A stretch of 47,854 bases of DNA. It comes from a virus. Within the stretch, counting starts at the first letter, position 1, and each line of letters starts with the position of its first letter. The position numbers were made by a program, and so were the translations under genes. The notes under the pieces are model-generated. The model was given only the letters and a program-made list of their open reading frames with translations. It was not told the origin of the DNA and did no database searches. The stretch is from positions 1 through 47,854 of IMG/VR virus record IMGVR_UViG_3300008117_000072. The stretch is one strand, 5' to 3'. Shown piece after piece: positions 1 through 47,854 of this stretch.

Positions 1-738
1 TCCTGAAGTTCCGTCTGTACCTGAAATGCCGTCTGTTCCTGATGTACCGTCTACTCCGTCAACTCCTGAAGTTCCGTCTGTACCTGAAATGCCGTCTGTT
101 CCTGAAGTTCCATCTACTCCGTCAACTCCTGAAGTTCCGTCTGTACCTGAAATGCCGTCTGTTCCTGAAGTACCGTCTATTCCGTCAATTCCTGAAGTTC
201 CGTCTGTACCTGAAATGCCGTCTGTTCCTGATGTACCATCAACCCCGTCTGTTCCTGAAGTTCCATCAATCCCATCAAGTCCTGAAGTTCCATCTACTCC
301 GTCAACTCCTGAAGTTCCGTCTGTACCTGAAATGCCGTCTGTTCCTGAAGTGCCATCTGTTCCTGAAATGCCGTCTGTTCCTGAAGTACCATCTACTCCG
401 TCAATTCCTGAAGTACCATCAACCCCATCAAGTCCTGATGTTCCGTTTATCCCTGAAGATCCAGATGTGCCTCTTGTTCCTGAAGATCCCGATGTGCCTG
501 AAGATCCCGATGTTCCGTTTATCCCTGAAGATCCCGATGTGCCCCTTGTTCCAGAAGATCCTGATGTGCCTGAAGATCCAGATGTGCCTCTTGTTCCAGA
601 AGATCCTGATGTGCCTGATGTTCCCGATGTGCCTCTTGTTCCAGAAGATCCAGATGTGCCTGAAGACCCTGATGTGCCATTTGTAGCTGATGTTCCTGAT
701 GTACCGCTGGTTCCTGTGTCACCAGATGTTCCAGTACC
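1..738 (-). repeat. Tandem 9-bp-based repeat array encoding Gly-X-Y triplets
   Basis: The DNA has a 9-bp period throughout, with higher-order units. From about 1 to 430 a unit of about 63 bp (21 codons, seven triplets containing GTDG and GISG) recurs several times almost unchanged. From about 430 to 738 a different sub-array, [10 protein letters not shown] with occasional GTRG or GING, takes over. Arrays of this sort expand and contract by slippage or recombination, so shaft length may vary between relatives. Confidence 0.85.
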
Positions 739-1029
739 CATCTGTGTCCAAATTGTTCCATCGGATTTATAGATATAATTGTCTGTTGTGTTGTAGTATA
801 TTCCGCCTAAAACGGGGGTGGGATCTGTTGTATATTTCGGTATTACCAATTGTTCGTCTATTATTACCCCATAAGACTCAATTGTTCCCGATACGGTTAG
901 ATTTTCTACAATAGATCCAGTACCATCTAACAGTGTTCTGTCGTCTACTGGATCTGTTTGTAGTAATCTATAAAATGATTCGGATACTGATAATTCAGAT
1001 AAATTTCTGGTTATTTTTGGATCTGCCAA
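1..1029 (-). CDS. Collagen-like (Gly-X-Y) tail fibre protein, 3' end outside window
   Basis: The reading frame on the minus strand opens with a TTG codon at 1029 preceded by a GAGAG ribosome-binding site, giving [17 protein letters not shown], and stays open to the window edge (343 codons visible). Residues 1 to about 97 form a non-repetitive head, ending in a segment reading [21 protein letters not shown], a kind of linker I associate with phage fibres. From about residue 98 on, every third residue is glycine ([10 protein letters not shown], then [13 protein letters not shown]), roughly 80 collagen-type triplets very rich in Thr, Ser and Asp. Such repeats build trimeric triple-helical shafts of phage fibres. 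It is the last visible gene of the leftward block, just downstream of a heptosyltransferase gene. The C-terminal receptor-binding part is not visible. The non-ATG start makes the gene easy to miss, and the opposite strand carries a long Pro-Val-rich shadow frame. Confidence 0.85.
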
Positions 1030-1162
1030 TTTTTTTCTCTCACTATATCAAAAAATGTATTGTAATGGAACATTTATTGAAATTTAGAAATGTTTTGTTA
1101 AGCTACAGTACTTGCAGAGTATATCTCAGAAATAAATATCATTTAAAAAAATATTATGTCAA

Positions 1163-2311
1163 TCAACTAACAACTTTTTTTTCTAATATGGGTTTAACCA
1201 TATCAAATGTGATAGATTTGGTACATTCAAATTGTTTTTCAGTTCCTTTGTGGTCAGGACACCAATTCCAATCACCCGCATCTAATCTGTGTCTGTTAAA
1301 ACAACTATTACAAACACTATCATTAAATACACGGTCAACCGAATCGTCAATAAATTCTGATATTGGATTACTAAATCCTGATATTAATACTATTGGCAAA
1401 TCTAATGTCCATGCCAACCAAGTTAATCCTGAACCTATTCCGATGAAAAACTCACAGGTTAGCATTTCTTTAATAAGATCTGTTATAGATCCTGCTGGAA
1501 ATTTTGTTGCTCCTATTGGGTGATTATTACCCATGTAACCATCCCCTTCCTTTGATAATATTACGGGTTCATATCCATGTTCCAATAAGTAATCGGTCAC
1601 TTGTTGCCACCCCGTTGGATTATTCCAATATTTTGCTTGTGCAGTGGAATGTATTCCAAACCCAACTTTCTTTTTCTTTTGAACTTGCGGTAGATTTAAT
1701 TTAGCTTTAACATGTTTAAATTCCAATCCTAAAATATCCGAAGCTGTTTGTTGTAAAGATATTTGTCTAAAATCTTTTGGATTTCTTGAATAATCAAAAA
1801 CACCATTCTCATTATAATACCAACCCAATGTGTACATGGCATACAAATCTTTAACAGGTGTTCCAGGCTCAACAAATTCTATATCAGGGTATTGATCCTT
1901 GAATAGGTAATTCCAAAAAGTTGAACATACTACTTTACATCCCCATTTTTCTCCAAACTCTTGAGCATAAGGAAACCAAGCTAATGTATCACCCAATGAT
2001 TTTGATTCTAATGCAATATAAACACGTTTTCCACGAGCATCATATTTGTGTTCGTGGATTAGTGTATCACCATCGTATACCTTACAGGTATATTGGTCAA
2101 AATATTTTTTAGTTGTTCTCGCCCAAGAATTTGAATTTATAATAGTTCTATATTCACATTGTCCATTATTGTTCCAAAATTCAACTCTATATTGTTTATC
2201 GAAAACGGATTTTATTTCAACAGTAGCACCACGAACAAAATTAACTATAACCTCAGTGGCTATTGTATTGTTTACCAAATTATCATTTTTATTTATATTA
2301 TCGTATATCAT
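1163..2311 (-). CDS. TibC/Aah-type autotransporter O-heptosyltransferase homologue
   Basis: 382 aa. I recognise the bacterial autotransporter heptosyltransferase family (TibC, Aah), which transfers heptose from an ADP-heptose donor to serine hydroxyls of adhesins. Supporting features are an N-terminal beta-rich region (1-90), the block VYIALESKSLGDTLAWFPYA (about 95-114) typical of the GT-B acceptor domain, a C-terminal donor domain with IGIGSGLTWLAW (about 292-303), and a four-cysteine iron finger (C334, C337, C351, C363) characteristic of this family. Length matches the family (about 400 aa). It starts 11 bp after the stop of the GT/methyltransferase fusion and lies 133 bp upstream of the collagen-like fibre. 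The fibre's Thr/Ser-rich triplets are plausible acceptors (inference). An alternative is modification of a host surface protein. Confidence 0.85.
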   Translation of the reverse strand: MIYDNINKNDNLVNNTIATEVIVNFVRGATVEIKSVFDKQYRVEFWNNNGQCEYRTIINSNSWARTTKKYFDQYTCKVYDGDTLIHEHKYDARGKRVYIALESKSLGDTLAWFPYAQEFGEKWGCKVVCSTFWNYLFKDQYPDIEFVEPGTPVKDLYAMYTLGWYYNENGVFDYSRNPKDFRQISLQQTASDILGLEFKHVKAKLNLPQVQKKKKVGFGIHSTAQAKYWNNPTGWQQVTDYLLEHGYEPVILSKEGDGYMGNNHPIGATKFPAGSITDLIKEMLTCEFFIGIGSGLTWLAWTLDLPIVLISGFSNPISEFIDDSVDRVFNDSVCNSCFNRHRLDAGDWNWCPDHKGTEKQFECTKSITFDMVKPILEKKVVS

Positions 2312-2321
2312 AGTTCACCTA

Positions 2322-4619
2322 TTATAATAAATGTTTGAATCTGTATTCCTCGCTTCTAATCTCGTCTTTAGTATATTTTTCAATAACGATACAATTTGGA
2401 TAATATGATATTGATTTTATATGTAAATCGTTTGTATGGTTACTGTAGTTATTATTTACAGAATGGTTTAATTTTACGAAATGATCTATTATATTTTCTT
2501 CACCAACCACATATCCATAGATAGTACTGTTTGGATTCCAATAGCTACATTCAATATCTTCTATCACATAAACACCACCCCAATCCAACATATTCTCAAA
2601 CAAATAATAAAACGATTTTAATTGATGGTCTATGACATGACTACCATCATCTATTATTATTTCACATTTTCCTATTTGATTTTTAATACGTGTCAAATCA
2701 TCTAAGTTACTCTGATCAGCTTTAAATACTTCACCACGTTCATATTTCAATTCAACACCTATATCCATACCGTATATTTTTGCCTTTGGTAGAAAATTTT
2801 CCCAAACTTTCAATGATTTTCCGGCATCTATACCAATTTCAAATATAGTACATGTCTTATCTCTGAATTTTTTAAGGTAGGTGTCGTATGGGTATTCATA
2901 CCTATGATCTATAGATTTATCACAACCAAATGCCTTTGATATTGTAGCGAAATCAGCACCTTCAAGATTATCTGCTGTTTCAAACTGTGAAGTACCCTCT
3001 CTATCCAATACATTTTCTGCCTTTAATGTTTCATATATCTCATAATTAATTTTTATACCATCCGTTTTCAAATAATGTCTATGTAATTTTCCCTCTAAGA
3101 TTGCAAACCCTTCACTGTTACCACCTGAATAGTATTCGTCCTTACTTTTATATTTTTGAAAAAAATCATTGATAGCTTCTATTTTTCCGGATATTATACC
3201 TGAACTGACACTATCTTCCATATAATTTGTAGTGGTGTGTTTATAGAGAATCAAATCTGACTCTTTTAATGTTTCGTAATTTTTAGCAAAAACGCTATCA
3301 TTAATTAGGTAATCGTAATTAATAATGTGTGTAATTTTTTTACCTAAACTCTGTGCATACCGAAGTGCATTTTGTATTAACGTGTACACAGCATATCCAT
3401 GTTCATAATCAAATAGTTTTGAGTGTCTAACACCATTATCATCTGTTTTAAAAGCATAGTAAGCAACATCATATTTTTTAAACTCATCACTATACAAAAT
3501 TGGATTGTTCTTTGTGTAAAGAACATGGTCACATAACTTTTCAACCGATTCATCTACAAAATAGTTAGTAGATAGTAAAACTTCTCTATTGATATTTTCT
3601 AAACACTCCATCAATAATCTTTTTTTATATGGAGTATTTGGGTGTGATAAAACAATTACTATTTCATCATCATTTTTTTTAGTTTCCATTTTTTGCCTTA
3701 AATTTTGTATGTTTAATCGTTTGTTATCTGTTATGTATGTTACCACACCATCATAAGCATTTTTGTATGTATCCAATTTTTTTATAAAAGTTGGCAACCC
3801 ATAACTTAAAGCCTCTTTTACCACCAATGGATTTAATTCAAAATTTGAAGTGAAATAAAATACATCAGCTGCCTTATAGAATTTATCAACATCATTTCTT
3901 TCACCGTGCCAAATACAATTATTTGGAAACTCCTTCATAATAGGTTCCCAATAATGTTTAAAATTTATAGCTTGATTACCAACGAAATGAAATAATACTT
4001 TTTCATCTTTAAATTCTTTTGCTAATTCTATTAACTCACCCTGATTTTTTCCAGGTGTAAATAAACCAACATTGAGTACGTGTTTGTAATTCGAGTCAAA
4101 TCCCAATTCTTTTTTCGCCAAATCTTTATCATACTCAATGTTATCGATGGGATATTCCCAAACATCACATATAGACTCGTCAAATACTTCAGTAAATCTA
4201 TCTTTACTCCATTCAGATACTAAAATATATTTATCAGCACCGAAAACTATTTGTGATGGATTGGTCATTGAACCGTGTGTTGTAACTACAATTGAATACT
4301 TTCTGTTATTGTGATATATTTTTTCTAATAGATCCGCCTTCACAAAAGATTCAGGTATTTCTTGGAAGTGTATAACATCGGGATTTACTTCTTCTATTAT
4401 TTCTAATATTTTAGTCTTGTCATCTAATAGACTATAAAACTTTTCACCCAATATATTAACCACTTGATTTCGTTGTACAACAAATACCCCACCTGTATGA
4501 TTTGAGTATTCTATACAATACACTTCATTTTCTTTACTGAATTCCTGTATCATCTTTAGTGTGTACTGTGGCAATCCACCTGTTGAGAGATGTGGTACTA
4601 TATGTAATATTTTTTTCAT
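2322..4619 (-). CDS. Three-domain glycosyltransferase / methyltransferase fusion
   Basis: 765 aa. Residues 1 to about 310 are a GT4-type (GT-B) glycosyltransferase, starting MKKILHIVPHLSTGGLPQYT with the glycine-rich N-terminal loop; the C-terminal part carries NPLVVKEALSYGLPTFIK, the usual nucleotide-sugar site. Residues about 318-545 resemble a GT-A-like sugar transferase (IVIVLSHPNTPYKKRLL at the start, HIINYDYLIND as a possible metal-site region); this assignment is weaker. Residues about 545-765 are a class I SAM methyltransferase, with FEIGIDAGKS (motif I, about 594), YGMDIG and IIDDGSH (about 656), resembling macrolide-sugar O-methyltransferases of the MycE/TylE type. One chain could add a sugar and methyl-cap it. 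RBS GAGGATG lies just before ATG 4619. It is followed closely by the heptosyltransferase gene. Confidence 0.75.
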   Translation of the reverse strand: MKKILHIVPHLSTGGLPQYTLKMIQEFSKENEVYCIEYSNHTGGVFVVQRNQVVNILGEKFYSLLDDKTKILEIIEEVNPDVIHFQEIPESFVKADLLEKIYHNNRKYSIVVTTHGSMTNPSQIVFGADKYILVSEWSKDRFTEVFDESICDVWEYPIDNIEYDKDLAKKELGFDSNYKHVLNVGLFTPGKNQGELIELAKEFKDEKVLFHFVGNQAINFKHYWEPIMKEFPNNCIWHGERNDVDKFYKAADVFYFTSNFELNPLVVKEALSYGLPTFIKKLDTYKNAYDGVVTYITDNKRLNIQNLRQKMETKKNDDEIVIVLSHPNTPYKKRLLMECLENINREVLLSTNYFVDESVEKLCDHVLYTKNNPILYSDEFKKYDVAYYAFKTDDNGVRHSKLFDYEHGYAVYTLIQNALRYAQSLGKKITHIINYDYLINDSVFAKNYETLKESDLILYKHTTTNYMEDSVSSGIISGKIEAINDFFQKYKSKDEYYSGGNSEGFAILEGKLHRHYLKTDGIKINYEIYETLKAENVLDREGTSQFETADNLEGADFATISKAFGCDKSIDHRYEYPYDTYLKKFRDKTCTIFEIGIDAGKSLKVWENFLPKAKIYGMDIGVELKYERGEVFKADQSNLDDLTRIKNQIGKCEIIIDDGSHVIDHQLKSFYYLFENMLDWGGVYVIEDIECSYWNPNSTIYGYVVGEENIIDHFVKLNHSVNNNYSNHTNDLHIKSISYYPNCIVIEKYTKDEIRSEEYRFKHLL

Positions 4620-4631
4620 ATCATCCTCATT

Positions 4632-7600
4632 TTAAAAATTTATAGAAGAAAATCCCTTTTCCTTCTTTATATCTATTTGACTATCTACAATATCACGGAC
4701 TACATCTATGTGTGATATTAGTATAATAAATTCCATTTGTGTTTTTAAGTAATCTAAAAACAAAGAGAAATTATTCAATACTGTTGCATCTAAAGAACCT
4801 AATCCTTCATCTATTACCATAAAGTTTGGTCTTGGTAATGATGATATGTTTATAAGTGCAGTTCTTATTGCAAGCGATGAAATAAACTTTTCCATTCCAC
4901 TTGATAACTCTAAAGCCCAAAAATGTTCATCGTCATAAACTATGTATGTGTTTATACTCTTACCATCGGTATCGAACAATACTTGAAAATCTACGATATT
5001 GGATAAAATATTATTTGTTTCAGCTTGTACTTTTGGTAGAGCTTGTGCTATTAATTCATATGGTACACCGTTTCTATTTACAGCCTTTAAGTAGTAATCA
5101 TAAGCATGAAATTCGGTTTCCAATTCTTTTAATTTATTTATGGATTCATTGCACTCATTTATAATCTGTTGATATACTTTTACTTCACCACTACATTCTA
5201 TTATTTTATTTTCTAATTCCTTTAAACGTAATGTTGAAAGATTATACTTTTCTTTTTCTATCTCTTTCAATTGTTTAAGTACCGTTTCATTTTTTAAAAT
5301 TGCGTCTTGATTCTCATGGTATCTCTGTATTAGCTCATCTATTTTTGTTATAGATTCTATCAATTCTTTTTTGGAATCATTCTTTGAATACAAAGTTTTT
5401 TCTAAATTATGTATTTGTTTTTGAACGTCAAATAGTGCATTTTCAATATGATATAACTTATCTAATTCACTATAAACAGATATGCCGATTTTTAGTTCTG
5501 TTTCTATTTCATTAACTTTGTTTTGTGTTAATTTCAAATCTTCCATGAAACCAATCAAATCATTTTCTGCCTTTTTAGCATCTTTAACAAAAACATTATT
5601 TACACAGAATTTACAATTAGGATCATATTCATGTGATTTCAGATTATCAATTTTTGATTCACAATGATTTACACTTGATTTTATTGCACGAACATCAGAT
5701 TCATACTTTGCCAATTCTGTTTTGAGAGAATCTATTTTATCTCGTTTATCAATTAATGCTTTTCTATCTATATTTGATAGACCAACCTGATAATCATTAA
5801 CCTTATTGTTTAGGGATTTTATTTCTGATTCCAATTCTTGAATTTCAGTCTTTACGGATTTTCCTTTTTTTACGAGGGTATCTCTTTTTTCTTCCAAATC
5901 TTCCAAAGATTTATTTTCCAAATTGACATCTATTTGTATTAGTTTTTTATTCAGTTTAATAACTTCTTCACTCAAATCTTCGATTGTTTTGTTTGTCAAA
6001 TCTCTATCATCAATTAACTCATCTAATTGTGTAGAGTATTGTTTAAACTTTACTTTTGATTCCGCTATTTTTGATGAGTAGTCTTTTTTACTAAATTCCT
6101 TTATAAGGGTTTGAACACTTTTTATATCATCAGAAGCAATGGCATTTAATTCTTCAAACAAATCTAAGTCTAAAAATTGAGCTAACAAGTCTTTACGTTC
6201 TCTTTGTGCCTTATCAACAAAATTAGTATTATTACCTTGAAGTGACATGGTTGTTATGATGAAATCATCATATGTACCCAAGTATTTTCTAATTATAAAA
6301 TTGGTAGAATCTCTATCTTGGCCATTGAGACTTGTTTTCACACCATCTTCTTCTGACCAAAAATCAACATTGACTTTTACATTTCCTTTTTTATCTTTAA
6401 CACCGTTTCTTTCAATCCAATATGATTTACCAGCAAGCATGAAGTTAAATTTACATCTAAAGGTTTCTTTGCTGTTATTCAAAACTTGGGAAGCTTTGTA
6501 TGTCCTTGAACATTTATCGAATATACAGAACATTATTGCGTCCATTATTGATGACTTCCCACTTGCATTGGCAGCAAATAATCCATATACACCATTCATT
6601 TTTGAGAAATCAACGATGTTACCTTCACCATACGAAAACATATTCTCAAATTCAAAATACATTGGTTGCCAAATAAGGTTTCTTACTATGTCTGATTCGG
6701 ACAACTTAGTATTTATGTTTCTGTTTATATTAGCAATTTTTTCCAATATGTCATCTGTTACATTATAACGAGAACGTATGAAATCTTTTATCAAAGAGTT
6801 TTGATGTTCAACATCACGCACGTCTCCAATTGGATTTGTATTTATTTGTAATTGACTCGTCAATTTATTACTTATACGTTGTACACGAATATCAACTATG
6901 TTTGCTTTAGATTTTAATTCGGTAACAATATTGAATATATCTGAATTATTGGTGTTGTTGGATTTTATTCTAACACAATTAAATTTTGAATATTCTGTTG
7001 GGTATTCCTTTACTACCCCGTTGTCAACTTCAACAGTATGATATGTCCAATCGTTTCTTATTCTTAAAAATTTTGATTTGTCATTCTTTATATCCCACTC
7101 TATTATACCGTGAATAAGACCTTCACCAAAATTTTGTTGAATCAAAGATCCAGCATAAGCAAATTTACACGTAGGTTCTAAGTATTGAAATTTATGAATA
7201 TCACCGAACATACCATAATCAAAGCCATCAAATTTTTCTATAGTTATGCTTTTATTTTTCATAGTGTTTCCACTATCAGTAGAAGACATATCTATTGCAC
7301 CATGAAACAACACTATTTTCTTGTTATCACTTTGTACATCTTTTGCTAATATAAAGTTTTCAGGATCTTCATATACAGAATTTAACACAAAATCTATATC
7401 ACCAATTGTGTAAACACCCGTTTCTTTTAGGTAAAATAGTTGATTAAAGTCACTATCAATCAATGATACTATTGGAGACAGTGCATCCATTCTACTCATA
7501 TTATTTAAATTGCAATCGTGGTTTCCTGCTATCAAAATTGTTGGTGCTATCTTTGAAAGTGTATCCAAGAAATTAGTAACCATACTAATTAATTCGGGTG

Positions 7601-7811
7601 TCATATCCGTTTTTGCATGTACAATATCACCTGCAAGATATATTATTGTATTTTTATTTTCGGATACCTTTTCTCTACACAATTCATATAGAGATTCAAA
7701 CACACTATTGTATTCATCGTGTCTTTTAAAATTACGAATGTGAACATCGGCAATGTGTAAGATTTTTTCTACCTTACTCATTCCCGATAAGTGTACATAT
7801 TCTTTAAGCAT
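4632..7811 (-). CDS. SbcD-SbcC (Mre11-Rad50, T4 gp47-gp46) fusion recombination nuclease
   Basis: 1059 aa. The N-terminal third is an Mre11/SbcD metallophosphoesterase with LHIADVHIR (D22, H24), AGDIVH, AGNHDCN, LFHGA and GDIHK in order. The rest is an SMC-like Rad50/SbcC ATPase: Walker A AANASGKSS near 411-419, two long coiled-coil arms, a zinc-hook CKFC near 733 (the usual CxxC), ABC signature LSSGMEKF near 970 and Walker B FMVIDEGLGSLD near 1000. All catalytic motifs are present, so the fusion looks functional. In T4, gp46 and gp47 are separate and process DNA ends for recombination-dependent replication. The start at 7811 has AAAGGA seven bases upstream and overlaps the primase gene by 8 bp; Met11 is an alternative start. 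Confidence 0.95.
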   Translation of the reverse strand: MLKEYVHLSGMSKVEKILHIADVHIRNFKRHDEYNSVFESLYELCREKVSENKNTIIYLAGDIVHAKTDMTPELISMVTNFLDTLSKIAPTILIAGNHDCNLNNMSRMDALSPIVSLIDSDFNQLFYLKETGVYTIGDIDFVLNSVYEDPENFILAKDVQSDNKKIVLFHGAIDMSSTDSGNTMKNKSITIEKFDGFDYGMFGDIHKFQYLEPTCKFAYAGSLIQQNFGEGLIHGIIEWDIKNDKSKFLRIRNDWTYHTVEVDNGVVKEYPTEYSKFNCVRIKSNNTNNSDIFNIVTELKSKANIVDIRVQRISNKLTSQLQINTNPIGDVRDVEHQNSLIKDFIRSRYNVTDDILEKIANINRNINTKLSESDIVRNLIWQPMYFEFENMFSYGEGNIVDFSKMNGVYGLFAANASGKSSIMDAIMFCIFDKCSRTYKASQVLNNSKETFRCKFNFMLAGKSYWIERNGVKDKKGNVKVNVDFWSEEDGVKTSLNGQDRDSTNFIIRKYLGTYDDFIITTMSLQGNNTNFVDKAQRERKDLLAQFLDLDLFEELNAIASDDIKSVQTLIKEFSKKDYSSKIAESKVKFKQYSTQLDELIDDRDLTNKTIEDLSEEVIKLNKKLIQIDVNLENKSLEDLEEKRDTLVKKGKSVKTEIQELESEIKSLNNKVNDYQVGLSNIDRKALIDKRDKIDSLKTELAKYESDVRAIKSSVNHCESKIDNLKSHEYDPNCKFCVNNVFVKDAKKAENDLIGFMEDLKLTQNKVNEIETELKIGISVYSELDKLYHIENALFDVQKQIHNLEKTLYSKNDSKKELIESITKIDELIQRYHENQDAILKNETVLKQLKEIEKEKYNLSTLRLKELENKIIECSGEVKVYQQIINECNESINKLKELETEFHAYDYYLKAVNRNGVPYELIAQALPKVQAETNNILSNIVDFQVLFDTDGKSINTYIVYDDEHFWALELSSGMEKFISSLAIRTALINISSLPRPNFMVIDEGLGSLDATVLNNFSLFLDYLKTQMEFIILISHIDVVRDIVDSQIDIKKEKGFSSINF

Positions 7812-8760
7812 ATAATATCCTTTGTTTGATTATATCGTAACTGTCTGTTTTGGGTGTTTGTTTTTTTATTACGGAAAAATTATTGAAACCTAATTCATTT
7901 ACATCTTTTGCTTGCATGTTTAATATTGAAACATCAATACCATTTGACAATAAATAATTTGAAATTCTAAAGGCATCTACTTTAGCATCATTATCCAATG
8001 CAACAATAACTTTCGGTGGTCTTCTTAATATTATCTTTTCTTTTAACTTATTTGATAGAGTTTTACCAAAAAGTGGTATTGCATTGAACCGTGCTGTTAT
8101 TGCATCAAAAGCACCTTCAACCAAAGTTATTGGTTCATCCCAATTTATAAAGGACTCAAACCCTATAACATCTTTACTTACTTTTGGATTTTTATGTTTG
8201 TATAGTTCATCTTCAAAAACGGTTCTTGATACAAAATAGTTTAATTCGTAGTTTGCATCGTAGGATGGTATTATTATCCTACCGAAGTATTTTCCTGAAG
8301 GACAGTATCCTATATCATAACGTAGAATATCTGTTTTTGTTAAACCACGTTTTTTTAGATATTCTATTGCACGTTTTAATTCTAATCTTAGTAACTTGTC
8401 GGTTTGTTTTGAGTAGTCTGCTAAACGTATAAATTCATTAGGTAATGACAATTCTTCGTGTTCATTTTTATTAGAATCATCAGCATATAAAACTCTTGTT
8501 CCTAATATTTTATTTAAATCATCATAAAATGAACGGTTTACTTTCATACTCTTAAACAGAGCCTTTATATTTCTACCCTTCGCATTAGAAACCCAACAAT
8601 GCCACGGATTGTCACTATTGTTATTCACCGTTAAATTTATTTCTAATTTAGGTTTGTAATGAGTTATAAATGGTGAGAAGAAAGCGTAGTTGTTTCCCGA
8701 TGTTCGTCTTCCTTTACCCAAAACCTTTTCTAACAGATTCAATAAATCGTAATTTATCAT
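7804..8760 (-). CDS. DNA primase with TOPRIM domain (T4 gp61-like)
   Basis: 318 aa, similar to T4 gp61 (342 aa). It makes RNA primers for lagging-strand synthesis. The N-terminal part (HCWVSNAKGRNIKALFKS, about 54-71) corresponds to the region where DnaG primases carry a CHC2 zinc ribbon, but the zinc cysteines are missing, with only one Cys visible there. The TOPRIM fold follows, with the catalytic glutamate in TLVEGAFDAI (about 212) and acidic residues in IVALDNDAK (about 252). No helicase domain is fused. ATG 8760 has no clear Shine-Dalgarno sequence but lies about 25 bp downstream of a good promoter, so it heads its own replication unit with the SbcD-SbcC fusion. Confidence 0.85.
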   Translation of the reverse strand: MINYDLLNLLEKVLGKGRRTSGNNYAFFSPFITHYKPKLEINLTVNNNSDNPWHCWVSNAKGRNIKALFKSMKVNRSFYDDLNKILGTRVLYADDSNKNEHEELSLPNEFIRLADYSKQTDKLLRLELKRAIEYLKKRGLTKTDILRYDIGYCPSGKYFGRIIIPSYDANYELNYFVSRTVFEDELYKHKNPKVSKDVIGFESFINWDEPITLVEGAFDAITARFNAIPLFGKTLSNKLKEKIILRRPPKVIVALDNDAKVDAFRISNYLLSNGIDVSILNMQAKDVNELGFNNFSVIKKQTPKTDSYDIIKQRILYA

Positions 8761-8792
8761 AAATACACGTATGTAAATAATACTTTTTTATA

Positions 8793-8821
8793 AATATACG
8801 AAATTTATATCATATTTACAA
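8793..8821 (-). promoter_or_regulatory. Promoter for primase / SbcD-SbcC unit
   Basis: On the minus strand TTGTAA (8821-8816) is followed after exactly 17 bp by TATATT (8798-8793), preceded by TTTCG, as in the promoters at 40983-41011 and 41189-41217. The expected transcript start is near 8786, about 26 nt before ATG 8760. The -35 element overlaps the stop codon of the endonuclease I gene. Confidence 0.65.
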
Positions 8822-9223
8822 GCAGTTTTTTAACCATTCGTTAGGTATTTCTTTTTTTGCCCAAAGCCAACCTTTCTTATCACAATACTCTGCGTAAGTT
8901 GTTTTACTTCCTTTGTATAATTTTGCATTAGGATTTTGAAAAACGAATCGAATATCTATTCCTGGATATTGGTTGAATATCAAATCAAACTTTAATCGAT
9001 CAGTTTTTACCCAACGGCCTTTGGATTCTATGTACATTTTTGTACCATCTTTTTTTGTTAGTATAAAGTCTGGTGTGTAGTTGTGTTTAGTTTCTGGTTG
9101 GATATACGATATTTTTTCAGATTCATAACCAAATTGTTTTTTTGATTTGTTCAGTGATTCGTTTATAGTTTCTTCTAAACCACTTCTAAATCCGTGTTTT
9201 AACGCAACTTTATTTCTTTTCAT
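8816..9223 (-). CDS. T7 endonuclease I-like Holliday junction resolvase
   Basis: 135 aa from ATG 9223, chosen over the upstream in-frame TTG at 9244 because GGAAG lies 7 bp upstream and the start forms an ATGA overlap with the preceding gene. The protein matches phage endonuclease I (T7 gp3, 149 aa): GFRSGLEE supplies the first catalytic Glu (E17/E18), YTPDF the Asp (D52) and YIESKGRW the E66-x-K68 pair of the PD-(D/E)XK core. The enzyme resolves branched DNA such as Holliday junctions before packaging. T4-like phages usually use the unrelated gp49 instead, so this is a mosaic choice. The primase and the SbcD-SbcC nuclease lie downstream. Confidence 0.88.
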   Translation of the reverse strand: MKRNKVALKHGFRSGLEETINESLNKSKKQFGYESEKISYIQPETKHNYTPDFILTKKDGTKMYIESKGRWVKTDRLKFDLIFNQYPGIDIRFVFQNPNAKLYKGSKTTYAEYCDKKGWLWAKKEIPNEWLKNCL

Positions 9224-9978
9224 TTCAATCTTCCAAAAACCCAATTATTCAAAAGATATTCATTTATTTTAGATTTCATAACTTGTGATTCTATTATAGT
9301 ATTATTCATCCATTTAGAACCAATATGTGATTCACTCATTTTTTTTATAGATTCTTTTGATGGACTTTTGCCTATAAGTTTTGATGGTTTTCCCAATTTT
9401 GCATTTCTCATTTTTTCTTTAGATTCTTTTGAAACTATTTTTCCAGAATGAGCCATTCCAATTTTACTACGTGTTTCTGCCGATACAATACGACCCTTAT
9501 TGCCAATACCTATGTTTTTTCTATGTTCAATTGATAATTTTTTCCCACGGTTAGCTTCTGACAATTTTTTTTTAGTTTCTTCTGTTCTTGGCTTGCCATA
9601 TAGCGGATGTTTGTCCCCAGCTTGTATACCTATATGTGATTTTCTTAAATTTTCTCTGTATTTTTCTGTGTAAATTTTACCAATTACACCTTCTCCGCCA
9701 TCTGTCATATTTACTAATTTACCTTCACCCAAATCCATTCGTCCATATTTTTTTATAAATTCTATTTCTTTTTTACCCGCTAAAACCCAAGCTTCCTCTT
9801 TTGTCATATTTGCATTAGATTCCCATAATATTTCCACTCTATATCCATATTTGTTGACTATATTATGCCAATATTTATTTCGATTAGTACGAGATACTGG
9901 TCTTTTATAGTCAATACCACGACCTATGTAAAAAATATCGTTAGTATCTAATCGTATATGTGCATAAATAATTGCCAT
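9220..9978 (-). CDS. GIY-YIG homing endonuclease with NUMOD3 repeats
   Basis: 252 aa from ATG 9978, preferred over the in-frame TTG at 9990 (which overlaps the upstream gene more). The N-terminus carries the nuclease core: AIIYAHIR (GIY equivalent), IFYIGRG (YIG), the catalytic arginine region following it, and a Glu in TKEEAWVLAGKKEIEFI. Residues about 100-230 hold several NUMOD3-type DNA-binding motifs (ENLRKSHIG, KKKLSEANRGKKLS, KEKMRNAKLGKPSK, KKMSESHIGSKW). Free-standing enzymes of this type (Seg-like) spread themselves between related phages. It is inserted neatly between the tail block and endonuclease I, ending in an ATGA overlap with the latter and starting just inside the stop of the previous gene. 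No intron is visible. Confidence 0.92.
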   Translation of the reverse strand: MAIIYAHIRLDTNDIFYIGRGIDYKRPVSRTNRNKYWHNIVNKYGYRVEILWESNANMTKEEAWVLAGKKEIEFIKKYGRMDLGEGKLVNMTDGGEGVIGKIYTEKYRENLRKSHIGIQAGDKHPLYGKPRTEETKKKLSEANRGKKLSIEHRKNIGIGNKGRIVSAETRSKIGMAHSGKIVSKESKEKMRNAKLGKPSKLIGKSPSKESIKKMSESHIGSKWMNNTIIESQVMKSKINEYLLNNWVFGRLK

Positions 9979-9979
9979 T

Positions 9980-11812
9980 TTAGCAATCAAACCTTATAAC
10001 AATATTAATGTCCACATCTTTTCTTTTTTTAATTGGTGTTGCTAATTTTGCAACCGCTAATAAATTACCAAAATCGTCATATAGACCTATCGTTGTAAAA
10101 TACGGTCTAAATTCTCTATTAGATAAATATTGTTTTGGTTTCTGTTTTCTATCATATTTTATAATAGTTGAAGCATTTTGTGTGATATTAAAATCAGTTT
10201 TTGGTATTCTACAAACTACCTCGTGTTCATAAAATCGTGTAGAAGTTTTAAATTGAGCATTAAATCCATATTCGTTATTTTCATAGTCTAATATTCCAGT
10301 CTTACCCAATAAAGCATTAGAATATTTAGGCCTAAAATCCGATATGATCAATATGCCTTGATCATATAATATAGATCCTATTTTATTAGATTGATAAGCA
10401 TAGCCATGGCTATAGCTGTTGTCACTTAATTTATTAATTTCATTAGAGTTTAAAGCTTTACTAAAGACTTTTATTTCATCTAATGATCCTGAGAAGTGAT
10501 TAGATCTACCATCACTGCCTATTAAGAAATGTCTGTTATTCTGAACATTATCTGAAATCACAAAGCTTTGACTAACGTCTAATGTCCCATTAATCCAAAT
10601 TTCATATTGGCTTCCACTCTTTTGACACAAAACATGAGTCCATTCATTCGGTGTTAGTCCCGATGAAATTAAATCAACTCGTTCTATATTTGAACTTTGT
10701 GCAAAAACAATTGAATATGGGTTTGCATCCGTTCTATTTGTTATGCTTATATTGAATGGGAATTGTTCAATATCCGAATATTCTCGTAAAGATACTATTC
10801 CTGTTTTAGAAGAAAATTTATCTTGCATATTGATAGATTTTTTATTAAATAACGGATTCACACTTACATATTCAACTGATTGTGTTTCAGGTGTTTTTAC
10901 CCAAAAACTGAAAGCAAAGTCTAACTCTCCTGAAAAATTGAAAGCAACATCATCTGTTACTTCTAAGTAAGCACCATCAAAATTTGCGCATACACCAGTT
11001 GACTGTTCCGTTCCATTTACGTTTATGCCAGGTGAGTATGATATACCTCTAACATTATTGACAACAACTGAATTTAATCTATTTGATGTATCTATTACGT
11101 ATGGTTTCTTTTTATTTACAAACCCGTATTCTCTGTATTTTTCATTGAAACCGATTGAAAGGATTTGAGCTCTGTAATCAACAAACTCTGATTGGTTAAA
11201 AGATGTATCCAATATATTACCTTTACCGTCATCAATTATTTTATATTCCATTGATGTTTCGGGATTTACCATTGTCATATTAAATGTTCCTGGTCTTATT
11301 CCTTCGCCATAAAGGTTTCTCGGTAAAACTAAAATCGATCCTGTGTCAGCCAATAGGTTACTTTGATCATCATCAATAGCTGTTGATGCAAACTTATCAG
11401 GGAAATAATCTTTGTAAAAATTATGGTCTAAATAATACCATAATATTTTTGGGTCTATTGGTTGGTGTGGATAATCATTTGAATACAATGATGATGATAT
11501 ATTAATAACATTACCAAAATATTTGTGGTTTTCTGGATAGAAGAATCTATAAGCGTTTATATGTATATCATCAACTGAGTTTAATTTTTGTATGGTTACG
11601 TTTTGCGTTCCTAAATTTAATATCCAACGCTTTACCATATCTATCCAACTTGTATTTATATTTCCCCAAACTAATTCGTCTCCCGAAGCAGAACGTCTCA
11701 TGTCTATATTATTTGACGAAAAGTTCCATGTCTTATTAGCACTAAATGGGCGTACAGAGTAGTCACCGTTTCTAAGATTTTTGAAAAATATATTTATAGT
11801 ATTAGATTGCAT
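9980..11812 (-). CDS. Virion (tail) protein with LamG-like lectin domain, paralogue 1 of 5
   Basis: 610 aa. The central part (about 245-465) looks like a concanavalin A/LamG-type sugar-binding domain: FDGAYLEVTDDVAFNFSG, FSFWVKTPE, EWTHVLCQKSGS, YEIWINGTL and HFSGSLDEIKVFSKALN are its usual strands. The C-terminal about 120 aa (GSILYDQGILII ... FTTIGLYDDFGNLLAVAKL-ATPIKKRKDVDINIVIRFDC) are shared with the four upstream genes. The N-terminal 240 aa are unrecognised. Inferred to be an exposed tail or fibre-base component that may bind glycan. Promoter-less spacing of 6 bp to the upstream gene indicates one transcript. Confidence 0.7.
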   Translation of the reverse strand: MQSNTINIFFKNLRNGDYSVRPFSANKTWNFSSNNIDMRRSASGDELVWGNINTSWIDMVKRWILNLGTQNVTIQKLNSVDDIHINAYRFFYPENHKYFGNVINISSSLYSNDYPHQPIDPKILWYYLDHNFYKDYFPDKFASTAIDDDQSNLLADTGSILVLPRNLYGEGIRPGTFNMTMVNPETSMEYKIIDDGKGNILDTSFNQSEFVDYRAQILSIGFNEKYREYGFVNKKKPYVIDTSNRLNSVVVNNVRGISYSPGINVNGTEQSTGVCANFDGAYLEVTDDVAFNFSGELDFAFSFWVKTPETQSVEYVSVNPLFNKKSINMQDKFSSKTGIVSLREYSDIEQFPFNISITNRTDANPYSIVFAQSSNIERVDLISSGLTPNEWTHVLCQKSGSQYEIWINGTLDVSQSFVISDNVQNNRHFLIGSDGRSNHFSGSLDEIKVFSKALNSNEINKLSDNSYSHGYAYQSNKIGSILYDQGILIISDFRPKYSNALLGKTGILDYENNEYGFNAQFKTSTRFYEHEVVCRIPKTDFNITQNASTIIKYDRKQKPKQYLSNREFRPYFTTIGLYDDFGNLLAVAKLATPIKKRKDVDINIVIRFDC

Positions 11813-11818
11813 TTAGTA

Positions 11819-14353
11819 TTAAATCCTTCTTAACTTTACATTAACAACGTATTCATAACTACTGTCTTTGAGTAAAGGTTTTTTAAATTTACCAACCGCT
11901 AATAGATTATTTGAATCATCATACAAACCGATGCCTGTGACATAAGTTTTTGTTGTATTATTTACTTTATCGGTAAAAACCTTCATTGTAGAACCCGATG
12001 TATATGTATAATTATTTGAGTAGTTAAATTCATTTCTATTTATTCTACAAAAATAATTTTCGTCAGCATACATTTCAGCAGAACGCATATACCAATATTC
12101 ATGTTCCGTTCTTGAATTATTTGGTGAACAAGATCCACTTATTGACAAGAATAATTTTTTTGCATTGTCACCATCAATTGAAGCTGTTACTGTATTGAAA
12201 TTACAATACTTATTCAGCATATCTGCATCAAATAGTATAATACCTTTATTTGGAAACACATAACCCCAACCGTCCGCTACTTCATAGTCTATTGGACCGT
12301 CTTGTAAAGTACCTTCTACTATATTATAATATTCATCAAGTGCCCTTGGTTGATCTGAGTATATCGTTGATACCAAACTATCATCTATTAATTTAAATAT
12401 AGTATCGTTTTCCTGATCAAATTCAAAGTTACTTCCAGTATTTATCAACTGATTTGAACTTGATGATATTGGAGCTAATGATATTTGAAAATGTCCATTA
12501 TTTATTTTATCTTTAAACAATTCCCGATTAAATTGTAAGATATAAAAATGATCACTTCTCTTACCATTCTTAAATACTATGGAGTCATCTCCAGAAAAAC
12601 ATTCTGCCATGTATTTTTTATACAATCCTTTTGATGGGTATTGGTCTATGTCATATCCTAAATCACTAACGATATAAGATGAACCCGAACCTGATATATG
12701 TGCATAAGCTATGCTGAAAACGGATTCAGCAGAAACGCTTTGGTTGGTATCTGTTTTAACATTCAAATAGTATTTTGATTGTGGAAACTGTGGGTATTCC
12801 AAATAAAATACAGAATTTCTATCACTACCATTTGAAAATAATGGTTTTGTTTTGTAGAATAAATCTGATATTGCAAAATCACTGTTGTAGTCTAATCTCT
12901 TGTAAGCAAATTGCGGTAAATCGAAATTTGCAAATATAGATACAGGATTTAAAGGGGTTTCAGTTTGTGGTGGTGTTGTGGGCGTTACTGTTGTTGGTGT
13001 AACAGTAACATTAGTAAGAGTAAATGGTGACTCAAAATTTATTATACCATAACTTCCACTAACAGTTGATATATCATTTAGACTTGGGTAATTATTTTCT
13101 GCCTGAAATTGTGTGTATTTTTGTAGTAAATTATAAATTTTTTGATTTACCACATCTATTGCAGAAGAACTATTTGGCGTATTAATTTCAAATGCATTGT
13201 TTATTGAAGATGCTGTTTCACTTATTACATCTAATTCATCACCTATATCAACATCTTCAGTTCCATCATTTTGTATATTTGAAACAATTGATTCTATATT
13301 AAATATGTCTTGAACCTCTGTAAATATTTCAGAGACAATCATATCTTGAACTAATTGTAAATCTGTTATGTCAGATTTAGCCGTGTATAGTTTCTTGGTA
13401 GATATTGTGTTTATAACCGATTCTGCGTTTGGTCTATTTATTGGTTCGGTTACAAAAGATATTAGTCTTTTAAAGTTAGGTTCTTCAACTCTTGGTGGTA
13501 TAGTTGTTAACGGGTTATGTACTATAGAATTTTGAAATACTGTTCTTTTTTCTATGTTAGAAGAAAAATAATCCTTTATTACCTTTAGCATATGGTCTGA
13601 AACTAAAAATACAAAGTTAGCATATACGGCACCATCCATTTTATAGTAATCCGAATATACTAAATTGTTAGCATCATTTTCATCTATTGAAAAACCGTCC
13701 CACTCATAGCTTAATTTTATTTTACTGAAGTCTATATCATTTGGGTATTCACTATCGAACAGGAATAGTACATCAAATCTTTTTAAGAAGTCAGCTGATA
13801 CTCCGGTATCCTCTTGTATTTGCATCAAATGATTGTGTGATAATTTACCCAATCTATAATATTTTTTTGAAAACCCAATATCGTATGGTATCTTTCTACT
13901 GAGATCCTCCAACATATTGTTGGTTTGTAGTGGTGTTGGCCATTGCAATTTGTTGTTAGATGTGAAGAATATAGACTTTTCACAAGACATATACTCTTTT
14001 GGAAAATTACTTGGGTTATATGTGAAGTCTGAAATTCCGTATGTATCGGTAACGCAAAATTCTGTGCTTGTTGCATTTGTTATTTTAACAGTTTGACCTA
14101 TAGTTTTTATAACCAAGTCGGTAGTTGGAGCAGTTGGCTTTGTTCCGTTGAATTGAACGAATTGAGGATCGTTTTTATCACCCATAGATATACGGCTTTC
14201 CAATATACCTGTGAGTGGATTTATTACCCATATATTATTGTCGGGAACACCTAGGGTTATACTTTTTTTTATATCATCGCCGTCATTATCGGCCCTTTCT
14301 TCTATAAAAGATCCTAAGTAACCAACATCGAGTGCCTCAAATTCTTTAGCCAT
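11819..14353 (-). CDS. Virion (tail) protein, paralogue 2 of 5
   Basis: 844 aa. The N-terminal half is unrecognised and contains a Pro/Thr-rich linker (VTPTTVTPTTPPQTETP, about 460-480). The C-terminal about 370 aa match the common module of this five-gene family: FSIAYAHISGSGSS, YILQFNRELFKDKINNGHFQISL, a FKLIDDS segment, WGYVFPNKGIILFDADML, DGDNAKKLFLSISGS, FCRINRNEFNYSNN and the terminal TYVTGIGLYDDSNNLLAVGK. The exact role is unknown; location between large tail proteins and length suggest a baseplate-periphery or fibre-attachment protein. Confidence 0.65.
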   Translation of the reverse strand: MAKEFEALDVGYLGSFIEERADNDGDDIKKSITLGVPDNNIWVINPLTGILESRISMGDKNDPQFVQFNGTKPTAPTTDLVIKTIGQTVKITNATSTEFCVTDTYGISDFTYNPSNFPKEYMSCEKSIFFTSNNKLQWPTPLQTNNMLEDLSRKIPYDIGFSKKYYRLGKLSHNHLMQIQEDTGVSADFLKRFDVLFLFDSEYPNDIDFSKIKLSYEWDGFSIDENDANNLVYSDYYKMDGAVYANFVFLVSDHMLKVIKDYFSSNIEKRTVFQNSIVHNPLTTIPPRVEEPNFKRLISFVTEPINRPNAESVINTISTKKLYTAKSDITDLQLVQDMIVSEIFTEVQDIFNIESIVSNIQNDGTEDVDIGDELDVISETASSINNAFEINTPNSSSAIDVVNQKIYNLLQKYTQFQAENNYPSLNDISTVSGSYGIINFESPFTLTNVTVTPTTVTPTTPPQTETPLNPVSIFANFDLPQFAYKRLDYNSDFAISDLFYKTKPLFSNGSDRNSVFYLEYPQFPQSKYYLNVKTDTNQSVSAESVFSIAYAHISGSGSSYIVSDLGYDIDQYPSKGLYKKYMAECFSGDDSIVFKNGKRSDHFYILQFNRELFKDKINNGHFQISLAPISSSSNQLINTGSNFEFDQENDTIFKLIDDSLVSTIYSDQPRALDEYYNIVEGTLQDGPIDYEVADGWGYVFPNKGIILFDADMLNKYCNFNTVTASIDGDNAKKLFLSISGSCSPNNSRTEHEYWYMRSAEMYADENYFCRINRNEFNYSNNYTYTSGSTMKVFTDKVNNTTKTYVTGIGLYDDSNNLLAVGKFKKPLLKDSSYEYVVNVKLRRI

Positions 14354-14354
14354 A

Positions 14355-17300
14355 TTACCAATTCAATCTTATTTTTATTAAAATATCTTTGTCTGGAGTT
14401 TTCATTATTGGTTTACTTACTTTAGCAACAGCCAACAATTCATTAGCATCGTTATACAAACCAACAGTCGTTATGTATGTTGTTGGTCTTAATTTAAAAT
14501 ATTCATTTTTTATAAAGTTACCGTCAGTCGTGGGTTTATTATCCATCAATTGTAAAATCAAATCCACCTTGTCTTCACAATCATCCAAATTTTTAATTTC
14601 ATCCAAACTTCTTACAAAATTTGGAGGATTAACCATAGTTGGATTATTTGTATAATTTGAAGCATTCGTATTTACACGTATGTAATAATAATTCGATTTC
14701 TTAGTTGTTGAATTTCTTGCCTTCATTGGATAACCCAAAGCAGCTGCTCCACTTATAGCTGTAAACAGTTTATAAGCATTATCACCATCTACATTACTTG
14801 CACGATTAGTATTAAATCCCAATTCGTCATCCAACTTTTTCGCATCAAAAATTATTATACCTAATGTCGGATATACCTTACCATATGATGTAAAGGTTGT
14901 ATTTGTTGATATATCTCCAGATCCGGATGGATGTGCTCCTTTAGTCAAACTTCCACTTACAATATCGAATGAAGTATATTGATAATCCGTTGAAAATTCT
15001 GTTTCTAACAAATCATTTGAATTATCTATAAACGTCATAATATCTGAATTTGTGAAATCTTTCAGTGATATTTCAAAGTTTCCTGGATCTATCCTGTCTA
15101 TTAGTGAATCACGATTAAACGATATTATGTAAACATCTTTTTCGTTTGATGATAATATACCGTTATTGTATACTTGAAATTCTGTTTCAAATGGTTCTAA
15201 CGTTAATAATCTATGTTGTGAATATATTGCACGTGTCGGTGAATCATTTAATTCGTAACCCTCATATAATGATCCAGAACCAGCCTTAGATCCATATGCA
15301 ACTGAGAAATATGAAATTGGTAGTCCGTTTATTACTCGTGTTTCATCAACAATATCGTAGTGATATTTTTTAGTTTCAACAGACTGAATAGAACTTGTAC
15401 TGTATGAAAGAAGTGATTGGGTGAAATTGAATAGACCTCGTGTTTCTATTGAATCTCTTCCAGCAATTATATCTCTACCAACAGCAAGTGGATGATATAC
15501 TTTTATTGGAGTATCTATGCAATCAGCTCTTTGTATTTTTCTATTGAGCTTAATTCCAGGACCCAATCCACTATAATCTTGTGTTGTTAATACTTCAGGT
15601 CCTTTTATGTAATCATCCATACCTTGTATTTTATAATCAGGGTATTTGTGGAAAATCTTTGATGTGTGTAATTGATAACATCCTCTAATATCAGAAGCTT
15701 CAATATAAGGATCCTGTTCCTTAGCAACTTCTTTTGGATTACATACATCATTAAATCCGATTTCTGTTCCAGCAAATTCTACGTCTTCCCATACTTCAAA
15801 ATGAGTTCCATTTGCTTCAAATAACGCATCATCTATACGCCATTCATACTCAGGGTATAAATCACCTAAACAATTTAATTGCACTTCCCAATATTGTTCC
15901 CACACAGTACCGCTTATGTATTTTGTTCTATATCCACGATAGCAGGGATCACTTGGTATTTGTTCTGGTAATGGTGATCTACCATTTTTTGCCAATTTAA
16001 CTATAATGTCACCAACAGGACGTGTTTGATTTGGTATTGCTGTCTGCGATACTATAAAACATCCTGATTTCGGTGATAGACACTCCAATCTACCATAACC
16101 TCCGTTTGAAAAATAAGCATAGTTTATAGTTCTTTCCGGAAATCCTGATATTGGTGATACCAAATCAGGTCTATTTCTATTGGTTATTGTAGTTGAACGT
16201 GTTTGTCTTTGGTCATTTCTACCATCATATACTTTAACCATAGATTTGCCATAGAAAGTAGGCCGGTCTTTATCATTGTCTTTATTGTTTAAAAGTTCTG
16301 TAATATATTTGTTGGTATTACCATCAAATTTTTCACAAGGTGATGTATTCTTACCCCAAAACGCATTACCGTCTTCTATTTCATCAGCAACAGCTTTCAG
16401 TTTATTTATGACAGTACGTGCGTCTTCTCTTCCAGCTAATATAGCATCCGCTACTGCATTTGGATTGTCTAAGGTGTTAATGCCTACATTTTGATTTATT
16501 CCCGTGGCATCTACCATATTGGTATTTGCCTTCCAAGTTCTAATATCAATTATTTTGGATAAATCATAGTAGTATTGGTATACTGGTAATAATCCACCTA
16601 TAAAATCTTGACAGTTTTCATACCAAAAAGAACCGATGCCTTCACCTATAACAACATTTTCCAACACCTTTTTTTGTGTTGTTGTTGTTTTATTTGGTTC
16701 TGTATAACATTGGTAAATATCTGCAACTAATTTTACATTATTTTTAGTTGGTCTTGCATCAAAAAATTGTGAATTTATTTGTGGATTATTTCTTGATTCC
16801 ATGATGCTTTCACGGAGATTTTTTAAAACAAAAGTACGAGTACTACCTGTTTTTTTCTTACCCAATACAATTGAACCATCTCCTGGATCTTGTGGTTGTG
16901 TACCTATACCAACCAAATTCACAATATTAGCCCCATTTGTGGCCGTTACATTGGTATAGAATTCTAAAGGAAATGTGTAAAGTTGATCGGACTGTGGTAT
17001 GAATTTGATTGGTAATGGTAATTTATCGCCGGCCTTCAACACATACGGATTAGTAACAGTCATTGTTGGCCAAGTACCAATTGGTATAAATGACGCATTA
17101 GTTAATTGTGTGTATTGATATATTTTTAAGTCAGCAGATCCATTATTTTCTATTTCTATAACACCATCTGCAAAACCATTGGTAGGCACGGAGCCAAAAT
17201 CTAATGTATTCACACCATTATTAATACGTATGCCTGGTTGTGGGGTAATCGGACCACCACCCGTTTGAACACAATTTTCTGCAACACTTGCTTGTTGCAA

Positions 17301-17507
17301 GATACCCAAATCGGCTTCAAGGTCTTGTAGTTCATTTCTTAGAAATTCAGTAGGAATTCCTAAAGCATTATTTGATTGTATTTGTGAGTTGAGTTGAAAT
17401 ATCTCACCACCTTGACCATCTAATCCGCCTATTCTAAATATTTCTGATAATATTATGGGGCAGCCTAATGCTCTAGCTTGGTCTACTGTGTCATAAATAC
17501 GGGCCAT
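14355..17507 (-). CDS. Large virion (tail) protein with Ig-like domain, paralogue 3 of 5
   Basis: 1050 aa, the longest of the five paralogues. Residues about 95-205 look like an ASPM/HYDIN-type (choice-of-anchor D) beta-sandwich: LDFGSVPTNGFADGVIEIEN, then GTWPTMTVTNPYVLKAGDKL. A large unrecognised central region follows with several cysteines. The C-terminal about 330 aa carry the family module (FSVAYGSKAGSGS, TRAIYSQHRLLTLEPFETEF, IDPGNFEISL, YGKVYPTLGIIIFDAKKL, YIRVNTNASNYTNNPT, TYITTVGLYNDANELLAVAK). Two bases separate it from the next gene. Confidence 0.65.
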   Translation of the reverse strand: MARIYDTVDQARALGCPIILSEIFRIGGLDGQGGEIFQLNSQIQSNNALGIPTEFLRNELQDLEADLGILQQASVAENCVQTGGGPITPQPGIRINNGVNTLDFGSVPTNGFADGVIEIENNGSADLKIYQYTQLTNASFIPIGTWPTMTVTNPYVLKAGDKLPLPIKFIPQSDQLYTFPLEFYTNVTATNGANIVNLVGIGTQPQDPGDGSIVLGKKKTGSTRTFVLKNLRESIMESRNNPQINSQFFDARPTKNNVKLVADIYQCYTEPNKTTTTQKKVLENVVIGEGIGSFWYENCQDFIGGLLPVYQYYYDLSKIIDIRTWKANTNMVDATGINQNVGINTLDNPNAVADAILAGREDARTVINKLKAVADEIEDGNAFWGKNTSPCEKFDGNTNKYITELLNNKDNDKDRPTFYGKSMVKVYDGRNDQRQTRSTTITNRNRPDLVSPISGFPERTINYAYFSNGGYGRLECLSPKSGCFIVSQTAIPNQTRPVGDIIVKLAKNGRSPLPEQIPSDPCYRGYRTKYISGTVWEQYWEVQLNCLGDLYPEYEWRIDDALFEANGTHFEVWEDVEFAGTEIGFNDVCNPKEVAKEQDPYIEASDIRGCYQLHTSKIFHKYPDYKIQGMDDYIKGPEVLTTQDYSGLGPGIKLNRKIQRADCIDTPIKVYHPLAVGRDIIAGRDSIETRGLFNFTQSLLSYSTSSIQSVETKKYHYDIVDETRVINGLPISYFSVAYGSKAGSGSLYEGYELNDSPTRAIYSQHRLLTLEPFETEFQVYNNGILSSNEKDVYIISFNRDSLIDRIDPGNFEISLKDFTNSDIMTFIDNSNDLLETEFSTDYQYTSFDIVSGSLTKGAHPSGSGDISTNTTFTSYGKVYPTLGIIIFDAKKLDDELGFNTNRASNVDGDNAYKLFTAISGAAALGYPMKARNSTTKKSNYYYIRVNTNASNYTNNPTMVNPPNFVRSLDEIKNLDDCEDKVDLILQLMDNKPTTDGNFIKNEYFKLRPTTYITTVGLYNDANELLAVAKVSKPIMKTPDKDILIKIRLNW

Positions 17508-17515
17508 GGTTTACC

Positions 17516-18658
17516 TTAATAATCTAATTTAATTTTAATAATCATTTCGGAGTTAGATGTTTTTCTAACTGGTTTACTCAACTTAGCAACTGCCAATAAA
17601 TCATTTTGGTCATTATACAAACCAACCATAGTTGTGTATGTAACATTTCTAAATGTATCGTTTGCTGTTCCCGATAAACGTAAATTATCTTTTATTCTAT
17701 AGGAATCCGTTGCACTTGATGTATAGTAACTTATATTATTACTATAATTAAACTCACCATTACCAACTCTTGCGAAATATATCGTAGAATTTATGCTTTC
17801 CAACGTTCTACCTTGAAAAGCATATGTTGGTGAAGATGCCATAGAAGCACTTATAGAATTAAATAATCTTAAAGAATTATATGAACTTTCATTAATAGCC
17901 TCAGACCTATCAGTATTCATTGAACCTGAAGCATCTAATGCCTTACCATTTAAAACTATTATTCCCGCATCGGGATATACTACCCCATATGGTGTTGCTG
18001 AATTTGGACCAGTATAAAGACCTGATGTTAAACTGCCACTATAAACAAAGTAGTATTGACCACCTGGTCCAGTTCTCACATAATTAGTATCTGTTAAGTA
18101 AACTTGATCTAAAGTTTCATCAACTAAAGTTATTATATCACTGCCGATTGGTTGTCCTGAAGAATCCATTTGGTGTAATGATAATTGCCAAGAACCTGGT
18201 GCTAATTTTTCTTTATATCTATTTCTATTAACGGATACAGTGTAAATGTATTCGGATGTTTCGGTATATTGAGAAACCAATTCGTTATCATTATTATAAC
18301 CGTTAAATTTTGAAACAAATTCAAATAAATTTTGTTCAGGTTCTAATAACAGTTGTTTAAATTGTGAATACATAGCCTTAGATTCTAATGCTAAACTATT
18401 AACACCATTGTAAACAGTACCACCCGAAGATCCACTATTTAAAAAATCACAGTAAGTTATTGAAAACTGCTTCTCAGACTTTGAACCCATACTATCATAT
18501 ACGTCTAAGTAGTATAGTTTTTGCAAATCGGATTGCACAGAACTTGTGTAAACAGTTTCTAATGACGCACTATTTTTTGACCACAGTGCTCTTGATATAA
18601 AATCACGTCTATCAAATGCAATAGAACCGGGTTCAAATCTTTTATAGATATTAGCCAT
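17516..18658 (-). CDS. Virion (tail) protein, paralogue 4 of 5
   Basis: 380 aa, consisting almost only of the family module. Recognisable blocks in order: FSITYCDFLNSGSSGG, KAMYSQFKQLLLEPEQNLFEF, YTVSVNRNRYKEKLAPGSWQ, PYGVVYPDAGIIVLNGKAL, LFNSISASM, YFARVGNGEFNYSNN and TYTTMVGLYNDQNDLLAVAK. It is closest in size and layout to the neighbouring 18662-19813 protein, which points to recent duplication. Catalytic motifs are not seen; structural role inferred. Confidence 0.65.
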   Translation of the reverse strand: MANIYKRFEPGSIAFDRRDFISRALWSKNSASLETVYTSSVQSDLQKLYYLDVYDSMGSKSEKQFSITYCDFLNSGSSGGTVYNGVNSLALESKAMYSQFKQLLLEPEQNLFEFVSKFNGYNNDNELVSQYTETSEYIYTVSVNRNRYKEKLAPGSWQLSLHQMDSSGQPIGSDIITLVDETLDQVYLTDTNYVRTGPGGQYYFVYSGSLTSGLYTGPNSATPYGVVYPDAGIIVLNGKALDASGSMNTDRSEAINESSYNSLRLFNSISASMASSPTYAFQGRTLESINSTIYFARVGNGEFNYSNNISYYTSSATDSYRIKDNLRLSGTANDTFRNVTYTTMVGLYNDQNDLLAVAKLSKPVRKTSNSEMIIKIKLDY

Positions 18659-18661
18659 ATT

Positions 18662-19813
18662 TTAGTACTCTAATTTTACAGTTATGGATAATTCACTGTT
18701 AAATGATTTCTGTAATGGTTTACTTAATTTAGCAACTGCCAATAATTCATTAGCATCATTGTACAAACCTATGGTGGTAACGTATGTATATGGATTGTAT
18801 ACAAAGCTATCAAATATTAATTTACCACCTTTATCGTAGTCATTTGTAATAATGGTTGGATTATTACTATAATTCATTTCTGTACTGTTAACCCTTACAA
18901 ATATAGTTTGTTGACTTTTAACCTCAACTGCTCTCGCTGTAAAACCGTTGTTCGTCTCAGCGGCTGAACCACTGATTGACTTGAATAGTTTCTCAACATT
19001 TTGTCCATCTATATTACTTCCTGTTACCGTATTAAATGAAGCGGATGCATTAAGCATAGCTGCATCTACGATCACAACACCTTGTTCAGGATATACCAAA
19101 CCATAATAGTGTGGATTTGTTGGGTTATAAATACCATTTTCCAAACTACCACTCACTAAATTACGAACAACCGATGGTTTAATTGAATATTCAAATTTAT
19201 CCATTGAATCTTGTGAATCATCTATCAAAGATATTGTTTCATTTGAACCATCTAATTGAACATTACTTCCAGTAAATAAATTATTAGCGAAACTACCACC
19301 ATTTAATTTAGCTAAATTTATTTCAAAATTACCTGGATCTAACTTATCACCAAATTTATTTCTATTTAAACTTATTGCATAGAAATGTGTAATCAAATCA
19401 CCTTTGTCAGTGTTAAAGTTGCCCATTTTATGATAGAAGGTTTTCGTTGAAAAATCAACGGACATGTTTTCATCTAAACATGATAAAGCATATTGGGAAT
19501 AAATAGCCCTTGAAGGAGTATCATCTAACTGACCATATATTTCAGTAGCTTCATCTAAGAATTTAGATCCATGACCAAAAACATTACCATAAGCAATAGA
19601 AAACATTTCATTATCAGGTGTGTCTTTCGATGCAGACATCCAAACTGTTGTATAATATTTTTTAGAGCTGTCTGTTTGTGCAGAACTTGTATGGAATGTT
19701 TTTAAAGTACCCACACCAGGTGCCCATAAACCTCTCGTATAAAGAGACGTAAAAATATCACTTGCTAATAGATTGTCTTCATTCTTAAAGACTGGTTTAA
19801 ATACGTTTGACAT
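18662..19813 (-). CDS. Virion (tail) protein, paralogue 5 of 5
   Basis: 383 aa. Same module as its neighbours: FSIAYGNVFGHGS, TPSRAIYSQYALSCLDENMS, FYAISLNRNKFGDKLDPGNF, YYGLVYPEQGVVIVDAAML, NIDGQNVEKLFKSISGSA, FVRVNSTEMNYSNNPT and TYVTTIGLYNDANELLAVAK. Three bases separate it from the 17516-18658 gene. It is the first transcribed of the five and probably closest to the ancestral single-domain form. Function unknown beyond probable virion component. Confidence 0.65.
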   Translation of the reverse strand: MSNVFKPVFKNEDNLLASDIFTSLYTRGLWAPGVGTLKTFHTSSAQTDSSKKYYTTVWMSASKDTPDNEMFSIAYGNVFGHGSKFLDEATEIYGQLDDTPSRAIYSQYALSCLDENMSVDFSTKTFYHKMGNFNTDKGDLITHFYAISLNRNKFGDKLDPGNFEINLAKLNGGSFANNLFTGSNVQLDGSNETISLIDDSQDSMDKFEYSIKPSVVRNLVSGSLENGIYNPTNPHYYGLVYPEQGVVIVDAAMLNASASFNTVTGSNIDGQNVEKLFKSISGSAAETNNGFTARAVEVKSQQTIFVRVNSTEMNYSNNPTIITNDYDKGGKLIFDSFVYNPYTYVTTIGLYNDANELLAVAKLSKPLQKSFNSELSITVKLEY

Positions 19814-19843
19814 AAGTTAATCCACAGATAATTTGTTAGAATA

Positions 19844-20506
19844 TTACACTGTTCTTTGTGTTACGGTAACAGGTATTACGAAACGAGCACCTGTTTGATC
19901 ACCCGTAATTATAAGTTTTGTTGTTGCAGTTGTTCCTTGTGGTAATTGTTCACCTGTTGCAACTAATATGACACCAACGGAATTTGATATTCCTGATTTT
20001 GCAATTGATCTACCTTTTGGACGTGACATCTCATCTGAAAATGTAGCGTATGTATTATCCAAAATATGATATGAATATGTTAAATTAACATCTTCTGCTG
20101 CCGCTGTACCTGTATTGTTTAGATGTATGGTTTTTGGCATTATCTGTCTTCCAGACTGTGGTGATGTTTCATTTGTTTTCAAATCAATAACACCTGATCC
20201 TAAACCCGTTGAATCTGGATTGATATATGGAACATGGGTAGTTCCAGGAGGAAGTGTAATGAGTTTATATTTCAATGATTGTGTTTCATCAGGAACAGCC
20301 TGAAGTATTGGTAGGTTTTCGATTGTTGAACCATAATAGTCAGTTCCACCTGGGTGTGATGGATTCCATAAATCGTAATCAATTTCATCGTCTGCTAAAG
20401 CAAACTTTGTTATGTTAAAAGCACTTCTACCTTGTGCTAATAACTCACGACCTTTTTTTGTAAGTATCGCATCAACAGTTATTGTAGCGTTATTCAAATA
20501 AGACAT
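19844..20506 (-). CDS. Putative virion protein of large T4-like phages
   Basis: 220 aa, beginning MSYLNNATITVDAILTKKGR. I recognise this N-terminus (TKKGRELLAQGRSAFNITKFALADDEIDYDLWNP) as typical of a structural protein found in tail blocks of large phages, but no experimental role is known to me. The rest is beta-rich, ending in a carbohydrate-module-like sandwich (KLIITGDQTGARFVIPVTVT). ATG 20506 has a strong GGAG ribosome-binding site. A 105-bp gap with a dyad symmetry lies upstream, so this gene may head a transcript that continues through the five paralogues. Confidence 0.6.
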   Translation of the reverse strand: MSYLNNATITVDAILTKKGRELLAQGRSAFNITKFALADDEIDYDLWNPSHPGGTDYYGSTIENLPILQAVPDETQSLKYKLITLPPGTTHVPYINPDSTGLGSGVIDLKTNETSPQSGRQIMPKTIHLNNTGTAAAEDVNLTYSYHILDNTYATFSDEMSRPKGRSIAKSGISNSVGVILVATGEQLPQGTTATTKLIITGDQTGARFVIPVTVTQRTV

Positions 20507-20561
20507 AAGATACTCCTTCTTGAAAAAATTATCTAAACTAATAAATTTGTAATTAAAATCA

Positions 20562-20583
20562 GTTCATAGATATAAATATGAAC
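20562..20583. promoter_or_regulatory. Dyad symmetry upstream of tail-protein cluster
   Basis: GTTCATA and TATGAAC form a perfect 7-bp inverted repeat separated by 8 bp. It sits in the 105-bp gap between the large tail gene and the 19844-20506 gene. No T-run follows in the leftward direction, so it is not a classical terminator; an operator or a processing hairpin is possible. I could not define a promoter in this gap with confidence. Confidence 0.35.
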
Positions 20584-20611
20584 ATAAATAAAATTACATT
20601 AAATTGTGAAA

Positions 20612-23600
20612 TTATTTTTGTATTTGTGGGTTTCTTGGATCAGTTGCTGATATAGCAGAACCTATTATCGCTTGTGATGTTGTGAAACCTAAGTCAGGTC
20701 CTAAATTTGGTACATTTGCATTTGAGCCTGACCAAGCTAAAACCCAAGGAAAAGACCTAATGAACTGTGATGAAACAGGGTAATTTAAATACTTGTTTGT
20801 ACCTGTTATTTTACCTTCTTGTAAATATTTAGGTGAAAATAATTTTCTATTGGCCATATATGGTGCAGCTGTATCCAATTTTATAATTCTTGGTGCAGTG
20901 TCTTTCATACCATACATATTTTTTGACATTGCATCTGGTTGAGCTATAGAGCCAGTTAAAAAGTTATTTCTAATAAATGTTTTGTAATATTCACTTTCAG
21001 GGAAAACTCCATTGTATTTCAAATAATTTAAATCATTGTATTCATATGTTGGATCTTCGTAATTTTCATGTATGTTTTGATATTCAGAATCACTTGTGTT
21101 TGAATTATAAAAAGATATGGCCATATTATTAACTTTTTTGTATGGATATGGGTAATCATTACATCCTACAAATTCACGATTTCTTTTTGCACTTTCAAAT
21201 GCGGTTGGTGGTTTATAAAAAGCACCTTCTTTGGTATTGACTAATACCTTATCTGCAAATTTTGGATTTGCATATTTTATTACAGTGTTGTAATAATAAT
21301 CAGTTTCGTAGTTTGACACTTGATTATACGTAGTATCTTCTATAAATGCCCCATTATTACCTCTGTCAAATTTTGTATTTAATTCTGGGAAATTTCCAAA
21401 TAGTATAGTTTTTGATTTTATAGATTTATTTTTATTAGCATTTATATTTGCATCATACATAGATGATTTCATTTTCAACCCATCTTTTGATAATTCAGAC
21501 TTTACCAAAGTTGTATATGACCTATAATACATCTTGGTATCTCTCGGTGCAACTGCTTTCAATTTCATATTTTTTGACGTAAATTTAGCAGATGAATCGG
21601 GTAAAGCGTTTATATCACCTATTTTTATTTTTTCATCCGTATCTGTCTGTATTTGTGGTTCTATATCAGTCTCACCCCCATACATATTTACTTCTAACGC
21701 ATCACCTTCTTCAAAACCTATAAACAATACAGTATTTTTTGAATTATATTGTGCATTTGTTTTAGGCATAGTATCTATGACATCGGTTTCGGAAACATAA
21801 TCTTTCGTTTCAGCTGTCATACCTTTTACTGAAAGGACTTTTGATCTTTCCAATATATTTGGTTCTATTACCAATCCCAATAATTCATTGACCCTTGCTG
21901 GAAGAGTCTGTGCTATTTGCTCAAATACACTTAAATCGAATTGTGATACTATGCTTATGTATGCATTGAAATCGTTTTTATTATCATATTTTTTCCAATA
22001 TTCCTCAGCGAATCGATTTAATTCAACATATTCATCTGATTCTATTGTGGAATAATCTCCAATATATTCACTTAAATCAACATCACCAATTGCTTCATAT
22101 ATGTCTTCATTTATTATATTTTGTGGGGAAAAGGCAACCATCAATTTATTTGAATCCGAAGCATTCATCTGTAAGGATGTCTGCTCATATGAACTGTTCA
22201 TACTTAGAGCACCACTTAAAGTTGAATTATCTATCCTAACTTTTTGTGAATAATCCGTATTGGCACCCAAATTTGCAGTGTCCATATTGTAAACTTCAGT
22301 TATAGATTCAAACGAATTTATTGTAAATCCACTTAAATTAGCATCCTTTGGTGAGTTATAGAACGTATTTTCTTTTTGATTTGGATGTGAGCTTGATATA
22401 ATCTGTGTTTTCTGTAAATCTATAGGCTGCCAAAATTTCCATTGTGCTTGTAAGTCATAGAATGAAGACGTTGGTGTATTACCATTATAAGCTCTTGCAG
22501 CTAAAACATGGTTGTTAAATGATTCTTCACTTAATTGATTACTCCAATATCGCAATTCAAATACAGATCCAAATAAATTATTACTTGTTTCTACGTTTGA
22601 ACCATTTCCTATGTATAATTTACCATCAGATGACCATGACTGATTATAGTTTGATTCCGATGAACCACTTATGAATATACTTGCACTTCTTTCTACGGAT
22701 AATTTTCCATATTTTTCAGTCTTTACTATGAAGTCATATTGTTGATTTAATGATATATTATCATTTGTAGAACTTCTTCTTATCATTAAATTTATAGGAA
22801 CATCATCATAAAAGTATTCATCGTATATTGAGGCTGATTTATACGTTGTGCCATCACCCAAATAAAATGTTAAACTCCCTTTTCCAACATCAGTTCCATT
22901 TTTATTTACAGTTACAAACCAATCTACGTTTGAATCGGATTCTTTTTGTAGTAATGTTTGATTTTCGTATCCAGCATAACTGTATAGTTTTTCTGGATTC
23001 ATTTTAAATCTGAATGTTAGTGTGTCGGGATAAACCCATGATTCATTGTATTTAACTTTTTCCCAAGGAGTTTCTATGAATTGAGTAGCAGTTAAATCGG
23101 TATATCCTAAAAAGTTTAGATAATATGTTGCCTTTTCATAAACGTTTTTGCCTAATTCCAAAGAATTAGGATTGTATGCACCACCATATTCTCTTATGGA
23201 TATTAATGTTTGTGGTATGCCATATGCTGCCAAAAGAGCCTTTATACCACGAGAAGTTCCTTTTGTTTTTTGAATATATGGTAGATTATTTAATATTCTA
23301 CGCCAAACTTCTTTGGTTCTTTCTTCCTCTGTCTTATTGTATTTTTGACCTAAGATATTAAAAGAAGGATCATATTCAGAAGTTACCCCCAAAGCGTATG
23401 ACCACAAATCTTTATCTTGTATATTACTTGATAATTTCCAACCAAAATTATTTGTGACAGCTTGAACTAAATCTTGTGACATTTCATTTTTGGGGTTTTC
23501 ATCCCGTATATTTTTCTTTAAAATATGATTTATGTATGTATAAATTACATCAAAATGATGTCCAATCATATTTACAAAAGTTTGAAATTGCTCGTTTTGA

Positions 23601-24919
23601 GCATCAGATTTTACGTGCTCAGGTAATACAGCATACAACGAACTTCTATTGTTTCTATCATAATCTTCAGCTAAAGTTGATAGTTTGTTATACCATTCAA
23701 TCGTAATAGCATCTGTTGTTTTAGCTAACCTAAATTTACCAGCCTTTGATGTAAAATCTGCTAAATCAAATACTGATGTCTTTGGGTATGGATTTATGAA
23801 AGTTTCAATGTCTGTATATTCTTCGTAATATAACCACTTTTCCCAATCATCAAAACCACCTAATAACTTATCACGTAAATTTGTTATGGTTATAACATTG
23901 GTTTCTAATTCTTGAGCAGAACCTATTATTCCAGCTAAACTATCCAATTGTTCTTTATATTTTTCCAACAATTGCATTTTATAGAAAAAGTTTTCTACTC
24001 GTTCTTTAGCTGAAGAATAAAATACAAAGTTTTGGAACGCTGTATAGTCTATGTTCAATCTTACTGAAGCATTATCACCATATATGTATTTATTTAGAAT
24101 TTCCTGTGAGGTGTTTACATTTTCGGATAGTAGTTCATTCCAAGATTTTAGTTCTGTATCGGATGTTATATTGTAAGTACTTTCAACTCTATAATTAGGA
24201 CCCCTAAGTTTATTTGGATTTTCACCCATGTCTAACGGTACATCAACCAATTCAAGTTGGTCAATGTATGGTTTTAGTATTTGTGATTGTACCCAACATT
24301 CCGATCTTAGGTCTAAATAATCAGGTAATCGAGTAAATAATTTAACGTAAAAATAATTTAAACTACCATCGGATGTTACGTTTATTATGTCTATTAATCT
24401 ATTTTGACCAAAATTCAATACAGTACTTGGCAGATATTTTTTTGGTCTCATATAGTCCAATACAAATTCTGCTAAGTTGGTTTGTTGTAAGCTGTCATTT
24501 GGATTAGTTAAAGACAAAACCAATTCTTGTCTATTTCTAGATATTTCTGCTATGAATAATTTAGTATCCGCTGTTCTTGACGATACCAAATTTCTCAAGA
24601 AATTATAAGCAAATCTATAAGATCCAATGGGTAAATTAAAAGGTTTTATATCGTTAATTACATCTAAGTATATTTCGGATGGATCATTAAGATTATCAAC
24701 ATTCCATGTTTTAATATCATACAGAGAACCTATGTAAGCTGTATTTCTATAATACATGTGAAGTTCTAATGAATCCTTTTCTACTAAATTTATTGGATCA
24801 TCGAAAGTATAGAGTAACGGTACTATAACTCTACGTGATTTATTTATAGAATAACGAGAACCACGTATTCCACCCGTAGATGCGAGTATATCATTTATAT
24901 TTTGATACAAAAAACTCAT
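20612..24919 (-). CDS. Very large tail/baseplate-associated protein with LamG-like domain
   Basis: 1435 aa. Residues about 485-590 include NNLPYIQKTKGTSRGIKALL and AAYGIPQTLISIREYGG, a signature I associate with phage tail proteins connecting baseplate and fibres. Residues about 640-830 look like a LamG/concanavalin-like sandwich (FRFKMNPEKLYSYAG, SLTFYLGDG, KLYIGNGSN, VFELRYWSNQLSEESFNNH). The C-terminal 500 aa are unrecognised and end in a low-complexity tail. No enzymatic motif is evident. Start ATG 24919 overlaps the stop of the coiled-coil gene upstream by one base (TGATG), implying translational coupling. Probably a fibre-network or baseplate-rim protein. Confidence 0.65.
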   Translation of the reverse strand: MSFLYQNINDILASTGGIRGSRYSINKSRRVIVPLLYTFDDPINLVEKDSLELHMYYRNTAYIGSLYDIKTWNVDNLNDPSEIYLDVINDIKPFNLPIGSYRFAYNFLRNLVSSRTADTKLFIAEISRNRQELVLSLTNPNDSLQQTNLAEFVLDYMRPKKYLPSTVLNFGQNRLIDIINVTSDGSLNYFYVKLFTRLPDYLDLRSECWVQSQILKPYIDQLELVDVPLDMGENPNKLRGPNYRVESTYNITSDTELKSWNELLSENVNTSQEILNKYIYGDNASVRLNIDYTAFQNFVFYSSAKERVENFFYKMQLLEKYKEQLDSLAGIIGSAQELETNVITITNLRDKLLGGFDDWEKWLYYEEYTDIETFINPYPKTSVFDLADFTSKAGKFRLAKTTDAITIEWYNKLSTLAEDYDRNNRSSLYAVLPEHVKSDAQNEQFQTFVNMIGHHFDVIYTYINHILKKNIRDENPKNEMSQDLVQAVTNNFGWKLSSNIQDKDLWSYALGVTSEYDPSFNILGQKYNKTEEERTKEVWRRILNNLPYIQKTKGTSRGIKALLAAYGIPQTLISIREYGGAYNPNSLELGKNVYEKATYYLNFLGYTDLTATQFIETPWEKVKYNESWVYPDTLTFRFKMNPEKLYSYAGYENQTLLQKESDSNVDWFVTVNKNGTDVGKGSLTFYLGDGTTYKSASIYDEYFYDDVPINLMIRRSSTNDNISLNQQYDFIVKTEKYGKLSVERSASIFISGSSESNYNQSWSSDGKLYIGNGSNVETSNNLFGSVFELRYWSNQLSEESFNNHVLAARAYNGNTPTSSFYDLQAQWKFWQPIDLQKTQIISSSHPNQKENTFYNSPKDANLSGFTINSFESITEVYNMDTANLGANTDYSQKVRIDNSTLSGALSMNSSYEQTSLQMNASDSNKLMVAFSPQNIINEDIYEAIGDVDLSEYIGDYSTIESDEYVELNRFAEEYWKKYDNKNDFNAYISIVSQFDLSVFEQIAQTLPARVNELLGLVIEPNILERSKVLSVKGMTAETKDYVSETDVIDTMPKTNAQYNSKNTVLFIGFEEGDALEVNMYGGETDIEPQIQTDTDEKIKIGDINALPDSSAKFTSKNMKLKAVAPRDTKMYYRSYTTLVKSELSKDGLKMKSSMYDANINANKNKSIKSKTILFGNFPELNTKFDRGNNGAFIEDTTYNQVSNYETDYYYNTVIKYANPKFADKVLVNTKEGAFYKPPTAFESAKRNREFVGCNDYPYPYKKVNNMAISFYNSNTSDSEYQNIHENYEDPTYEYNDLNYLKYNGVFPESEYYKTFIRNNFLTGSIAQPDAMSKNMYGMKDTAPRIIKLDTAAPYMANRKLFSPKYLQEGKITGTNKYLNYPVSSQFIRSFPWVLAWSGSNANVPNLGPDLGFTTSQAIIGSAISATDPRNPQIQK

Positions 24920-25524
24920 CAGATATTGCTTCCAGTATTATTTGTTATTATATTCATAGTGTTCACTAATTGAGCGGTTTGTTGTCTTGTTAATTCTTCT
25001 AATTGTCTCATACTAGAAGTTGTTGCTGTTGCCAAAGATTGCAATGATTGTCTTAATTGTTGTATTTCTGCATCTTTTTGTGCTATTAAGGAGTCTTTCA
25101 ATTCCATTTCAATAAATTGTTCATCTATCTGTGCATCACGTTCTCTTCCAGCTGAATCGTAGAATTCATTTTCTTCTGTTAATCTTTGTATTTGAGAACG
25201 CAATCCTGCTAATGAATTTTGATTTTGATTTATTAGATTATTCAAACTACTAAAAAATGAGTTTGCAGTTATACTTGCTACCTCTTCTTCGGATACATCA
25301 TTTTCTGTTCTTGTAGCATCTAATGAATTAGCATATGCTCTCAATACATAATCCTCAGCGGCTGTGGCTGATGGTAAATCTTTGAATCCAATATCAACAA
25401 CATATGAAAAATCATCCATAGTATAACGTTCATCGAAGACTGGTAACTTTACATTACCTGTTACTGTTTCGGTTTTATTTATTACAACTCTACCTAACTT
25501 ATTACGTCCTAATTTATCATTCAT
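24919..25524 (-). CDS. Coiled-coil tail-region protein of unknown function
   Basis: 201 aa. The N-terminal 60 residues are mixed; residues about 90-190 are heptad-rich with many Gln, Glu and Leu (NLINQNQNSLAGLRSQIQRL through IAQKDAEIQQLRQSLQSL), a long coiled coil typical of oligomeric tail connectors or chaperones. No family recognised. The gene overlaps the upstream DNRLRE protein by 4 bp (ATGA) and the downstream giant tail gene by 1 bp, so the three are translated together and probably act together. Confidence 0.55.
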   Translation of the reverse strand: MNDKLGRNKLGRVVINKTETVTGNVKLPVFDERYTMDDFSYVVDIGFKDLPSATAAEDYVLRAYANSLDATRTENDVSEEEVASITANSFFSSLNNLINQNQNSLAGLRSQIQRLTEENEFYDSAGRERDAQIDEQFIEMELKDSLIAQKDAEIQQLRQSLQSLATATTSSMRQLEELTRQQTAQLVNTMNIITNNTGSNI

Positions 25525-26627
25525 CGTGTAACCTTAAAGTAGTGGTTGTTATCAAATATTTGTACGTTGTCACCATTATCAGATTCTACTTTAACAACCA
25601 CTCTATAAAATCTCTCAGGTTGAAAAGAATTCATCCAAATATTAAAGTAACTACTATTACCATCACAACTTATCTTAGTGCCTTCTTTTGAAAATGGCAC
25701 ATATATCTCATCTGTGTGAGCATCTCTTATTTCATAGTAAGATGTTTCTGGAAGGTAGTAATTAACCGTGTAGTATGATTCTGTTGTATATGTTTTTAAT
25801 GGATAACGTGTGTTTGCATATATTCTTATTTTAGCCTTTTCATTTATTGAATAATACTTCTTTAATTTAACGTTTAAATTCATATTATCCAAATTAACTA
25901 CACTTAAACTACCCGTATCGAAGTTGGAATCATCCCAAACAACATGTAGTTTTGGAACATATATCGTATTACTATCTGTACTAAAGAATTTTATGGTTGA
26001 CGTGTCCTCCAATAAATCTTCAATATCTTCACTGAATTTTACCAAAAATCCTTCATTTGGTATCGTTGATGAACCACTAATCCATGAATTAACTATATTT
26101 GTGACATCCATATAAACATCGGAAGTTTGATATGAAAATGATTCTGAAGCTACGAGATTTTGTGTGTTCCACCATGTGCCACCACCATACTTTGAATCAT
26201 ATTCCCCTATCACATCGGGATTCAAACTTTGTGTAACATTCCATTGTAATCCGATTTGCTTTGATGATCTGTATTTCCACGATACACCATCCGTTGTTGT
26301 CCTTCTGTTTGCCTTATGTCCAGTCCCATTTGTCCATGATTCGCTAACAGGATAAGCATATATCTCATATTCTTGTGGTATATCTTGAACATCCACAGTT
26401 TTTAATTCCAAATAATATTTTGTTGAATTATATGGTATTTTTCCAGAATCCAAATATTCTTTTAATTTTTTGAAATCAAATTCTATGAGCAATCTACTAT
26501 TGTATATTGGGGAATTTAATCCAGCTGATTCATGTGACAACTCTAATACTGCATCTATACCAGTATTCATTGTTTCTGTTTTTTCATAGATGGTTGCATC
26601 TCTATTAGCATACATTGTATAAATCAT
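25521..26627 (-). CDS. DNRLRE-like beta-sandwich virion protein
   Basis: 368 aa. The N-terminal about 210 residues follow the DNRLRE pattern: MYANRDATIYE, NTGIDAVLELSHES, SRLLIEFDF, YYLELKTVDVQDIPQEYEIY and MDVTNIVNSWISGS, i.e. a carbohydrate-binding-like jelly roll seen in secreted and phage structural proteins. The C-terminal 150 residues are another beta-rich domain (MNLNVKLKKYYSINEKAKIRI). It overlaps the gp6-like gene by one base (TAATG). Likely a baseplate or fibre-associated component; exact role unknown. Confidence 0.6.
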   Translation of the reverse strand: MIYTMYANRDATIYEKTETMNTGIDAVLELSHESAGLNSPIYNSRLLIEFDFKKLKEYLDSGKIPYNSTKYYLELKTVDVQDIPQEYEIYAYPVSESWTNGTGHKANRRTTTDGVSWKYRSSKQIGLQWNVTQSLNPDVIGEYDSKYGGGTWWNTQNLVASESFSYQTSDVYMDVTNIVNSWISGSSTIPNEGFLVKFSEDIEDLLEDTSTIKFFSTDSNTIYVPKLHVVWDDSNFDTGSLSVVNLDNMNLNVKLKKYYSINEKAKIRIYANTRYPLKTYTTESYYTVNYYLPETSYYEIRDAHTDEIYVPFSKEGTKISCDGNSSYFNIWMNSFQPERFYRVVVKVESDNGDNVQIFDNNHYFKVTR

Positions 26628-28522
26628 TAGAATGACCTCGATTTTCCAATTATATCATTATCGGGAAATTTTATTTCAAAAATTGATGGATCTAATGATG
26701 GGAATATTATTCCGTCTTTAGTTGCTGTTTGAATATCATATACGTGTTTTGAATATCCCAAAGATTCATCATGTTTATTTATTACTCTAACATTTACAAC
26801 AGTCTGTACACCTTCTACCCTATCTAATTCCGTATAGACATTACTCAAAACTATAGGTTGGTTTATTTGCCATTTTTTAATATCAAAATATTCTTTAAGT
26901 TTGTTTATACATCTCAGAACAACTTGATTGCCGTTTTGATTTGGTAATGTTACTATTTCAAACTCAATTCCAATGTTTATAATATATCCATCTTTTATGG
27001 ATATACCATCTGTCATTATTCTGAACTGATCTAAGTATGTTTTTAAGTTTTCCTTCGTTGTATCACTAACGGGAATCAAATTTTGATTACCATTATAACC
27101 TAAAATGTAAAAACTAATACCTAATTGGTTTGGCATAACGTCACCATTACCATTCGTATTATATCTTATATCATCATCTTTTGTAACATAAGCTTTAGAA
27201 ATTGAACCATATCTTGCTGGAAGAGTGTAAGCCCTAAGTATGTAGTCCTCTTTTGTAACTGCTCTATTTTGAGAAGCAAAATGTGCTAATGCATTTTGAC
27301 GTATTTCCTCTAACTCATCCCCAATTTTACCGCCAGTTGATGGAGATGGATTAGTTACAGCTATACTATTGACAACCTGAGAATATAATGTTGAGTCTAA
27401 TCCAGTTTCATCTATTAATAGTGATTTTGTGATTACACGAGTTACTGTATCCGCTCCAACATTATCTTGTGGTCCACCACCTACGGTATATCGTATTGTT
27501 ATTGTTGTATTACTAGGTGCCAGTCCATAAGTTTTTGTGTATAAAAAATTAGCGGGGTTAATATCGTTTGATAAATTATTGCCTATATTATTTAGACCAC
27601 CACTTATTAAATCTGGATTTGGTATAAGTATTTCATCATCTAAGTTGCTGACACCTGAACCAAACTGTATCTCAAAAGCACCTTCAGCAGTTTGTCTTGA
27701 CGTAAATCGTCTTGGTACTTTTCTTAATTTAAGTAAATATGGTGCTTGGTCTCTATCTTTACTTAAAAACTTATCGTTTCTTGGTATATTTGGTACAGGT
27801 TCAAAAATAGTATCTTGTGCCAAATATGGGACATGATACCATATATTTCCATCGGTATCAGTTCCATCCAATATTTCTATTAAATTTGGCTCATTTATCA
27901 CTACTTTGGTATATGGTTGTGGACTTGAAAATGTAAATCTTTTTGATGCAACAACACCTGATATTGCATTTACAGATTTTTTTAACAACCAAAAATCTAC
28001 AGTTCCATTAACGTCATTAACTTCAAATGGTGTTATTTCTGTTGGATCTAAACTACTACTATATCTAAAATCAAGATAATCAACAGTTCGGAATCTAACT
28101 GTTGTTGCATTTACATCGGAAGCAACTATCATTCCTTCCTCTATAGCAACTGCATAATTCCAATCTGGGACTAATATACCATCTTCATCTTCTATTGATG
28201 GTATTACTTGAAATACATCCAATTTAACAACAGCTGCTACTCTATTTTTTGGTTTATAACCCATTGATTGGGCTATGTTTATAACATTTTGACGTTCTAT
28301 TGCATTTGTTATTAAAGATTCTTGTAATGTTACATCAGTATAATATGACAGAACATCACCAACATAAGATGCCATCTCTAAAAAAAGCATTCCAGGAGAA
28401 GCTTCGTTAAAATCTTGGTATGTATTAGGGAAATATGTTTTACTAAAATCTATCAAATTTGCTTTAATAGAGTTAAAATCTTTTCCCAAATATCTAACAT
28501 CTTTTTTTATTAAATCAGCCAT
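26627..28522 (-). CDS. Baseplate wedge protein, T4 gp6 / baseplate J-like
   Basis: 631 aa, close to T4 gp6 (660 aa). The N-terminus is highly diagnostic: RYLGKDFNSIKANLIDFSK, then FNEASPGMLFLEMASYVGD and VLSYYTDVTLQESLI. In T4, gp6 dimers form the inner ring of the baseplate wedge around the hub and hold gp25 and gp53. The C-terminal part (KTYLDQFRIMTDGISIKDGY and IGIEFEIVTLPNQNG) is the gp6/J C-terminal domain. It follows the gp25-like gene by 13 bp, the same pairing as in many contractile tails. Confidence 0.92.
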   Translation of the reverse strand: MADLIKKDVRYLGKDFNSIKANLIDFSKTYFPNTYQDFNEASPGMLFLEMASYVGDVLSYYTDVTLQESLITNAIERQNVINIAQSMGYKPKNRVAAVVKLDVFQVIPSIEDEDGILVPDWNYAVAIEEGMIVASDVNATTVRFRTVDYLDFRYSSSLDPTEITPFEVNDVNGTVDFWLLKKSVNAISGVVASKRFTFSSPQPYTKVVINEPNLIEILDGTDTDGNIWYHVPYLAQDTIFEPVPNIPRNDKFLSKDRDQAPYLLKLRKVPRRFTSRQTAEGAFEIQFGSGVSNLDDEILIPNPDLISGGLNNIGNNLSNDINPANFLYTKTYGLAPSNTTITIRYTVGGGPQDNVGADTVTRVITKSLLIDETGLDSTLYSQVVNSIAVTNPSPSTGGKIGDELEEIRQNALAHFASQNRAVTKEDYILRAYTLPARYGSISKAYVTKDDDIRYNTNGNGDVMPNQLGISFYILGYNGNQNLIPVSDTTKENLKTYLDQFRIMTDGISIKDGYIINIGIEFEIVTLPNQNGNQVVLRCINKLKEYFDIKKWQINQPIVLSNVYTELDRVEGVQTVVNVRVINKHDESLGYSKHVYDIQTATKDGIIFPSLDPSIFEIKFPDNDIIGKSRSF

Positions 28523-28535
28523 ATTAGTGTGTTCT

Positions 28536-29018
28536 CTATGTTATTGTTAAGGTTCCAGTATCCGATATAAGTATCCTAACTGGCAAATATATGTTAGTTC
28601 CTGTTATAAATAGTGTTAAACTGATAGCAACAGCATGGTGTGGTTCACTCACTCTGCCATCGTCTGCAACATTCACTTCCATATCAACTTCACTTATAGC
28701 AACATAAGGCATCCACATGGTTAATGCGGTTCTTATTTCACCCAACAGTGACTCTTTGAAAGTTAATTCATCTGTTATTTGTTCAAATAGATAATATTCC
28801 AAGTCTGTTCCAAAATCGGGTTGCATTATTCTTTCACCCTTTTTTGTCATTAATAGATTTTTAAGATTCGATAATACTTGTTCAACGTTTGTATAACTCA
28901 AATTAAACACACCATTCTGATTATTGAACGGTAATGTTACACCAATAGGTTTAGTGTCTTTTATATTTACCGCAGTATCAGTTACGGTTGAGTATATTTT
29001 ACGTCTATTTTTTATCAA
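28536..29018 (-). CDS. Baseplate wedge protein, T4 gp25-like
   Basis: 160 aa. Contains the gpW/gp25 core: VEQVLSNLKNLLMTKKGERI then MQPDFGTDLEYYLFEQITDE, and LLGEIRTALTMWMPYVAISE. The KGER-x-MxP-x-FG element is the family hallmark. gp25 is the sheath-initiating baseplate protein in contractile injection systems. T4 gp25 has 132 aa; the extra residues are an N-terminal extension and a C-terminal beta tail. Start ATG at 29018 lies 3 bp downstream of the previous gene. Confidence 0.92.
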   Translation of the reverse strand: MIKNRRKIYSTVTDTAVNIKDTKPIGVTLPFNNQNGVFNLSYTNVEQVLSNLKNLLMTKKGERIMQPDFGTDLEYYLFEQITDELTFKESLLGEIRTALTMWMPYVAISEVDMEVNVADDGRVSEPHHAVAISLTLFITGTNIYLPVRILISDTGTLTIT

Positions 29019-29021
29019 CTA

Positions 29022-29462
29022 TCATCTCCCTTTCTTTTCATCTATTTTCTTCATAAGATCAGAGTAGTTACGAGTCAAAGCGTTCATAATATCCTGTGGT
29101 ACGTCATTTGGTGAAACACCATTTGGTACAGCAGCTGAAGTTCTACTGTTTACGAAAGAGTCTACTGAATTTGAATCCATGTATATCGTATCGTCATCCA
29201 TCATGTAATTTTCAGATAAAGATCTTCTTGTTTCTTCCAATAAATCATTTATATTTGAATACTTTTGATTAGTTACTTTTGGCGATTTATTTTTTGAATT
29301 TACTACACTCTTAGCACGTTCAATTAACTCAGCGTCACGTGATTTTTTTTCCGTCACAACATCGTTTTTTGTATTAGAGTTTGCCAATTTTTTATCGAGA
29401 GCATAATCTATTTCTTCTCGTATTATCTCTCGTATTTTTCCAAAAAACTTTTTTGAATCCAT
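29022..29462 (-). CDS. Unknown helical protein in baseplate block
   Basis: 146 aa, no family recognised. The N-terminus is an amphipathic helix (FFGKIREIIREEIDYALDKK), the middle is charged and rich in Asn/Lys, and the C-terminus has another helix (DIMNALTRNYSDLMKKIDE). It lies between the M15-peptidase gene and gp25, with a 54-bp gap upstream. Possibly a small baseplate component or assembly factor (inference from position only). Confidence 0.5.
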   Translation of the reverse strand: MDSKKFFGKIREIIREEIDYALDKKLANSNTKNDVVTEKKSRDAELIERAKSVVNSKNKSPKVTNQKYSNINDLLEETRRSLSENYMMDDDTIYMDSNSVDSFVNSRTSAAVPNGVSPNDVPQDIMNALTRNYSDLMKKIDEKKGR

Positions 29463-29516
29463 TTTTTATGCCTTTATAGTTTACGATACTAATAAATATA
29501 ATTTTTTGAGTTTTTA

Positions 29517-30443
29517 TTACCAACAATACACAAAATGCCAATCTTCACCTTTCGCATCACCCCAAAACCAACCCCACTTATGCCCATTATTTGTTACCCA
29601 TTTTTTCTGTTTACTTGCACTTGCACCATATCCAATATCCATAGCTCTACCCCAACCGTGATTTGAATGTCCTGGTCTTCCTACTCTTTGAGGATTTTTT
29701 CCGTATTTATTCCAAAGATAAAGTTGATAGTTGTAATCTCTATAACAGGAATACGGTACTAAATTTACACCCTCTTTTTTAGCAGCTTCACGCATTTTTA
29801 TCCAAGAATTAACACAGTCAACGTGTAACTTGTTATTTTTACCAACTGCTCCAGGTGCTACTGCTAAAACTCTATTTGGTAAATCTGCATTTTTTTCGCC
29901 TGGTTTAGGTCTACCCATCACTTTTGCTAAACGAGTATCTATATTTTTAATGTTTTCAGTTCCAGGCAGTATTGCGTATGTCCAACCATGAGGATGGCCT
30001 TGATTTGTAAACGTATAATTTCCCGATTTTTGTACAAAGGTTGATGGTGTTCCATACGCTGAATTATCAACGGGTTTATTAGATTGATCTAATGAACCAT
30101 CTTCAGCAGTTACAACATAGGTTGATGATATTTTAGATTTTCCACTATAACTTTTTCTATAATCCGATGGTTGTACAGTATAAACCTGTCTTTTATATTC
30201 ATTTTTTTCTTTTTTTGGTCTTGCTAAAACAACTTCCTCTTGTTCCCAAGGATATGGGCTTCTACGTTTGTCTGATTCTTTTCTTATTTTTTTTATGCGT
30301 TGTTCGTAAATTCCTTCAGTATATGATGTTGTTCTATCGTCTATCACTTCAGGTTTGAATGACGCCAATGGTGCATAATCTAACAAAGCTTTTGCATTTT
30401 GGTCAGAAATTTCGGAGTTTTCTCTTTTTATATCTCTATCCAT
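29517..30443 (-). CDS. Virion-associated M15 (VanY-type) peptidoglycan peptidase
   Basis: 308 aa. The C-terminal about 115 residues are an M15 peptidase: PYSCYRDYNYQLYLW (about 230-244) with the conserved Arg and Gln, the zinc ligands in GHSNHGWGRAMDIGYG (His about 260, Asp about 268) and the E-x-W-H ending EDWHFVY (E300, H303). Such enzymes cut D-Ala-D-Ala or L-Ala-D-Glu bonds. The N-terminal about 90 residues (MDRDIK, DYAPLASFKPEVIDDRT, PYPWEQEEV) are homologous to the N-terminus of the next gene's product, which carries a different catalytic domain. No signal peptide is present. Placement in the baseplate block suggests a tail-carried enzyme for wall penetration. Confidence 0.88.
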   Translation of the reverse strand: MDRDIKRENSEISDQNAKALLDYAPLASFKPEVIDDRTTSYTEGIYEQRIKKIRKESDKRRSPYPWEQEEVVLARPKKEKNEYKRQVYTVQPSDYRKSYSGKSKISSTYVVTAEDGSLDQSNKPVDNSAYGTPSTFVQKSGNYTFTNQGHPHGWTYAILPGTENIKNIDTRLAKVMGRPKPGEKNADLPNRVLAVAPGAVGKNNKLHVDCVNSWIKMREAAKKEGVNLVPYSCYRDYNYQLYLWNKYGKNPQRVGRPGHSNHGWGRAMDIGYGASASKQKKWVTNNGHKWGWFWGDAKGEDWHFVYCW

Positions 30444-30447
30444 TGTT

Positions 30448-31596
30448 TTATCCTCTTAATCCTGGTAGTTGAAATATAACAGGTTCTTTTCTCCAAATTC
30501 CATTCGGATATTTTTTTATCCATGAATTGTCGGATACACCATACCATTTTCTAACAACACTCAGTGTCATTTCTCCTCCTGTTGCCAATCCATCATTATT
30601 TAAATCCCAAAGTGGATTTTGTCTAAAAACTTTTGGTTTTTTTGATTTTGTGTATATCACTTTGTTTGGATCTGATGTATTTCCTCCCGCAACCATAGTA
30701 TAAGCTGCTACTAAATTACGTACACCGTTTTTTTTCCAACCACTTCTGCCTTGATAATATTTCCTAACAAATGGCAATTGTTGAAACGCATCCGCTTGTT
30801 TTGGACTTGCAAAACCATGTTTTCTAAATAAACCCCATCCACCCGGAATCCATTGTATTAGTCCCTGTGCATTTGATACTCTATTTGTTGCAGTAGGCGA
30901 AAGTCCAGACTCAAATCCCATAACAAATATTATATGCCAAAATACAGCTCTCATTTGTACACACTCATCATACAGAGCACTCAACCAACGGTCTCCACCA
31001 TTTTTAGCAACCTGTTTATGCCATCTTCCATTGCCAGCATACTGATACCCAGGATCTGCTTTTAATTCAGCAATTTCTCTTGACTTTTGTTGCGGGTTAG
31101 CTGGAGGAGCAGCCGCTAATGGTGATAAATTACCCAAAGTGTATGAACCCGCATCAGCTGCATTTACAAATGTGGTTTTACCACCCTTTAGTTTACCAAT
31201 CACTCGTATTATATTTTTATTTCTTGTTACAACTCTTTTTCGTATAGTTTTATTACCATCCGTTCCTTCAACTGTTTCTACGATAGTTTCTGTTGATGGA
31301 TCTGAGCTAAAAAATCCGTTTACATAATATGTTTTTCTAACATATGGTTGTGGATCTTGTGTGGATTTAGCTACGATATATGGACGTTCTTCTTCTTCCC
31401 AAGGATACGGTTGTCTATTTGATAATCTTTCCTCTCTATATTTTTTAGCACGAGTAACTACATCATCAATTCCATCCAATGAAACACGTTCATCTACTAT
31501 ATCAGGTTTTTGTGTGCCTGTCGGTTTATATTCCAACAGTGCATCATAATCACTTTGTTTCATTGGTGTAGAAGATTTTTTTATATCACGATCCAT
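30448..31596 (-). CDS. Virion-associated lytic transglycosylase/lysozyme-like protein
   Basis: 382 aa. The C-terminal half is lysozyme-like (SLT family): the catalytic Glu sits in IIFVMGFESGLSP (about 228), followed by NAQGLIQWIPGG (the usual GLMQ loop) and NLVAAYTMVAGGNTS. The N-terminal about 95 residues (MDRDIKKSSTPMKQSDYDAL, then PDIVDERVSLD and PYPWEEEERPYIV) are shared with the adjacent M15 peptidase. No signal peptide is present, which fits a virion enzyme rather than an endolysin; the secreted lysozyme is at 40353-40859. Four bases separate it from the M15 gene. Confidence 0.82.
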   Translation of the reverse strand: MDRDIKKSSTPMKQSDYDALLEYKPTGTQKPDIVDERVSLDGIDDVVTRAKKYREERLSNRQPYPWEEEERPYIVAKSTQDPQPYVRKTYYVNGFFSSDPSTETIVETVEGTDGNKTIRKRVVTRNKNIIRVIGKLKGGKTTFVNAADAGSYTLGNLSPLAAAPPANPQQKSREIAELKADPGYQYAGNGRWHKQVAKNGGDRWLSALYDECVQMRAVFWHIIFVMGFESGLSPTATNRVSNAQGLIQWIPGGWGLFRKHGFASPKQADAFQQLPFVRKYYQGRSGWKKNGVRNLVAAYTMVAGGNTSDPNKVIYTKSKKPKVFRQNPLWDLNNDGLATGGEMTLSVVRKWYGVSDNSWIKKYPNGIWRKEPVIFQLPGLRG

Positions 31597-31607
31597 ATTG
31601 TCTCTCG

Positions 31608-32846
31608 TTATGAAGTTGGTTTTTTATTAAGAAACACTAATTGTGATTTTAATTCATCTAATCTTGAAGATAATCCACTTATTCTACTACTTATTGCACT
31701 AAAAGCTGCAGAATTTATAGGTGTCAATGATGGACCAACTCCTGTTGGAACTGTTAATATTGTTATTTCACGAAGTACATCATTTAGTGCAGAACATAAA
31801 TCAGTTAACCATGCCACCGCAGTGTCACCTAATATTGCAGGTTCTACTGCATTTACACCTAAATTTATTCTTGCACCTTCCATTTCTATACCCGAAGCAC
31901 CGTCTATTGCGATTGCCTTATCCGATGATAACCCAATACCTTCTTTTGCAAATGCTATAATTTCCTGTTTTTTTGAATTTAGTACTATTCTATCGGATGA
32001 TAATAGTATTTGATTACCACTATAATTATTTGCTTTGAACAAATCAACATTTTTATTTGATATTGCCTTTGTAAACATTGATGCTTGTGTGAATTTAACA
32101 TATTGTCCTGATGTTAACCATATAGATGAGTCATCATTATCAATATCTTCTATTATAAACTCATTATAACGTGTATTGTTATAGTCAGGATTGGTTCCAT
32201 TTGATATTATTATTATAGGATTACCTGTATCACTCAGACCCTTTTTCCATTTTGGTTTTACGGGATAATCCATCATAGTTTCTTCAACTGTAGATCCAAA
32301 TCTTATGGATTGTCCCCAACGTCCTTCTATTAAAATATCACCAGAATATGGTTGTAACGGAAAAACATCTAATCTTTCAGGAAATGTTAGGTCTATTGTG
32401 TTTCCAAGATCAACAGTTTCGGATGAATCTTGTGGTACACCCGCTTCGGCATCACTCCGAACTTTTTGATCCTTAGTTAAAACGGTTGATGGTAATGCAC
32501 CTGATCCAGGGAGACCATTGTGGTGTACTGAACTGTGTATTGATATTGGGTGGGTATAGTAATATTCTTTATTAGGTATAAAGGCATTTGAGTTGGCAGA
32601 TGGTGCCTTTGTTATCATAACAATTTCACCGGCAATAGGTACATTCTTTATATTAGCATCCATAGCCCTTGCATGTACCAAGTCCCCTCCGGACACAGAG
32701 CCTATTGCTCCAAGTATCTTACATGTTATAGTGTATAGTCTTGATTTATTAGTCCCTTGATAGTCAACTTCAACAACTTCAGCTGGGACAAACTCATATT
32801 CAACCCCATTCAGTAGGGTTTTCTGAGGATCGGTTCTTATCGTCAT
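31608..32846 (-). CDS. Baseplate hub/spike protein with OB-fold (T4 gp5-like)
   Basis: 412 aa. The N-terminal about 110 residues read as a gp5/VgrG-type OB-fold: VEVDYQGTNKSRLYTITCKI, then VHARAMDANIKNVPIAGEIV. The later part (about 225-330: LWLTSGQYVKFTQAS, ILLSSDRIVLNSKKQEIIAF, GIGLSSDKAIAIDGASGIEM) has the short repeating beta-strand pattern of a trimeric spike shaft. No lysozyme domain is inserted, unlike T4 gp5; the lytic domains are in the two genes downstream. The start has a GAGGAG site 11 bp upstream and overlaps the preceding gene by 47 bp. Confidence 0.7.
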   Translation of the reverse strand: MTIRTDPQKTLLNGVEYEFVPAEVVEVDYQGTNKSRLYTITCKILGAIGSVSGGDLVHARAMDANIKNVPIAGEIVMITKAPSANSNAFIPNKEYYYTHPISIHSSVHHNGLPGSGALPSTVLTKDQKVRSDAEAGVPQDSSETVDLGNTIDLTFPERLDVFPLQPYSGDILIEGRWGQSIRFGSTVEETMMDYPVKPKWKKGLSDTGNPIIIISNGTNPDYNNTRYNEFIIEDIDNDDSSIWLTSGQYVKFTQASMFTKAISNKNVDLFKANNYSGNQILLSSDRIVLNSKKQEIIAFAKEGIGLSSDKAIAIDGASGIEMEGARINLGVNAVEPAILGDTAVAWLTDLCSALNDVLREITILTVPTGVGPSLTPINSAAFSAISSRISGLSSRLDELKSQLVFLNKKPTS

Positions 32847-33195
32847 CTGTCTTAATCTCCTCTTGTTCTTTAGATATTTCTTCTATACCACGTAGTAGTT
32901 CTTGCTTTTCCTCATCCGTTAGGAATGATGTTGACTCGTCAGAACCCTTTGTATTTATAGACCTTTGAACAACAGCTGCCAATTTAACCAACTGCTCATC
33001 ATTTCTTATACCGATTTCCATGAAATCTTTTATAACAGGAACAATTGTAGCTGCATCTTGTATATTTTGAATATGTGGTTTTAAATCAGCAATCAATAAA
33101 TTTATTTGACGGTCTTTTTTCTTTTGATTCTCATAAATATCTTTGAGTAAATCTGAGAATTTTTTGCTTCCAAAGAGTTCTATATCGAAGTCCAT
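32800..33195 (-). CDS. Small acidic helical protein of unknown function
   Basis: 131 aa from ATG 33195 (MDFDIELFGSKKFSDLL); an in-frame GTG at 33207, overlapping the sigma-factor stop, is an alternative. It is predicted helical: IYENQKKKDRQINLLIADLK, DAATIVPVIKDFMEIGIRND, then an acidic Glu/Lys tail. Its last 47 bp overlap the start of the spike gene in another frame, which constrains both. It lies between gp55 and the hub/spike gene; an assembly or baseplate-hub role would fit but is not shown. Confidence 0.55.
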   Translation of the reverse strand: MDFDIELFGSKKFSDLLKDIYENQKKKDRQINLLIADLKPHIQNIQDAATIVPVIKDFMEIGIRNDEQLVKLAAVVQRSINTKGSDESTSFLTDEEKQELLRGIEEISKEQEEIKTDDDKNRSSENPTEWG

Positions 33196-33206
33196 AGTAA
33201 AAATCA

Positions 33207-33935
33207 CTAATTGTTAATAATATCTTGAAGTTCGTACCAACTTAAATCTTCTATACTTATATTTTCTCGGTATTCTTTGTATAAAGATCCATAAATTGCT
33301 TTTATTTTACTTATTACACCCGTAATATTTTGAGAGTTTGCACCCGTTCTTTCTCTTACTAAGATATAAATAGCCTTTTTATTATAATTTTCTATATGTT
33401 CTCTATTCTTAAATAGGTACAATACAGTATCAGCAACCTGTATATCACGTTGTTTTGGAAAAACTAATGCCAAATGTTTTTCTAATAAATTTACAAAAAT
33501 ATCAATGAAGTCATTTCGTTCTTCGTTCATATCGGTTCTTACTTTTTCATTTATGACTATCCGTTCCGTATCTATTGCATCTATATCTTGGGAGCGTTTG
33601 TAGTGATAATAATTTTTATTATTTTCTGCTATTAAGTAGTTTTTTGCAACTATTGAAAAGTAAGAGAATGCTTTACCACTATCATGTTTATATTTGTGTA
33701 TTTTTTCGTGTAGGTGTGTTATTACTTCGTGTTTTACGTCTTCATGGGGTACATCAAAATTGTAGAATTTAAATCTATGAATCATTATTTCTGCCAATTT
33801 ATAAAACGCATTGTGTATTTTTGCGGTGTATATTTTATTTTTTTCAAATTCATCTTGACAATTTATGTATTCTACTATCGCATCTTCCGTATCCTGTGTG
33901 AAGTATACATTTTGTTTTTTAGGTTTTCTTCCCAT
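33207..33935 (-). CDS. Late-transcription sigma factor, T4 gp55-like
   Basis: 242 aa (T4 gp55 has 185). The protein looks like a minimal sigma-70 relative: VYFTQDTEDAIVEYINCQD at the start, HEDVKHEVITHLHEKIHKYK and GKAFSYFSIVAKNYLIAENNK corresponding to sigma region 2 (core binding and -10 recognition), and a C-terminal region with IYILVRERTGANSQNITGVI. In T4, gp55 replaces the host sigma and with gp33 and the sliding clamp transcribes late genes. Its own gene sits directly before the baseplate block it would control. I could not pin down the matching late promoter in this window. Confidence 0.75.
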   Translation of the reverse strand: MGRKPKKQNVYFTQDTEDAIVEYINCQDEFEKNKIYTAKIHNAFYKLAEIMIHRFKFYNFDVPHEDVKHEVITHLHEKIHKYKHDSGKAFSYFSIVAKNYLIAENNKNYYHYKRSQDIDAIDTERIVINEKVRTDMNEERNDFIDIFVNLLEKHLALVFPKQRDIQVADTVLYLFKNREHIENYNKKAIYILVRERTGANSQNITGVISKIKAIYGSLYKEYRENISIEDLSWYELQDIINN

Positions 33936-33953
33936 ATTTCCTCTCTAAATTGT

Positions 33954-34322
33954 TTATAGATAGTAGTCTTTTTCAAATTTTGCCTCGAAGTTTGGTTTAT
34001 CGAGTACACTTTTCTTTTGATCATCTTCCAAATTTTCTCCAAAATGACTTGATATATCATTTACAACTGACTTTAATTCTTTGAAAAAATATCCCGTTTC
34101 ATCGTCTGCTTCAAACGCACCAATCCTATCTAAGTTCTTTAGATAGGATTGTTGAGATAATAGTCTATTTTTTAATGATGTTAAAAACCTTTCATTTTCA
34201 ATAAGTGTATCAACACTTTCTTGTGCCATTTCTTCTATTTTTTCATATTTTTTTGTTAGGTTTATGTTAACATAAATTGAAGCTATTAGTAATAAGGATA
34301 AAATTATTATTGTTATAATCAT
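33954..34322 (-). CDS. Membrane-anchored coiled-coil protein
   Basis: 122 aa. One N-terminal transmembrane helix (residues 2-22, IITIIILSLLLIASIYVNIN) is followed by a helical, charged domain (YEKIEEMAQESVDTLIENER) and the motif DRIGAFEADDETGYFFKELK. I associate that last motif with small proteins of large phages, but no function is assigned. Probably N-out or N-in single-span inner-membrane protein with the coiled coil on one side. One base separates it from the ClpP-like gene. Confidence 0.55.
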   Translation of the reverse strand: MIITIIILSLLLIASIYVNINLTKKYEKIEEMAQESVDTLIENERFLTSLKNRLLSQQSYLKNLDRIGAFEADDETGYFFKELKSVVNDISSHFGENLEDDQKKSVLDKPNFEAKFEKDYYL

Positions 34323-34323
34323 A

Positions 34324-34989
34324 TTACCCCCTCTTATGTTTTGGTTGTATTATAGTGTCTATGACACCCAACTCTAATGCCTCTTCTGGTGTTATGTAAA
34401 AATCTTTTATAGTACTACCTTTCCAAAAATCAACAGATTCTTTTGAATTTGTACTAATAATTTCCAATAAAATATTCTCTAATTTTTCCATATGTTGGAC
34501 ATTAGCTTTCATATCTGAGGATTTTCCGTAAATATCAGAACTAATCTCATGGAACATAATTGTACTATATTTAGATGCAACTCTAACACCTGTTCCCGCA
34601 CATAAGATGAGAGCTGCGGCTGACATTGCTCTACCTCTAACTATGGTGTTTACTTTTACATCTAAGTTTTGCATGAAATCTATGATACCCAATGCTTCGT
34701 AAACAGATCCACCATCTGAGTTGATAATCATGTTGACTGGATCATCTTTTTTTGATGATGGTCTCATATGTAGGATAGCACGTATACGTGTTGTTATATC
34801 ATATAACGTTCCTTCCATTATTTCACCAAACATTATGATTGATGATGTTTCTACATCAATACCATAATCAATTTGTGTGGTGGCTTCTTTCCATTTAACC
34901 GGAATGTCATTGTCAGAATCTTTTGCCTTCACAACATAGGTTTCTTCTTTAAACGTTTCATTATTATCGTCATTATAAAAATCTTCCAT
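34324..34989 (-). CDS. ClpP-like serine protease
   Basis: 221 aa. The ClpP fold is clear: IIMFGEIMEGTLYDITTRI, NMIINSDGGSVYEALGIID, then Ser123 in VRGRAMSAAALILCAG, His147 in TIMFHEIS and Asp196 in TIKDFYITPEEALELGVID, matching the Ser-His-Asp triad spacing of bacterial ClpP. The N-terminal 35 residues are an acidic extension. Phages use ClpP-type enzymes as head-maturation proteases or to redirect host proteolysis; no scaffold or capsid gene is in the window to decide which. GGAGTG lies upstream of ATG 34989. Confidence 0.88.
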   Translation of the reverse strand: MEDFYNDDNNETFKEETYVVKAKDSDNDIPVKWKEATTQIDYGIDVETSSIIMFGEIMEGTLYDITTRIRAILHMRPSSKKDDPVNMIINSDGGSVYEALGIIDFMQNLDVKVNTIVRGRAMSAAALILCAGTGVRVASKYSTIMFHEISSDIYGKSSDMKANVQHMEKLENILLEIISTNSKESVDFWKGSTIKDFYITPEEALELGVIDTIIQPKHKRG

Positions 34990-35013
34990 AAAACACTCCA
35001 GTAAATAAATTTA

Positions 35014-36216
35014 TTATATTTTTACACCTCTGCGGTATTCAAACCCTGGTTTAACAGCTTCTCCGTAGAAATTTTCTGTTAATGCGGGTTCTTCAACTAT
35101 TATATCATCTACCTCATTTGGTAGTTCTTTTAATATAACATTTTTTTGCGTAATTTCCAAATCTTTTTTAGCATTTATTTCATTTTTCTTTTCTTTTGGT
35201 AAAAATCTATTTTTTAGTTTTTTTTTATCTCTATAGAGTTTTTTCGTTGTTTCTTGTATTTTTTTAAAAAATGAATTTGGTTCTTCTATCGGTTCATCTT
35301 TTATTACTTCTTCAACTTGGGGGGTTATTTGTGGAGTTACTTCACGAATTATTTTACGTTTAGATCTTGGTTGTTTTGGTACAATTTTATTATTATTTTC
35401 ATCATCTTTCATATTAGCCTTTTCAATATTTTTAAGATGATTTGCAGCTATAACCAAACTAACTGCCAATGGATCGAAAACAATAACGAGTACTATTATA
35501 AACCAATTAACAACTAAATCCATAGAAAGTCCTGTTATTCTACTCAAATAGAGTAGTGGACCTAATTCTGATGTGAACGTTGTGTTTGATATGTTTAACT
35601 TTTCTTGTTCTATTAGGGTTACACTGTCTGTCAATCCTAATGATTTTTTACTTAATTCTGTTATCTCATCGTTAAGTGTTTGTGTTGATTTATCAACTGA
35701 TTGTATATTTTTTTGAAGTCCACGTGTACTTCCTTTTTGTGTTATTTGATTATTTAACACATTTTCTTGAGAAAGACGTAGCTTATCATATGAGTTAATT
35801 CTATCTGTTTTTTGCTTTATAATCGTGTCTAATTTATTTCTTTGTTCGGTGAATATTATTTTCTTCTGATCTAATAATGTAATTTTATTTTGTGCCTCAT
35901 AGATGTGTTTTGCAGTTTCTTGATAAGAATTTGTAAGGTATCCATAAACTCCAATGGATGTAATTAGCATTAATACAGTAGCAGCTGAAGTTAAGTATAT
36001 TTTAAAACTTGTTCTAAGGTCCTTGTAATGATCATGCAGAAATGTTATAACTACTAACTTAGAAAATTCCAACATAGCAGCCATGCCAACAACTGTCCAA
36101 GCTCCACCTGAGAATAATTTTGATATTCCGAATACAGAATAATATCCAGAAAATACTGCTAATCCTATTGCACAAAACCAAATTAAGTTTTTAAGTGAAA
36201 ATAGTTTATTCTTCAT
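35014..36216 (-). CDS. Multi-span membrane protein with coiled-coil domain
   Basis: 400 aa. Transmembrane helices are visible at about 10-30, 38-55 and 72-92 and again at about 235-258 (LVVNWFIIVLVIVFDPLAVS). Between them, residues about 95-215 form a long coiled coil (NKITLLDQKKIIFTEQRNKL, TQTLNDEITELSKKSLGL). The C-terminal 140 residues are charged and Lys/Pro-rich, presumably cytoplasmic. The family is known to me only as large-phage membrane proteins of unknown function. The start overlaps the 36206-36916 gene by 11 bp. Confidence 0.6.
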   Translation of the reverse strand: MKNKLFSLKNLIWFCAIGLAVFSGYYSVFGISKLFSGGAWTVVGMAAMLEFSKLVVITFLHDHYKDLRTSFKIYLTSAATVLMLITSIGVYGYLTNSYQETAKHIYEAQNKITLLDQKKIIFTEQRNKLDTIIKQKTDRINSYDKLRLSQENVLNNQITQKGSTRGLQKNIQSVDKSTQTLNDEITELSKKSLGLTDSVTLIEQEKLNISNTTFTSELGPLLYLSRITGLSMDLVVNWFIIVLVIVFDPLAVSLVIAANHLKNIEKANMKDDENNNKIVPKQPRSKRKIIREVTPQITPQVEEVIKDEPIEEPNSFFKKIQETTKKLYRDKKKLKNRFLPKEKKNEINAKKDLEITQKNVILKELPNEVDDIIVEEPALTENFYGEAVKPGFEYRRGVKI

Positions 36217-36916
36217 TTTGTTTGTCTCCAGGAACTAATGCTTTATTTTGAACATCGTAACCTGTTACTTTACCAACTTCTCTATAATCGAACCCATCTA
36301 AAACTGCTATTTTTTGTTCGGGAAAAGATCCATACTCTACTGCATAGCAAGCCTGTCCAACTATTTCTGTAAATAGCGCAGGTAAAGCATCGGGTGGTGC
36401 CAATTTTGCATGTAGGTTGTATGATGCTATTTCACCTTTGTCTCCAAATGGATGATTACCCAATATATGTACAATAAAATCATGTACACATCTGAATATA
36501 ACATTTTCTTCAACCGAAAATATGGGATGATCTGAGTAATCTATGCTTATTTTAACTTGTTTATTCTGTTTCCAATCCTGACTCATTTCAGCTTGACTTG
36601 AGTACGGCTCACCGTCAACTTTTTGAATCTTGTATTGGTTTCCACCCAAATTCATTGTGGTTCCATCTTTAGATGCTTCTTCTGATACTAATATTATTTC
36701 TGTTTTTGATAACAGTCTTTTGAATAGTGTTTGATTTGATCTGTTTAATGAAGTCCAATGTTTTACCGCAGTTGAATCTTTTGATGGTGCGTCTTTGTAT
36801 GCTTCAGCAACCAACTTTCTATACTTACCCCAATCCTTTAGCATCATCTTTTCTGAAAGTTTTTTACCATTCTTATCATTTAATGTTTCTTTCAATATGT
36901 CTTTTAGTAATATCAA
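36206..36916 (-). CDS. Conserved-looking phage protein with His/Asp cluster, unknown function
   Basis: 236 aa. No family recognised. It begins MILLKDILKETLNDKNGKKL, a short amphipathic leader resembling those of 36928-37311 and 47527-47766. The best candidate active site is RCVHDFIVHILGNHPFGDKG followed by NLHAKLAPPDALPALFTEI, with several His, Asp and Glu residues that could bind a metal. The C-terminus is polar. Overlap with the next gene (11 bp) suggests co-translation. Confidence 0.5.
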   Translation of the reverse strand: MILLKDILKETLNDKNGKKLSEKMMLKDWGKYRKLVAEAYKDAPSKDSTAVKHWTSLNRSNQTLFKRLLSKTEIILVSEEASKDGTTMNLGGNQYKIQKVDGEPYSSQAEMSQDWKQNKQVKISIDYSDHPIFSVEENVIFRCVHDFIVHILGNHPFGDKGEIASYNLHAKLAPPDALPALFTEIVGQACYAVEYGSFPEQKIAVLDGFDYREVGKVTGYDVQNKALVPGDKQNEE

Positions 36917-36927
36917 AATAGACTCCG

Positions 36928-37311
36928 TTAGTTAAATTTAGCCATTACTATTATTCTATCCATAAATTTATCACCCGTTGAATTAAATCTACTATCGGGT
37001 ACTTCCGTTGCCTTCTTTTTACCTGAAACATTCCAATTTCTTATACGATCTAATCTAAACAATTTCCATTCAGGAACCTGTGTAAGTGTTTTTCCAGCAG
37101 TTTGCCATGCCCTAACGTATTTAAAAGTACCTTTTGATGTATTTTTTGTACCGAAACATACGGGTATAACTCCGGTTCTCCATCCGGGTGCGGTTTCCTG
37201 ATCTCCCATATAATATAATGCCACGTACTTATTATTATTTATAGCATCAATTACAAGGGAATCGGATGGTCCAGACACCTCATTTATCAATATTTCGTAT
37301 AATCTAATCAT
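36928..37311 (-). CDS. WYL-like small protein
   Basis: 127 aa from ATG 37311. A GTG at 37344 extends the frame, but that codon lies inside the terminator hairpin stem at 37333-37374, so ATG 37311 (MIRLYEILINEVSG) is preferred. After the leader, VIDAINNNKYVALYYMGD, RTGVIPVCFGTKN, FKYVRAWQTAGK and WKLFRLDRIRNW follow the strand pattern of a WYL domain (ligand-sensing SH3-like fold), though the WYL triad itself is not literal. The similarity is by eye only. The leader resembles capsid-targeting sequences (see findings). Confidence 0.5.
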   Translation of the reverse strand: MIRLYEILINEVSGPSDSLVIDAINNNKYVALYYMGDQETAPGWRTGVIPVCFGTKNTSKGTFKYVRAWQTAGKTLTQVPEWKLFRLDRIRNWNVSGKKKATEVPDSRFNSTGDKFMDRIIVMAKFN

Positions 37312-37332
37312 GCAAATAAATATGAGAAAAAT

Positions 37333-37374
37333 AAAAAACCCCACAAAATTGACTTGATTTAGTCAACAGTGGGG
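37333..37374 (-). terminator. Intrinsic terminator after the lipoprotein gene
   Basis: On the minus strand CCCCAC pairs with GTGGGG (outer stem), with an inner TTGACT/AGTCAA stem, and is followed by TTTTTTATTTTT. It lies 27 bp beyond the stop of the 37401-37928 gene. It would end the leftward transcript from the early block and separate it from the WYL-like gene and the late genes. Confidence 0.88.
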
Positions 37375-37400
37375 TTGTACCCATTCCGAACAATAGGTGA

Positions 37401-37928
37401 TTATGGTTTAACTCTATCACATGGTATTTTTCCAGTAGCTTTCCATATATTCCAAAGAGTTAATTGGTCAGCTCTCAAAACAGTTTCTATTGATGTGTAT
37501 AGGTTTTTTTTACATATTTCCATATTTTTACGATATTCACGTTCCAAGTCTCTTTGTGTTTGACGAAATTCAAAAGTAAGAATTTCTATTTCTTTTTTGA
37601 TTTGATCGGTTTTTTTAACACCACGATATTTTTGTAGTTTTGCATTATATTCTTCACGTAGAGTTTTAATTGCATCATTAAATTCTTTTTTACATTCAAT
37701 AGTGCAAATTTTTTCTTCACGAATTATACTATCAATCACTAATCTTTGTTCTCTTGTTAAGTTAAGGCATTCCAAAACTCTTCCAAATGGAACACGATTT
37801 TTTACACTATCACGGTTTGTAATAGGTGTTCTCTTTTCAAACATTAAAGTATCTTGTGGTTGATTGATTGTTTCATTACAACCAATTAAAAATAAGGATA
37901 CAAATAATAAACCAATAAATCTTTTCAT
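37401..37928 (-). CDS. Lipoprotein with LTxxQ (Spy/CpxP-like) motif
   Basis: 175 aa. Lipoprotein signal: MKRFIGLLFVSLFLIGC, with a lipobox LIGC and Cys17 as the lipidation site. The mature part is helical and charged. LNLTREQRLVIDSIIREE resembles the LTxxQ motif of Spy/CpxP periplasmic chaperones, and a second element LRADQLTLWNIWKATG near the C-terminus resembles the paired motif. Three further Cys are present (C55, C74, C78). A phage lipoprotein may act in superinfection exclusion or envelope stress control; neither is shown. It ends at a strong terminator. Confidence 0.65.
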   Translation of the reverse strand: MKRFIGLLFVSLFLIGCNETINQPQDTLMFEKRTPITNRDSVKNRVPFGRVLECLNLTREQRLVIDSIIREEKICTIECKKEFNDAIKTLREEYNAKLQKYRGVKKTDQIKKEIEILTFEFRQTQRDLEREYRKNMEICKKNLYTSIETVLRADQLTLWNIWKATGKIPCDRVKP

Positions 37929-37952
37929 CGAGTACTCCGAATACTGTGTGTG

Positions 37953-38273
37953 TTATTTTTTAGTAACTTTTTTAGTTTTAGTTGCCTTTTTTTCAACTTT
38001 TGGTGCAGTTTTAGCAACCTTTTTAAGTTCCTTTTTCATCTTATCGGATGATGCGGTTTTCTTTGTTTTAGTGGTTTTGATTGGTTTAACTTCACCGACA
38101 GAACTAATTTCTTTTTCAATTTTGGAGGCGTGTTCTGCCAACTCATTGATTACGATTTTTTTATCCAAAAGTTCTTCGGATAACTGATTTACTTTCTTTT
38201 TGTTGTAGAAGTAATATACCGCAAGAACAACCAAACCTACAACTAATGCCAATTGGATATGTAACATTTCCAT
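37953..38273 (-). CDS. Membrane-anchored Lys-rich protein
   Basis: 106 aa. A single transmembrane helix at about 6-24 (IQLALVVGLVVLAVYYFYNK), a coiled-coil stretch (VNQLSEELLDKKIVINELAE) and a very basic C-terminal tail (about 66-106) made of Lys, Thr, Ala and Val like histone-H1-type tails. It could tether DNA to the membrane; that is inference from composition. Met3 is an alternative start. Confidence 0.5.
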   Translation of the reverse strand: MEMLHIQLALVVGLVVLAVYYFYNKKKVNQLSEELLDKKIVINELAEHASKIEKEISSVGEVKPIKTTKTKKTASSDKMKKELKKVAKTAPKVEKKATKTKKVTKK

Positions 38274-38283
38274 ACCTAAATCC

Positions 38284-38871
38284 TTAATGTGTTATACAAA
38301 AAATATAATTATTTTTCTTTATTTTTTTAATCGTAACATGGTTATAGGCATTCATTAGTATGTTCATAACATAAATAATACTATAACTGTGTTTTGAATA
38401 ATTATCACTATTAATGCTAAATATAACCTTATCTGAAAAAAACATGCACCTTTCTATTAAAGTTGAAATAAATAGGTAATGTTTTTCGCCATATATTGGT
38501 TTGTCAAATAAGCCTGTTAATATTGTATATTCAAAAATATCACCACTTGTGTATTCCGATAATTCTTCATCAATAAAATCTTGAACGGGTTTTTTTATGA
38601 AGTTGTAGTTTGGTGTATTTTCATATTTTGATTTTAATTCGATTATTTCATCTTTTACATCAACACCCAAATAAAATGCCTCTATGCCCATTTTTTCTAA
38701 TTTATCAATTAAATTAATTTGTTTATCACAACAACCCACGTGTAATATTCTGTCTTGTTGAGATATTCCAAATTCAATTATTTCACTTGATAAATCCACT
38801 TCGACATCCAAACTAAAATTTCTTTCCCGATGTTCTTTTACAAAAGCTTTGCTAAAAAAATTATGTTCCAT
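38284..38871 (-). CDS. Putative class I SAM methyltransferase-like protein
   Basis: 195 aa from ATG 38871, which has a GGAG site and overlaps the thyX stop by 11 bp; longer in-frame starts lie deep in thyX. RILHVGCCDKQINLIDKLEK resembles motif I (glycine-rich SAM loop), followed by AFYLGVDVKDEII with the acidic motif II residue. The later motifs are not obvious and the substrate is unknown. Alternatively it has a degenerate Rossmann fold without activity. Confidence 0.45.
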   Translation of the reverse strand: MEHNFFSKAFVKEHRERNFSLDVEVDLSSEIIEFGISQQDRILHVGCCDKQINLIDKLEKMGIEAFYLGVDVKDEIIELKSKYENTPNYNFIKKPVQDFIDEELSEYTSGDIFEYTILTGLFDKPIYGEKHYLFISTLIERCMFFSDKVIFSINSDNYSKHSYSIIYVMNILMNAYNHVTIKKIKKNNYIFCITH

Positions 38872-39523
38872 GATTATTTCTCCAACCCAATGCTTCAGAA
38901 ATATTTGGAAATTGATTATTAAATATTGACTTAATATCATCCGCAATTTGTCTGTGTTCTAATTGTGTATCGGGTGAACAACGTAATTCAAGGTAATGAA
39001 TCCAACTACGGACTGAGCCTTTCATATACATGGTACTTTCTGTAGCTAATGGTAATACATCCCTTGCAGTTTCCCTTGAAACACCAGCAGTTATTAATTT
39101 ATCATATAACATTTTTGAATTTGAAAAGTGTTGTTCAACGTCTCTCTCAAGTGTAAAATCTTCTATAACGTCTTCACTACTCTGTCTATTTGTTTTTGCT
39201 TGTTTTCTCAATTGAACAGGTGCAATATTTGAGACGGTTGAGTATCTTTGCGAGAACTCCTGAAATGCGAATGATTTATGGCGTAAAATTTGAGCTGCTA
39301 TACTTCTACGAGTAACTATCTCTACTGTCATGTCAACGAATTCAAATGGAGACCAATGTTTATGTTTAATTAAATAATTTATAAGCTTAGGAGCAGTTTC
39401 CATATTATTCTGATTTGATGGATTACTAACTCTTGCAATATAAACTATTAATTCTTCGGGGGTTAATGATTTGTCTACAACTAATTGTGGGTTTGTAACT
39501 GAAACTAATTTTACCGCATACAT
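38861..39523 (-). CDS. thyX: Flavin-dependent thymidylate synthase ThyX
   Basis: 220 aa. Converts dUMP to dTMP using methylenetetrahydrofolate and FAD/NADPH. The ThyX signature is present: R81-H82-K followed by x7 and S91 in ILRHKSFAFQEFSQRYS, with R93 and Y94; HWSPFEF (about 56-62) and the C-terminal LELRCSPDTQLEHRQIADDI (substrate-binding arginine region) also match. Length is normal for the family. Useful for thymidine supply in an AT-rich phage genome. It lies in an operon-like run with the methyltransferase-like gene downstream and the 39527 gene upstream. Confidence 0.96.
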   Translation of the reverse strand: MYAVKLVSVTNPQLVVDKSLTPEELIVYIARVSNPSNQNNMETAPKLINYLIKHKHWSPFEFVDMTVEIVTRRSIAAQILRHKSFAFQEFSQRYSTVSNIAPVQLRKQAKTNRQSSEDVIEDFTLERDVEQHFSNSKMLYDKLITAGVSRETARDVLPLATESTMYMKGSVRSWIHYLELRCSPDTQLEHRQIADDIKSIFNNQFPNISEALGWRNNHGT

Positions 39524-39526
39524 AAC

Positions 39527-40015
39527 TTATTTTTTTCCTTTATTTAACCTTACTAATTTTATGTGAATTGTTTTACCATCATCATTTACTATAACCGTAT
39601 ACTCACCTGTGAAAAGTATGAACGTTAACCATTTTATAAAATTATTTATATCGGTTAGTATTTTATCATCGTAGGTTTCATTTGAAGGTTTTTCTGCTGA
39701 TTCTTCTGGTTTATCTATGAAAAAATCCTTTTCTTCAAAATCGTCATAATCTTCCATTTCTTCATTATCATCAAATGCTTTCAATGGATCATCTTCTTTT
39801 GACTCATTATCTTCAGGATCATCTTTTTTCCCCTTATTTCCTTCTTTTATTTTTTTTATAATGTCCTCTAACATGTAGTAGTCTAAACGCTGATTGAAAC
39901 GGTCTAAAAAACGGTTAAGATCCTTTTTAGACATCTTTTCATCTTTCTTTGTCTTAGCTACATCTACTTCATAATAGTTGAGCATGGACACTAATTTTTT
40001 TTCGTATTTCGTCAT
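39527..40015 (-). CDS. Acidic phage protein of unknown function
   Basis: 162 aa. Basic helical N-terminus (YEKKLVSMLNYYEV, NRFLDRFNQRLDYYMLEDII), a strongly acidic centre (about 68-120, many Asp/Glu), and a hydrophobic C-terminal segment (FIKWLTFILFTGEYTVIVND). No family recognised. Its start overlaps the stop of the 40015-40260 gene (TAATG), and it ends 3 bp before thyX. Confidence 0.45.
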   Translation of the reverse strand: MTKYEKKLVSMLNYYEVDVAKTKKDEKMSKKDLNRFLDRFNQRLDYYMLEDIIKKIKEGNKGKKDDPEDNESKEDDPLKAFDDNEEMEDYDDFEEKDFFIDKPEESAEKPSNETYDDKILTDINNFIKWLTFILFTGEYTVIVNDDGKTIHIKLVRLNKGKK

Positions 40016-40260
40016 TATTTTACCTTTTTTATCGTATCTATGACTTCAACATATTCATAATTACCTTTTTTTATCTGAGATAATGAGTACTTCGTTAATT
40101 CCTTAGATATTTTTTTATTGTCACCATACAATTTAGCTATGTCAACCATTGATTGTTTATACTGACATCGTGTTGGATTTAATATACTGAATTTAAACAT
40201 CAACCAAATCCCCACAAACCCTATTAGAAATGATACTATAAAATCCAATGTAGTCTCCAT
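40015..40260 (-). CDS. Small single-span membrane protein
   Basis: 81 aa. Residues about 6-26 (DFIVSFLIGFVGIWLMFKFS) form one transmembrane helix; the rest is a short, basic, probably cytoplasmic tail with one Cys (CQYKQSMVDIAKLYGDNK). No recognised family. Size and position beside the secreted lysozyme could fit a holin or spanin partner, but that is speculation. Confidence 0.4.
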   Translation of the reverse strand: METTLDFIVSFLIGFVGIWLMFKFSILNPTRCQYKQSMVDIAKLYGDNKKISKELTKYSLSQIKKGNYEYVEVIDTIKKVK

Positions 40261-40352
40261 TTTACTGATAAAATAACTCTGAGCTAAATATCATATAAAA
40301 AAATATATCAGGAAAAAATGGTCGGTATTTAATGCGATTAATTTTATTTAAG

Positions 40353-40859
40353 TTAACTCATGTATCCTTGTTCTTTTAAGTCTTGATAGACAAACTTAGA
40401 TACTTTTTTCCAATAGTGCTTAGTAGCACGTTTTTTATGTCCATTAGGACCCCCATTCCACTTTCGTGCAATGATTTCCATATCACTCATTGTGATGGTT
40501 TCCCAGTTAATGTTGGGGTTGTAGAAATTCTGAAAAATCCAAAACATTTCTTCAGATTTATCAGGATTCAGTCTATCTTGTAAAGTAAAAGATTTATTAA
40601 TTCCTTTCATTTTACAGATTCGATTCACTTCCTTTACCATTACGGGTAAAATTTGTACTATTCCAAGTGAACCATCCTTTGATCGTGCGGTTGCATTGCC
40701 TTTTGACTCAACCCAAACGATAGATGAATATAGTATTTCCTTGACTACGTGAGCTTTTTTAACTTCGTTAGTATTCACAGCTGTCACATTCATTACAGGA
40801 ATGAACATAAAAACTGTAAGAAGGGTGGTTACTATAACCCGTTTACATTTGTTAGTCAT
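40353..40859 (-). CDS. Secreted SLT-type lysozyme (candidate endolysin)
   Basis: 168 aa. An N-terminal basic-hydrophobic segment (VIVTTLLTVFMFIPVMNVTA, about 8-27) is a signal peptide or signal-anchor. The lysozyme-like core has the catalytic Glu51 in IVWVESKGNATARS, the GIVQILP loop (equivalent of GLMQ) and the C-terminal ARKWNGGPNGHKK. Such proteins cut the glycan strand of peptidoglycan, and secreted versions serve as endolysins that need no holin for export. A promoter of the family seen at 41189 lies 120 bp upstream and the leader contains a hairpin (40895-40924), so expression is separately controlled. Confidence 0.75.
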   Translation of the reverse strand: MTNKCKRVIVTTLLTVFMFIPVMNVTAVNTNEVKKAHVVKEILYSSIVWVESKGNATARSKDGSLGIVQILPVMVKEVNRICKMKGINKSFTLQDRLNPDKSEEMFWIFQNFYNPNINWETITMSDMEIIARKWNGGPNGHKKRATKHYWKKVSKFVYQDLKEQGYMS

Positions 40860-40894
40860 ACTTACTGCCTCATTTATGGATAATATATTTAACG

Positions 40895-40924
40895 AACCAT
40901 TCTGTTGAAATCAACGAAATGGTT
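40895..40924 (-). promoter_or_regulatory. Hairpin in 5' leader of the secreted lysozyme gene
   Basis: AACCATT pairs with AATGGTT, then a 2-nt internal loop, then GTTGA pairs with TCAAC. It would form in the leader transcribed from the 40983-41011 promoter, about 35 nt before ATG 40859. No T-run follows, so it is not a terminator; it might control translation or stability. Confidence 0.45.
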
Positions 40925-40982
40925 AAAACATATACCGACCATGTTTTCAAAGAACTCTATCCCATTAATAATAGGAATGTAT

Positions 40983-41011
40983 AATATACGAAAAATATAA
41001 ATATAAAACAA
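40983..41011 (-). promoter_or_regulatory. Promoter for the secreted lysozyme gene
   Basis: On the minus strand TTGTTT (41011-41006), 17 bp, TATATT (40988-40983), with TTTCG-like bases TTTTTCG directly before the -10. Predicted start near 40976, giving a leader of about 117 nt that holds the 40895-40924 hairpin. A run of nine T/A pairs and the 41026-41046 dyad lie immediately upstream. Confidence 0.65.
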
Positions 41012-41025
41012 ATTTTTTTTTCTTT

Positions 41026-41046
41026 CAGCTATAGCCATAATAGCTG
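41026..41046. promoter_or_regulatory. Perfect dyad upstream of the lysozyme promoter
   Basis: CAGCTAT and ATAGCTG are exact inverted repeats around a 7-bp spacer. They sit 15 bp upstream of the -35 box at 41006-41011, the usual place of an activator or repressor site. On the minus strand an A-run follows, which rules out a leftward terminator. Confidence 0.45.
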
Positions 41047-41059
41047 CTATTAAATTATT

Positions 41060-41165
41060 GATCTAACTTATTAGCTTATTTTGATCTAATTTTATATTAG
41101 ATCTATTAAGATCTTATTAAGCTTATAGATCTATTAAGATCTTAGATCTATTGATCTTATAGATC
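41060..41165. repeat. Iteron-like, GATC-dense AT-rich cluster
   Basis: Nine GATC sites occur in 106 bp (starting at 41060, 41083, 41100, 41110, 41128, 41138, 41145, 41153 and 41162). The 18-bp unit AGATCTATTAAGATCTTA is present exactly at 41099-41116 and 41127-41144, and a shortened copy AGATCTATTGATCTTA at 41144-41159; weaker TTGATCTAA units precede them. It lies inside the only large non-coding stretch (40860-41227) between two leftward promoters and near the strand switch. This looks like a replication origin or a methylation-sensitive control site; which is not known. Confidence 0.7.
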
Positions 41166-41188
41166 ATAGTGTCTCTGTTGTCCCAACT

Positions 41189-41217
41189 AATATACGAAAT
41201 TTTTGTATACGATGCAA
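41189..41217 (-). promoter_or_regulatory. Leftward promoter into the GATC cluster
   Basis: On the minus strand TTGCAT (41217-41212), 17 bp, TATATT (41194-41189), embedded in GCTTGCAT and CGTATATTAGT that recur exactly in the rightward promoter at 41929-41957. Start expected near 41182. No gene begins in the next 300 bp, so it either drives a long leader for the lysozyme gene or makes an RNA across the GATC cluster. Confidence 0.7.
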
Positions 41218-41227
41218 GCATTTTTTT

Positions 41228-41875
41228 TCACCAAGTTAAAATATTTGGATATGAACGTAATTTTTTCTGACGATACACATAAACACTATCTCTATAAAGG
41301 AATGTTGAACCACCACCGTCTAAATTCATAGCATTCTTGAATCCTAAATTTTTAAGTCTTTTTGGCATATCTATAATTCTAATGGCTGAGGAAACATAAA
41401 TTAAAATTGAGTCATTATTGTTATTACCGATTACAGTTCTCGGTCTTTTAGCTAAAGTAAATCCATTTCTTTTTATGGGTTGCTCGACACCATCCTTCAA
41501 AATAAGTGGAGTACCCGAAGCTATAAATCTTGAATTTTTATTTGGTACACTCAGATCATTATAAAATATTATTCCTAATGAATCGTTACCATCTTCAGTA
41601 CAGAAAGTATCTATTGAGATAAATGGCCATTTTTTAGGATTTCTAAGATCATAATTTAAGCTGTCTTTATATGGACCGATATACTTACTATCAAAAAAAC
41701 TTAAATTGGTCATATTGACCACGTTAAATTTGGATATGAACCATTTTGGTGACTTCAACCCCTTTGTACTCACCATTTTTACACCCTTTATTGGAATACT
41801 TATCACCCACTCCCTTGCAGTTGAAATATTAACCGTAGTTAATAATACAGTGATAAGAAATAAAATTGTTTTCAT
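41228..41875 (-). CDS. Secreted phosphodiester glycosidase (NAGPA / DUF2233-like)
   Basis: 215 aa. Signal peptide MKTILFLITVLLTTVNISTA, probable cleavage after residue 20. The rest matches the phosphodiester glycosidase fold of NAGPA: ISIDTFCTEDGNDSLGIIFY, GFTLAKRPRTVIGNNNNDSI and the hallmark GFKNAMNLDGGGSTFLY (about 176-192), followed by SYPNILTW. Known members remove sugars linked through a phosphodiester. A periplasmic or extracellular substrate of the host envelope or capsule is likely. It is the first leftward gene, with AGAGGG upstream of ATG 41875, and may be expressed early or at lysis together with the lysozyme. Confidence 0.75.
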   Translation of the reverse strand: MKTILFLITVLLTTVNISTAREWVISIPIKGVKMVSTKGLKSPKWFISKFNVVNMTNLSFFDSKYIGPYKDSLNYDLRNPKKWPFISIDTFCTEDGNDSLGIIFYNDLSVPNKNSRFIASGTPLILKDGVEQPIKRNGFTLAKRPRTVIGNNNNDSILIYVSSAIRIIDMPKRLKNLGFKNAMNLDGGGSTFLYRDSVYVYRQKKLRSYPNILTW

Positions 41876-41928
41876 TATAGCCCTCTATAAGTTATAAAAA
41901 AATAATTATTCAGTTTTGAAAAAAGTGC

Positions 41929-41957
41929 TTGCATATATTGAAATTTTTACGTATATT
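41929..41957 (+). promoter_or_regulatory. Main rightward promoter
   Basis: TTGCAT (41929-41934), 17-bp spacer, TATATT (41952-41957), inside GCTTGCAT and CGTATATTAGT. The same arrangement on the other strand is at 41189-41217. Start near 41964, 37 nt before ATG 42001. It should drive the rightward unit up to the 42634 terminator. The pattern also fits a Bacteroidota-type TTG-N20-TAnnTTnG promoter. Confidence 0.75.
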
Positions 41958-42000
41958 AGTACTGTAAATTTTGTTACATTATTATTCAAAGGAAGCCGTT

Positions 42001-42207
42001 ATGGCATTTTATCTTAGTAAAGTCCAATTTGAAATTACAAATGAAAATGGACGTGTGAAAAAACAAACAAGACAGTATATGGTTGATGCCGTATCTGTAA
42101 CAGACGCAGAAGTTCAGATTAACAAGTATCTGAAGAACAGTACAGAACCATTTGAAGTAAAAACTATTTCAGAATCAAAAATCGTGGATTACATCAATGA
42201 ACAATGA
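42001..42207 (+). CDS. DUF4494-type small protein
   Basis: 68 aa from ATG 42001, which has AAGGAAG upstream; an in-frame TTG farther upstream is ignored. The chain VQFEITNENGRVKKQTRQYM and VDAVSVTDAEVQINKYLK matches the DUF4494 pattern (K-V-x-F/Y-E, ENG-x-x-KK-x-T, Y-L/M-VDA-x-S-x-T-x-AE), a family I know mainly from Bacteroidota genomes and their phages. Function unknown. As the first gene behind the main rightward promoter it is probably expressed early. Confidence 0.7.
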   Translation: MAFYLSKVQFEITNENGRVKKQTRQYMVDAVSVTDAEVQINKYLKNSTEPFEVKTISESKIVDYINEQ

Positions 42208-42619
42208 TTTGAAACCTCTGTTTAGAAAACTCGATAATTCATTCAAGTTGGTAAGTGAATCAGAAGACTTGAATGATTTGAAAGACCTTTATACTCAATT
42301 TGAGTTAGTCCGTGATGAAATCATTGAATGGATTGAAAAAAGATATTCAAGTGATGATGACATTTACAATCAACATATCAACGAAATGAGTAGAGTTGAA
42401 GGCCAAATATTCCAAAAATATGGTGGTGTACCAATCTTCGATGAAACACTTTCAGATGAAGAACTTGAAAATCTTTTTGAAGATTACTCAGCATATCTTC
42501 AAAGATATGGGTATCTAGATTACACTGATATTATTTCTTGGGATAGTAGAAATGTTCTAATAGAGGATGAAATCGGTACAATGGAAATAGTTATGAGACC
42601 AGATCTTTTGATGAAGTAA
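42197..42619 (+). CDS. Acidic protein of unknown function
   Basis: 140 aa, many Asp and Glu, mostly helical (LKDLYTQFELVRDEIIEWIE, SDEELENLFEDYSAYLQRYG). No family recognised. It overlaps the DUF4494 gene by 11 bp and is followed within 15 bp by a strong terminator, so the two form a short transcription unit. Size and charge would suit an early host-takeover protein or DNA mimic, but that is only a possibility. Confidence 0.5.
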   Translation: MNNDLKPLFRKLDNSFKLVSESEDLNDLKDLYTQFELVRDEIIEWIEKRYSSDDDIYNQHINEMSRVEGQIFQKYGGVPIFDETLSDEELENLFEDYSAYLQRYGYLDYTDIISWDSRNVLIEDEIGTMEIVMRPDLLMK

Positions 42620-42633
42620 TTTGGTCTCAATTG

Positions 42634-42680
42634 GATAAACCTAAAAAATAAGGGGTTTAGGTTTATCTATATTTTTATTA
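42634..42680 (+). terminator. Intrinsic terminator of the first rightward unit
   Basis: GATAAACCTAAA (42634-42645) pairs perfectly with TTTAGGTTTATC (42656-42667) around a 10-nt loop and is followed by TATATTTTTATTATTTT. A 12-bp stem plus a U-rich tract is convincing. Genes after it need either read-through or their own promoter; none is obvious. Confidence 0.85.
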
Positions 42681-42690
42681 TTTTAATGAA

Positions 42691-43113
42691 ATGGTTTTTA
42701 AAATGAAAGTTTCAAGTAAATCAAAACTCCTTACGTGTGAAGGTAATAATCCAACAAGTAAGTATTATCCGGGTGCTCCCTGTCAAGTTAGGTTAGAGGT
42801 ATCAGATAACGTTGTATCCGCAGTTTGTTGGCGTTGTTTAGCACGATTGGTACCAGCACCCGAAGAAAAGAAAAACCAATCTTCAATTGGATTCCCAAGA
42901 GGTTGGCAGTTTATGAATCAGTTTGTTCATTCGGATGGAAAAGTTTATCAAAAGGGTGTTGAACAACCTGAACTATTCGGTAAATTTGAACCGACCAAAA
43001 TTAAAGAGTCAGAACCTAAACGTAGAAAGAAAGAAACATTAGATGATAAAATTCAAAAACAATATTATCAAAAATTGAAAAAGAAGAAAACAACTAATAA
43101 GTCAAAAAAATGA
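42691..43113 (+). CDS. Cys4 zinc-ribbon-like, Lys-rich protein
   Basis: 140 aa from ATG 42691; ATG 42703 (MKVSSKSKLLTC) is equally possible and neither has a clear ribosome-binding site. Four cysteines, LLTCEGNN, GAPCQVRL and VCWRCLARLV, fit a small zinc-binding ribbon. The C-terminal half is basic and ends in a Lys-rich tail. Possibly a nucleic-acid-binding regulator; no named family. It ends with an ATGA overlap to the fucosyltransferase gene. Confidence 0.55.
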   Translation: MVFKMKVSSKSKLLTCEGNNPTSKYYPGAPCQVRLEVSDNVVSAVCWRCLARLVPAPEEKKNQSSIGFPRGWQFMNQFVHSDGKVYQKGVEQPELFGKFEPTKIKESEPKRRKKETLDDKIQKQYYQKLKKKKTTNKSKK

Positions 43114-43988
43114 GTGATGATCAATATTGGAAAAAATCGATAGTGTTCAGTAAACCAACATTTATACGTTCCAAAAATCAAAACAAAAATAATTTGGATA
43201 AGTACATAAGTCCAAGAGTGTTGGGAAGATTGGGAAATCAAATGTTTGAAATAGCAACTGCATATTCATTAGCAGCGGATAATAACTCAAACGTTGTTGT
43301 GTCATTAAAAAATGGAATCTACAATTCTATTGATGGTAAATCCTCACCACCAACTCATTATGATAAAAATATATTTAGACACATCAAATTTGTGGAAAAT
43401 ATTGAAAATTATGATACTTGGAACGAAAAAACATTCAAATATGAACCAATTGTCCATGATTTCAATAAAAATTTGTTACTAAATGGGTACTTTCAAAGTG
43501 AAAAGTACTTTAAACATAACAGAGACCTCATATTAAATTTGTTTAAACCGACAGACAATATAAAGGATTATATCGAAAAAAAGTACGGAAATATACTAAA
43601 AAAGTCTGTTAGTGTGCATATAAGACGTGGTGATAGGTTAAAATTAACAGAAATAATGCCACTTTGCAATCTTGACTATTACAAAAAAGCACTTTTACAA
43701 TTTCCTGATGTAGACAATATTGTAGTCTTAACTGATGATGCGGAATGGACTAAAAGAGTGTTTAGAGGCTCTAAATTCCACATAGTAGAAAATGAAACCG
43801 ATTATGTTGACTTTTACATAATGTCCATGTGTGATAATAATATAATTGCAAACAGTACGTTTAGTTGGTGGGCTGCTTGGTTAAATAAAAATAAAGATAA
43901 GATGGTTGTTGCACCGAGACAATGGTACAACGAAGAAGTTGAACATGATATAAATGAATTAATACCTAAAGGATGGTTGATGTTATGA
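43110..43988 (+). CDS. Family 11 (alpha-1,2-fucosyltransferase-like) glycosyltransferase
   Basis: 292 aa. GT11 motifs: GRLGNQMFEIATAYSLAADN near residue 40, KSVSVHIRRGD near 170 (donor-binding HxRRGD) and IIANSTFSWWAAWLNKNKDK near 250. GT11 enzymes transfer fucose from GDP-fucose to galactose O-2 on surface glycans. ATG 43110 overlaps the previous stop. In a phage it may decorate virion glycans or alter host O-antigen to block further adsorption; acceptor unknown. It is the third kind of glycosyltransferase in the window. Confidence 0.88.
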   Translation: MSDDQYWKKSIVFSKPTFIRSKNQNKNNLDKYISPRVLGRLGNQMFEIATAYSLAADNNSNVVVSLKNGIYNSIDGKSSPPTHYDKNIFRHIKFVENIENYDTWNEKTFKYEPIVHDFNKNLLLNGYFQSEKYFKHNRDLILNLFKPTDNIKDYIEKKYGNILKKSVSVHIRRGDRLKLTEIMPLCNLDYYKKALLQFPDVDNIVVLTDDAEWTKRVFRGSKFHIVENETDYVDFYIMSMCDNNIIANSTFSWWAAWLNKNKDKMVVAPRQWYNEEVEHDINELIPKGWLML

Positions 43989-44170
43989 GTAGAAAATTTA
44001 TAGAGTTAGTATCAGAATTCGATACGAAGTATGTTATCCCAATCGATTCTATCACAACCGTATACCAATCAGAACCAAATTCTCCGATAACTGAAGTGTA
44101 TTATGGAAAAGAAGATTTTGTGAGAACAAAAACACCTTACGATGTAATTGTTAATAAATTGTTTGAATAG
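43985..44170 (+). CDS. Small protein of unknown function
   Basis: 61 aa from ATG 43985, which overlaps the GT11 stop (ATGA); a start four codons upstream lacks spacing for a ribosome-binding site. Sequence MSRKFIELVSEFDTKYVIPI, then ITTVYQSEPNSPITEVYYGK, beta-rich, no family recognised. Confidence 0.5.
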   Translation: MSRKFIELVSEFDTKYVIPIDSITTVYQSEPNSPITEVYYGKEDFVRTKTPYDVIVNKLFE

Positions 44171-44171
44171 T

Positions 44172-44438
44172 ATGAACTGTAATAGAAGAACAAAGTTGGT
44201 AAAAAAATGGTCTAAACAACTTTACAAAGTGATAGTTAAGGACGTTATCCTTCAAGATATAATATTTGAAAGAAAGGATATGTCACATGAAGAAGCTACT
44301 TCTGTATTCATTGGATTAAAGGATCATTTTGGTATAGAGGGTGAAACGATGATTCAATTGAGAAAAATAGGAATGTTTTCAATTGGTAATGACTACAGTA
44401 TATCACTAAAGAAACAGAATAGGAAACGATTAATATAA
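44172..44438 (+). CDS. Small basic protein of unknown function
   Basis: 88 aa from ATG 44172, one base after the previous stop; the frame is open upstream to a TTG at 44148 but that would overlap the previous gene. Many Lys and Arg residues (MNCNRRTKLVKKWSKQLYKV, SLKKQNRKRLI). Could bind nucleic acid. No recognised family. Confidence 0.45.
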   Translation: MNCNRRTKLVKKWSKQLYKVIVKDVILQDIIFERKDMSHEEATSVFIGLKDHFGIEGETMIQLRKIGMFSIGNDYSISLKKQNRKRLI

Positions 44439-44474
44439 TTATAGCATTTATTCAAATATCAAATACGATTAATA

Positions 44475-44729
44475 ATGAAAGACATCAAAATTGACTACAC
44501 AGGAATAGGAATAGTCGTATTATCATTAGCAACATTGATTATGATTGCAACTATTTCTTGGTTTATGTTTGAACAAACAACTTTAGAAAATGAAACTAAA
44601 AGAAAAATGTTTGAATATGAATTGAAAGAAAAACAATTAAAGATTCAAAATGATTCTCTAAATTTAGAATCATTAAAAAAATGGAATAATATGCCCTCTC
44701 AATATTGGGAAGGTAAAGGTGAAGAATAA
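44475..44729 (+). CDS. Small single-span membrane protein
   Basis: 84 aa. A transmembrane helix at about 11-32 (GIVVLSLATLIMIATISWFM) is followed by a charged coiled-coil tail (ETKRKMFEYELKEKQLKIQN). Possibly N-in with a cytoplasmic or periplasmic helix. Unknown function; lies just upstream of the tRNA genes. Confidence 0.5.
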   Translation: MKDIKIDYTGIGIVVLSLATLIMIATISWFMFEQTTLENETKRKMFEYELKEKQLKIQNDSLNLESLKKWNNMPSQYWEGKGEE

Positions 44730-44735
44730 AATAGT

Positions 44736-44807
44736 GATCCTATCGACTAACGGTTAGGTCACTACCCTTTCAAGGTAGCAGTACGGGTTCAAATCCCGTT
44801 AGGATTA
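44736..44807 (+). tRNA. tRNA-Glu (anticodon TTC)
   Basis: A complete cloverleaf: acceptor GATCCTA with TAGGATT, D-stem GACT/GGTC, anticodon stem CTACC/GGTAG around CTTTCAA, and T-arm ACGGG-TTCAAAT-CCCGT. Anticodon TTC reads GAA/GAG. The discriminator is A and the CCA end is not encoded. It would serve an AT-rich codon choice (GAA). Confidence 0.93.
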
Positions 44808-44814
44808 CAAAAAT

Positions 44815-44888
44815 GGGCCTATAGCTCAATTGGTTAGAGCAAACGACTCATAATCGTTAGGTTGGGGGTTCAAGTCCCTCTGGGCCCA
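44815..44888 (+). tRNA. tRNA with CAT anticodon (elongator Met or Ile2)
   Basis: Acceptor GGGCCTA/TGGGCCC, D-stem GCTC/GAGC, anticodon stem AACGA/TCGTT around CTCATAA, T-arm GGGGG-TTCAAGT-CCCTC with one G-T pair. The anticodon is CAT. The acceptor pair is G-C, so it is not an initiator tRNA. The arm resembles E. coli tRNA-Ile2 (lysidine-modified, reading ATA) more than the Met elongator, but this is not decided. CCA is not encoded. Confidence 0.9.
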
Positions 44889-44906
44889 CTCATATAAGGA
44901 ACATAT

Positions 44907-45524
44907 ATGACAGAAACAGAAGTCATGGAATGGCTTAAACAAAATAGGCCAGACATTTACTACATAAAGGTTGCTTCAGACAATTTCTTGGAAAAAGGAA
45001 ATGTCCGTGAATTAGGAAAAATATTCTCAGAAGCAAACGAATATGTTCAACGAGATTGGATTCACGATAACACAGAACTTCGAGTTGTTAGAAATGATGA
45101 TTACACCCTAAGTAATAATGGGTTGAATTATGACCTAATAACAGCGGATGGTTTATTAAAAATACAATGTAAGTTGAGATTTTCAAAATTACACATAGAA
45201 CAGACAAGAAGACCTACAAAAAACAATTCCTTAAACAACAGGGCATCATCGGGTTACGTTAGATATGCTGTAGGTGAATCGGATATTTACTTATTCTCAA
45301 GACCAAAATCTATACAAAAATATAGCGATGTTAAATCTTGGGATATAGTTGCAATACCCGAATATGAGTTATGGGACAATGATAAACCCGGATTATTAAA
45401 GGTTTCCGTATCTGAACGAATTTTCAAGGAATATTTGGGTAGAACAAAGGAAACATTAGAAAGACAGTATTTTTTAAAAAAGGTTTTACACTACAGAAAC
45501 GGGGTTAGTTATGAAAAAAACTGA
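44907..45524 (+). CDS. Putative PD-(D/E)XK nuclease-like protein
   Basis: 205 aa. NNGLNYDLITADGLLKIQCK contains a D-x-n-QxK arrangement (D76, D81, Q87, K89) like type II restriction or PD-(D/E)XK homing nucleases, followed by conserved-looking LRFSKLHIEQTRRP and YAVGESDIYLFSRP. There is no restriction-modification partner. It starts 19 bp after the tRNA genes, a favourite place of homing nucleases. The assignment is by motif only; it could also be a non-nuclease protein. Confidence 0.45.
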   Translation: MTETEVMEWLKQNRPDIYYIKVASDNFLEKGNVRELGKIFSEANEYVQRDWIHDNTELRVVRNDDYTLSNNGLNYDLITADGLLKIQCKLRFSKLHIEQTRRPTKNNSLNNRASSGYVRYAVGESDIYLFSRPKSIQKYSDVKSWDIVAIPEYELWDNDKPGLLKVSVSERIFKEYLGRTKETLERQYFLKKVLHYRNGVSYEKN

Positions 45525-45990
45525 TATTGAACAGTTAGAAGAAATGATAGCTGTTGGAAAAATTCTATTAGAAGAACGTCCTGACGATTCGTGGTTGAGA
45601 CGAGGAATTGGTGTGATGCAAGCAGAAGTAAATAAATTAAAAGGCATTCCAAATAAAGTGGAAACAAAAATGAAAAATAAAAAACAAAAATGGACACTTA
45701 ACTTCAAAGATTGGGATTTATACGTAACAAATGTATTCCTTATTTTTCCATTTATTCCAATCTACTGTATTCTTTCAGTATTACTACCGATACATTCTGA
45801 TAACACAGCATTTTATGCTTCGGGTATACTTTTTATGGTAGCAACTATTTTATTGCCCGTTGAAAAAATAATGCAGAAGTATTTTAGTAATAACAAAATT
45901 TTACCAAATATGCCAATTATACATGGATCTACCATTATATTGTCACTATTATCTTTTGCATATTGGATGTTGACACTTACAAATTGGTAA
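45511..45990 (+). CDS. Membrane protein with three predicted spans
   Basis: 159 aa. N-terminal 55 residues are polar helical (LEEMIAVGKILLEERPDDSW). Three hydrophobic stretches follow: about 75-95 (VFLIFPFIPIYCILSVLLPI), 100-118 (AFYASGILFMVATILLPVEK) and 137-155 (STIILSLLSFAYWMLTLTNW). It overlaps the preceding nuclease-like gene by 14 bp. No family recognised. Confidence 0.5.
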   Translation: MKKTDIEQLEEMIAVGKILLEERPDDSWLRRGIGVMQAEVNKLKGIPNKVETKMKNKKQKWTLNFKDWDLYVTNVFLIFPFIPIYCILSVLLPIHSDNTAFYASGILFMVATILLPVEKIMQKYFSNNKILPNMPIIHGSTIILSLLSFAYWMLTLTNW

Positions 45991-46011
45991 TTTTTTACAA
46001 ATGCTTATATT
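45984..46011 (+). promoter_or_regulatory. Possible promoter for the triplicated-domain gene
   Basis: TTGGTA (45984-45989), 16 bp, TATATT (46006-46011); like the 8793-8821 promoter, its -35 overlaps the preceding stop codon and the -10 is followed by TA. Inverted TTTACAAA/TTTGTAAA elements flank the -10. Start near 46018. It lacks the CG before the -10, so it is a weaker member. Confidence 0.4.
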
Positions 46012-46051
46012 TATTACAAATAGATTTTTGTAAATGATTGGTGGAATCCAA

Positions 46052-47515
46052 ATGAAAGATTTGGTTAAAGAGGGAAGAGAACTTCAAGATAGGGTTTTAG
46101 AAAACCTAAAAGAACAATCTTTTAGTGGTGATGCTGAATCCGTAAAGGAATCTTCAACATATGAGGTAGTTATACCAAATTCATTTGATGCCTTTAAAAA
46201 AATAACAGGTATGAGTAGAATAGATTTGAGTAAGGTAAAACCAAAAGTTGCCTTTCAAATCTTTTGTGCTTTAGCAAAAAAGGGTTCAACCGAAAGTGAT
46301 GTAGATAAATTTAAAACATTCGTTGTAGTGTCAACTGAAGATGGTGACACCTTTGCTTTTGATGGTAAAGGTAAAACCATCAACACAGCAAACGTTTTTC
46401 GTTCAACACAACTTTCGAGTTCAACATTCAAGTTCGGTGCAAATAGGGGTAAAGTTATTTTGTCAAAACCCGAAGAACGTGGAATTGGAAATACCATAGA
46501 TACACTGTATAAGCAATCTGCAAAAGATTTTGCGGATTTTAAAAAACGAACAAAAGAAAAAATAGGATTAGGTAAAAAGAAATTAGGATTGGGTGGGGAG
46601 ACTGTTGTAAAAGATACAAATGAATTAACGGTAATAATGCCTAATTCATTAGAATCTTTGAAAAGTATAACAGACAAAGATGATTTCAATTATAAAATAA
46701 CAAAGTCCGATGGGCAAGTCGCATACCAAATTTTTGTCGTTGTGCATAAAGATAGTTCAAAAAACTTTAATAGTAAAGAATATAAAACTATAACTGTTTA
46801 TGCAAACGGTGATGGTACACATCAAATATTTGACCACCGTGATAAAAAAATTACAATAGATGAATTGATGAAGGTAACGGGTTTACCTCGTTCACTGTTT
46901 AGATATGGTGCAAATGAGGGTGAAATATTCCAATTAGAGCCCGAATTTAAACCAAAAAATACATTAGACTTATTAAAACACATCTTTACCAACAGTCAAA
47001 AGGACGGAGATAACAAAGCTCCATTCTTTAAAAAACAACAGACTCAAAAGAAAGACGGTATGCTTAAACAAATTGCAAAGGGTGTTATAAATAAAATAAA
47101 GTCTAAGCGTGAAATAAAAGAAGAAGATGGTGAAGAAACACCACAGACAAAACAAATTCCAACTACAAATGCGGATTCACGTGTCGTACTTGATAATAAG
47201 GATGTAAAAATATCAATCCCAAGAAGTGTAGAATTTATAAGGGATGTTAGTAAGGATACGAAATGGATGGTGACGGGTGGAACATTCGGCGGATCAGAAT
47301 TTGACAAGTATAAAAAAGAAAAATATACTATTTATATCATAGAAGTAAAAAAAGAATCACCGACTTACAGCAATAGATTGATGCGAAAAGTGGCAGTTTT
47401 AGTTAATGCTTCCAATCAAATTACTTGCTATGATGTGATGGATAACTTGGTCGATTTACAAAAAGTTTTAAAAATAGCAAATACAAATAGATCCTTTTTC
47501 AAAAAAATGATGTAA
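46052..47515 (+). CDS. Triplicated-domain protein of unknown function
   Basis: 487 aa from ATG 46052 (GGTGG upstream); a start six codons upstream would remove the leader-like N-terminus MKDLVKEGRELQDRVL. Three diverged copies of one domain of about 110-130 aa occur at about 34, 190 and 384. Each starts with VxIPxS (YEVVIPNSFDAFKKI, LTVIMPNSLESLKSI, VKISIPRSVEFIRDV), then a FQIF/YQIF/YTIY strand, a VVVST/ITVYAN/VAVLVN strand, and an element reading FKFGANRG or FRYGANEG in the first two. Linkers are Lys-rich. No known family. A multi-domain scaffold or virion-packaged protein would fit; see findings on the leader. Confidence 0.55.
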   Translation: MKDLVKEGRELQDRVLENLKEQSFSGDAESVKESSTYEVVIPNSFDAFKKITGMSRIDLSKVKPKVAFQIFCALAKKGSTESDVDKFKTFVVVSTEDGDTFAFDGKGKTINTANVFRSTQLSSSTFKFGANRGKVILSKPEERGIGNTIDTLYKQSAKDFADFKKRTKEKIGLGKKKLGLGGETVVKDTNELTVIMPNSLESLKSITDKDDFNYKITKSDGQVAYQIFVVVHKDSSKNFNSKEYKTITVYANGDGTHQIFDHRDKKITIDELMKVTGLPRSLFRYGANEGEIFQLEPEFKPKNTLDLLKHIFTNSQKDGDNKAPFFKKQQTQKKDGMLKQIAKGVINKIKSKREIKEEDGEETPQTKQIPTTNADSRVVLDNKDVKISIPRSVEFIRDVSKDTKWMVTGGTFGGSEFDKYKKEKYTIYIIEVKKESPTYSNRLMRKVAVLVNASNQITCYDVMDNLVDLQKVLKIANTNRSFFKKMM

Positions 47516-47526
47516 CGGAGAAAACG

Positions 47527-47766
47527 ATGAAATTAAAAGATCTTGTCTCAAAAAATAAGAATCTAAATGAAACGTCACATGAACCCGAAGAAGAAATAAA
47601 AGAGTATTCTTTAGATTTACGTGAAGAAGAAGATGGCGGTGGTGAAGGTCTCAATAGAATCATAAATTTGAGAATTTCAGACGGTCAATTCAAAAAAATA
47701 AAAAATAAAGCAACAGATGAAAAAACATCAGTTTCAGACTTTATTAGAGGAAAGTTGTTTAAATGA
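47527..47766 (+). CDS. Small ribbon-helix-helix-like protein
   Basis: 79 aa, ATG 47527 with GGAG upstream. The N-terminus MKLKDLVSKNKNLNE resembles the leaders of several other phage proteins here. After an acidic stretch, the C-terminal part NLRISDGQFKKIKNKATDEK then TSVSDFIRGKLF matches an Arc/CopG ribbon-helix-helix (strand, helix, turn, helix). It may bind DNA as a dimer. An ATGA overlap couples it to the next gene. Confidence 0.55.
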   Translation: MKLKDLVSKNKNLNETSHEPEEEIKEYSLDLREEEDGGGEGLNRIINLRISDGQFKKIKNKATDEKTSVSDFIRGKLFK

Positions 47767-47854
47767 TTGATATTTCATTTAAAGATGACGTTATGTATTA
47801 TTCGGGGATACCATTCAATTTGTATGGTATTATCGGTATTTTTAAAATGTTCAA
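47763..47854 (+). CDS. Truncated gene at right edge
   Basis: ATG 47763 overlaps the previous stop (ATGA). Thirty codons are visible (MIDISFKDDVMYYSGIPFNL, then YGIIGIFKMF), with no stop before the window edge. Too short to identify; the coupling and open frame support a real gene. Confidence 0.5.
   Translation, partial: MIDISFKDDVMYYSGIPFNLYGIIGIFKMF

Follow-up and report, generated by a model that had tools for sequence, protein, structure and literature searches.

Organization of the locus

The window is the whole stretch of viral DNA that was analysed, with a length of 47,854 nucleotides. At positions 1–4619, it carries three genes in the order fibre, 382-aa TibC/Aah-type enzyme, and 765-aa protein, which are consecutive ORFs, all situated on the minus strand, as the initial annotation had described (Table 1). 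The fibre ORF runs off the window edge; hence, the C-terminus of the fibre is missing. Nearby, large structural proteins without assignment are encoded at 9980–24919.

Table 1. Features of the fibre and glycosyltransferase genes in the window
Feature	Position	Strand	Basis
Fibre ORF, N-terminal part	1..1029	−	TTG start; open at window edge
Collagen-like shaft, 80 Gly-X-Y triplets, continuing past the window edge	1..732	−	Pfam Collagen, triplet count
N-terminal fibre head, ~99 aa, TTG start	733..1029	−	Homology to WWT39289.1
TibC/Aah-type O-glycosyltransferase, putative fibre modifier, 382 aa	1163..2311	−	TIGR04414, PDB 4rap, AlphaFold model
Four-Cys "iron finger", Cys334, 337, 351, 363	1223..1312	−	TibC Cys339, 342, 358, 370
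Codon of Asp108, equivalent to TibC Asp110	1988..1990	−	Alignment to TibC
GT4–middle–methyltransferase protein, 765 aa	2322..4619	−	Pfam, VIA-align, phmmer
Sugar O-methyltransferase domain, MycE/SpnK type, residues 552–765	2322..2966	−	phmmer, VIA-align
Middle domain, about residues 316–551, no recognised family	2967..3674	−	Conservation in related cassettes
GT4 (GT-B) glycosyltransferase domain, residues 1–315	3675..4619	−	Pfam, VIA-align

Collagen-like fibre

The fibre matches Pfam Collagen (PF01391) with E=4e-37. Its shaft keeps the register for 75 consecutive Gly-X-Y triplets plus 5 more, where a collagen-like fibre is defined by Gly in each third position for 20 or more triplets. The 80 visible triplets agree with an earlier estimate of roughly 80 Gly-Thr-Ser/Gly-Thr-Asp triplets, GTS (30) and GTD (13) being the commonest types, followed by GSS (9) and GVD (9). 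The X position is occupied by Thr (47), Ile (12), Ser (9), and Val (9), and the Y position by Ser (45) and Asp (28). In total, Ser and Thr account for 102 of the 160 X/Y residues and Pro for none. A triple helix formed by a Pro-free shaft of this kind may or may not be stable. The fibre head is homologous to the N-terminus of WWT39289.1, which is annotated as a "structural protein" in Microcystis phage Mel-JY01 (phmmer, E=2e-10).

TibC-type glycosyltransferase

The 382-aa protein matches TIGR04414 (Aah/TibC) along residues 20–376 with 286.3 bits (E=3e-85; curated equivalog cut-off, 200 bits), and a sequence search of the PDB retrieves TibC (4rap) with E=9e-58. Its AlphaFold model (pLDDT 87.9) superposes on 4rap with a TM of 0.85 (E=7e-34), predicting the TibC-type fold with an N-terminal β-barrel, a GT-B domain, and the finger. 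The LPS heptosyltransferases WaaC and WaaF reach a TM of only about 0.5 or less to the same model. An identity as LPS heptosyltransferase was rejected on this comparison, and the matches to TIGR04414, to the TibC sequence, and to the TibC structure exclude the better match to a finger-less LPS enzyme that the initial annotation had named as its refutation.

The four finger cysteines noticed earlier are all kept, and are invariant in 70/70 phage homologues; by analogy with TibC, in which Cys339, 342, 358, and 370 have the finger roles described in PMC4358343, the finger would contain iron. TibC Asp110, the catalytic base (PMC4358343), and the sugar-site residues Lys230, Thr226, and Trp305 are likewise all present. 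Among the phage homologues, the equivalents of Asp110, Lys230, and Trp305 occur in 70/70 and that of Thr226 in 65/70. The thumb tip, through which TibC assembles into a dodecamer, is Phe265-Val266 in TibC and Tyr-Met here (Tyr in 53/70 and Met in 54/70 phage homologues); Phe368 is kept, and Pro300 and Arg286 are replaced. On sequence and predicted fold, the protein is classed as TibC-like, with heptosyltransferase specificity left aside.

The donor is a separate matter. TibC Arg286 is the contact specifying the ADP-activated donor, a conserved family site outside the curated model cut-off. Its equivalent is Leu in the window; most of the phage homologues carry Val or Leu at this site, and 7/70 carry Arg. 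Phage-encoded supply of ADP-heptose is mostly absent among 38 TibC-positive records: TIGR02199 matches, mostly weak, occur in 8/38 and exceed the cut-off in 1/38, and gmhA occurs in 1/38. Thus, the family in the proposed label "O-heptosyltransferase" stands, whereas its heptose part gains no support. ADP-heptose taken from the host is a plausible donor, to which the ADP-contact residue lends no support.

GT4–methyltransferase protein

The N-terminal domain of the 765-aa protein exceeds the cut-off of Pfam Glycos_transf_1 (54.5 bits against 26.4; E=1e-14), and its residues 1–315 align with HepE in VIA-align with Z 24.7. The C-terminal domain matches the sugar O-methyltransferases MycE (E=4e-18) and SpnK (E=7e-17) in a phmmer search of the PDB, and VIA-align gives Z 19.5 at 31% identity, with metal/SAM motifs present and DDGSH and IED kept. 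The middle domain is conserved in related cassettes, including an invariant Tyr-Asp within a ...NYDY... motif, but has no assignment in the PDB or PHROG, and the structure look-up with the whole 765-aa model was dominated by GT4. Of the fusion initially read as GT/GT/methyltransferase, the GT4 and the methyltransferase are therefore retained and the second GT is not, the middle third being without a family match; the proposed methyl-capping fits a domain of the sugar O-methyltransferase family.

Linkage of enzyme and collagen in viral and bacterial loci

A search for TIGR04414-type genes near collagen fibres, suggested by the initial annotation, confirmed the pairing. The first Pro-type control set was GC-rich, leaving 4 records at GC<0.42 and no significance; hence, an AT-rich Pro-type set was fetched. 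It comprised 47 records with the Pro-type pattern, 2 of them with TIGR04414, one of which (L604/G254) is really a Ser/Thr collagen. Among viral records of at least 30 kb and GC<0.45, TIGR04414 is present in 26/56 with Pro-free Ser/Thr collagen and in 1/33 of Pro type (p=8e-6), and among those of at least 50 kb at any GC in 26/38 and 1/38 (p=7e-10), in a comparison of record fragments matched by length and GC and only partly by phage lineage. In addition, the nearest Ser/Thr collagen lies 0–4.4 kb from the TIGR04414 gene in 11/11 large records (combined p=4e-10).

Many unrelated phages of aquatic origin share the pairing, as do some bacteria. A GT4 homologue is fused to the TibC domain in 23/64 viral loci and lies within 1 kb in 13 more, compared with 0/54 classical loci. 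Microcystis phage Mel-JY01, which is in culture, has GT4, middle domain, methyltransferase, and TibC within a single long ORF, in the gene order of the window, with a 202-triplet collagen ORF upstream. The enzyme and collagen genes have opposite orientations in 19/35 viral loci, so that the pair is no strict operon.

Among the Ser/Thr-collagen records, about half of those with at least 30 kb and 5/20 of those with at least 80 kb lack a TIGR04414 match. In these enzyme-negative records, a profile search run without a positive control found no diverged TibC homologue, the 25 commonest families listed for 63 neighbouring ORFs included no alternative glycosyltransferase, and GT4 was rare (2/30). 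The Ser/Thr content of the shaft is no higher in enzyme-positive than in enzyme-negative records. No collagen match occurs in the record of W03, a megaphage positive for TibC.

In the tree, the classical BAHT clade is supported at 100% and the window enzyme falls outside it. A Ser/Thr collagen tract is nearby in 40/61 non-classical loci compared with 1/48 of the classical clade (p=6e-13); the neighbour in the non-classical loci is this collagen and not a very large adhesin-like ORF. The non-classical bacterial homologues, for example those of methanotrophs, are encoded next to exported proteins that bear (Gly-Thr-Ser)n tracts, whereas the classical ones are not; in these non-viral loci, the tract belongs to a secreted protein or lipoprotein. 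The Gly-Thr/Ser-Ser tract is the sole feature common to phage and bacterial partner loci, and it sits on unrelated proteins. The initial annotation knew of no described phage system with this pairing, and the open-access literature searched likewise held no paper on TIGR04414 in phages or paired with collagen; the pairing itself is widespread, bacterial chromosomes included.

Proposed glycosylation of the fibre and alternative explanations

From the family memberships, active site, finger, and genetic linkage found here, we infer which acceptor a cassette would use, in what order its steps would run, and what function it would have. The three genes probably act together, the TibC-like enzyme O-glycosylating the phage's own fibre shaft and the GT4/methyltransferase protein extending or capping the glycan. 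During infection, the TibC-like enzyme would place sugar on the Ser/Thr hydroxyls of the Gly-Thr-Ser/Gly-Thr-Asp shaft. Further sugar(s) would then come from the GT4 domain, perhaps together with the middle domain, and a sugar hydroxyl would be O-methylated by the MycE/SpnK-type domain, so that the virion would end up with a long, dense, methyl-capped glycan sleeve. Such a sleeve may stiffen or stabilise a Pro-free triple helix, shield it from proteases, or tune adhesion.

The cassette could instead alter the surface glycan of the host, either the O-chain or the core of LPS, for example to block superinfection, with the adjacency of the fibre reflecting a shared variable host-recognition island. 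Glycosyltransferases in the host-recognition cluster of pelagimyophages have been interpreted in this manner (PMC7029224), and LPS pathways often contain GT4 and methyltransferase domains. However, this role is unlikely, since TIGR04414 is a protein-modifying family whose ring-forming finger is missing from LPS heptosyltransferases, and the linkage is specific to Ser/Thr collagen rather than to collagen fibres generally and is found again on bacterial chromosomes, where exported (GTS)n proteins are the neighbours and no phage island is present. Somewhat less probable still is an action on some other protein of the virion or the host, for instance a large structural one close to the baseplate, with the Ser/Thr collagen as a passive neighbour: BAHT targets are large adhesins, several large structural proteins are encoded nearby (9980–24919), and about half of the Ser/Thr-collagen phages are without the TIGR04414 enzyme, but only the Gly-Thr/Ser-Ser tract is shared between phage and bacterial partner loci, on otherwise unrelated proteins. 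In T4-like phages, glycosyltransferases modify DNA bases. Such modification, evading restriction, has also been proposed for other freshwater phages (PMC10202952), but is highly improbable here, as both TIGR04414 and TibC are protein-modifying and this reading leaves no role for the domain fusions or the linkage to collagen.

Glycosylation of the fibre is compatible with a variant, possible though not favoured, in which the modified shaft is a mucin-like, glycan-stiffened extended chain without a triple helix and the Gly spacing serves as enzyme register. The entire absence of proline, the short bacterial tracts (about 10–37 triplets) in monomer-like lipoproteins, and, in one locus (L344), Ser-Thr-Ser triplets that stay in register but lack the regular Gly are consistent with such a chain. 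The phage shafts, however, extend over dozens to hundreds of triplets and keep the Gly spacing strictly, their X and Y residues show a consistent positional bias, and phage fibres are typically trimeric.

The recurrence of the enzyme–fibre pairing suggests that these phages add sugar to their own fibres. More tentatively, the homologues may constitute an undescribed large TibC-like subfamily dedicated to Gly-(Thr/Ser)-Ser tracts of phage fibres and bacterial exported proteins, in which glycans replace proline/hydroxyproline as the stabiliser of collagen shafts. If true, a hydroxyproline-free, sugar-stabilised collagen would arise from a mobile two-part module of enzyme and tract, giving a testable answer to the stability of Pro-free "collagen" and a simple route to glycosylated repeat proteins. 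Furthermore, a substrate would be predicted for a widespread phage glycosyltransferase whose function is undescribed in the literature searched, and the reach of the BAHT family would extend beyond autotransporters and take in the collagen-like tracts of phages and methanotrophs. Dense methyl-capped fibre glycans would also alter views of freshwater host recognition, phage decay, and adsorption.

Comparison with known systems

The window enzyme shares with the BAHTs (TibC of ETEC, AAH) its fold (TM 0.85), about 36% sequence identity along the region that aligns, and the catalytic Asp together with the sugar-site Lys/Thr/Trp and the four-Cys finger. The thumb tip is hydrophobic in both, being Tyr-Met in the window enzyme and Phe-Val in TibC, and both have a repetitive, hydroxyl-rich protein as neighbour. 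The known BAHT substrates are β-helical autotransporters, not collagens. In contrast, the window enzyme is phage-encoded, lies outside the classical clade, has R286 and P300 replaced, and is linked to Gly-Thr-Ser tracts rather than autotransporters; the phage enzymes are, moreover, frequently part of fusions with GT4 and methyltransferase domains.

BclA of the Bacillus exosporium also has collagen-like repeats with hydroxyl residues, and its Gly-X-Thr repeats are glycosylated, but it is a spore protein with Pro-containing repeats, and its sugars and enzymes differ from those of the phage cassette. Threonine glycosylation is cited in PMC3368898 as a known collagen-stabilising principle, and recombinant EPclA was shown to be non-glycosylated (PMC3368898). 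The EPcl proteins of E. coli, Pro-rich phage/prophage fibres, share the Gly-X-Y collagen-like shaft, whereas their repeats carry Pro and charged residues, and in the records analysed here, linkage of a Pro-type collagen to TIGR04414 is very rare. In mycobacteriophages, which have another host group and other enzymes, the glycosylation substrates reportedly differ and are not collagen-like shafts. Nevertheless, a mycobacteriophage modifies its own virion proteins with sugar (Freeman et al. 2023, as cited in PMC12691614), as is proposed here. Finally, the macrolide sugar O-methyltransferases MycE and SpnK belong to the same domain family as the phage methyltransferase (about 31% identity, DDGSH and IED motifs), which differs in being situated in a glycosyltransferase fusion beside a protein glycosyltransferase.

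Organization of the cassette and the collagen-like fibre

The TibC-like enzyme of the window belongs to a family of protein glycosyltransferases, its catalytic site is intact, and its genetic linkage is specifically with hydroxyl-rich Gly-X-Y tracts; a glycosyltransferase and a sugar methyltransferase are attached or adjacent to it. The window (an IMG/VR virus record; 47,854 bp, linear, ends not defined) carries three leftward ORFs at its left edge.

Features of the window
Feature	Position	Strand	Remarks
Collagen-like fibre ORF	1..1029	-	TTG start; open at window edge; outermost of three
TibC-like enzyme	1163..2311	-	382 aa
GT4-middle-methyltransferase fusion	2322..4619	-	765 aa
GT4 GT-B domain	residues 1-315 of 765-aa protein	-	
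MycE/SpnK-type sugar O-methyltransferase domain	residues 552-765 of 765-aa protein	-	
Fused Mre11/SbcD-like phosphoesterase and Rad50/SbcC-like ATPase	4632-7811	-	single 1059-aa ORF; two separate genes in T4 (gp47/gp46)
T7-like endonuclease I gene	8816-9244		
Putative homing endonuclease	9220-9990	-	three NUMOD3 motifs; overlaps endonuclease I gene
Structural protein with concanavalin A-like (Laminin_G_3) domain	9980-11812	-	candidate for another carbohydrate-binding part of the tail
Second phage glycosyltransferase	43110-43988	+	phrog_2644, E=1e-58; distant from fibre cassette
tRNA genes Glu(TTC) and Met(CAT)	44736-44889	+	adjacent

The fibre ORF encodes a head of ~99 residues followed by 80 visible Gly-X-Y triplets without proline (including 30 GTS, 13 GTD, 9 GSS, and 9 GVD), in line with the roughly 80 Gly-Thr-Ser/Gly-Thr-Asp triplets of the initial annotation. 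Ser/Thr occupies 102/160 X/Y positions of the shaft, and Pfam Collagen matches the ORF at 4e-37. In the cultured Microcystis phage Mel-JY01, a protein annotated 'structural protein' has an N-terminus homologous to this head (E=2e-10), which supports the fibre as a virion protein. Contig L002, with an enzyme 100% identical to that of the window, likewise breaks off within the repeats; hence, the fibre C-terminus is absent from the sequence. Such breaks recur among the metagenomic contigs (window position 1, L002 position 10199, L004, L005, and other loci), so that complete fibres are too rarely represented and the receptor-binding heads at the C-terminus are missing.

Family and active site of the enzyme

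The enzyme scores 286 bits against TIGR04414 (curated cut-off, 200 bits) and matches TibC (4rap) at 9e-58, and its AlphaFold model (pLDDT 87.9) reaches a TM of 0.85 against the TibC chains. An LPS heptosyltransferase identity, raised at the outset as the competing match, was rejected, since WaaC/WaaF reach about 0.5 or less, clearly below TibC.

In TibC, Asp110 acts as catalytic base, the donor-binding residues are Lys230, Thr226, Trp305, and Arg286, stereoselectivity is set by Pro300, and the iron is held by Cys339/342/358/370 (PMC4358343, eLife). In an alignment of 70 phage homologues, Asp110, Lys230, Trp305, and the four Cys (TibC numbering) are invariant, and the Thr226 position is Thr or Ser. 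The adenine contact Arg286 is Leu in the window enzyme and Val or Leu in most phage homologues, and the Pro300 position is Gly. From these kept site residues but replaced Arg286 and Pro300, the family assignment, based on sequence and model, is therefore firm, while ADP-heptose as donor is an assumption and not firm. Of the O-heptosyltransferase with an iron finger originally proposed, the family and the four Cys stand, but heptose is a plausible donor that the replaced Arg286 does not support. Few enzyme-positive phages carry ADP-heptose genes.

The 765-aa protein had been read as a GT-GT-methyltransferase fusion; its GT4 and methyltransferase domains hold (the latter against PDB: E=4e-18, Z 19.5, 31% identity), but the second GT is putative, the middle third being kept across related cassettes and matching no recognised family. 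In Mel-JY01, the GT4, middle, methyltransferase, and TibC domains lie in the window's order in one long ORF (1,234 codons, stop to stop). Among 64 viral loci, 23 have the GT4 and TibC domains in fusion and another 13 have them within 1 kb of each other, compared with GT4 near the enzyme in 0/54 classical bacterial loci, the clade of known TibC/AAH members.

Association with Ser/Thr-rich collagen in viruses

One scan of viral contigs yielded 412 enzyme relatives, so the enzyme is common; the annotated phage collection holds only four records with it. Pfam Collagen matched in 37/40 enzyme-positive records. As a base-rate control, viral contigs were fetched by collagen type, blind to the enzyme: a Pro-free set by GTS repeats and two Pro-type sets by GPX repeats, the second AT-rich because the first was GC-rich. 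Records with a real collagen ORF and at least 30 kb were kept, and TIGR04414 was sought across each whole record. In these sets, mostly metagenomic fragments with lineage only partly matched between collagen types, TIGR04414 accompanied Pro-free versus Pro-type collagen in 26/56 versus 1/33 records (p=8e-6; at least 30 kb, GC<0.45) and in 26/38 versus 1/38 (p=7e-10; 50 kb or more, any GC). The sole Pro-type positive, L239, also has 59 GSS triplets; enzyme-positive L604, drawn by the Pro pattern, proved on inspection to hold Ser/Thr collagen and was counted as such. In 11 fully fetched records (90-273 kb), 0-4.4 kb separate the enzyme from its closest Ser/Thr collagen, compared with random medians of 14-95 kb (combined p=4e-10), bearing out the co-occurrence across phages anticipated initially. 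Relative orientation of the two genes varies between loci.

The enzyme is missing in about half of the records with Ser/Thr collagen at a length of at least 30 kb, and in a quarter at 80 kb or more; a profile search of these negatives, run without a positive control, found no diverged homologue. Shaft Ser/Thr content is the same in enzyme-negative and enzyme-positive records; in the former, shafts may be unmodified, host enzymes may be used, or records may be incomplete. Large phage records with Ser/Thr collagen and no detectable TibC-like gene include L092, L098, L140, L145, and L201 (91-219 kb). The one large TibC-positive phage record with no collagen match, LR756504.1 (636 kb), encodes a strong homologue of gmhA (251 bits), so its enzyme may be put to another use in this megaphage.

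Bacterial homologues

Among 84,980 species genomes, 80 loci were recovered. The homologues closest to the phage type (Methylobacter, Methylomicrobium, other Methylococcaceae, Polaromonas, and others) are mostly partnered by a short secreted protein or lipoprotein with a (Gly-Thr-Ser)n tract: L342 has a signal-peptide-like start and about 17 perfect GTS repeats, and L343 and L354 are lipoprotein-like and mostly tract. Ordinary chromosomal genes surround several of these loci. On methanotroph chromosomes (L337, L338, L342, L344, L345), a small exported Gly-Thr-Ser protein adjoins the TibC-like gene, a pair for which no description was found. On the tree, the classical homologues form a clade with 100% SH-aLRT support, and they often adjoin ORFs of 1,000-2,900 residues, which fits autotransporters. 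With loci restricted to 9 kb or more, 40/61 non-classical versus 1/48 classical cases have a Ser/Thr tract nearby (p=6e-13). The feature common to phage and bacterial partners is the tract, not the fibre.

Proposed function and comparison with known systems

The Gly-X-Y tract would be the sugar acceptor of the TibC-like enzyme, and the attached GT4/methyltransferase domains would lengthen the glycan and cap it. PMC3368898 discusses glycosylation of threonine as a recognised stabiliser of collagen without hydroxyproline, and a Pro-free shaft would gain stability from it. Equally compatible is a shaft forming an extended mucin-like sleeve, in keeping with the short Gly-Thr-Ser tracts of bacteria and the in-register triplets without Gly in L344.

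BAHTs are known together with autotransporters. Self-glycosylation of virions is known from mycobacteriophages (Freeman et al. 2023, as cited in PMC12691614). In the open-access literature searched, TIGR04414 was described neither from phages nor in a pairing with collagen. What is new is the pairing of a TIGR04414 enzyme with a collagen-like tract, a variation on a known theme rather than wholly new, because virion self-glycosylation and BAHT/autotransporter pairs are both already known.
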